From the IMG/VR virus record IMGVR_UViG_3300015371_000112, positions 1-33,333 of that record: DNA of 33,333 nt; one strand, given 5' to 3'. Source of the DNA: a virus. Of this stretch, positions 1-33,333 are shown in pieces. The position numbers and the translations under genes were made by a program. The notes beneath the pieces are model-generated. The model saw nothing but the letters and a program-made list of their open reading frames with translations, made no database searches and had not been told where the DNA came from. Position 1 is the stretch's first letter, and each line of letters opens with the position of its first letter.

Positions 1-28
1 GATTTACTAAGAAAGAAATAATTCAAAA

Positions 29-148
29 ATGAATTTCCCTTTTGATTTTCTTGATTCGGATTTACAGAGAAAACATATATGGGAAATCAGGGAAAAAAGT
101 CGTTTTTTCAACAAAAGAAAAAACAAAGAATTTTTGAAAATCTCTTGA
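29..148 (+). CDS. possible small ORF, 39 aa, hypothetical
   Basis: An ATG-started frame encodes 39 residues, rich in Lys, Phe and Arg (begins MNFPFDF, ends KEFLKIS). No clear Shine-Dalgarno sequence precedes it. It contains a perfect AT-rich hairpin (GAAAAAA, loop GTCG, TTTTTTC at 92-109), and its stop overlaps the -35 box of the next promoter. It could be a real early peptide or chance reading of the leader. No family is recognised. Confidence 0.25.
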   Translation: MNFPFDFLDSDLQRKHIWEIREKSRFFNKRKNKEFLKIS

Positions 149-174
149 CAGGCGGCGCCGTTAGGCAATATATT
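145..174 (+). promoter_or_regulatory. sigma70-like promoter
   Basis: A consensus TTGACA (145-150) is followed 18 bases later by TATATT (169-174). This would start transcription about 30 bases before the ribosome-binding site of the gene at 213. It is the best promoter-like sequence in the window and suggests the left block is read by host RNA polymerase. Confidence 0.65.
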
Positions 175-212
175 TGGTCCGGATCGTAAAATTCTAGTAT
201 AGGAGATTGAAT

Positions 213-464
213 ATGAGTTTAAAGATGCGAGCAGAGGAAGAGGGAATGGAAGATAGGGTTTTTCATCACATTCAATTGAAGGCGGGGGTTATCCGAGAGG
301 AAAACGGAATCGTGACGCTTGAGATTTCCGGCCGGAACATGAAAGCCCAGGATCATGAGGTGTTGACGCGATTGTTTCCGCACCTTGGCGAACTGGCCTA
401 TGAACTTTTGGTCAAAGAGGCCGTCCTGAATTCTTTCAAACTCAAAAGTGAGGGTCAAATATGA
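213..464 (+). CDS. hypothetical protein, 83 aa
   Basis: Unrecognised 83-residue acidic protein. I chose ATG 213 because AGGAG (201-205) sits seven bases upstream; a TTG at 207 is too close to that site. The product is soluble-looking, with a charged N-terminus, a central stretch that looks like beta strand (GIVTLEISG), and a helix-forming C-terminus (ELAYELLVKEAVLNSFKL). It is the first gene after a strong promoter and overlaps the next gene by ATGA, so the two are probably co-translated. Base composition is more GC-rich than the main operon. The function is unknown; a small early host-takeover protein is possible but not shown. Confidence 0.6.
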   Translation: MSLKMRAEEEGMEDRVFHHIQLKAGVIREENGIVTLEISGRNMKAQDHEVLTRLFPHLGELAYELLVKEAVLNSFKLKSEGQI

Positions 465-634
465 ATTTCAAGATTTCACTTGGTGATCGAGTTATCGCAA
501 TGTTCGAAGAGGAATTTGATGCTCGCGATTACTTCGGGACTCTTTGCTGGAAAGCCGGACAGCAAGAAGGTTTTCAAGGTAAGATTACGCTGGCTCGCAT
601 TACGTCCGAGCCAATTGACAATAAGATTTTTTGA
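461..634 (+). CDS. hypothetical protein, 57 aa
   Basis: Unrecognised small protein that begins inside the stop of the preceding gene (ATGA overlap), which implies translational coupling. The 57 residues begin MNFKISLGDRVIAMFEEEFD and end with EPIDNKIF. There is no signal peptide, membrane segment or metal-binding motif. The 'GDRVIAMFEEEFDARDYFGT' stretch could form a small beta barrel, but that is only an impression. It ends just before a second promoter-like sequence at 644, so it closes a two-gene unit. Confidence 0.5.
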   Translation: MNFKISLGDRVIAMFEEEFDARDYFGTLCWKAGQQEGFQGKITLARITSEPIDNKIF

Positions 635-643
635 AAATAGTTG

Positions 644-673
644 TTGACAACCCCTTGCGGGTTATGAAAAGAT
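644..673 (+). promoter_or_regulatory. possible sigma70-like promoter
   Basis: TTGACA (644-649) matches the -35 consensus. The best -10 candidate at standard spacing is the weak AAAGAT (668-673). Transcription would start near 680, giving a leader of roughly 100 bases before the start codon at 780. The -10 box is the weak point. Confidence 0.35.
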
Positions 674-779
674 GTTAACCATGATGATCGTATTACAAAT
701 GATGTTGCTCTGGTTCGTGGGAATGGTTTCCGCGTGCCAATCTAATAATGATCGTCAAATTTCAATTGGGAGATTTCAC

Positions 780-1244
780 ATGTCTACAGTTCAACCGTCT
801 GCTACTGCTGGTCCTGGTCGTGGTCGTCAATGGTCCGCAAAGTTCAATCGCACCGTAAAGTATTTTGACGGTAACTTTGATTTGCAAGAGGCATCAGTTT
901 CCGGCGAGATTAAACCGGCGACAGATTTGCAAGGGGCTGTTAGTGGATTAGGACTAACGCCGGATGAAATTGTGCTCGCGTTGAACAACGCCGCCAAAGC
1001 TAAGTTGATTACAGAGAAAACCGAAGCGGCAACCGGCGCCGACGCAATTCCGGAAGCAGTTCTAAATAAGTTTGTCGAACCGTACTTTGCTGTTCCACGT
1101 ATCGAAGCGATCACCGGCAAGAACGACTCGGAAACAAAGTCGCTCCGCATGGCCGAGATTATCAAGAAAATCAAAGGCGACGAAGATATGAAAGCGGCGC
1201 TTATGAACAAAGTGCGCGAGGCAAAGGAAAACGAACAAGAGTAA
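780..1244 (+). CDS. hypothetical protein, 154 aa
   Basis: Unrecognised protein. I chose ATG 780 because GGGAG (768-772) lies seven bases upstream and because the promoter at 644-673 would start transcription inside any longer version. The frame stays open to an ATG at 672, whose extra 36 residues resemble a lipoprotein signal (see findings). The product starts with a low-complexity Ser/Thr/Gly stretch, then aromatic and charged residues (QWSAKFNRTVKYFDGNFDL). It ends in a helical, Lys/Glu-rich tail (MAEIIKKIKGDEDMKAALMNKVREAKE). Composition is GC-rich relative to the later operon. It stands alone between a promoter and two hairpins. Function unknown. Confidence 0.6.
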   Translation: MSTVQPSATAGPGRGRQWSAKFNRTVKYFDGNFDLQEASVSGEIKPATDLQGAVSGLGLTPDEIVLALNNAAKAKLITEKTEAATGADAIPEAVLNKFVEPYFAVPRIEAITGKNDSETKSLRMAEIIKKIKGDEDMKAALMNKVREAKENEQE

Positions 1245-1247
1245 CAA

Positions 1248-1270
1248 AAGGGGCTCCGGCCCCTTGGCTT
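1248..1270 (+). terminator. hairpin, possible terminator
   Basis: AAGGGGC (1248-1254), loop TCCG and GCCCCTT (1259-1265) form a perfect 7-bp, GC-rich hairpin immediately after the gene ending at 1244. The following tract (GGCTTCATCCTT) is only moderately T-rich, so it may act with the second hairpin downstream. Confidence 0.5.
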
Positions 1271-1297
1271 CATCCTTAACTTAATAACTCGAAACGC

Positions 1298-1333
1298 AAG
1301 CCGGATCTCTAGTAGGTTCGGCTTTTTCTTTTT
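1298..1333 (+). terminator. Rho-independent terminator
   Basis: AAGCCGGA pairs with TTCGGCTT (one G-T pair) around a loop of about 11 bases, and is followed directly by a T-rich run (TTTTCTTTTTC). This is the classic intrinsic-terminator layout and separates the left gene block from the main operon. Confidence 0.7.
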
Positions 1334-1400
1334 CTGGTGGGATACCCCTCCAGCTTGACTTGATTTTTTATTTGAATTTCGGCCGAAGGCTCACCTAATA

Positions 1401-1432
1401 CATAAAATGTAAAACTCATAAAATGTAAAACT
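1401..1432. repeat. tandem 16-bp direct repeat
   Basis: CATAAAATGTAAAACT occurs twice, back to back (1401-1416 and 1417-1432), in the gene-free stretch between the left block and the main operon. It could be a protein-binding site or replication slippage; nothing else identifies it. Confidence 0.7.
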
Positions 1433-1465
1433 TTAAAAACAAAGAATTTGACTAAAATTTCTAGA

Positions 1466-1615
1466 GCGTGCTCGGAAACCTAACACGCCGGAGGCGTAAA
1501 TAGGCGACCGCGAGCTAAAAGACGCGCTATGAGGCAGCTAGGCCCCAAAAATAGCCTATTGACTTGGGCTTCGCTCAAGCGTAAGCTTGGACCTGGCCGG
1601 TTCGCCCGTTAGCCA
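1466..1615 (+). ncRNA. candidate structured RNA, unassigned
   Basis: This gene-free stretch is much richer in GC than its surroundings and folds on paper into several helices. GCGTG (1466-1470) pairs with CACGC (1484-1488), competing with ACGCC/GGCGT (1485-1497). AATAGGC (1499-1505) pairs with GCCTATT (1554-1560). CTTGGGC pairs with GCTCAAG (1563-1579), competing with CAAGC-GTAA-GCTTG (1576-1589), which has a GNRA tetraloop. TGGCCGG pairs with CCG-TTA-GCCA (1594-1615). It lies just upstream of the short gene at 1630 and the Tad1-like gene. It does not look like a tRNA, tmRNA or any riboswitch I recognise. The alternative pairings are what a switching leader or a compact ncRNA would show. No covariation could be examined. 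Confidence 0.4.
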
Positions 1616-1629
1616 AAAGTGTAATTAAA

Positions 1630-1761
1630 ATGGAAAACGAAATTCAACCAGAAAAAGAAGAAAAATCAGAATACGAGAAAGCCATAGCGAAACTCAAAGG
1701 TTCTCCACTGGCGAAATTTGACTTAAACAAAGAATTGCCTGCGGCAATAGAAGAAACTTAA
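1630..1761 (+). CDS. hypothetical peptide, 43 aa
   Basis: A 43-residue, highly charged peptide (begins MENEIQPEKEEKSEYEKAIA, ends LNKELPAAIEET). It starts 15 bases after the structured stretch and ends one base before the next gene's ATG (stop 1759-1761, ATG 1763), so it is probably co-translated with the Tad1-like gene. No Shine-Dalgarno sequence is evident, so it may act as a leader peptide or start from a structured 5' end. The helical, Glu/Lys-rich sequence matches no family I recognise. Confidence 0.45.
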   Translation: MENEIQPEKEEKSEYEKAIAKLKGSPLAKFDLNKELPAAIEET

Positions 1762-1762
1762 T

Positions 1763-2173
1763 ATGAGAACTTTAACTGACCACATTGTACCTGGAGACTC
1801 TTCAAATCATCAACTTGAAATTCAAGTTACAGATGAACCCGGCGCCGGTGGAGCAAATCACAGATACGAAATAACCGGTTTCGATACAAAAACTAATCCT
1901 TCTGCTAAAAGTTCTGATTTAGATTCTGCGAATTTCCCATATTTATTAATTCTTTTCCAAAATGACCCCATCAAAGAAGCCAGCGTAAACGGAATTACCC
2001 AAGAAGCATTACTCGCAATTGTAATTGATAGATTAAGAAGTTTCCAATCTGGTCCTTACGCCTGTCAAGAAAACGCAGATGCTCTTATTTGTTGTGAATC
2101 TGCACTACTTCAATTGCAAGAAAGAACTAAAAAGCGTTTAGCACGCGGCGTCGAAGGAACACTTTCTAAGTAG
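1763..2173 (+). CDS. Tad1-like anti-defence sponge protein
   Basis: The 136-residue product matches the conserved C-terminal pattern I know from Tad1 anti-Thoeris proteins. A beta region (HRYEITGF, ILFQNDPIKEASVNG) is followed by two helices with LLAIVIDRL, FQSGPYACQEN and RTKKRLARGVEGT. F94, N104, R121 and R125 have the same spacing as F82, N92, R109 and R113, which I recall as ligand-pocket residues of clostridial Tad1. Tad1 multimers sequester the cyclic ADP-ribose signal made by Thoeris TIR proteins, and some members also bind CBASS cyclic nucleotides. Length (Tad1 is about 140 aa) fits. The usual Leu-Glu after the ENxxAL motif is replaced by Cys-Cys-Glu. It lies at the front of the long operon, before the small terminase candidate, with weak ribosome binding. 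Family assignment is fairly strong; the actual ligand is inferred. Confidence 0.8.
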   Translation: MRTLTDHIVPGDSSNHQLEIQVTDEPGAGGANHRYEITGFDTKTNPSAKSSDLDSANFPYLLILFQNDPIKEASVNGITQEALLAIVIDRLRSFQSGPYACQENADALICCESALLQLQERTKKRLARGVEGTLSK

Positions 2174-2180
2174 GCTTGAA

Positions 2181-2537
2181 ATGTCAACCACGTTTGATGC
2201 GAAGCAACACGAAATAGACCGGGCCTTAGCTTCGCTAGGCTTGAAAGGAAGTCCTCCTAATAAAGAAGTCCCTGCGCAGCAGGAAATCCTACCAAAAATC
2301 AATGAAATTTTCGAAAGCGCCGGGGCGGGAATCGAAGAGGCCGCCATTACAATAGCTTCAGCTATGGCTGATTCTACTAACCCTCAATTCCAATTAAAAG
2401 CTGCCGAACTCGCTTTACGTGTTCATGGAATCTTTAAAGATGATAAATCTCCTAAATCACCAGTTGTAAACATAAATATAGTTAGTGCTGGCGGAGAACA
2501 AAAAACATTACTTAATTTAGTTTTACCTACACCATAA
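2181..2537 (+). CDS. putative terminase small subunit
   Basis: The 118-residue protein has a middle helix pair and a tail pattern (QFQLKAAELALRVHGIFKDD, then VVNINIVSAGGEQ and a C-terminal LLNLVLPTP) resembling small terminase subunits of short-tailed phages, which recognise phage DNA and stimulate the large terminase. No clear helix-turn-helix is visible in the N-terminal 40 residues. The large terminase lies 4.5 kb downstream on the same strand, separated by lysis and small genes, an unusual but not unknown distance. It follows the Tad1-like gene by seven bases. The assignment rests on pattern similarity only. Confidence 0.5.
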   Translation: MSTTFDAKQHEIDRALASLGLKGSPPNKEVPAQQEILPKINEIFESAGAGIEEAAITIASAMADSTNPQFQLKAAELALRVHGIFKDDKSPKSPVVNINIVSAGGEQKTLLNLVLPTP

Positions 2538-2611
2538 TTTAAATAACCTTTCCCGATGCTGAAGTTGGGAATTTAACAGAGCTTGATATTTAGCTTTGTT
2601 TACTGGCAATC

Positions 2612-2917
2612 TTGGCCCTTTTTATCGACGGCTTCAAATTACCCATCGACAGATGGCAATTGGACGAAATCCTTGATAAAAGGCTAGGTCCAAACTATAA
2701 TACCAGATTTTCTGAATTCTTTGTTGTAGCCCGCGGTCCAGAATATCACCAAACCAAAGTAGAGTGTAAGTACGGCCAAATCCCAGTCTTCTTTGTTCCA
2801 AATTGTCCCACCAATAAAATTTTTGTCCTGAACAGAAAAAGATTTCCCTATCCCAGTAAGAAATATTTCTCTGGCAAGTCGTCTAATTATGACCAGAATG
2901 GAGATTTAATACAATAA
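2612..2917 (+). CDS. hypothetical protein, 101 aa, non-ATG start
   Basis: Unrecognised basic protein, rich in aromatic residues and prolines (FFVVARGPEYHQTKVECKYG; VFFVPNCPTNKIFVLNRKRF). No ATG exists near its beginning. The frame opens after TAG at 2591, so TTG 2612 or CTG 2603 must serve as start, and neither has a clear ribosome-binding site. It ends in TAATG, sharing a base with the next gene. The 74 bases before it hold only a weak hairpin (TTCCC 2550-2554 with GGGAA 2567-2571). The lack of a normal start may mean poor translation or an upstream sequence change. Function unknown. Confidence 0.5.
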   Translation: MALFIDGFKLPIDRWQLDEILDKRLGPNYNTRFSEFFVVARGPEYHQTKVECKYGQIPVFFVPNCPTNKIFVLNRKRFPYPSKKYFSGKSSNYDQNGDLIQ

Positions 2918-3138
2918 TGGGTGATGATACTGAAATTATGTTTGTTCTAGGAAAGTTGAAATTGCGTGAATGTTGCAAGCCAACTTGTCAACAAGGAACT
3001 CTCGAAATAGAAATAACTGATTATACAAAAGACATGAGAGTTCATTTAGAACTTAAAGAAGTACACGATTTAATTACATTTCTTCATTCTTGGGAAAATC
3101 AGAAAAGAGAAGAACTCTTATTAAAGGAGCCATTATGA
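2917..3138 (+). CDS. hypothetical protein, 73 aa
   Basis: Small protein coupled to its upstream neighbour by TAATG and to its downstream neighbour by ATGA. It carries a Cys cluster (LRECCKPTCQQG, residues 16-27), a beta-like middle (TLEIEITDYTKDMRVHLEL) and a helical end (VHDLITFLHSWENQKREELL). The Cys cluster could bind metal, but only three Cys are present. No family is recognised. The tight coupling on both sides supports it as a real gene. Confidence 0.55.
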   Translation: MGDDTEIMFVLGKLKLRECCKPTCQQGTLEIEITDYTKDMRVHLELKEVHDLITFLHSWENQKREELLLKEPL

Positions 3139-3662
3139 CCGCAAGGGCGCCAAAATCAATAACCAATTTTAGGTTAAATCTTGATAAAGTAGATAAACTT
3201 GAAAGAGGGACTCCTGACTTAACAGATTTGGTCCCTTACTTTGACGACGCCGCGGGCTATGCGAAAGCCACAACACCAGAAGGTCTATCAACAGGAACAC
3301 AAACTCCAACTGGAATTACTACTACTCCATACACTTTATCAACAGCACAAAGTAGTCAAGTATTTTATAATAACTCTGGCGCTCTTCTTGAGTTCCTTTT
3401 ACCAGCGGCAGCTATTGGCTTAGTTTATTCCTTTTTTGTAAATGATTATAATGGAACGAAAATAACTGCAAATGGAACTGATTGCATAAGAATAGCTCCA
3501 ACTGGCCGTGGTGCATCAGGCGGATACATTGAATCTACTACTGTGGGATCATTTATTACTTTAAGAGGTATTGCAGCCTCTTTCTTAGTTGGTGGTACAC
3601 CTACAGCCGCGACAGAATGGGAAGCTACTGTTGTAACTGGAAACTGGGACATGGATGTCTAA
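3135..3662 (+). CDS. putative virion structural protein (beta-rich, fibre-like)
   Basis: I chose ATG 3135 because AAAGGAG (3123-3129) precedes it and it overlaps the previous stop by ATGA; this gives 175 residues. The C-terminal 100 residues are beta-rich, with Gly, Ala, Thr and Asn repeats (LLPAAAIGLVYSFFVND; GGYIESTTVGSFITLRGI; EWEATVVTGNW). This pattern is common in C-terminal domains of phage fibres and decoration proteins. The N-terminal part (LNLDKVDKLERGTPDLTDLVPYF) looks like an attachment segment. The product at 16211 has a similar overall layout. It is separated from the main head genes by about 4 kb, so its place in the particle is uncertain. Confidence 0.5.
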   Translation: MTARAPKSITNFRLNLDKVDKLERGTPDLTDLVPYFDDAAGYAKATTPEGLSTGTQTPTGITTTPYTLSTAQSSQVFYNNSGALLEFLLPAAAIGLVYSFFVNDYNGTKITANGTDCIRIAPTGRGASGGYIESTTVGSFITLRGIAASFLVGGTPTAATEWEATVVTGNWDMDV

Positions 3663-3682
3663 AAATACTTTAAAGGAAATTT

Positions 3683-4006
3683 ATGTCAACTAAACCTCCA
3701 TCTACACTTGAAACTCCAGTCATATCTGAAGAAGACAAAGAGAAAATCGCCGCTAGACGGAATGGAACAGGAGTAGCTCCTTTTGTTCCCGGAATTCGAT
3801 TCTATGAATTACATTTTAGAGCAGGAAATCGTAAACCGATGATGAAAGTTTTTATGTTTAAGGGAGAACTTCCTGATGCAATAAAACGAAGTCAAGCTCA
3901 CTGTACTAAGATGGATTATCGTTTCTGCGGTTGTTATCCCTTCGTTGTGGACCTTGACATTCAAGAGAAATACCGCGAAGATAACTTAAACTTCGATCAA
4001 TATTAG
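3683..4006 (+). CDS. hypothetical protein, 107 aa
   Basis: Unrecognised protein with a good ribosome-binding site (AAAGGAAA before ATG 3683). The N-terminus is disordered-looking and Pro/Thr-rich. A folded part follows with FYELHFRAG, MMKVFMFKGELPDAIKRSQA and a Cys-containing segment (HCTKMDYRFCGCYPFVVDLD). Three Cys and one His are close together near residues 73-84, a possible metal site. It sits in the run of small genes between the terminase candidate and the lysis genes. Confidence 0.55.
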   Translation: MSTKPPSTLETPVISEEDKEKIAARRNGTGVAPFVPGIRFYELHFRAGNRKPMMKVFMFKGELPDAIKRSQAHCTKMDYRFCGCYPFVVDLDIQEKYREDNLNFDQY

Positions 4007-4019
4007 GTTAATTTCTTCT

Positions 4020-4208
4020 ATGAAAGTTATTGCTATTCCTAACCTTCAATGTCCAACTTGTCTTGGAACTTTAGTTTGGCTAGTAACTGAAGGAAGTAAA
4101 GTTAAAATAACTCATCCTATTCCTTGGCGACCTTATCACGAAAAGAAATGTGAAAATGAAGGAAAAATTACCGAAGTTCCCATTACAACATTCTATAAAG
4201 AAATATGA
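4020..4208 (+). CDS. small CxxC protein, paralogue A
   Basis: The 62-residue product has a CPTC knuckle (residues 11-14) and a second His/Cys group (H-E-K-K-C near residues 45-49), the layout of a small zinc-binding fold. It aligns over nearly its full length with the next gene's product: LQC-x-x-CL near the start, a turn with Gly-x-KV, His and Cys at matching positions, and an F(Y/F)xEI ending. It lacks a good Shine-Dalgarno sequence. The pair is probably a tandem duplication. Function unknown; DNA or protein contact is a guess. Confidence 0.55.
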   Translation: MKVIAIPNLQCPTCLGTLVWLVTEGSKVKITHPIPWRPYHEKKCENEGKITEVPITTFYKEI

Positions 4209-4239
4209 CTGCGTAGCAGCAATTATAAGAAACTTTAAT

Positions 4240-4434
4240 GTGCGATTCCTTGAACTTCCTGCTTTACAATGTACGAAATGCTTAAATTTCTATTATCATG
4301 TAGTTTCACCAGATGGTTTGAAAGTCTTGTTCTACCATTGCCATAATAATCCCGAAGGCATCGAAGTTGATTGTGAAGATCGAGACAAGATGTACGAATT
4401 TAGTATAAATGAATTTTTTAGAGAGATTAGTTAA
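4240..4434 (+). CDS. small CxxC protein, paralogue B (GTG start)
   Basis: I chose GTG 4240 because it gives MRFLELPALQC, matching paralogue A's MKVIAIPNLQC residue for residue from the start. The frame is open upstream to GTG 4150 and ATG 4156, but that would overlap the preceding gene by about 60 bases and break the alignment. The 64-residue product has CTKC (11-14), a Tyr/His/Cys group (FYHCHNN) and a Cys (VDC) farther on, consistent with zinc binding, and ends EFFREIS. Ribosome binding is weak (AAGAAA). It lies five bases before the endolysin gene. Confidence 0.5.
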   Translation: MRFLELPALQCTKCLNFYYHVVSPDGLKVLFYHCHNNPEGIEVDCEDRDKMYEFSINEFFREIS

Positions 4435-4439
4435 AAGTT

Positions 4440-4841
4440 ATGCTTTCTCTTTCTTGGAAAGATTTTAAGTACTTTAAGGCGGAAGAATTTGATTCTCCTG
4501 ATCTTCCAGGTTCGGGTGAAACTGAAATGAATCTAGAATTTGTAGCAAAACTCGAACAGTTACGTGAAATAACGAAACGTCCTTTCTTTATTACCTCTGG
4601 TTACAGAACTTTAAGTCACCATAAACAAATCTATTATAAATCAGCGACGGTTCCCGATTCTGCCCATCTAAGAGGTCTAGCTGCTGATATAAGATGTCTT
4701 GATAGTCAATTACGTTTTCTTCTAATTGAAGGAGCAATCAAGCTTGGATTTAAGCGAATAGAAACCGCTCCACATCATGTACATTTAGACATGGATGAAT
4801 CCTTACCACAAAACGTTCTGCTTCATTTAACAGATAACTAA
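4440..4841 (+). CDS. endolysin, peptidase M15 (D-Ala-D-Ala carboxypeptidase-like)
   Basis: The 133-residue protein has the peptidase M15A signature: SGYRT (53-57), SAHLRGLAADI (74-84; H76 and D83 as zinc ligands) and HHVHLDMD (112-119; H115 the likely third ligand). It would cut peptide cross-links in the host cell wall at the end of infection. The length equals a bare catalytic domain, with no binding domain or signal peptide, so release would depend on a holin. Two small hydrophobic-protein genes follow within 300 bases, forming a lysis cassette that sits unusually before the packaging genes. Translation initiation lacks a clear Shine-Dalgarno sequence. Confidence 0.85.
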   Translation: MLSLSWKDFKYFKAEEFDSPDLPGSGETEMNLEFVAKLEQLREITKRPFFITSGYRTLSHHKQIYYKSATVPDSAHLRGLAADIRCLDSQLRFLLIEGAIKLGFKRIETAPHHVHLDMDESLPQNVLLHLTDN

Positions 4842-4842
4842 A

Positions 4843-5079
4843 ATGAACATTCTACGAGTTTTGAGTCTACTTCAATTCTTGCCCACGGCGATAGCTTTAA
4901 TTGAAAACAAAGATATGACTGGCGAACAAAAGAAAAAAGCAGTCATGGAAGAAGCTAAAACTGTAGCCGCAGTCTCGATTGGTCCTTCAAACAACGATGG
5001 TCTTCTTCATGATGGTTTATCTAAAACAATAGATGGAATCGTTGACATTCTAAATGCCACAACGTGGCATAAACATTAA
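4843..5079 (+). CDS. lysis-cassette-associated small protein, 78 aa
   Basis: It begins one base after the endolysin stop. The N-terminus is moderately hydrophobic (ILRVLSLLQFLPTAIALIE, residues 3-21), followed by a Lys/Glu/Ala-rich amphipathic helix and a short C-terminal helix (IDGIVDILNAT). The layout resembles small proteins found beside endolysins in many phages, but I cannot say it is a holin because only one marginal membrane segment is visible. A role in lysis is inferred from position. Confidence 0.55.
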   Translation: MNILRVLSLLQFLPTAIALIENKDMTGEQKKKAVMEEAKTVAAVSIGPSNNDGLLHDGLSKTIDGIVDILNATTWHKH

Positions 5080-5135
5080 CAATTTAACCAAAAATTCTGG
5101 GATCTGAAACAACGGCCAGGGAGGGCCAGAGGCCA

Positions 5136-5309
5136 ATGATGTTTACTTCAATCGACAAAGCACTTGTAGCATTGATTATGGCTGGAGTTTTTATAGTTAA
5201 TCAATATACAGGTAAACATATAAATGTAAGTGAACAAACATTAAATTCTATTTTCGTTATACTTACTCCAATTCTTGTTTATTTAATTCCTAATAAACCA
5301 AAGGTTTAA
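5136..5309 (+). CDS. putative holin, two membrane segments
   Basis: A 57-residue protein missed by length cut-offs. ATG 5136 (or 5139) follows AGAGG. Hydrophobic segments are at residues 9-22 (ALVALIMAGVFIVN) and 38-51 (SIFVILTPILVYLI), joined by a short polar loop, and the C-terminus is Lys-rich. Together with the start 'FTSIDKALVALI' this matches small phage holins that permeabilise the inner membrane for the endolysin encoded 300 bases upstream. The 56 bases before it contain repeated GGCC motifs (5114-5134) that may pair near the ribosome-binding site. Confidence 0.6.
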   Translation: MMFTSIDKALVALIMAGVFIVNQYTGKHINVSEQTLNSIFVILTPILVYLIPNKPKV

Positions 5310-5310
5310 G

Positions 5311-5670
5311 ATGCCTGATTCTGCTTTGGGTTGTGATTGGATAATTGAACCAAAGACTGATGAACAAAGGACTTGTGTAATGAGCTGGATGATTTACTCT
5401 ACTGGAAATCTAGCTGGAATTCTAAAAAAACTTGAGAGCTCAAACATCAAAGATGCAAATGGTGATGAAAGTAACCCATATCAAATCCAACAATACATGC
5501 AAGTCAAATCATTTTTACATCAACAACTTGAACTAATGAGACAAACTTTTGAGTTTTTTAATAAAGGAGAAAAAATCTATTTCGATCTTGAAGCCCGTGG
5601 ACATATTGAAGTAGGAAAGAGATTTAATTTAACCATCAAGATAGATAGGACGTTCTTAGATGTCGGCTAA
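5311..5670 (+). CDS. hypothetical protein, 119 aa
   Basis: Unrecognised soluble protein with a good ribosome-binding site (AAAGG). It is mostly helical (IYSTGNLAGILKKLESSN; YQIQQYMQVKSFLHQQLELM) with a beta-like C-terminus (IYFDLEARGHIEVGKRFNL). It starts one base after the holin-like gene and overlaps the zinc-ribbon gene that begins at 5660. There is no catalytic motif. Its place between lysis and packaging genes gives no strong hint of role. Confidence 0.55.
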   Translation: MPDSALGCDWIIEPKTDEQRTCVMSWMIYSTGNLAGILKKLESSNIKDANGDESNPYQIQQYMQVKSFLHQQLELMRQTFEFFNKGEKIYFDLEARGHIEVGKRFNLTIKIDRTFLDVG

Positions 5671-5803
5671 TCAAGAAGTTATAGAAAAAGCCCAAAAAGT
5701 GTATTGTGAACGTTGTAAATGTAATTTTAGACCTTATTCCTATTGGAAAACTGCGAAGTTTTGTCCGCTTTGTCGTGCACGAAAAACTAAAGAAAAAGGC
5801 TAA
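5660..5803 (+). CDS. small zinc-ribbon protein, 47 aa
   Basis: A short frame that overlaps the previous gene's end by 11 bases. The product has two CxxC pairs (C16/C19 in CERC; C35/C38 in CPLC) 15 residues apart, and a basic C-terminus (RARKTKEKG). This is a textbook zinc ribbon, probably contacting nucleic acid or a host protein. It ends one base before the next ATG. A longer frame in another register across this stretch (5706-5804) is a shadow of it. Confidence 0.6.
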   Translation: MSANQEVIEKAQKVYCERCKCNFRPYSYWKTAKFCPLCRARKTKEKG

Positions 5804-5804
5804 A

Positions 5805-5939
5805 ATGGTTAATTTAACTATTTTCCTTAGACTTCTTGCCCTAGTTTTATTCTTTCTTGCATCAATAGGAGTTAATACAGGTAAAATTAACGCAATCGCC
5901 GCCGGATTGTTTTGTTGGTTACTCTCAGCGAGTATCTAA
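5805..5939 (+). CDS. small membrane protein, 44 aa
   Basis: ATG 5805 is preferred because the upstream part of this frame lies across the zinc-ribbon gene. The 44 residues are mostly hydrophobic: segment 1 at residues 5-21 (TIFLRLLALVLFFLASI), a short polar turn (GVNTGKIN), and segment 2 (AIAAGLFCWLLSASI). This hairpin of two membrane helices is like a holin or antiholin. Its stop abuts the ATG of the next gene. Whether it or the 5136 protein is the true holin cannot be decided here. Confidence 0.5.
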   Translation: MVNLTIFLRLLALVLFFLASIGVNTGKINAIAAGLFCWLLSASI

Positions 5940-7004
5940 ATGCCTGAAGATATAAAGAAAACTATTATCAGTAATTTTATACAGCCGCCAGGTTCGCCGG
6001 ATCTTCAAAATTATCCTGCGGGCAGATTTCCAAAAGAACCAACCACATCATTTCAGCAAGCCATTTCTCAAGGAAAAGATATTCTTACCAGAGCATATCT
6101 GAGTATGGTTGGAAGTTCACCAGAACAAGTCCAAGCAAACAATCAAGCCGGCCAAGCCTACAAGAACATAATTCCTGCGCCCGCGGGGATAGCTTATCAT
6201 GGTTCTCCTGCTATATTTGAAAACTTTAATCCTGAATTTATTGGAAGTGGTGAAGGCGCACAAGCATTTGGTCATGGACTATATTTTGCTGAAAATCCAA
6301 AAATAGCAGAAAACTATAGACGAAATTTAACTGGTGGATCTGGCGCTCTTAATTTTACTAAAGAAGGAAAAACTCTAGATCCTAATGTTGATAATTTAGA
6401 ACTTTTAAGGGAGTATTTTAAACCAGGAAATGTTATTAAAAGTTATAATGGCCAAGATAGAGTAGTAGCATTTCATGAAACACCAGAACAACCTTGGCAA
6501 TGGAGTGTCTCTGTTAGAGATATAAATCCAAAGACAGGAAAAGAAGGTCCACTTAGGGTCCATTCTACAACACCAAAAAGTCAAAATATAGAAGAAGTTT
6601 TAACTAGTCAAGGATGGAAAGCTAATAAGCCAGGTGCTACTTATACAGTAGATATTCCAGATGAGCATGTAGCTAAAATGATAGATTGGGATAAACCTTT
6701 AATAAAACAAAATCCAGAGGTATTAAAAGCTATTGACAAATCTGGTATTTTAGCTGAATATGAAAAATATAACCCTGATTTTAAAAAAGTAGTGACTGGT
6801 GAAGGTTTATACCGGCTTATTTCGACTGGAGGGACGCCGAAAGCAGGAAATATAGCAAATAAGGCAATGGCATCAGAGTATCTTAACTCAATAGGAATTC
6901 CTGGTATTAAATACTTTGATGCCTTTTCTCGTAAAGTTGGAGAGGGCAGTAGAAATTTAGTAGTTTTTGATCCTTCCATTATTAAAATGCTCAAAAGAGA
7001 CTAA
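5940..7004 (+). CDS. putative ADP-ribosyltransferase-like protein
   Basis: The 354-residue protein carries a C-terminal domain seen in many phage and prophage proteins that resembles the ADP-ribosyltransferase (ART) fold. YHGSP (86-90) would supply the NAD-binding His. GSGEGAQAFGHGLYFAENP (102-120) and Y126 fit the central strand-helix region. YTVDIPD (235-241), SIGIPGIKYFD (317-327) and RNLVVFD (338-344) complete the fold; E335 is a possible acidic catalytic residue. Residues 1-80 are a low-complexity, Pro/Gln-rich lead that could be a virion-association tail. ART enzymes transfer ADP-ribose from NAD to host proteins or RNA, as T4 Alt and ModA do. Its place immediately before the large terminase suggests late expression and perhaps packaging into the head. 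Activity is inferred. Confidence 0.6.
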   Translation: MPEDIKKTIISNFIQPPGSPDLQNYPAGRFPKEPTTSFQQAISQGKDILTRAYLSMVGSSPEQVQANNQAGQAYKNIIPAPAGIAYHGSPAIFENFNPEFIGSGEGAQAFGHGLYFAENPKIAENYRRNLTGGSGALNFTKEGKTLDPNVDNLELLREYFKPGNVIKSYNGQDRVVAFHETPEQPWQWSVSVRDINPKTGKEGPLRVHSTTPKSQNIEEVLTSQGWKANKPGATYTVDIPDEHVAKMIDWDKPLIKQNPEVLKAIDKSGILAEYEKYNPDFKKVVTGEGLYRLISTGGTPKAGNIANKAMASEYLNSIGIPGIKYFDAFSRKVGEGSRNLVVFDPSIIKMLKRD

Positions 7005-8546
7005 ATGAATCTAGATATTACATTTAGAAATCCAGAACAAGAAATTCATTACTTCTCTCGCGCCCGCGATAATAGATTTGGCGGAGGATTTGGTAATGGA
7101 AAAACCTATTCCGCGTGCCAACGTGCTCTTACGCATTTAATGTTGTTTCCTGGTTACAGAGTCGCATTTTGTAGACAAGTCTACAAGAATCTTAGATCTT
7201 CAACTATGCAGACGTTTTTTAAAGTCTGTCCAGCTGATTTTATTCTGCGTCATGATGAACAATTCGGTATTACAATCTTTATTAACGGTTCGATTGCCTT
7301 TTGGCTTCATCTTGATAATATGGATGAAGCGACAGCCAAAGGGTTTGAAATAAATGCACTTATAATAGATCAGGCTGAAGAAGTTGAAGAATCTATCTAC
7401 TTATTAATGGATGCTCGCGTTGGTCGTTGGGATAAAGTAACCATTCCACAATATCTAATCGACGCCGCTTTAGCGGCAGGGACGCCGTGGCCCAAACATC
7501 CAAAATGGGGAAACTATTTATCTCATAACTATGTAGATATTCTCGACAATCCTTCAGATGATGACTTCCATTGGACCACTCGTTTCTTTGATGACGATTC
7601 CATAGAAAGGTTGCCGACTTGTTTTAATGTCGTCCGTAAAACAGATGACGACATGAACGACCCTAAAACTATTGCTAAGATATTAAATCGCGATAAAGAA
7701 TGGGTTGATAAATATTATTACGGAAAGAAAGTCCGTTCTGGTGCTATGATACACTCCGTCCTACCGGACTCCGTGATAAAGCCAAGTGACTTAAATCGTA
7801 TTATTTTTGAAGAACTTATAAAGAAGATTCGTACCAAGGCCGGTTTATACCGGACTTTAGATCATGGCGATTCCGCTCCAACAGCAGTCGGATTTGGTGC
7901 GGCGTTGAATGGAATTCATATAATGTTCGGTGAATACTATCTTCCAAATGAAATCATTTCATATCATCGCCAAAATATTCATGATATTTCAATTGAACTC
8001 GCAGGTTCGCAGAATCTAGAAAACTTTCTTGATTATGCCGATCCTTCCATCTTTAAAATGTCTCCTCAAAAAGGGGGAGAAAGATGGACTGTAGCCCAAG
8101 AATATTCTGATACTGAAGCTATAACTTCTCCGCCATTTTATTGGAGTAGAGCAGATAACAATGAAATGGCAACGCGAAATAGAATAAGTGAACTTTTAAG
8201 ACCATCTTCAAAGTTCATTCATCCCATAACGGGAGTTTCTCCTGCGCCTGGCCTTTACTTTATTCTTTCTGATACTCAGATTTGGCCCCACGGTGTTCAT
8301 AATATCCTGCTTGAAACTCAAAAGCAACGTAAAGCTCTTCTTGGTGAAATAAACGGCAAAAAGTATTATTCTGACGACAGAGCCGAAGGTGTAGCTGATC
8401 ATGGTTATGATACTTTAAGATACTATGTAGCCGCGCATGGCGCGGGCTTTGTAGAACCAACTAAGAAAGCGCCTAGAAACAGTTTCGCTACATTTAATAG
8501 AATATGGAAAATGCGCAAACAATATATGGGAGAGTTACATGGCTAG
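7005..8546 (+). CDS. terminase large subunit
   Basis: The 513-residue ATP-driven DNA-packaging motor and headful nuclease. The ATPase part has a Walker A-type GGGFGNGKT (26-34) and Walker B LIIDQAEE (119-126). The C-terminal RNase H-like nuclease has acidic residues in LDHGDSAPTA (285-294), E310 in IMFGEYY, and D343/D346 in LDYADPS. Length is typical. It starts directly after the ART-like gene's stop and overlaps the portal gene by eight bases. It works with the portal and a small terminase, possibly the protein at 2181. Confidence 0.9.
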   Translation: MNLDITFRNPEQEIHYFSRARDNRFGGGFGNGKTYSACQRALTHLMLFPGYRVAFCRQVYKNLRSSTMQTFFKVCPADFILRHDEQFGITIFINGSIAFWLHLDNMDEATAKGFEINALIIDQAEEVEESIYLLMDARVGRWDKVTIPQYLIDAALAAGTPWPKHPKWGNYLSHNYVDILDNPSDDDFHWTTRFFDDDSIERLPTCFNVVRKTDDDMNDPKTIAKILNRDKEWVDKYYYGKKVRSGAMIHSVLPDSVIKPSDLNRIIFEELIKKIRTKAGLYRTLDHGDSAPTAVGFGAALNGIHIMFGEYYLPNEIISYHRQNIHDISIELAGSQNLENFLDYADPSIFKMSPQKGGERWTVAQEYSDTEAITSPPFYWSRADNNEMATRNRISELLRPSSKFIHPITGVSPAPGLYFILSDTQIWPHGVHNILLETQKQRKALLGEINGKKYYSDDRAEGVADHGYDTLRYYVAAHGAGFVEPTKKAPRNSFATFNRIWKMRKQYMGELHG

Positions 8547-10419
8547 AACACGAAGTAATTCTTATAGTCTAGCCAAAGAAAGTCCCTGGTCCCTTCGCAT
8601 AAGAAATGCCCAGCGTTATTATGAAACTTGGTCTAATGAATATAAATGTAATGAGCTAGAACAATATTATAAGGGAAAGCAACACCGTGGGCGAATAGAT
8701 TTAATCACTGGTCGCAGGCCATATACTTTAAATATGGTTTACGCTACGATTAGACGTAAAATAGCTAATATAATCTACACTTATCCTGAATATGCTATTG
8801 ACCCAAGACCAGGAATGATGGACTGGAATCAAGATTTTGCTATAAGAAGCGCGTCTACAAAACAAGATGCTTTAAATACAATAGTTCAAAATCCCAATTT
8901 TGGCTTTGTTCGTACAACAAAAAAAGCCGCATTAGACGCTTTCTTCAGGTTTGCTGTAGTTGAAGTTGGATATTCAGCAAATATAATGAATCCTTTATGG
9001 GATGAAAAAGATGCAGAAAAGAATGAGCAAATCACCGAAGGTGAACGAATTTATGCTAAATGGATTCCAGCGCGCCGTTTTCGCGTTTCCATGTCTGATG
9101 ATGTGGAATTGAGAAACTGTAACTGGTGCGGCTATTATGAATGGATTCCACAGGAAACATTACAAAACACCAAAGGAATAGATTTCCCTAAAACATATGC
9201 ACAGCAATATTATTCTGTGGACTTTGCTGATCCTACCGCTTACTTTAACACTGTTGAAGGAAATGCTGCTGATAAAGCTTCAATCTCAAAAGAAGTCTTA
9301 GATGCGGCGCGTAAGGGAACTCTTTGTAAAGTCTGGCATATAGCAGATAATATCGAAGATAAACGACTCCTTCTTTTAGACGGAAACTTTGAAACTCTAT
9401 TTGAAAAGCCAATGGAGCGTATCCCTTTTAAAACCCACAGGGTTGATGAAGTTTTAGAAGGTTGGTATCCTGTGCCACCTGTGTGGCATTGGTTGAGTTC
9501 TCAAGATGAAATAAATGAATCCAGAGAACAAATGCGACGTTATCGTCGTAGATTTAATAGAAAGTTTGAATATGATAAAGGTTCTTTAGATCCTGATGAA
9601 GTAGACAAATTTACATTAGATGAAGACGGAACTTTAATTCAAGTTAAAAAGAGACCGCCTGATGGCGGACCTGCGATACGAAGTATTCAGAATCCTGAAA
9701 TTGGACCAACCATTGCAGAAGGACTTATAGCATCAAAAGATGATTGGAATATTGTAACTGGAAATGCTATTGCAAGAGGTCGTCCAAGTGATCGTCAGAC
9801 TGCAACTGCAACTAAAAAACAAGCATCAGATGAAATTATAGTTGAGAATGCGGAGCAGGTAGACTTTAGTATTTTCATGTGCGAGATTGGACGTGAAATA
9901 TTACTTCAAGCTGGTGAAAACTTGAGTCAGGGAATGTGGATAAAGATGACAGCAGACCCGGCGGAAAATAATGATATTCTTGAAGAAATTCAACAAAATG
10001 TTCCTGTCTTTAGATATATCAAAAATCAAGATATTGCAGATGGATATGATTTTGATGTTAAACTAAGTATCAATAATGCTTCTCCAGATCAAATGCAAGC
10101 TCAGGAAGTTGCATTTACGAAATTCCTAGCTCTTGTAACTCAATTCCCTATGGTAGCATTATCACCAACACTTATAAGAGAAACTGCTTATAGAGTAAAT
10201 TATAGAAATGAAAAAGTGATTAGACAAATGCAGCAAATGGCCCTATTACAGATGGCCGAAAAAGCCAGTGCCGCTGGTCAATCTTTACCTATGGCAGCAA
10301 TGAATGGTAATGGAAACGGCGCTGGTGTAAATTCTGGAAATATGGCTAAAGGAATTGCACAGCAAGGACAACCAAACTCGGTAGACGAAATTCAAAGTCA
10401 GTTAATGAATCAGGGGTAA
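8539..10419 (+). CDS. portal protein
   Basis: The 626-residue protein follows the terminase with an 8-base overlap and precedes the scaffold and capsid genes, the standard portal position. Sequence features fit: an N-terminal YKGKQHRG region, a helical core with a basic stretch (REQMRRYRRRFNRKF), the stem-like VKKRPPDGG region, and a Gln/Met/Gly-rich C-terminus. The portal forms the twelve-subunit ring at the head vertex through which DNA enters and leaves, and it docks the terminase. Length fits short-tailed phages. The C-terminal 60 residues are low complexity. Confidence 0.85.
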   Translation: MARTRSNSYSLAKESPWSLRIRNAQRYYETWSNEYKCNELEQYYKGKQHRGRIDLITGRRPYTLNMVYATIRRKIANIIYTYPEYAIDPRPGMMDWNQDFAIRSASTKQDALNTIVQNPNFGFVRTTKKAALDAFFRFAVVEVGYSANIMNPLWDEKDAEKNEQITEGERIYAKWIPARRFRVSMSDDVELRNCNWCGYYEWIPQETLQNTKGIDFPKTYAQQYYSVDFADPTAYFNTVEGNAADKASISKEVLDAARKGTLCKVWHIADNIEDKRLLLLDGNFETLFEKPMERIPFKTHRVDEVLEGWYPVPPVWHWLSSQDEINESREQMRRYRRRFNRKFEYDKGSLDPDEVDKFTLDEDGTLIQVKKRPPDGGPAIRSIQNPEIGPTIAEGLIASKDDWNIVTGNAIARGRPSDRQTATATKKQASDEIIVENAEQVDFSIFMCEIGREILLQAGENLSQGMWIKMTADPAENNDILEEIQQNVPVFRYIKNQDIADGYDFDVKLSINNASPDQMQAQEVAFTKFLALVTQFPMVALSPTLIRETAYRVNYRNEKVIRQMQQMALLQMAEKASAAGQSLPMAAMNGNGNGAGVNSGNMAKGIAQQGQPNSVDEIQSQLMNQG

Positions 10420-10421
10420 AT

Positions 10422-10586
10422 ATGATAGTTAAAAGTAATGGTGGTTATCAAGTGAAATCTGAAGGCGGAAAAAACCTTTCTAAAAAAGGTTTAAGTAAAG
10501 GTGCAGCTAAGAAGAGACTTCAACAAGTTGAATATTTCAAACACAAAGTAGCAGGTAACGCTGCTATGGCTTACGCTAAAAAGTAA
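10422..10586 (+). CDS. small basic protein, 54 aa
   Basis: A short frame between portal and scaffold. The 54 residues start MIVKSNGGYQVKSEGGKNLS and contain AAKKRLQQVEYFKH (residues 28-41), a pattern I have seen in short phage proteins next to portal genes. It is strongly basic and Gly/Lys-rich, with no membrane segment. It might contact DNA or the portal, but no function is established. An AAGGAGA site for the next gene begins inside its stop. Confidence 0.6.
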   Translation: MIVKSNGGYQVKSEGGKNLSKKGLSKGAAKKRLQQVEYFKHKVAGNAAMAYAKK

Positions 10587-10597
10587 AGGAGACGTTA

Positions 10598-11527
10598 ATG
10601 AATAGAATCTATACTTTACATGGGGTTGGCCCTTATTTTGATTCTAAACAAGAAGAAAATAAGGAACAAAAAGAAGAGAAACAAGAAGAGAAAAAAGAAG
10701 AAAAGAAAGAAACCTTCGAGGAGATAGCGGCGCGGATTGCCAAAGAACAAGGTCTAACAGAAGACCCAGAAAAAGAAGACGACAAAGAAGAGAAAGAAGA
10801 CGAAAATAAAGAAGAGGAAAAAGAAGAGGAAGAGCTTAATGCAGAAGCCCTTGATCAAGCCAAACAATTATATAAACTTTTAAATGATCCTAAGACTGCA
10901 TTGCAGGCTCTTGATATTCTTGCCAAGACTGCGGGCTTTAAGTTAGCTGAGATAAAAGAGGTTCCTAAAGAAGAAAAGAAAGAGATCATTAAGTCTATTA
11001 AAGATATAGTAAAAGAACGTCTTGGCACGAAAATTCCATTTCTTTCTGATGATCTTGGAGCCACATTAGAAGAAGTTATAAAAGAAGGTATTGAACGTGG
11101 CACAAAAGAACTTAAAGAAACTGTGGCCCAAGAAAAACAAGAAAGACTTCAAAAAGAACTTCTTACTACATTTGAAACGGTCGTAGCTAGCTATGATGGA
11201 GTAACTGAAGCTGTCCTTAAAGAAGTTACAGCTATTCAGCAAAGAAAAGAAGTCATTCCTGGCGAAATGGTTCCAGATAAGTATTTCAAAGTCTGTTTGG
11301 CTTTAGCCGCAGAAAATCTTGGGGTTTCTATAACGAAAAAGGGGACTCCACAACAAAAATCATCTGAAAAGAAGCCTGCGAAGCAAGTTGATCCTTTACA
11401 GCAACTTGCTGCAAAGAAAAATCTCACGCACAAGGAAGGCTTGAAAACCACTCAAGTCAAGACCATGAAAGATGCAATTGATTTAGCCGCAGAGCAGATC
11501 GAAAGTCAATTTGCAGGAAAAACATAG
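10598..11527 (+). CDS. putative scaffolding protein
   Basis: The 309-residue product lies between portal and major capsid genes, where the scaffold is normally encoded. It is extremely rich in Glu and Lys over residues 18-80, strongly helical and coiled-coil-like, and ends in a Gln/Lys-rich helical tail. These are typical scaffold properties: it would guide capsid assembly and leave or be removed before packaging. It has a strong ribosome-binding site (AAGGAGA). Low sequence complexity prevents a firmer family call. Confidence 0.7.
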   Translation: MNRIYTLHGVGPYFDSKQEENKEQKEEKQEEKKEEKKETFEEIAARIAKEQGLTEDPEKEDDKEEKEDENKEEEKEEEELNAEALDQAKQLYKLLNDPKTALQALDILAKTAGFKLAEIKEVPKEEKKEIIKSIKDIVKERLGTKIPFLSDDLGATLEEVIKEGIERGTKELKETVAQEKQERLQKELLTTFETVVASYDGVTEAVLKEVTAIQQRKEVIPGEMVPDKYFKVCLALAAENLGVSITKKGTPQQKSSEKKPAKQVDPLQQLAAKKNLTHKEGLKTTQVKTMKDAIDLAAEQIESQFAGKT

Positions 11528-11538
11528 AGGAAAGAAAG

Positions 11539-12750
11539 ATGACGAGAAAAGAAGCGGCGTTTGGCCTACTTCGATTCTTCACCTTTTCAGCCCTTCAACT
11601 ATATTCTCTCTATCTAATATTGCATGGTTCTTGGTCTCATGGAATTTTAATCGCCACGATCACTTTTGGTGATACGGCAGCTCCTTCAAATATTGCAATC
11701 TATTTTGATTCTCTTTTCACACAAAGTCTTTCTAACTATCGCGATTCCATGATTGATAATATCGGCGCGGCCAATGCTTTCCTGCATAAACTTCTTGCAA
11801 GTGATATGTATGAAAGTACAGACGGTGGAACATACATTCAAGAACAACTTATGTATGCTCTTTCACCTATGGAAAGTTACGATGGATATGATGAACTTTC
11901 TACGGCAACCACAGATGGAATCACGGAAGCCCAATTTCAATGGTGTCAATTAGCTACGCCCGTTTCCTATTCAATGAAGGAAATCATTCAAAATAGGAGA
12001 CGGATTACTGATCTTGTGAAGACCAAGATGACTCAAATGAACATGGGTATTCAAGAAGGATGGGCCACCCATTTCATGCAGGGATCAGGAAACGGCGCGC
12101 TTGAAACGGCAAAGGTGAATGCCATAAATGGTTCATCTTCAGTAAATCCTCTTCCTTTGTTGGTCAAATTTGACCCTACAACAGCTACTTCTATTGGAAA
12201 TATCGCCCAGAATACCTATACTTGGTGGAGAAATCGTACCAAGACAGCTTCCATTACTAGTTCTAGCAATGGGGCCGCGTTCATGGCTGAATGGATGAAT
12301 ATTTTCAATACTTGTTCTTTAGGAACAGGAGGTCCACCAGATATTTGTCTTTGTGACCAAATTACATTTGAATTATGTTCTTTGGCCTTGTGGGACAAAT
12401 ATCGTCAAACTTCTTCAGATCAGAATTTTCCCTTCACCAATATTCGTCTACCTTTTGGAGATGGTAAATCTTTAGTTGTTTTGGATGACAAAGTTCCTGA
12501 CGTTTATACTGGAGTTACATCTACTGCAACATATGGAACGATGTATCTTCTGAACTCCAAGTTCTTCAAAATCCGTCCAATTGAAGGTCGTGATTTTGAA
12601 ATGTTGACTGATGAAAATGGTAAAACCTTTGCCAAGCCAGTAAACCAAGATGCTCGAATTGGTCATTGCGCTTGGATGGGACAAACCACCATCAACCAAA
12701 GAAGAAAACAGGGGGTCTGGGGCAAGATACCTAGAGCTTTAACCCTGTAA
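11539..12750 (+). CDS. major capsid protein
   Basis: The 403-residue protein is assigned by position (after portal and scaffold, before a decoration-like gene) and by its sequence. 'AIYFDSLFTQSLSNYRDSMI' (residues 53-72) and a long E-loop-type middle rich in Gly, Ser and Thr are capsid-like, as are the C-terminal strands (KSLVVLDDKVPDVY; MYLLNSKFFKIRPIEGRDFEM). ATG 11539 is supported by GAGGAAAG upstream. The start gives an unusual hydrophobic N-terminus (residues 7-30); the only in-frame alternative near it, TTG 11620, lacks a ribosome-binding site. It is followed by a large inverted repeat. Confidence 0.8.
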   Translation: MTRKEAAFGLLRFFTFSALQLYSLYLILHGSWSHGILIATITFGDTAAPSNIAIYFDSLFTQSLSNYRDSMIDNIGAANAFLHKLLASDMYESTDGGTYIQEQLMYALSPMESYDGYDELSTATTDGITEAQFQWCQLATPVSYSMKEIIQNRRRITDLVKTKMTQMNMGIQEGWATHFMQGSGNGALETAKVNAINGSSSVNPLPLLVKFDPTTATSIGNIAQNTYTWWRNRTKTASITSSSNGAAFMAEWMNIFNTCSLGTGGPPDICLCDQITFELCSLALWDKYRQTSSDQNFPFTNIRLPFGDGKSLVVLDDKVPDVYTGVTSTATYGTMYLLNSKFFKIRPIEGRDFEMLTDENGKTFAKPVNQDARIGHCAWMGQTTINQRRKQGVWGKIPRALTL

Positions 12751-12758
12751 AAGATCCA

Positions 12759-12862
12759 AGAGACGAATTGGATTGGGGAGAGGGTACGCTAGGCCACTTT
12801 TTATTCAACGGGTAAAAAGATGGTCTTTCTCCTTCCCTCTCCCCTTCAAATGAGAGACGAAT
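12759..12862 (+). promoter_or_regulatory. nested inverted repeat flanked by direct repeats
   Basis: GGGGAGAGGG (12775-12784) and CCCTCTCCCC (12835-12844) form a perfect 10-bp stem around a 50-base loop. That loop contains an inner hairpin: GGCCACTTTTTA (12792-12803) pairs with TAAAAAG-a-TGGTC (12813-12825) with one bulge. AGAGACGAAT occurs at both edges (12759-12768 and 12853-12862). It lies between the capsid gene and the next structural gene. It could be an mRNA processing or stability element, or a partial terminator that lowers expression of later genes. A small insertion bounded by target duplications is also possible. Confidence 0.65.
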
Positions 12863-12884
12863 CATTTAAGAAGGAAAGGGAAAA

Positions 12885-13439
12885 ATGAGATTTAAAGTTG
12901 CTGGAAATAAGAAGGATGTTCTAGCTGTTGTAGTGAAAAGTGCAGATACGATTACAATTCCATCTGGCGCGCCAGTATTTCTTGCTGCAAATGGAACAAA
13001 TGATGGATTGGCAGTGGTCTCTGCAAACAATCTAGCCACGGCGTTATTGGGAAACTTTTTCGGTTTTGCAACAGCAGATATTGCACCATCTGCTTATGGA
13101 GAATCACAAGTCTTTGGGTTTTTTGAAACTGCAAGACTTCGTGTTACAACAAGAGCGGATTCTACATCTACTTGGGCCAGTTACGCCGCCGGTTCAATAG
13201 GGCAGCCAATGGCTAGTTTTGTTAGTGGTACTGGCGGAGCCGCTGGTTCAACTATGGCTGATCATGCAATGAGTATAAGTGCGGCGACTGCTGTATTTTC
13301 TGTTAACCAACAAATACGGCTAATGGCAACATATGCTTCACAGACGACTCAGGCTTCAAGTCTTGTAGGTGGTTTAGTTACAGATGCATCTTGTACTGCT
13401 TCTGTAACTTCAGTAAAAGTCTTTGTTCGTTGTATGTAA
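12885..13439 (+). CDS. putative head decoration / minor structural protein
   Basis: The 184-residue protein follows the capsid gene and has a very strong ribosome-binding site (AAGGAAAGGG). Sequence is Gly/Ala/Ser/Thr-rich and mostly beta (ADTITIPSGAPVFLAANGTN; QQIRLMATYASQ; VTSVKVFVRCM), with no enzyme motif, as in capsid decoration proteins that stud the head surface. It is isolated by structured DNA on both sides (12759-12862 and 13458-13534), which suggests its mRNA level or stability is set separately, as would suit a high-copy virion protein. Specific function is inferred from position. Confidence 0.6.
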   Translation: MRFKVAGNKKDVLAVVVKSADTITIPSGAPVFLAANGTNDGLAVVSANNLATALLGNFFGFATADIAPSAYGESQVFGFFETARLRVTTRADSTSTWASYAAGSIGQPMASFVSGTGGAAGSTMADHAMSISAATAVFSVNQQIRLMATYASQTTQASSLVGGLVTDASCTASVTSVKVFVRCM

Positions 13440-13457
13440 ACTTCAACTTTTAAAGAT

Positions 13458-13534
13458 CGGGGCCGCATAAGTCAAAAGTGCTTTCTTAATCTCCTCCATC
13501 CTTGGTGGAAAGTAAAGCATTTGCGGCGGTCCCG
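13458..13534 (+). promoter_or_regulatory. long imperfect hairpin
   Basis: The stretch between the decoration-like and glycosyltransferase genes folds on itself at three levels. CGGG-GCCGCA (13458-13467) pairs with TGCGGC-ggt-CCCG (13522-13534). TGCTTT (13479-13484) pairs with AAAGCA (13514-13519). CCATC pairs with GGTGG around CTT (13496-13508). The last stem ends 13 bases before ATG 13548. It lacks the T-run of an intrinsic terminator, so processing, partial termination or translational control is more likely. Confidence 0.55.
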
Positions 13535-13547
13535 AATTAAGGAAATT

Positions 13548-14339
13548 ATGAGAATCTTCGTACTTGTAAATACACTTCAAAATGTTAGTTCATTTGTATA
13601 CTCAAACCATATTCACTTTTTTGTGGAAACTGTAAAAAATCATCCTGAGATTGAATTTAGATTCTTTACTCCGCATAGAATGTCAATAGATATGGCAAGA
13701 AATCAATCTGCTGTAATGGCTTTACAGACAGAATCAGATTATTTAATGTTTATAGATGATGACGTCTTGATCCCATCCAACACGATGGATTTGCTCTTAA
13801 AAGCTAATAAAGATGTAGTCGCCGGGCTTGTAATGATACGCGGTTATCCTTTTAATGTTATGACTTTTAGATGGGAAAACCCAGAAGAAGAAAATCTCGT
13901 CTTGCGACGACTAACAAACTATAATGATATTCCCTTAATAGAATCGTGTACCGAAGGTCACGATAGATTTAAACTGGACTGCATAAAATGTAGGACCGAA
14001 GGTAAACTTCAAGAAGTTGTAGACTGCATTGCAGTTGGATTCTCTTGTTGTTTAATAAACACGGATGTGTTAAAGCCATTGGAACCTCCATACTTTTTAA
14101 CTTCAAAGTTTCATACAGAAGACATTTACTTTTGTTTGAAATTACAAGGACTTGATCCTATTCCAAGTGTCGCATTTCATACAGGAGTTAAATGCGGACA
14201 CCTTTTAAATCCTGAGCCTATTGAGTGGGCAAATCGAGCAGTTATGAAAGACCTTTATGCTCCTATAGCAGAACGAAACTTTAAACGTGGGCAAGAATGG
14301 ATAGATCAATGCCTGACGGCATTAAATGCACCAAAATAA
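13548..14339 (+). CDS. glycosyltransferase family 2-like
   Basis: I chose ATG 13548 because AAGGAAA lies just upstream; an ATG-less extension to 13521 would run into the hairpin. The 263-residue protein has a GT-A fold signature: MARNQSAVMAL (49-59), LMFIDDDVLIPS (66-77) with the metal-binding DDD at 70-72, KANKDVVAGLV (85-95), and HTEDIYFCLKL (189-199) holding the catalytic-base-like ED. It would transfer a sugar from a nucleotide sugar to an unknown acceptor. A Cys/His cluster (residues 134-160: C134, H138, C145, C148, C160) may bind zinc. It and the next methyltransferase gene form an insertion inside the structural genes. Confidence 0.7.
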   Translation: MRIFVLVNTLQNVSSFVYSNHIHFFVETVKNHPEIEFRFFTPHRMSIDMARNQSAVMALQTESDYLMFIDDDVLIPSNTMDLLLKANKDVVAGLVMIRGYPFNVMTFRWENPEEENLVLRRLTNYNDIPLIESCTEGHDRFKLDCIKCRTEGKLQEVVDCIAVGFSCCLINTDVLKPLEPPYFLTSKFHTEDIYFCLKLQGLDPIPSVAFHTGVKCGHLLNPEPIEWANRAVMKDLYAPIAERNFKRGQEWIDQCLTALNAPK

Positions 14340-14340
14340 T

Positions 14341-14880
14341 ATGAGTGAACTACTAAAGTTAAATTTTGGGAGTGGAGAAAACTATCTTCCTGGTTACACT
14401 AATATTGACCTAGAGGAGAAAAATAAACCAGACTTAGTTCTTGATATACGTAAATCCCCATTACCTTATGATAACGAGTCAGTAGAACTTATTAATATGT
14501 TTCATTGTTTAGAACATATTGAACTACCTTATTGGCCCGGCATATTTCTCGAATTTCATCGTGTCTTGATTTTAGAGGGCGAATTACGCTTGGCGTATCC
14601 TGAGTTTGAAACTTGTGCAAAGTATTTCATTGAAAACTTTCATGGTGAAAGAGACTTCTTTAGATGGACGCTTTATGGTATGCAACGCTGGCCCGGTGAC
14701 TATCATGTAGTTCCAATGGTAACTGGAGATGTAGTAAACGCTCTATTTAGATATGGTTTTCACGAAGTGAAATCAGGGCCAGAACCAACTGAACCTTACA
14801 ACACATTTTTAACAGCGAGAAAAACTATTTTACCAAAAACAAGAGAAGATATTCTAAGAGAGCAGATATTTCATAAATAA
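14341..14880 (+). CDS. class I SAM-dependent methyltransferase
   Basis: The 179-residue protein begins one base after the glycosyltransferase stop; an ATG at 14326 would add five residues. Motif I (LNFGSGENYLPGYTNIDL, 7-24), a DLVLDI strand (31-36), LPYDNESVELI (41-51), MFHCLEHI (53-60) and FHRVLILEGELRLAYPE (72-88) fit small Methyltransf_11-type enzymes that use S-adenosylmethionine. Such enzymes are often found beside glycosyltransferases and modify sugars or lipids. With the partner gene it may decorate virion glycans or the host surface. No DNA-target domain is visible, so DNA methylation is unlikely. Confidence 0.7.
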   Translation: MSELLKLNFGSGENYLPGYTNIDLEEKNKPDLVLDIRKSPLPYDNESVELINMFHCLEHIELPYWPGIFLEFHRVLILEGELRLAYPEFETCAKYFIENFHGERDFFRWTLYGMQRWPGDYHVVPMVTGDVVNALFRYGFHEVKSGPEPTEPYNTFLTARKTILPKTREDILREQIFHK

Positions 14881-14881
14881 A

Positions 14882-15505
14882 ATGACTTTCTCTGAGATCA
14901 AAAATAATATTCGAGCTAATTTAGATGATGCGGGAGTAACCTTCTATTCCGTAGAAGATTTAATAGACTCAGTTCAAGATGGCTATGATGATATAGCTTT
15001 TCAAGCTAAAAATGTTATTAAGAAAACTCAACTTAGTTTTAGAACTAGCCCTTATTATGATTTTAGCATGTTGGTTGAGGACTTTATACAAACGATAGCT
15101 ATATTTAATAATAATACAAATCGTTTCTTAAAAGATAATCTCTCTTTACGTGACTTTGATAAGTTAAGAGGTGACTGGGAAATCTGGTCCGCTACACCTG
15201 AATGGTGGTGTACAGTGGACTTGAAAATGAATGTTATTGTTCCCTACTATTCAACTGTTCCTTCCTCACAATTTGATCTTTACTACGCCGCTGAGGCACC
15301 TACCATAACTGATGATACTGCTACGCCTTTGATTTCTACTGACTTTCAAAAGCTTCTTGAGTGGTACGCTACCGCGGATCTGATGGAACAGGCTGAGGAA
15401 TTCAGTAAAGCTCTTCCATTTTGGGAAAAATATATTGATAATATGGATGAGTATAAAGAAGCTGTTCAACTTTCTGCGAAGCGCGACCTATTAACGATTA
15501 TCTAA
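14882..15505 (+). CDS. putative head-tail connector (adaptor) protein
   Basis: The 207-residue protein starts one base after the methyltransferase stop. Its helical N-terminus (FSEIKNNIRANLDDAG) and the pair of helices toward the C-terminus (FQKLLEWYATADLMEQAEEF) resemble adaptor proteins that bind the portal in short-tailed phages. It shares general layout with the next gene product. Head-tail joining is inferred from position before the tail genes. There is no enzyme motif. Confidence 0.5.
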   Translation: MTFSEIKNNIRANLDDAGVTFYSVEDLIDSVQDGYDDIAFQAKNVIKKTQLSFRTSPYYDFSMLVEDFIQTIAIFNNNTNRFLKDNLSLRDFDKLRGDWEIWSATPEWWCTVDLKMNVIVPYYSTVPSSQFDLYYAAEAPTITDDTATPLISTDFQKLLEWYATADLMEQAEEFSKALPFWEKYIDNMDEYKEAVQLSAKRDLLTII

Positions 15506-15520
15506 AAGTCGGAGACTTTT
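15504..15520 (+). promoter_or_regulatory. hairpin enclosing the ribosome-binding site
   Basis: AAAAGTC, loop GGA and GACTTTT form a perfect 7-bp hairpin that ends at the base before ATG 15521. The Shine-Dalgarno GGAG lies in the loop and first stem base. It may limit translation until an upstream ribosome opens it, coupling the two connector genes. Confidence 0.55.
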
Positions 15521-16198
15521 ATGCCTGTTTGGACCGCGGCCCAAATCAATAGGTTTACTTTACAAGCCGAAGAATTATTTTGTTTAGAATATCAGTGCAT
15601 TGTAAATAGAGTTGCTCTGGATATTGTTTCTGGGACTTCACTTTACACATTACCTGATGATGTATCTGATATTAGACGAATTACTTATCGCGGGCTAAAA
15701 GTAGTCCCTTTCTCAGATAGAAATAATAGATTTTACTTTGAAGGTATGACTTCCTCTGGAAGTCCAAGATTTTATATTTATAATAATCAAGGACAAGGAG
15801 CTATTAAGTTTTTTCCAACACCTAATGAAAATATAACTGCTAACCAGACTAACTTATTTGAACCTGCTGCTATCGCAGCGCAAGCTATTATAGAATATTA
15901 TATTGTTCCAGATGGAATAGGCTTTGCCTTACCTGATTATATGAGAAGGCGTTTACTTAAAGCCTACGTCTTGTCTCAATGCTTTGGCATTGAAGGAAAA
16001 GGCCAGAATCTTAAAGCGGCAGCTTATTGGCAGAAAAAATGGGAATATATGTCTGAAACTTACGGAAATCAAGTTTATGAGTTATTGACTTCCGCTAGGA
16101 AGTCGATGGTTCCAGCTATAGAAACAAGCCATAGGCTTCCACCTATGGCACAACTTCCAACGTCAATGCAAAGTATTGGAGTTGATCCTGGTGAATAG
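15521..16198 (+). CDS. putative connector / neck protein
   Basis: The 225-residue product has a folded N-terminal half with 'VSGTSLYTLPDDVSDIRRITYRG' (39-61) and a beta region ending at FYIYNNQGQG. A helical part follows (IIEYYIVPDGIGFALPDYMRRRLLKAYVLSQ; AAAYWQKKWEYM), with a Pro/Met-rich tail. The GT(S/T)LYxLPDD pattern occurs in phage neck and connector proteins. Position after the adaptor-like gene supports head-tail joining. Its start codon is next to a hairpin containing its ribosome-binding site. Confidence 0.5.
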   Translation: MPVWTAAQINRFTLQAEELFCLEYQCIVNRVALDIVSGTSLYTLPDDVSDIRRITYRGLKVVPFSDRNNRFYFEGMTSSGSPRFYIYNNQGQGAIKFFPTPNENITANQTNLFEPAAIAAQAIIEYYIVPDGIGFALPDYMRRRLLKAYVLSQCFGIEGKGQNLKAAAYWQKKWEYMSETYGNQVYELLTSARKSMVPAIETSHRLPPMAQLPTSMQSIGVDPGE

Positions 16199-16210
16199 AA
16201 AGGAATTAAA

Positions 16211-16612
16211 ATGGGTTGCGATTGTACACAAACTGTAGTTTCATATACTATAGATTCTGCTGGCATAGTTCAAGTTTCAGCTACAACAACACCTTGTACG
16301 GCTGGTGTAGCTTCTGGAGCTGTTGCATCCGCTAATGGCGCAATAACTACTCTTAATGGTGTAGTCGTAATTACAAAAGGTTCTGCTGCTACACTTACTC
16401 TTGCCGCACCTACGGCGACTACAGATGATTATAAAATTCTTAAAATTGAATCTACTACTGCTTATGCACATACTGTTACTACACCTGCAAATAAAATCAA
16501 TGGGTCCCTTTCGGTTATAACATTTGATGGAACTGTAGGAAACTTTATTGAGCTAATAGCATATCAAGGTATTTGGTATGTTGAAGCACAACAAGGTGTT
16601 GAATTAAGTTAA
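16211..16612 (+). CDS. putative minor virion structural protein
   Basis: A 133-residue, Ala/Thr/Gly-rich, beta-strand protein (SSTV-like strands: VVSYTIDSAGIVQVSATTT; TTLNGVVVITKGSA; IELIAYQGIWYVEA) with a good ribosome-binding site (AGAAAGGA). It has two N-terminal Cys (C3, C5) but no signal peptide. Layout resembles the C-terminal part of the 3135 product. It sits between the neck and fibre genes and is likely a fibre-base or collar element. The sequence does not identify it further. Confidence 0.5.
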   Translation: MGCDCTQTVVSYTIDSAGIVQVSATTTPCTAGVASGAVASANGAITTLNGVVVITKGSAATLTLAAPTATTDDYKILKIESTTAYAHTVTTPANKINGSLSVITFDGTVGNFIELIAYQGIWYVEAQQGVELS

Positions 16613-16621
16613 GGAGAAGTT

Positions 16622-18226
16622 ATGAGAAAATATTTGTTGCCAGTTTCAACTTGTATTATCCTTGCGGCAGCATTACTTTTTGGACAAAGTATAGCTCCAA
16701 AACCTACCTTATTTAGTGCTTCAACACCAGGAACATGTGCTAGGGGTACTTATCATTTAAACTCATCTACAAGTGTACTTTCATATTGTAAAGCAGCAAA
16801 TACTTGGGTTACAGTTGCATATACTTCTGGTGCGACTCTTCCAAGTACAGCTCAAGGTGATACTTTATATGCAAGTGCAACTAATGTTCTATCTGCACTT
16901 AATAAAGACACAAATGCTACCAGATATTTAGCAAATACAGGAACAAGTAATAATCCAGCTTGGGCACAAGTTAGTTTAGCCAATGGTGTAACTGGAAATT
17001 TACCTGTAACAAATCTTAATTCGGGAACTTCCGCAGGAGCTACAACTTTTTGGCGTGGGGATGGAACTTGGGCTATTCCAGAAAATTCTGCTACATTTGC
17101 CCAAATTCAAAACTTTAGACTTACTCTATCTTCAGGAAATCCTATTTATGTTCCTGGTAACGGAACTCCAACATCTACAGATACAACTGCTGAAACGACT
17201 ACTTTTGCAGCTAATACGGGTTGGACAAATGGAACAATTTGCACTGTATCTGCGACTGTAGGTGGTTTGACTGCCGGGACGACTTATTATCTTCATGTAG
17301 TTACAGCTTCAACTGTATTTAGTTATCATACTAGTGTAGCTGGTGCGAATGATGGAACGACAAATCTTGTTAATCTCACCGCAAATGTTACTAATCAAAT
17401 AAACTGTTCAGGTGTTTCTGGAACTACTTTATATATTACTCCTTATCATGGAAAAGCTATTGCATTATATGATGGTTCTACTACGTGGAATATCAGAACT
17501 AGTGCGGAATTTTCTATTGCATTAGGAACACTTACTGCTAGTCTTCCTTATGATGTTTTCGTTTACGATAATTCTGGAACTCCAACAGCGGAACTTTTAG
17601 CTTGGACTTCTACAACAGCACGGGCAACTGGAATTGTACTTCAAGATGGAGTTTACGTAAAAAGTGGTGCAACAACTAGAAGACTAGTTGGAACTATTTA
17701 TACTAATAGTACTACTACAACTATAGATGATGCAGGTGGAATTATATCTCAAGTAGGAGGTAAAAGATTTGTATGGAATGTGGATAATCGTAGAAATAGC
17801 AGGCTTGCACTTTTTGAAGGAACAGCTAGTTGGACATACAATAGTAGTACAGTACATCAAGCGAATGGAAATGCAGGAAATCAAGTAGAAGTTATAGTGG
17901 GAATTAGTGCGGAATCGACTATAAATGTGCTTCTTCAAGTAACTGCAAAAAATGGAGATTCAAGCGTAGCTAGTTGTTCTTCTATAGGTGAAGATAGCAC
18001 TACAGTGCCCGCTATTGAAGCTATTGGTGGTGGATTTGCTTATATAGGTGGAAATGCAACTATTCAATCACCTCAAACTACCTCACTTACAAAGTTTCCA
18101 GCTATGGGATACCATAAGTATACTTGGCTTGAAGTTGCGGATGCAAATGGGCACACAAATACTTATTATGGACTTTATGCGGCTGGAATTTATAAAGCTG
18201 GACTTACAGGTTTTATAGATAACTAG
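16622..18226 (+). CDS. tail-fibre-like protein with N-terminal signal peptide
   Basis: The 534-residue protein has a strong ribosome-binding site (AAGGAGA). Residues 1-24 form a typical Sec signal peptide: MRKY, then a hydrophobic core ([17 protein letters not shown]). Next comes a short domain with two Cys (C39, C56; CARGTYH...VLSYC) and NTWV. Residues 122-150 carry [20 protein letters not shown]-type and WRGDGTWAI motifs that recur in phage tail fibres. The rest is Ser/Thr/Gly-rich beta structure. An export signal is odd for a protein that must be assembled into virions in the cytoplasm. It may have been borrowed from a bacterial exported protein, or the hydrophobic end may anchor the fibre. 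Confidence 0.6.
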
Positions 18227-18227
18227 T

Positions 18228-18356
18228 ATGACACGAAATCCAACTTTTTGGATAGCTTTATTTATCTTATTTCTACTTATATTGATTACTCGAATCTATT
18301 CTGATCTTACTGCTAAATCAATAGATTGGATAAGAATGATTTTACTGGATAAATAA
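18228..18356 (+). CDS. small membrane protein, 42 aa
   Basis: It begins one base after the fibre gene's stop. The 42 residues hold one clear transmembrane helix (residues 7-22, FWIALFILFLLILITR), followed by a polar end with a second weak amphipathic stretch (IDWIRMILL). It stops one base before the next gene. Small one-helix proteins in phages can be holins, spanins or regulators; nothing selects one. It is one of four small membrane proteins in the window. Confidence 0.5.
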   Translation: MTRNPTFWIALFILFLLILITRIYSDLTAKSIDWIRMILLDK

Positions 18357-18357
18357 C

Positions 18358-18522
18358 ATGGACTTAGATACTGAAACTGACGGACCAGATACTCAATACA
18401 TGAGAAAATATTTAAACGACTTAGAAAAAGTAAATAATAAGGGAATTAACGTAGACCTAGACACGGAAGTGGATGGACCCTATACGAAGTATCTAAGACG
18501 ATATTTGAATGATGTTGAATGA
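18358..18522 (+). CDS. small protein with internal duplication, 54 aa
   Basis: The product consists of two copies of one unit: residues 2-24 (DLDTETDGPDTQYMRKYLND then LEK) and residues 33-54 (DLDTEVDGPYTKYLRRYLND then VE), joined by VNNKGINV. The DNA copies differ at most synonymous sites while the residues stay similar, so the protein repeat appears to be maintained. Each unit has an acidic loop with an Asp/Gly turn (possibly metal-binding) and a basic helix. The gene overlaps its downstream neighbour by ATGA. No family is recognised. Confidence 0.55.
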   Translation: MDLDTETDGPDTQYMRKYLNDLEKVNNKGINVDLDTEVDGPYTKYLRRYLNDVE

Positions 18523-18752
18523 CAGATGCTTTAAAATATATATTAGGGTTTCTTATAGCAATACTTGCATATGTTTGGGACCGTCATATAAAAGAGAATA
18601 AAGAGACACGTGAAGCAGTTGATGAACTAGAAACTGAATTTACTGAAATGCAAATAGAACAACGTGAATTAAGTGTAAAAGTAGATAATCTAATAAAGCA
18701 AGTTAGTGACTTAGAAACTAGCCTTAAAGCTATTTGGGATAAAGAAAGTTAA
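18519..18752 (+). CDS. membrane-anchored coiled-coil protein, 77 aa
   Basis: One N-terminal transmembrane helix (residues 5-20, LKYILGFLIAILAYVW) is followed by a long charged helix with heptad-like spacing (VDELETEFTEMQIEQREL ... VDNLIKQVSDLETSLKAI). This is the layout of inner-membrane spanins or of holin-like hemolysin XhlA proteins. It overlaps its neighbours on both sides (ATGA, TAATG). Position before the tail genes, away from the endolysin, is unusual for a lysis gene. The identity is not settled. Confidence 0.5.
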   Translation: MTDALKYILGFLIAILAYVWDRHIKENKETREAVDELETEFTEMQIEQRELSVKVDNLIKQVSDLETSLKAIWDKES

Positions 18753-20863
18753 TGGCGGCAGACAACCAACACCAGATTATATTTAAAGATTTTAGTGCAG
18801 GATGGATTCCGTCTGACGACGCAATTAACGGTCGTAGGACCGGCTTGCTTAAAATGGATGGAGTTACTTTAGATGATAACGGATCTTTGATACTCCAACA
18901 AGGAACTAAGAAAGATCAAGGCCCATATGCTGCTAACGCGCATTCTTTATTTTATAAATTGATGTGTGGTGAACGGCGCGCTTATCTGGGTCTTGAAGAT
19001 GGATCAGTATGGCGTAACTCAACAAATCTAGTAGCCGCTGGTGCGGGATCAACTGATAGAATAGCCTTCGGAGTTTATGGACCATATGTTCTTATCTTCT
19101 CGGGCGCACAACGACTGAAAGATTCTTGTGATGATGGAATTCTTGATCTTGGTTTAACTCCGCCGGATATAGCTCCAATCATTAATCCATTTTCAGTTAC
19201 TCCTATACTTGGAAATCCAGCTGGTACAGGCGGAATAGCCGGTACTTTTGCCAGCTTTGCTCAAATGTATGGAACTGTAGCTGGAACTGCAACTGAACTT
19301 GATATTTCTACTACAAATATAGGCCAAAATTATAGATCGGCGGCGGCGGTAAATGGTACAAAACAAGGATATACTTCAATAGATTTGCATGGAACAGAAG
19401 ATGATACTTTTACTTTTAAACTTAAAGTTGATGATGTTTCTAAACTAAGTAATGTTCCTATCACTGGTGCTACTACAGGAGTAATTTCACTTATATTTCT
19501 TTTAAAACCTGCACAAACTGCTCTTGATGATCTTGGACCATCTTATGTAGTTCAATTTTCTCAAGGAGACTTGTTAGCACAAGGACTAGTAGATAATCAA
19601 TGGACAACTATATCATGTAAGCGTAGCGATTTTGTACGTTCTAATGTAGATAAAGATCGTCCTTATGGATGGCAACAAGTTACAGGATGTGTGATTTTTT
19701 GTGCTAGTGATAGTTTTGGCGCGGCGGCGAACTTTGCCTTTAAAGATTTTATTCTTTATCCTAATGTTACTCCTACAGATCAGGACGTTCTTGGTCCTTT
19801 AAATGGAACTTATGAATGGGTTCAAGTCAATGTATTTAATAACGGCAGCTATACGGCTATGTCCAAGCCTAGTCCGATTACGGATGACGTTGATCTAGCT
19901 AATGGGTATGTAGAAGTTATACCTATTGATCCTACCATAACAGAGCCGCAGGCAAATGAAGTTTGGATATATAGACGTGGAGGAACCTTACAATTCTTTT
20001 ATCGTGTACTTAGGATTTTAATGGATGATCTTGGTGATCGTATTGATAATATGTCTGATGTTGATGCACTTGCGTTAGGTGAGGTACTTAATACAAATTT
20101 ACTTAGTTCAAACTCTACAGATTTACCTGAAGATATTATTGATATGGTTGGTCCAATATTTGGTCGGATGGTTTATTTTTCATCTACACAAATCTATTTT
20201 AGTGCTATAAATAATCCAGATGCTTATGATCCTAGAAACACGATGAAACTTGCTTCTGATGACACAGAGACGTTTCAATGGGCAAGAAAGGTTTCTGAAA
20301 ATATAATAATGATAGGAACGCTAAAAGACGTTTACATTATTACAGGAACGTTCACTTCGTTCCCTGATGGGGCATTAGATGTTTACTTGCGTAACTTGGG
20401 GGTTAATAAGCCCCCGATTTCAAGGTTTGCGACTGTATATAACGGGAGTGTAATTTACTTTGCTTCTCAAGAATGGATTATTTTATCTCCGACAGGTCAG
20501 TATCAAAGTTTGGTTTCTCCTAATACAGATGTTTTATATACTGGACAGACTAGATATGGATATGGTGGCGTACCATCTTATTTAGATACTCCAGATATAA
20601 GCTACTCGTGCGTCGTCGCAAAAAACAAATTATGGGTCGTAGTTCCTACGATAACAGATTACGTGACTCCTCCTGGGGCAATCTCTACTTGGACTTATAG
20701 AATGGAAGTATTTGACTTTGGTAGAAAATATTGGAGACCAGTTCCATTTAGTCCATTTCTATTAGCGATAGCTGATGATGAAGCTCTTTATGGTTTCTTT
20801 AATGAAAACAAAAGTAGCATGTATATGGATGATCCATTTACTAAGTTATTAAATATAACATAA
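18752..20863 (+). CDS. putative tail nozzle / tubular protein
   Basis: The 703-residue protein starts with 'IIFKDFSAGWIPSDDAINGR' (residues 9-28), a start typical of nozzle and tubular B-type proteins of short-tailed phages, and continues with large beta-propeller-like stretches. WVQVNVFNNGSYTAMSKPSP and EVWIYRRGGTLQFFYRV suggest repeated beta units. A later DTETFQWARKV segment and FASQEWIILSPTGQYQ fit the same pattern. It would form the distal tail tube through which DNA leaves. It overlaps its upstream neighbour by TAATG and shares a base with the next gene. Length is within the usual range. Confidence 0.65.
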   Translation: MAADNQHQIIFKDFSAGWIPSDDAINGRRTGLLKMDGVTLDDNGSLILQQGTKKDQGPYAANAHSLFYKLMCGERRAYLGLEDGSVWRNSTNLVAAGAGSTDRIAFGVYGPYVLIFSGAQRLKDSCDDGILDLGLTPPDIAPIINPFSVTPILGNPAGTGGIAGTFASFAQMYGTVAGTATELDISTTNIGQNYRSAAAVNGTKQGYTSIDLHGTEDDTFTFKLKVDDVSKLSNVPITGATTGVISLIFLLKPAQTALDDLGPSYVVQFSQGDLLAQGLVDNQWTTISCKRSDFVRSNVDKDRPYGWQQVTGCVIFCASDSFGAAANFAFKDFILYPNVTPTDQDVLGPLNGTYEWVQVNVFNNGSYTAMSKPSPITDDVDLANGYVEVIPIDPTITEPQANEVWIYRRGGTLQFFYRVLRILMDDLGDRIDNMSDVDALALGEVLNTNLLSSNSTDLPEDIIDMVGPIFGRMVYFSSTQIYFSAINNPDAYDPRNTMKLASDDTETFQWARKVSENIIMIGTLKDVYIITGTFTSFPDGALDVYLRNLGVNKPPISRFATVYNGSVIYFASQEWIILSPTGQYQSLVSPNTDVLYTGQTRYGYGGVPSYLDTPDISYSCVVAKNKLWVVVPTITDYVTPPGAISTWTYRMEVFDFGRKYWRPVPFSPFLLAIADDEALYGFFNENKSSMYMDDPFTKLLNIT

Positions 20864-21861
20864 TGCCTTATACAGCAGATTCTCTTATCTTTGATGTTAA
20901 CTTATCAGTTAATGATGTTAAGCAACTTGTTAACATTTTAACTCCTGTATTTAACTTCGATACGCCTCATAGGCGTAAAGACTCTTATACTTTAAAAGTT
21001 ACTTGCAATACTGGTGGTGATGATCTCTTTGTCCTTATTTATACAGAAAATGACACTGTTCCGATTATTGTTGATACTATAAACTGTTCTGTTCTTCAAG
21101 ATAACTTAATTGATATTTCATATACTATTGGTATCGTAAAATCTTGGCAGGTTCAGTTAGTTGGTCAGCTTACTGATTTTAAACTTACTGATATAAATAT
21201 TCTGTTTGGCCTACGGCCAGAACAACTAACTTTTTATAGAAACTTAATACAGGGACTTGGACCTAACAAGAAACGTATCCGTGTTTGGCCGATCTTAATA
21301 GATACGTTAGGATACGACGTTTTAGTTGTTCCGTCGGTAGACGGAGTGGATCAGACGTCATTGACTATAAATTCCAGCTATCCTAAGACTTTTTTGTATC
21401 AGTTCATTACTGATGTATTTGGAATTGATTATGCGATGACCCTTTCAGGATGCGGACCGTTTGAGTTATTTGATATCGAGAATCCTACTGGAGTTCAGAT
21501 ACTCCCCATTGCAAAACGGTTTGACCAAGTAGGTTCAGAGGAACTATTTAGATATGGTAAAGTTAAAGCTTTCTCTACGAGAATTATAGCATTTGGTGGA
21601 ACATCAATTCCATTCACTATTTACTTCCAAGATGAAAGTCAGTATACAGGAACTATCACTGTTGAAGACAGTAAAGAAGTAACCGTATTCACGGGCGTAC
21701 CAAAAACGGTTGCCGGCGCCGTTTTGCGAATTGAATATGGCCCTACGTCTTTTAACTTTCATAGATTTTATACTTTATTACAAGCTACTAAATCTGGCCG
21801 TGACACGGAGATGGAATGGATACCACTTACTAGTGACTGGGAAAAGAAAATACAAGAGTGA
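20863..21861 (+). CDS. putative tail structural protein, 332 aa
   Basis: Unrecognised beta-rich protein coupled to the nozzle gene by TAATG and to the next gene by GTGA. It reads as two or three beta domains (TLKVTCNTGGDDLFVLIYTEND; LIDISYTIGIVKSWQVQLVG; TIYFQDESQYTGTITVEDS) without enzyme motifs. Position between the nozzle and receptor-binding genes suggests a tail component, perhaps a connector or hub to the receptor-binding protein. There is no direct sequence evidence beyond composition and context. Confidence 0.5.
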   Translation: MPYTADSLIFDVNLSVNDVKQLVNILTPVFNFDTPHRRKDSYTLKVTCNTGGDDLFVLIYTENDTVPIIVDTINCSVLQDNLIDISYTIGIVKSWQVQLVGQLTDFKLTDINILFGLRPEQLTFYRNLIQGLGPNKKRIRVWPILIDTLGYDVLVVPSVDGVDQTSLTINSSYPKTFLYQFITDVFGIDYAMTLSGCGPFELFDIENPTGVQILPIAKRFDQVGSEELFRYGKVKAFSTRIIAFGGTSIPFTIYFQDESQYTGTITVEDSKEVTVFTGVPKTVAGAVLRIEYGPTSFNFHRFYTLLQATKSGRDTEMEWIPLTSDWEKKIQE

Positions 21862-23846
21862 CCACTTTCATTGTTCCGATTAAAGTTTATAGTGGTTCCA
21901 ATAATAAGCCCGCGGTTTGTCCATTTTATCCTGAACCACCAGTTATAGCCCAGGAAGGATGTGGAATCTTATATGGTTTATGGCGTCAAAATTGTAGGGT
22001 AGGTCCATTTAGATATAGTGTTGGAGTTAAAACCTGGTTTGGTTGTCATGTTGATCCTAGTAATAATCATAAACTTGTTATCAACTATACTAGTAATTTC
22101 GGTGAAGCCTGGGCACCGCAAGATGATACGTCGTTTCCGACACTAACTAATGAAATTGATTCATTTGACGCCCAGCTTGACGCTGGCGCTAATCTGATCT
22201 GTGCTACCCAAGAAAAGAACACGGGACGCGTAGCATTTCATAAATTTAATACATCTACAAAAGTATGGTCAACTTTAAACAAACTTATAATTGCAACTAC
22301 AAATGGATCACATATTGTAAGTATAACCCAGCTTTCAACTGGAACTTTGGTTTTAGGATACCAAAAAGACAAAGAAGGCGGAACATATGAACGATTTGCC
22401 TATGTAACTAGTTCTGATGGTGGAATCACTTGGTCCGCTGAAATAAATTGCGGCCATTGGGGAATAACTGGAACAGGATTTGGTGGTCAAACACAAAATG
22501 ATATTTTAGAACGTTTTATTCCATTAGATAATGGTCGGATGATAAATACCTTTGCGGCCAGCCCAAGTGCTTCTGTAAATTCAGGAACGGAACGAAGTTT
22601 ACAAAATATTCAGTCTGATGGTACCCTGACGAGTATACATATTTATAAAACAGGCGGCGTAGCTAATGTACCTTGGTATATGGGTGATTATACATTTGCT
22701 ACTATAAATGGTATTAGGTATGTTGTAGTCCCGATAGGGAATAATGATTTTCAAGATGTTTATTTATTTATTGATGATGGTTCTACTGATATAACTGCAT
22801 CAGCAGATGCTTATGCACTTACTAATACGGATATTCCAAGCGGCGGCAATAATGGTGCCATGAGTACAGATCAAGCTGGAATAAGATTTGTTTCTAACAA
22901 ATTTAGACTTGCCTACGTTACACGAAGTATAGGATATGGAAATCCTCAACTTAAATATCGTCGTAGTTCCGGAGGAGTTGTTATAAATGCTTGGACTCCT
23001 GATGATTTAACTTTAAAGGGTTATCAAGTTGGAGTTCAAAGTGCCGGAACAAACCAAGGTTTTGATGCTTACGCGGTGGGAACTGATATTTATACGGCAA
23101 CATTCTATGATGGACTTCCCAATAGTGGGATCATGTTCAACTTACTGAAAGAATCTTCTTTACCTTCAAGTTTCACTTCAGTTGGTCCTTGGATAAAGAG
23201 CTGCACTAGTAAAGTTGGATATGCACCATCTAATGATGATTCAAAGACAACATTTACTCAAATCATACTTGGAGCGCAGACAACGTTAGTGGGCTGGTAT
23301 AAACTTGCTGCTACAAATGCTTTAAATAACTATAATCCAATTTGGGGCAACGACGGCTCAAATGAAATGTACTATGGAGATGGTTCTGCTTCTGGTAAAG
23401 TAGCTATTACCATGAGTGGACACGGAATTATATTTAGGTCTGTTGCTAATATAGACCATAATTGGAATTTACTTGCTATTGTAGATAATGGGGCTTCCAT
23501 AAAAGCATATTTAAATGGCGTAGACATGGGGAACTCTATTGGAGGGTATGTAAGTCTGAACGGCTTTCCATTATCAAGAACAAATCAAGGTCAAAATGGA
23601 AATAACTTTAAGGGTTCAATAGATGAAGCTCTTGTTTTTAATCGGGCTTTGTCTACGACAGAGATAGCTGCGCTAGTTACTCCTACCAAAGGGAATATTG
23701 CATTAGCACCGTGGAACACGGGGCTTACTTTGGGTTTTCATTTTAGCGAAGCTACTGGAACTTCTGTAGCTGACTTTTCTGGAAATGGGCATACAGGAAC
23801 AATGAGTCATGAAGAATGGGGAGAGGGGATAGTCCCAGAAACATAA
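21858..23846 (+). CDS. receptor-binding/tailspike-like protein with sialidase-type propeller and LamG lectin domain
   Basis: The 662-residue protein starts at GTG 21858, overlapping the previous stop. The N-terminal two thirds contain Asp-box motifs (SSDGGITW at 185-192; degenerate TSNFGEAW at 78-85), the marks of sialidase-type beta-propellers. Around residues 460-610 lies a LamG/concanavalin-type jellyroll (WNLLAIVDNGASIKAYLNGVD; FKGSIDEALVFNRALSTTE). The last 40 residues (LGFHFSEATGTSVADFSGNG near 626-645) look like the opening of a further LamG domain that is cut off. It probably binds or trims host surface glycans. Catalytic residues of a sialidase were not identified, so enzyme activity is uncertain. 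Confidence 0.65.
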   Translation: MTTFIVPIKVYSGSNNKPAVCPFYPEPPVIAQEGCGILYGLWRQNCRVGPFRYSVGVKTWFGCHVDPSNNHKLVINYTSNFGEAWAPQDDTSFPTLTNEIDSFDAQLDAGANLICATQEKNTGRVAFHKFNTSTKVWSTLNKLIIATTNGSHIVSITQLSTGTLVLGYQKDKEGGTYERFAYVTSSDGGITWSAEINCGHWGITGTGFGGQTQNDILERFIPLDNGRMINTFAASPSASVNSGTERSLQNIQSDGTLTSIHIYKTGGVANVPWYMGDYTFATINGIRYVVVPIGNNDFQDVYLFIDDGSTDITASADAYALTNTDIPSGGNNGAMSTDQAGIRFVSNKFRLAYVTRSIGYGNPQLKYRRSSGGVVINAWTPDDLTLKGYQVGVQSAGTNQGFDAYAVGTDIYTATFYDGLPNSGIMFNLLKESSLPSSFTSVGPWIKSCTSKVGYAPSNDDSKTTFTQIILGAQTTLVGWYKLAATNALNNYNPIWGNDGSNEMYYGDGSASGKVAITMSGHGIIFRSVANIDHNWNLLAIVDNGASIKAYLNGVDMGNSIGGYVSLNGFPLSRTNQGQNGNNFKGSIDEALVFNRALSTTEIAALVTPTKGNIALAPWNTGLTLGFHFSEATGTSVADFSGNGHTGTMSHEEWGEGIVPET

Positions 23847-23848
23847 AT

Positions 23849-24034
23849 ATGGCTTTAACTAAACTTGAAGAAGACCTTCTGCGAAGGTTACTAACAAAGA
23901 ATGTGGATTTGAATGGGCGTAGAATCATTAATGCTGGCGATAGCCAGGATGATAAAGATTATGTAACACAAGCGCAATTTCTTGAATTAGAAGAACGTGT
24001 ACTTGAACTAGAAAAGAAAGTAGATAATTTATGA
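23849..24034 (+). CDS. small coiled-coil protein, 61 aa
   Basis: I chose ATG 23849, two bases after the previous stop, rather than an upstream frame extension inside the lectin gene. The 61 residues contain VDLNGRRIINAGDSQDDKDY (19-38), which resembles linker pieces found in tail and fibre proteins, and a C-terminal coiled coil (FLELEERVLELEKKVDNL). It overlaps the next gene by ATGA. It may trimerise or join the receptor-binding protein to the tail. Confidence 0.55.
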   Translation: MALTKLEEDLLRRLLTKNVDLNGRRIINAGDSQDDKDYVTQAQFLELEERVLELEKKVDNL

Positions 24035-24666
24035 GTAGCGTAATTCCAGCTTTAATTGGCGGGTTAGCAGGACTTGGTGGGGCACTAGGAAATAGAGCAA
24101 CAACCACGACTTCTACTGAAACACCTAACTTTGATCTAACCCAACTTGGATTGCGGAATGCAATAATAAAAAACTATATGCAAATGCTTGCCCCAGGTAA
24201 TTTAGACTTATCTGGTTATCAAGCCAATGCGATACAAGATATAAATAAAAATCGTCAGTTACAACAGCAACAACTTCGTGAACAACTTGCCGCGCGCGGA
24301 ATTCAAGGTCCAGCAGCGGAACTTGCAGTCCAAAATGTAAACAATGATAGATTTGCAGATATAACTCATTTACAAAATTCAATACCACTTTTACGTCAGC
24401 AATTAATGGGTCAAGTCGCGCAGGGTGCTGGAGCTTTCTTTAATAGTAGTCCTTATGGGCGCACAACTATTTCAAAGGGTGCTGGAAATGTAGCTGGTGG
24501 CGCCGTTGGTGGAGCAGGCTCCGCCTTGGCTTATCTATATGGCCAAGGAGCATTTAATAATCAACCACAAGTTCCAGCTACGACTTGGGCATCGACTATT
24601 ATGCAAAATAGACCACAAACAACGGGCTTTAATATGCCTGGTATTGGTGTAAATCCATTTGGTTAG
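24031..24666 (+). CDS. putative internal virion / ejection protein, 211 aa
   Basis: The first of three consecutive genes between the receptor-binding protein and the end of the structural module. The N-terminus is a Gly/Ala-rich hydrophobic segment (IPALIGGLAGLGGALG, residues 5-20). The middle is a Gln-rich helix (NKNRQLQQQQLREQLAARGI), followed by more Gly/Ala-rich sequence (AGNVAGGAVGGAGSALAYLYG). This hydrophobic plus helical pattern is typical of small ejection proteins that enter the host envelope ahead of the DNA. It overlaps the previous gene by ATGA. Confidence 0.55.
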   Translation: MSSVIPALIGGLAGLGGALGNRATTTTSTETPNFDLTQLGLRNAIIKNYMQMLAPGNLDLSGYQANAIQDINKNRQLQQQQLREQLAARGIQGPAAELAVQNVNNDRFADITHLQNSIPLLRQQLMGQVAQGAGAFFNSSPYGRTTISKGAGNVAGGAVGGAGSALAYLYGQGAFNNQPQVPATTWASTIMQNRPQTTGFNMPGIGVNPFG

Positions 24667-24674
24667 GAGAAAAT

Positions 24675-26198
24675 ATGGCAGTTGATCTTTCAATACCAAA
24701 TAGTATCATTGGGGCTTATGCTCAGGGGCGCGCAGAAGCTCTTGAAAGAGTGAAAAATGCACAGCAACAACAACAGCTTGTTACTGAAAATCAACAACGC
24801 CAGCAGCAAATAGACCAACAACAAAAGCAGTTTGAAGCTACATTAAAACAACATGATGCAGAAACGAAAGCCCATTTGGACTTACTGCGTGCTGCACATC
24901 AACTAGATATTGTAAAAACTTTACCTGAACTTAAAAAGTTAGCTGAATCTACAGGAAATGTACCAGGATTTACCCAAACTGGAATGACACCTCAGAATAT
25001 GCCTCCAGGTTATTTGGATACTGGACAAAGAACATTTATTGGTAATCCAGCTTTAGGTCTTGGTGATGTTTCTTTTGATGCTCTTAGTCCAGAAGCCTCA
25101 GCGGCTCAACTAGGAAGAACTACAACTATAGCAAAAACTCCTGTACTTGCACAAGAATTGAGTGATTTTAAAGATAGAGCAAACTTCGCTAGTAACTTAG
25201 AAACTCAAACTAAAATTAAAACTGCCGAAGGCTTGCTTCCAGCAGAAAAGCAAATGAAAGATTATGAAGCAGCCATTGCAGCTACAGCAGCAGAAAAAGA
25301 CTATGAACATAGAAGAGGGATAGTAGACTTACAAGGTCAATGGGAAGCTTATATTAAAGGTTTTGAGTCTCCAGAACTTTGGACACATCAACCTATAGCT
25401 CCTGAACTAATAAAGAATCTTGGCCTTCCCGAAGGGAGTACTTGGAATGATTTAGGACTTACTGGAATGGAAGATGTGGGAAAAAAGAAACTCCAGGCTT
25501 ATGATTCTATTGAAAGCGGATTAAGAAGAGTTCAAAATGCATTTGCCCAAAGGGCAGCAGAGTTAGCTAAAGAATTTCCTAGTCAATTCCCTAATACCCC
25601 GGAAGGAACTAAAGCTGCTATTAAAGCTGCATATGAACAATATTTTCAAGGTGGTTTTACAGGTACTATAAAAGACGTCTGGAATAAAATTGTTCCTGAT
25701 GACTTTGTTGAAAGTGTAAGACCAGAACTAGCTAAAATATTTCTTCAGATGAAAGAAGTAAATAATTTAGGTTCGGCGTTGACTGAGAATGAATCTAGAT
25801 TTTTAAAAGGCTTCACTTTATCTGGAGAACGCAATGAGACCGCAACGCGGGCTATGAGTATACTTCAAAATGCAATTCCTGATTTACATCAAGCTGAATA
25901 TGATACTGTAAGTACTTATGGAAAAGGAAAACATCTTGGTGCTGGTGGAGTAGTTAAAGTAGATGCAGGAGGAAATATTATTGGAGGAAGTGTAGCAAAT
26001 ACTCCTAAGCCTTCGGCATCTGTTCCATCGAAGACAGCTAAAACTCCAACTGTTTTTGAAGGTGGGCCTGTAACTAATGGTATAATTACAGATGACTTGA
26101 TTAAGTTTATTCAAGATCAAAATAAAGGAAGTAAACCTTCGCGTGATGTAGTAATAAAAGCTTTAAAACAGTCTGGTTATAAGATGGCAGGTGAATAA
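24675..26198 (+). CDS. putative internal virion / ejection protein, 507 aa
   Basis: It follows with a strong ribosome-binding site (AGGAGA). Residues 17-67 form a Gln-rich coiled coil; the rest is largely helical with Ala, Gln and Lys (e.g. LLPAEKQMKDYEAAIAATAA). The C-terminal 100 residues are Gly/Lys/Pro-rich. No lysozyme or transglycosylase motif is visible. Position and composition fit ejection proteins that form the trans-envelope channel in short-tailed phages. The next gene starts within its stop (TAATG). Confidence 0.55.
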   Translation: MAVDLSIPNSIIGAYAQGRAEALERVKNAQQQQQLVTENQQRQQQIDQQQKQFEATLKQHDAETKAHLDLLRAAHQLDIVKTLPELKKLAESTGNVPGFTQTGMTPQNMPPGYLDTGQRTFIGNPALGLGDVSFDALSPEASAAQLGRTTTIAKTPVLAQELSDFKDRANFASNLETQTKIKTAEGLLPAEKQMKDYEAAIAATAAEKDYEHRRGIVDLQGQWEAYIKGFESPELWTHQPIAPELIKNLGLPEGSTWNDLGLTGMEDVGKKKLQAYDSIESGLRRVQNAFAQRAAELAKEFPSQFPNTPEGTKAAIKAAYEQYFQGGFTGTIKDVWNKIVPDDFVESVRPELAKIFLQMKEVNNLGSALTENESRFLKGFTLSGERNETATRAMSILQNAIPDLHQAEYDTVSTYGKGKHLGAGGVVKVDAGGNIIGGSVANTPKPSASVPSKTAKTPTVFEGGPVTNGIITDDLIKFIQDQNKGSKPSRDVVIKALKQSGYKMAGE

Positions 26199-27856
26199 TG
26201 CCTCCTCCAAGACAACAAAAGAAAATTATAGTAGAACTTCCTGATGGAAAACGTATTTGGGCTTCTATTCCTAGTGATGGAACTAGAGAAGAAATTGAAT
26301 CTGCTGTAAAAGATCAAGTTTTAGCACAACAACAAGTTCAACCACAACAAGAAACTCAATTACAGCCCGCGGTTCAGCCATCTTCATCTATTCAACCACA
26401 GGTTCAACCACAGATGCAGGATCAAGGTGGTTATAGGTCTGTCTTTCAAAGTAATCCAACTTTAGGACAAGAACAATCTACTCCACCTCAAATACAGCCG
26501 CAGGCTGCTGATCCTGGTTTCTTGCAAAAAGCTATGGGATTTTTAACTAAACCTTTTAATGCTTCACCACAAAATAGTCCTAATATATCTAGGTATTTTG
26601 CAGCCGCTGGTCCTACACTTCCAACTACATTTAAATCTAAAGAGGAAGCTGTAGCTGAAGCTCAATCAATGATTGAAATGGGAGTTGGAGCTGGGGCTAC
26701 GATTGGAGCTACTGCATTAACAGGAAATCCAGCTGTAGGTGCTCTTGCTGGTTCAGTTGCAATGCCAGTTACAAATGAAATTATTAGGCACTATTTAAAT
26801 CAAGGACCAAGTAAAAGTATAACAGGTTATCAATATCAATCTCCAGTTGGTCCTATAATAGAAGGAACACTTCTTAATGAGTTAGGTGGCAAGGTAATCG
26901 GCGCCGGGATAAAAGGATTTAAAGCTATTGGTGCTTCTCCTGCTGAACTCGCAGCATCTACTGGAGTTTCTGAAGAAGCATTAAAGTTAGGTGGAACTAC
27001 AGGACAGTTATTAGGAAATAAAAGTTTAGGTGGAAAAATTGTTAGTGCAGCAGAAGATGTTTTTGCACGCGGCACGAAACAAGCAAGTATAGAAAAATCT
27101 AGTCAGCAAGCTGTGGCAGATTTAAAATCTTCTATGGCAGGGATGACTCCATTAAATGCTCCTCCTGAGATTATAAATGCGCTTTTAAAAGATGAAAACA
27201 GACTAGGTAGTTTTCTTCGGAGTGGGAATGTTGCTGTTAAAGGACAACTTATAACTTCAAATAATGCTAGACGTGATCTTCAAGGTTGGGTCATGGATCA
27301 AATCTTTTACAAAAATGCTAAATTTGAAGACCCATCTAACTTGGCTAAAGTTTCTCTTAGTGGTGAAGGAATGTTAAATGATTTTGGAGCTTTCTTAAAA
27401 GGGCAAGAGAATAGTAGGAATCAATTATTTTCAAAACAACAAGCAAACAACTTTTCTGAATTTCTAAAAGCAGTTTCACAATCAACAGACATTGGACGTG
27501 GGATAGGATATTATTTTAACTTAAATATGGCAACGAGGGCTTTTGGTATAGGTGGAGCATTGTTAGCTGGAAAGATAGCTGGTATTGCTAGTCCTGCTGC
27601 TGTATTGGGTGGATACTTAAGTGTAGCTGCAATATCAAGAGTACTTGCAAATAGAACAGCGGCGCCGATTATCTTAAATATGGTTAAGGGTGCTCCTCTT
27701 GGCATGTCAATACAGGCTGCTAGTAGAATACTTATTAACTCAATGGCTAGACAGCCTATCATGCTTCAAACTAATGATGGAAAACAAATCAAAGGGATGA
27801 TTGGTACAGATGGACAAATTAGACCAATAGAAGACTTTTATTTAAATAAACCTTAG
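26198..27856 (+). CDS. putative internal virion / ejection protein, 552 aa
   Basis: The last gene of the rightward operon. The N-terminus (IIVELPDGKRIWASIPSDGT ... EIESAVKDQV, residues 9-38) resembles a small domain seen at the start of other phage virion proteins. A Gln/Pro-rich linker (about 39-105) follows, then a Gly/Ala-rich hydrophobic stretch (GVGAGATIGATALTGNPAVG, near 167-186) and more helical, Ala-rich sequence with a second hydrophobic part (IAGIASPAAVLGGYLSVAAI). Such alternation suits a membrane-entering ejection protein. It ends one base before the convergent replication operon's last stop codon, with no terminator between. Confidence 0.55.
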   Translation: MPPPRQQKKIIVELPDGKRIWASIPSDGTREEIESAVKDQVLAQQQVQPQQETQLQPAVQPSSSIQPQVQPQMQDQGGYRSVFQSNPTLGQEQSTPPQIQPQAADPGFLQKAMGFLTKPFNASPQNSPNISRYFAAAGPTLPTTFKSKEEAVAEAQSMIEMGVGAGATIGATALTGNPAVGALAGSVAMPVTNEIIRHYLNQGPSKSITGYQYQSPVGPIIEGTLLNELGGKVIGAGIKGFKAIGASPAELAASTGVSEEALKLGGTTGQLLGNKSLGGKIVSAAEDVFARGTKQASIEKSSQQAVADLKSSMAGMTPLNAPPEIINALLKDENRLGSFLRSGNVAVKGQLITSNNARRDLQGWVMDQIFYKNAKFEDPSNLAKVSLSGEGMLNDFGAFLKGQENSRNQLFSKQQANNFSEFLKAVSQSTDIGRGIGYYFNLNMATRAFGIGGALLAGKIAGIASPAAVLGGYLSVAAISRVLANRTAAPIILNMVKGAPLGMSIQAASRILINSMARQPIMLQTNDGKQIKGMIGTDGQIRPIEDFYLNKP

Positions 27857-27857
27857 C

Positions 27858-29024
27858 TTATCCTTTAAGTTGATTTAAAGCTACGCTAGTTAAAATATAT
27901 TTAGGTTCTGATCCATTACTTCCTGTTGAAACTTCTACTAGACCACCTTGTTGTAAAGTTGCGAATACTTTATCTAAATCTTCAGCACTCACGTCTGACC
28001 ATAAAGTTTGTAATATAGCTCTGCGTGTTAGTTTAAAGTTTGGTGCTTGAAACAAAAGCATCAAAATTATTTTAGTTATCTCTCCAAGATCACTTCTTCC
28101 TACGCCCATACTGTAACTCCTATAGTTTGCTTTTAAAGCATCAACTTCATTTATGGATTCTTCTATGACTTCTTTAGTTATAATTAGTTGAAGTAAGTCT
28201 ACGGCTTTTATAATGGCAAGTTTTAATGCGCTAGTGTGTAAACTCTGCAAGACTCCAGTTTTATCTCCAGAAACTTTATAGCTTCTATATAGATTATAAT
28301 ACCAATCATTGTAGATCTTGATTGCTTCTTTCTCTATGATTACTTGGCCTTTCATTTGAGATATACTCTTTAATGCTTCTACTAAAGGCTTTTTATCATA
28401 AGGTTGCATTTCAAATAAACTATTTGGAGGTCTGATTTCATCAGGCTTGATGAAGAAAGTTCGTCTTATCAAACCTCCATATACTGCACTTTCTGTATAA
28501 ACACTTTTTAAAAGGGTTTCATTGGAAGCAGCAAATACATTGATACAACGATCTTTGATGACTGTTTTACCCATCTTAAGATTGATGTAATCTATATCTC
28601 GATAGTCATACCAATCAGTAAGTACTGATATAAGTGAAGGATCAGTAACGAAAGCCGCAGAGAATTCTGGCCCCATTACAATAGCACAGCCGCCTTTAAT
28701 AGCCACTCCCGTGGCTTTGTTGGCTACATCATAAGATAAAGCATCGGCAATACCTTGGTGGGTACTACGTCCTTCAATTACTTTTGTATTACCAACACCA
28801 CGTAATAACTCGGATGCTAATCTCATTGGGGCATCTTTACGACTTTCAGCACTATCCGCAAGAAGTAGAGTATATATATTTGGATACATTCTACCCAGTC
28901 CATGCTGAAAGTAAACATTGTTTCTTACCGTAGCCGCAATAGCAGCATAAGCAGACCATTTCCAAAAACTAGAAGGTGATTCATATTCTTTCGTTAGCTC
29001 CATTAACATATTTACAAAATTCAT
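27858..29024 (-). CDS. DUF3987-type helicase/primase-like protein
   Basis: The 388-residue protein matches the DUF3987 group of P-loop-like proteins of phages and mobile elements. WKWSAYAAIAA (21-31), a P-loop-position segment LLLADSAESRKDAPM (53-67), THQGIADAL (88-96), IVMGPEFSAAF (115-125), NVFAASNETLL (162-172) and an Arg pair (IRRTFF, 186-191) occur in order. The P-loop keeps one Lys (K63) but lacks the normal Gly and Ser/Thr, and the Walker B Asp is missing, so ATP use is doubtful. It would act in replication with the polymerase encoded just upstream in the operon. ATG 29024 has no clear ribosome-binding site. Confidence 0.6.
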   Translation of the reverse strand: MNFVNMLMELTKEYESPSSFWKWSAYAAIAATVRNNVYFQHGLGRMYPNIYTLLLADSAESRKDAPMRLASELLRGVGNTKVIEGRSTHQGIADALSYDVANKATGVAIKGGCAIVMGPEFSAAFVTDPSLISVLTDWYDYRDIDYINLKMGKTVIKDRCINVFAASNETLLKSVYTESAVYGGLIRRTFFIKPDEIRPPNSLFEMQPYDKKPLVEALKSISQMKGQVIIEKEAIKIYNDWYYNLYRSYKVSGDKTGVLQSLHTSALKLAIIKAVDLLQLIITKEVIEESINEVDALKANYRSYSMGVGRSDLGEITKIILMLLFQAPNFKLTRRAILQTLWSDVSAEDLDKVFATLQQGGLVEVSTGSNGSEPKYILTSVALNQLKG

Positions 29025-29069
29025 TGCTATGGGGGTCTTCTTGTTTTATCTTTTTATCCATCATGGAAA

Positions 29070-31631
29070 TTATACGACTCTTTTTAAGTCGCCCCAATTG
29101 GAGTCTGAAATAGCGATTTCAACTGGAATTTTTAAATGAAAATCTCTACTCAAACTGCATTGGTTAAAATCTATTGTGCGTTCATATTTTTCTTGAAAGG
29201 TCTCTATATATTGGTCCTTTAAGTCCCGATGGACATACGAAGTCAGACTATCATGGTTTTCAACTACAAATTTATATTTACTCATGTAGCCCGGCAGGGC
29301 TTCGATTATTCTACGCATTGTAAACTTGGTTTGGTCTCCAACTATACTTTGTGGTAAGTAGGCGTAAGCCTCTTTATATAATTTTTTATCTAGTTTAGCA
29401 AAGAAATCTCGCCTGCGGCCAAAAGGTGTAACTAACCTTCTAGTATTATTTATTACATCAATGATCTCATTATGGAAAACCCCACGTATTTTTGGATTTC
29501 CATTATGGAATTTATCTAATATTTCCTTACATATAGAAATATATAAATGGGTCATTTGAGCCAAACGAAATTCTTCCATGTCATAGTGACCGGCGTGACG
29601 AATTCGTTTTCCCAAGTCATAATAAAGTGTACCTATTTTTGGGTGTCGGAGTCCATCTTTATCTGATGTGATAAGTTTTGGGTCAATTCCAAATACAAGG
29701 CCGGCTGTTTTAGCATGAATTTTTGGTTTCTGATCCATAGTAGCTAACGCATCATAGTCGTCTGCTAAAACAAAAACAACCCTAGCTTCTGCTCCTGCTC
29801 CGTCGCCTTCAACGAAGAAATAGTCTTTAGGAGCAACAAACATATTACGTAAATCATTCGCAATTTCAGTATCATTGATTTCATCGAATACGTCCTCATC
29901 TACGGCAAAGCCATGTTTAGTGATCGTCTGCAACGATCTGCCTATTTTACGTGTTTTATTGCCTTTTTTACCTATATTTTCTGGTACAAGTACTTCGTCT
30001 ATACTTTTAGAACAGGATGTTCTGCCAGTTTCTGTGCCACTTATATTATATGATCCTATTAGTCTACCATCTGGGGTAAGCGGAGAATCAACAAATTCTA
30101 TTATCTTACGGATTTTACGGCACATTATGATCCTTGACAGGATCTTATAACCGTCTTTACCTGCCTTAGAATTATCACCAAGAGTGATAAGAAACTCGTC
30201 TAGAGTATCTTTATCGGTTTTGTATGTTTCTTTTCCAGTTTCAGGATTAGTTTTTATTCTCTTAGGATATTTAAGATCTTCATAAACTAACTTACCAACT
30301 TGTGGGTTGGAAGAAGGATTCAAGTCTGGGTTGCCAACCAAATCCCTAAGATAAGCAAGGTTAGTTTTATACGTGAATTCATATTTTGATAACAACTTTT
30401 GCTTTTGGGAGTCATCGACGAGCAAACCTACTTTATCTATATTTTTATAAATCAAAATCAATGGAGCTATTTCATTATTATATAGATCAGTCAGTCCTTC
30501 GGCCTCTAATTCTTTATCTTGTTCTATAGATATTTGATGAGCCGCAAGAGAGTCTTTCGCACAATAAAGATAAAGGCGGTTCTTATCATGAATTTTTGGA
30601 TCAAACTCCTTTCCTTCATCCTTATAGTACGGGATATTAGTGAAAATGCTAGTGTAGAAATCCAAACCCTTAAGGAGTTCCGGATAGAGTAAACTACCTT
30701 TGAGCATCGTGTCTGAAGTGACTTTTTCAAGCCTAAATCCATAACGTTCTTCTATACTCCAGTCATATTTAATATTTTGATTATTTTTCTCTATATTAGG
30801 ATCACTATGCACGCGGTCCAGCATTCCAAATATAGCAGCCAATTCATGTTTTGGCATGTCCATAATTGGAACACAACAAGATTCATAACCATCAAAACAA
30901 AACGAAACACAAATCAAGAAACCATGATGTGTTTCAATATCATGAGTGACCCTTACGGGTCGCTTTGCATATTGTCTATTTAAAAACTTTGCGAAATCAG
31001 CCGCACCAGCGGCTACCCAACATAAACCTTCAGTCTCAGGAAATTCTCTTGTGTGCATTTCACGAGCTATTTTGTTGTAGTCTAACGGAACGTAGAAGTT
31101 AGCAAGATTATCTTGGAAGAGCATCTGAGGACTGATCGTAGGAATAACTTTTATTTTGTTTGGTAGCTTTAACTGCCAGTCCTCACGTAATGGTAAAATC
31201 GAACCACGATAACAATAAGTCCAATGCTTACGGCCCTTTGGAAGTTTGATAGATTTAATATGTGGGAAGACAGCACCAAGAGCCAAGTCGTCAAGAGGAA
31301 CCACAACAACAGGATTGACTTCTCTAATTTCGTCATATAGAATTTGCTCATACTTTATTATATTGGCTTCACCTAACTCTTCTAAGGCCCGTTTTAGTTT
31401 CCAGTTTGTAGTTCCAGAAAAAGAAAGTCTTTCTTTTATGAAAAGGCTGCGGTAGCATTCTTTTATTGATGTGCCTTGTTGGCGCAAAAACTTATCTAAT
31501 GTCTTTTCCAAGTGGCCCGAAAGGGCCAGTCCTTGTTTTATATCTTCAGTTAAAGGAAAACCACCAAGAAAAAAGATGGAAGCTCCTTCATAACCATGAC
31601 TTGAAACGTATTCTTTTTCTAATAAACTCAT
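29070..31631 (-). CDS. family A DNA polymerase with uracil-glycosylase-like N-terminus
   Basis: The 853-residue replicative polymerase. Residues 15-190 resemble a family 4/5 uracil-DNA glycosylase (FLGGFPLTED, GLALSGHLEKTL, and VIPTISPQM where active enzymes have a His-Pro-Ser type motif). The 3'-5' exonuclease follows: Exo I D231/E233 (THDIET), Exo II D290 (IKYD), Exo III Y356/D360. The polymerase motifs are A: D610, E615, R617 (EGDGAGAEAR); B: K675 to Y683 (GKRIRHAGHY); C: H793-D794-S795. The catalytic Asp residues are kept, but motif B has His at the usual Phe/Tyr position (679) and motif C has Ser for the usual Glu. It follows the poly-Glu gene without a gap. Confidence 0.85.
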   Translation of the reverse strand: MSLLEKEYVSSHGYEGASIFFLGGFPLTEDIKQGLALSGHLEKTLDKFLRQQGTSIKECYRSLFIKERLSFSGTTNWKLKRALEELGEANIIKYEQILYDEIREVNPVVVVPLDDLALGAVFPHIKSIKLPKGRKHWTYCYRGSILPLREDWQLKLPNKIKVIPTISPQMLFQDNLANFYVPLDYNKIAREMHTREFPETEGLCWVAAGAADFAKFLNRQYAKRPVRVTHDIETHHGFLICVSFCFDGYESCCVPIMDMPKHELAAIFGMLDRVHSDPNIEKNNQNIKYDWSIEERYGFRLEKVTSDTMLKGSLLYPELLKGLDFYTSIFTNIPYYKDEGKEFDPKIHDKNRLYLYCAKDSLAAHQISIEQDKELEAEGLTDLYNNEIAPLILIYKNIDKVGLLVDDSQKQKLLSKYEFTYKTNLAYLRDLVGNPDLNPSSNPQVGKLVYEDLKYPKRIKTNPETGKETYKTDKDTLDEFLITLGDNSKAGKDGYKILSRIIMCRKIRKIIEFVDSPLTPDGRLIGSYNISGTETGRTSCSKSIDEVLVPENIGKKGNKTRKIGRSLQTITKHGFAVDEDVFDEINDTEIANDLRNMFVAPKDYFFVEGDGAGAEARVVFVLADDYDALATMDQKPKIHAKTAGLVFGIDPKLITSDKDGLRHPKIGTLYYDLGKRIRHAGHYDMEEFRLAQMTHLYISICKEILDKFHNGNPKIRGVFHNEIIDVINNTRRLVTPFGRRRDFFAKLDKKLYKEAYAYLPQSIVGDQTKFTMRRIIEALPGYMSKYKFVVENHDSLTSYVHRDLKDQYIETFQEKYERTIDFNQCSLSRDFHLKIPVEIAISDSNWGDLKRVV

Positions 31632-31886
31632 TTATACTTTATCCATAATGCATAGATTACCATTGATATCAATACATTTTATAATGAGAAGTGGTATTCT
31701 AGCTACGATTTCAATGATCTGCCACTTTTGGCAGTTACAGAATGATAAAAGAGGAAGAGTATCAAGAAAACGATGTGTGTCCTCAGAAGGGCACTTTTCT
31801 TCTTCTTCTTCTTCTTCTTCTTCTTCTTCTTCTTTTTGTTCGTCTAGTTGTTCTATAATCTCATCTATAACATCATTTGCATTCAT
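31632..31886 (-). CDS. poly-glutamate protein, 84 aa
   Basis: Unrecognised protein immediately upstream of the polymerase gene (stop and ATG adjacent). Residues 1-17 form an acidic helix (NANDVIDEIIEQLDEQ), followed by a run of about 12 Glu encoded by a pure GAA repeat. The Cys-containing C-terminal half (LSFCNCQKWQIIEIVARIPL; CIDINGNLCIMDKV) may be a small beta fold. The acidic N-terminus could mimic DNA or bind a basic partner such as the polymerase. No family is recognised. No ribosome-binding site is seen before ATG 31886. Confidence 0.55.
   Translation of the reverse strand: MNANDVIDEIIEQLDEQKEEEEEEEEEEEEKCPSEDTHRFLDTLPLLSFCNCQKWQIIEIVARIPLLIIKCIDINGNLCIMDKV
31797..31832. repeat. (TTC)12 trinucleotide microsatellite
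   Basis: Twelve uninterrupted TTC units on the plus strand encode consecutive Glu in the minus-strand gene at 31632-31886. Slippage would change Glu number without shifting the frame. Confidence 0.85.
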
Positions 31887-31979
31887 AAGTTTTTTAGAGA
31901 GGCTAGGGTGTGTTGCCGAAGCATTGTGTCCCCGATTTAAAGTGAGCTTACACTCTCTACCTCTTTTTAAGTTGCTTCG
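31887..31979 (-). promoter_or_regulatory. intergenic leader with interleaved inverted repeats
   Basis: Between the DUF669-like and poly-Glu genes, TAGAGAG (31895-31901) can pair with CTCTCTA (31953-31959), and CGAAGCA (31917-31923) with TGCTTCG (31973-31979). The order is A-B-A'-B', which would be a pseudoknot. AGTG and CACT (31941-31954) form a competing small stem. The following start codon lacks a ribosome-binding site. The structure is speculative. Confidence 0.35.
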
Positions 31980-32390
31980 TTAGAAAGGAACCTTTGCTGG
32001 ATTCGCAAAGTTTTCAATCTTGCTCTGAATTCGTCCTTCAAATTCCGTGTGGTACACTTTGCCAAGAATCTTTGTACCTTCAAGAGCTTCAAGGTCAAAT
32101 TCAAGCGTTCCTGTTTCAAGCCCTTCACTGATTTCTTGAAGTGTCTTGTTTGTTATTGCCGCGATAAAAGGATTCATAAATCCCTTCTCAATTCCTTTTG
32201 AGTTGAAAAGATGTTCAATTTCGCGTCCGCTAGCATCGTTATCGAAAACCAGGGGAACCCAGTAGTTCATACTCATTCCATCCTTGGAGGCTTTCGTGTA
32301 TGGCTTTCCAATCGTGAATTGCTGCCATCCTGTAGGAAGTGGGTTTCCTGCTGCAAGAACTGACTTTGGAATTGTGATTCTAATTGGCAT
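31980..32390 (-). CDS. DUF669-like, putative ssDNA-binding protein
   Basis: The 136-residue protein has a beta-rich body with 'LPTGWQQFTIGKPYTKASKD' (18-37), MNYWVPLVFDND (41-52) and GTKILGKVYHTEFEGR (104-119), and a short tail (ENFANPAKVPF). This resembles DUF669-type phage replication proteins, which are thought to bind single-stranded DNA with an OB-like fold. Placement in the replication operon upstream of the polymerase fits. No long acidic C-terminus of the usual SSB type is present; the next gene's Glu run may matter in that respect. The mRNA leader before its ATG is A/C-rich and lacks a ribosome-binding site. Confidence 0.5.
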   Translation of the reverse strand: MPIRITIPKSVLAAGNPLPTGWQQFTIGKPYTKASKDGMSMNYWVPLVFDNDASGREIEHLFNSKGIEKGFMNPFIAAITNKTLQEISEGLETGTLEFDLEALEGTKILGKVYHTEFEGRIQSKIENFANPAKVPF

Positions 32391-32461
32391 TTTGTTTCTT
32401 TGTTTTGTCCTGTTTGGTTTGTTATGTTTGTTAGTTGTTTGTTTTGTCTTGTTTTGCCTTG
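32391..32461 (-). promoter_or_regulatory. A/C-rich, unstructured leader
   Basis: In the transcribed sense, these 71 bases are almost only A and C, with repeated AACAA units and no T-rich complement to pair with. The only Shine-Dalgarno-like AGGA lies too far from ATG 32390. It resembles A-rich translation-enhancing leaders. It is the longest gene-free gap in the minus-strand operon. Confidence 0.45.
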
Positions 32462-32752
32462 TTATGAGGCCCTTGGATTAAGTATATTTAAAATTTCATC
32501 TACAGTAATTTCAGTTGGCAAGTCTAGCTTCGCTATCCTTTCTAGACTATGGGTTTCTTCTTTGGTAAAAGACTCTTCTTTTTCAAGAATTTGTAGAAAA
32601 CCCGCCGGTGCAAAAACCAATTTTTTACTGTTGCAAACAGAACAGACATAGCGAGTAAAATCACAGCCAAGAAAATAAGTGAAACCACAATTATAGCAAT
32701 AATACTCATTGAAACCTCCCTTGCTTCGCAAGTGCTCACGTAGACTAAACAT
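32462..32752 (-). CDS. zinc-ribbon protein, 96 aa
   Basis: I chose ATG 32752 because it overlaps the preceding gene's stop by eight bases (ATGTTTAG), indicating coupling. Residues 19-22 (CYNC) and 38-41 (CSVC) form two CxxC pairs about 15 residues apart, a zinc ribbon. The second half is helical and acidic (ILEKEESFTKEETHSLERIA; ITVDEILNILN). A GGGAGG sequence inside the gene precedes an ATG in another frame (32709), discussed in the findings. Its role in the replication operon is unknown. Confidence 0.6.
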   Translation of the reverse strand: MFSLREHLRSKGGFNEYYCYNCGFTYFLGCDFTRYVCSVCNSKKLVFAPAGFLQILEKEESFTKEETHSLERIAKLDLPTEITVDEILNILNPRAS

Positions 32753-32924
32753 CTTTTTTAGCTTTCTTTATCTTCCAGACTTTATATAGTTCAGGTTTTA
32801 CCTCAGAGAGACGTTTTTGCGTACTTTGCTCACACGAACCGCTATCTGGAATTATTACGTAAATACTTTTGGTTATGGTATTCTGAATGATCTGGCCTAC
32901 TTTAAATTTGACTGATTTTTTCAA
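32745..32924 (-). CDS. hypothetical protein, 59 aa (TTG start)
   Basis: I chose TTG 32924 because GGAG lies eight bases upstream and it overlaps the previous stop (TTGA). The 59 residues are basic (KKSVKFKVGQIIQNTITKSI; VWKIKKAKKDV), with a short beta N-terminus and a helical, Lys-rich end. It is coupled at both ends. The basic composition would suit a DNA- or RNA-binding accessory protein, but no family is recognised. Confidence 0.5.
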   Translation of the reverse strand: MKKSVKFKVGQIIQNTITKSIYVIIPDSGSCEQSTQKRLSEVKPELYKVWKIKKAKKDV

Positions 32925-33076
32925 AATGCTTTCTCCATTCGCTCAAGATGTTTGATTAAAGTTTTAAATTCTGCCAATGTAACTGTTCTAAATGGATTGT
33001 TTAAATCAGTTCCTTTCTTTTCAATGAGCATCTCTATCTTCTCAAGTATTCTATCAATTTCACTTGGTCTTTGCAT
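32921..33076 (-). CDS. hypothetical protein, 51 aa
   Basis: A 51-residue, strongly helical, charged protein (IDRILEKIEMLIEKKG; LAEFKTLIKHLERMEKAF) that ends inside the start of the next gene (TTGA). No clear ribosome-binding site lies before ATG 33076, so it may depend on coupling with the gene at the window edge, whose stop is four bases upstream. Function unknown. Confidence 0.5.
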   Translation of the reverse strand: MQRPSEIDRILEKIEMLIEKKGTDLNNPFRTVTLAEFKTLIKHLERMEKAF

Positions 33077-33080
33077 ATTT

Positions 33081-33333
33081 TTATAATCTAGCTAACCTCT
33101 TCCAATGAGCTAAAACATCTGGATGAGCTTTACCATCTGTATCTTCTAATTTTTCTTTTGCTGCTTTCTTTTGCCAATTTTTAAAATCTTCTTCATTCAT
33201 CCATTTACGTACTTTAATATCTAAAGCTTCATATTGTGGATAAAGAGTATCTTCAGCTTTTAAAAATATAAAAGGCCCATTGATACTTCTAGTTCTTCGT
33301 AAGAAATCCAGATCTGCACATGAAGTTTGAAAA
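33081..33333 (-). CDS. partial gene at the window edge, last 83 aa
   Basis: The frame is open to the window's end, so the start lies outside. The visible C-terminus has ADLDLFRRTRSINGPFIFLK, DTLYPQYEALDIKVRKWMNE, then a Lys/Glu-rich helix and HPDVLAHWKRLARL at the end. Charged, helical and soluble. It belongs to the replication operon but matches no family I recognise from this piece. Confidence 0.6.
   Translation of the reverse strand, partial: FQTSCADLDFLRRTRSINGPFIFLKAEDTLYPQYEALDIKVRKWMNEEDFKNWQKKAAKEKLEDTDGKAHPDVLAHWKRLARL

Follow-up and report, generated by a model that had tools for sequence, protein, structure and literature searches.

A Tad1-family protein, probably an immune-signal sponge, encoded near the head of a phage packaging operon

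Does a small open reading frame (ORF) wedged in just before the packaging genes of an uncultivated phage encode a counter-defense protein of the Tad1 family, and if so, how would such a protein serve the phage? The window, by which we mean the whole stretch of DNA that was analyzed, is a virus record of 33,333 bases. Its genes form a run on the + strand from 1630 to 27856 with few gaps, and the beginning of this run and its packaging and capsid genes are laid out as follows.

1298-1324, + strand: hairpin resembling an intrinsic terminator, with 11 pairs and a T-rich tail, which would close the upstream unit (consensus match only)
1630-1761, + strand: 43-aa ORF, probable counterpart of small ORFs running into the start of the terS-like gene in related contigs L113, L115 and L116 (common SPL motif; short, and weak taken alone)
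1763-2173, + strand: tad1 homologue, 136 aa (phmmer and hmmsearch against the PDB, AlphaFold2 model, Foldseek)
2181-2537, + strand: terminase-small-subunit-like (terS-like) gene (position and conserved neighborhood; no family match)
7005-8546, + strand: large terminase subunit, TerL (phrog_2, 1.2e-13; synteny with relatives)
8539-10419, + strand: portal (position and synteny)
11539-12750, + strand: major capsid protein (matches annotated major capsid proteins; 65-68% identity to L111-L117)

The tad1 gene starts 1 nt after the end of the 43-aa ORF and is followed after 7 nt by the terS-like gene. Its placement at the head of the operon in the initial annotation was nearly right: tad1 does lie downstream of the terminator-like hairpin, but the 43-aa ORF comes first in the run and tad1 second. 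The hairpin falls within a segment of about 380 nt (1248-1629) that holds no evident gene and extends to the 43-aa ORF, and an Rfam search of positions 1-5400 returned no match. Elsewhere in the window, a 354-aa ORF just upstream of TerL (5940-7004, + strand) contains an ADP-ribosyltransferase-like segment (PF18760 ART-PolyVal, 29.3 bits for a cut-off of 31.2) and may be a host-modifying enzyme, either injected or late. An 853-aa protein (29070-31631, - strand) has a family A DNA polymerase at its C-terminus and, at its N-terminus, a weak match to the uracil-DNA-glycosylase superfamily that fails the cut-off (E 0.0026).

The tad1 ORF is real and its product belongs to the Tad1 family. The ORF runs from an ATG at 1763 to a TAG ending at 2173; its frame has a stop at 1748-1750, is open only from 1751, and offers no alternative start codon farther upstream. 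When the protein was compared with all PDB chains using phmmer, the best match was gp184 of phage phiKZ (8y6v, 1.7e-18; 39% identical over 114 residues), followed by CmTad1 (8kbb, 4.3e-15) and CbTad1 (7uav and others, about 5e-13, up to 6e-13), and everything besides these three had an E-value above 0.2. A profile built from 44 sequences matched only Tad1 entries and gp184 in the PDB (7.6e-28 to 1.7e-24). Local alignment scores against four experimentally studied Tad1 proteins lay 28-36 standard deviations above those of shuffled sequence. Among the PHROGs, the matches were phrog_2428 (3.9e-29), 23843 and 22140, all of "unknown function", and searches of Pfam and NCBIfam gave no significant model for the protein. 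Automatic annotation would therefore read hypothetical, as had been anticipated.

The predicted structure points to the same family. An AlphaFold2 monomer computed from the 44-sequence alignment (pLDDT 90.2, pTM 0.83) places strands at residues 2-4, 19-22, 34-38 and 61-65 and helices at 80-96 and 102-128; the model thus has the Tad1 layout, an antiparallel sheet at the N-terminus and then two long helices at the C-terminus. All 20 Foldseek matches in the PDB with E <= 0.001 were Tad1 chains, and the next match of any kind had an E-value of 1.1. The best was 7uaw, CbTad1 with 1''-2' gcADPR (E 1.3e-9; TM 0.75 by query length and 0.82 by target length), and identity to the solved Tad1 proteins was about 31-33% over the whole fold. 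The model superposes on a Tad1 structure with a global rmsd of about 5 Å, to which a long predicted loop and the hinge between sheet and helices may contribute. The other sponges Acb2, Tad2 and Acb4 had no entry among the PDB sequence matches or the significant Foldseek matches. Profile and structure searches therefore bear out the identification of Tad1 that had been made from the raw sequence, and neither pointed to an unrelated family.

Within the gene, the beta-rich N-terminal part, the two long helices and a C-terminal tail, GVEGT, follow one another, and the following codons bear on the ligand.

1964-1966, + strand: codon of Asp68, the rarest departure from a conserved residue (92 of 94 homologues have Gly)
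2042-2074, + strand: codons for FQSGPYACQEN (F94-N104), from the end of helix 1 to the start of helix 2 (alignment with CbTad1, conservation)
2090-2095, + strand: codons of Cys110-Cys111, within helix 2 (AlphaFold2 model, alignment of homologues)
2123-2161, + strand: codons for RTKKRLARGVEGT (R121-T133), covering the conserved C-terminal tail and two candidate pocket arginines, R121 and R125 (conservation)

The Tad1 motif read in the initial annotation, and the spacings of 10, 17 and 4 residues between F94, N104, R121 and R125, hold up: in the phmmer alignment these residues face F, N, R and R of CbTad1. Their counterparts F82, N92, R109 and R113 were named there as pocket residues of clostridial Tad1, and we treat the four as candidate ligand contacts; this numbering is the PDB chain number minus one, on the assumption of an extra residue at the chain start. 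We assessed conservation in 94 homologues: non-redundant proteins of viral and genome contigs, together with members from named phages and the PDB. All 94 have R121, 93 have R125, and F94 and N104 are kept in 91 each, while Q66, G77 and G132 are each found in 94 of 94. F94 and N104 sit at the opposite end of one helix hairpin from R121 and R125, and the 17 residues from N104 to R121 span about 25 Å of a single helix, so the four candidate residues can meet only across two protomers. This agrees with the published Tad1 pocket, in which loops and the C-terminal tail of one protomer come together with the two helices of the other (PMC12043709).

The substitutions that set the protein apart are partly other than those first pointed out. 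A Cys-Cys pair was said to replace Leu-Glu between the helices; C110 and C111 in fact lie inside helix 2 (102-128), and Glu112 is retained (Glu in 73/94). Cys110 stands where 80/94 homologues have Lys or His. Position 111 is Ile, Leu or Val in 77/94 homologues; 9/94, among them the nearest relative, L010, have Cys there. Judged from the alignment, the protein departs more strikingly at two other positions: Asp68, within the FQNGP loop, where all but two homologues have Gly, and Gln117, where 76/94 have Trp; these two may alter the pocket.

Placed beside the characterized proteins, the window protein can first be compared with CbTad1, from a Clostridium botulinum prophage (PDB 7uav, 7uaw, 8smd, 8kbe, 8kbf). 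The two have in common the fold, the four candidate pocket residues with their spacings and the C-terminal G-T motif, but they are only about 32% identical overall, the inter-strand loop of the window protein (residues about 40-60) is longer, its tail reads V-E instead of V-L, and it differs at Asp68, Cys110 and Gln117. CmTad1 (PDB 8kbb, 8kbc, 8kbd) is 44% identical over 75 residues of the helical half (E 4e-15), whereas its N-terminal half is too diverged for alignment by sequence only. SBSphiJ7 Tad1 (OM982674), a Bacillus phage Tad1 shown to counter Thoeris, is 47% identical over 72 residues, again in the helical half. It forms with CmTad1 a separate, strongly supported branch of the tree, and separation from that branch is all that the tree shows for the window protein. 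The neighbors of SBSphiJ7 tad1 are not packaging genes, with a recombinase and a sigma factor found in the related phages P59 and CM1. The proteins gp184 of phiKZ and gp280 of 201phi2-1 are 39-40% identical to the window protein over most of its length and share the loop T/S-G-F/Y-x-x-x-T-N-P-x-A; unlike it, they are jumbo-phage proteins with N-terminal extensions and are present in virions, gp184 being injected. Proteins of Agrobacterium phage OLIVR5 and Rhizobium phage IC12, annotated as "ABC transporter ATPase" or hypothetical, are closer, aligning almost end to end at 57-58% identity and without an extension. The genome of IC12 is 150 kb, and the neighbors of its homologue are SbcC/SbcD-like and replication genes.

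Is tad1 a fixed part of the operon in which it sits? A search for relatives with the terS-like protein as query found none, and they were obtained via the capsid protein. Seven contigs (L111-L117) share with the window a capsid protein at 65-68% identity and the order of the morphogenesis genes. A search for Tad1 in these seven, one of them 43 kb long, gave no match, while a positive control contig did, and nine more distant TerL relatives gave none either; these 16 contigs are incomplete or possibly so. In L113, L115 and L116 there is no tad1, and the small ORF with the SPL motif extends 17-47 nt into the terS-like gene. In the window the 43-aa ORF and the terS-like gene are 419 nt apart and tad1 lies between them, which argues that tad1 is accessory. 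The neighborhood has been rearranged as well: the counterpart of 2612-2917 is upstream of the small ORF in the relatives and downstream of terS in the window. From this gene order, the best reading of tad1 is that it was acquired and is optional within a conserved operon head. It is encoded by a virus and has an accessory distribution, and both its absence from the 16 contigs and the overlap of its flanking genes in relatives are as expected of an acquired counter-defense gene.

Homologues of the protein are found well beyond this group. Close relatives (about 50-71% identity) are widespread in phage contigs and Pseudomonadota prophages, with those at 57-71% found in other phages. Over 82 Tad1 loci, with all ORFs taken into the neighbor counts, a terminase, portal or capsid gene lies within 9 kb of Tad1 in 37 and within 3 kb in 25, and 67 of 68 such neighbors are on the same strand as Tad1. 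By a rough estimate for a 45 kb genome the first two of these numbers are close to those of uniform placement, and we dropped the idea of a general enrichment of Tad1 beside morphogenesis genes. In 7 of the 82 loci Tad1 sits between TerL, portal or capsid genes. In five loci (L052, L090, L042, L062 and L075) Tad1 lies within the morphogenesis operon, flanked by a P22-like portal gene and the capsid gene, and in L052 and L090 the portal is 1.0 kb upstream and the capsid gene 165 nt downstream of tad1. Homologues in Bacillus phages P59 (L108) and CM1 (L109), in Lactococcus phage 1706 (gp71) and in 201phi2-1 (gp280) are annotated as structural or noted from mass spectrometry, and these lineages are partly far from phiKZ. 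The 84,756-bp contig G023, which holds L030, carries two Tad1 copies (19696-20103 and 82840-83103), one of them complete and the other similar mainly in the helical half. In gp131 of the jumbo Burkholderia phage FLC9 (L008:4374-5390), a cyclophilin-type prolyl isomerase (PF00160, E 2.5e-44) is fused to a C-terminal Tad1 domain, which could be a virion-loading or folding arrangement.

Taken together, the gene very probably encodes a Tad1-family immune-signal sponge, a reading carried by the sequence homology, predicted fold, conserved candidate residues and accessory position computed here; oligomer, ligand, protection and timing we infer from characterized family members. By analogy with these, the protein would assemble as dimers into a hexamer, with inter-protomer pockets that would bind cyclic ADP-ribose isomers made by TIR proteins; CBASS cyclic oligonucleotides may be bound at the same or separate sites. 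Bound signals would be held undegraded, and the Thoeris or CBASS effector would stay off. Standing so early in the gene run that goes on to terminase, portal and capsid, tad1 is probably expressed at the same time as these genes. A phage major head protein has been reported to trigger Thoeris (PMC12043709); in that case the sponge and the trigger of Thoeris would be produced at about the same time. The initial annotation took the gene to imply a Thoeris-carrying host or host relative. This does not follow: CBASS nucleotides are ligands of Tad1 proteins too (PMC12043709; PMC13282480), and the window itself holds nothing that identifies a host. In six genomes with Tad1 homologues we found a ThsB_TIR domain in two and SMODS in two, in a sample of few genomes where a domain match does not amount to a system. 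Counted against the sponge reading are the substitutions Asp68 and Gln117, the low identity to the solved Tad1 proteins, the certain or possible incompleteness of the contigs without tad1 and, finally, the annotation of some homologues as structural proteins.

This last point would be met if the protein were a minor virion or head-assembly protein that has the Tad1 fold and no immune function, and a gp184 chain is indeed present in PDB entry 8y6v. We consider this highly improbable. Relatives with the same capsid module show no copy of the gene, which is probably dispensable for the particle; conservation is among the highest at the candidate ligand residues; and the virion protein gp184 is itself reported to be a sponge (PMC13282480), specifically a Tad1 that blocks both CBASS and Thoeris (PMC13282480, PMC12043709). 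It is also conceivable that ligand preference has shifted through Asp68, Cys110 and Gln117, for example to CBASS nucleotides only. The three substitutions fall at well conserved or typed positions and the spectrum of cyclic dinucleotides varies among Tad1 homologues (PMC12043709), but all four candidate gcADPR-pocket residues and the C-terminal tail are intact, and we regard such a shift as doubtful.

A further question is whether the sponge travels in the virion, is injected with the DNA and acts before the signal accumulates. The phiKZ protein gp184 was validated as injected (PMC10449902), a review states that phiKZ injects Tad1 (PMC13282480), and gp280 of 201phi2-1 (L110) is noted as "identified using mass spectrometry". 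Lactococcus phage 1706 gp71 (L106) is annotated as structural and is possibly a virion protein, even though its neighbors are recombination and lysis genes. The seven loci with Tad1 between TerL, portal or capsid genes, and its position near the head of the packaging operon here, fit the same idea. The phiKZ and 201phi2-1 proteins, 230 and 199 aa long, however, have N-terminal extensions that the 136-aa window protein lacks, and the 25 of 82 loci with morphogenesis genes within 3 kb are what random placement would roughly give. We therefore think virion carriage unlikely in this phage. The more specific proposal that a stand-alone Tad1 without extension is made with the packaging genes, loaded into the particles of a small phage to be injected ready-made, with Asp68 and Cys110 perhaps favoring a signal other than those bound by CbTad1, strikes us as quite unlikely.

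The immune-signal sponge is thus the reading that we retain. The Tad1 family is already known, widely distributed and structurally solved, and the window protein is an additional member. It extends Tad1 to a small group of uncultivated phages, where tad1 is an optional gene inserted close to the start of the packaging operon. It also means that a large family, whose members now go by hypothetical, "ABC transporter ATPase" or "structural protein", can be renamed Tad1. Virion carriage of Tad1 may be commoner than stated, and the homologues collected here raise a testable question: are Tad1 proteins outside the jumbo phages carried in virions?
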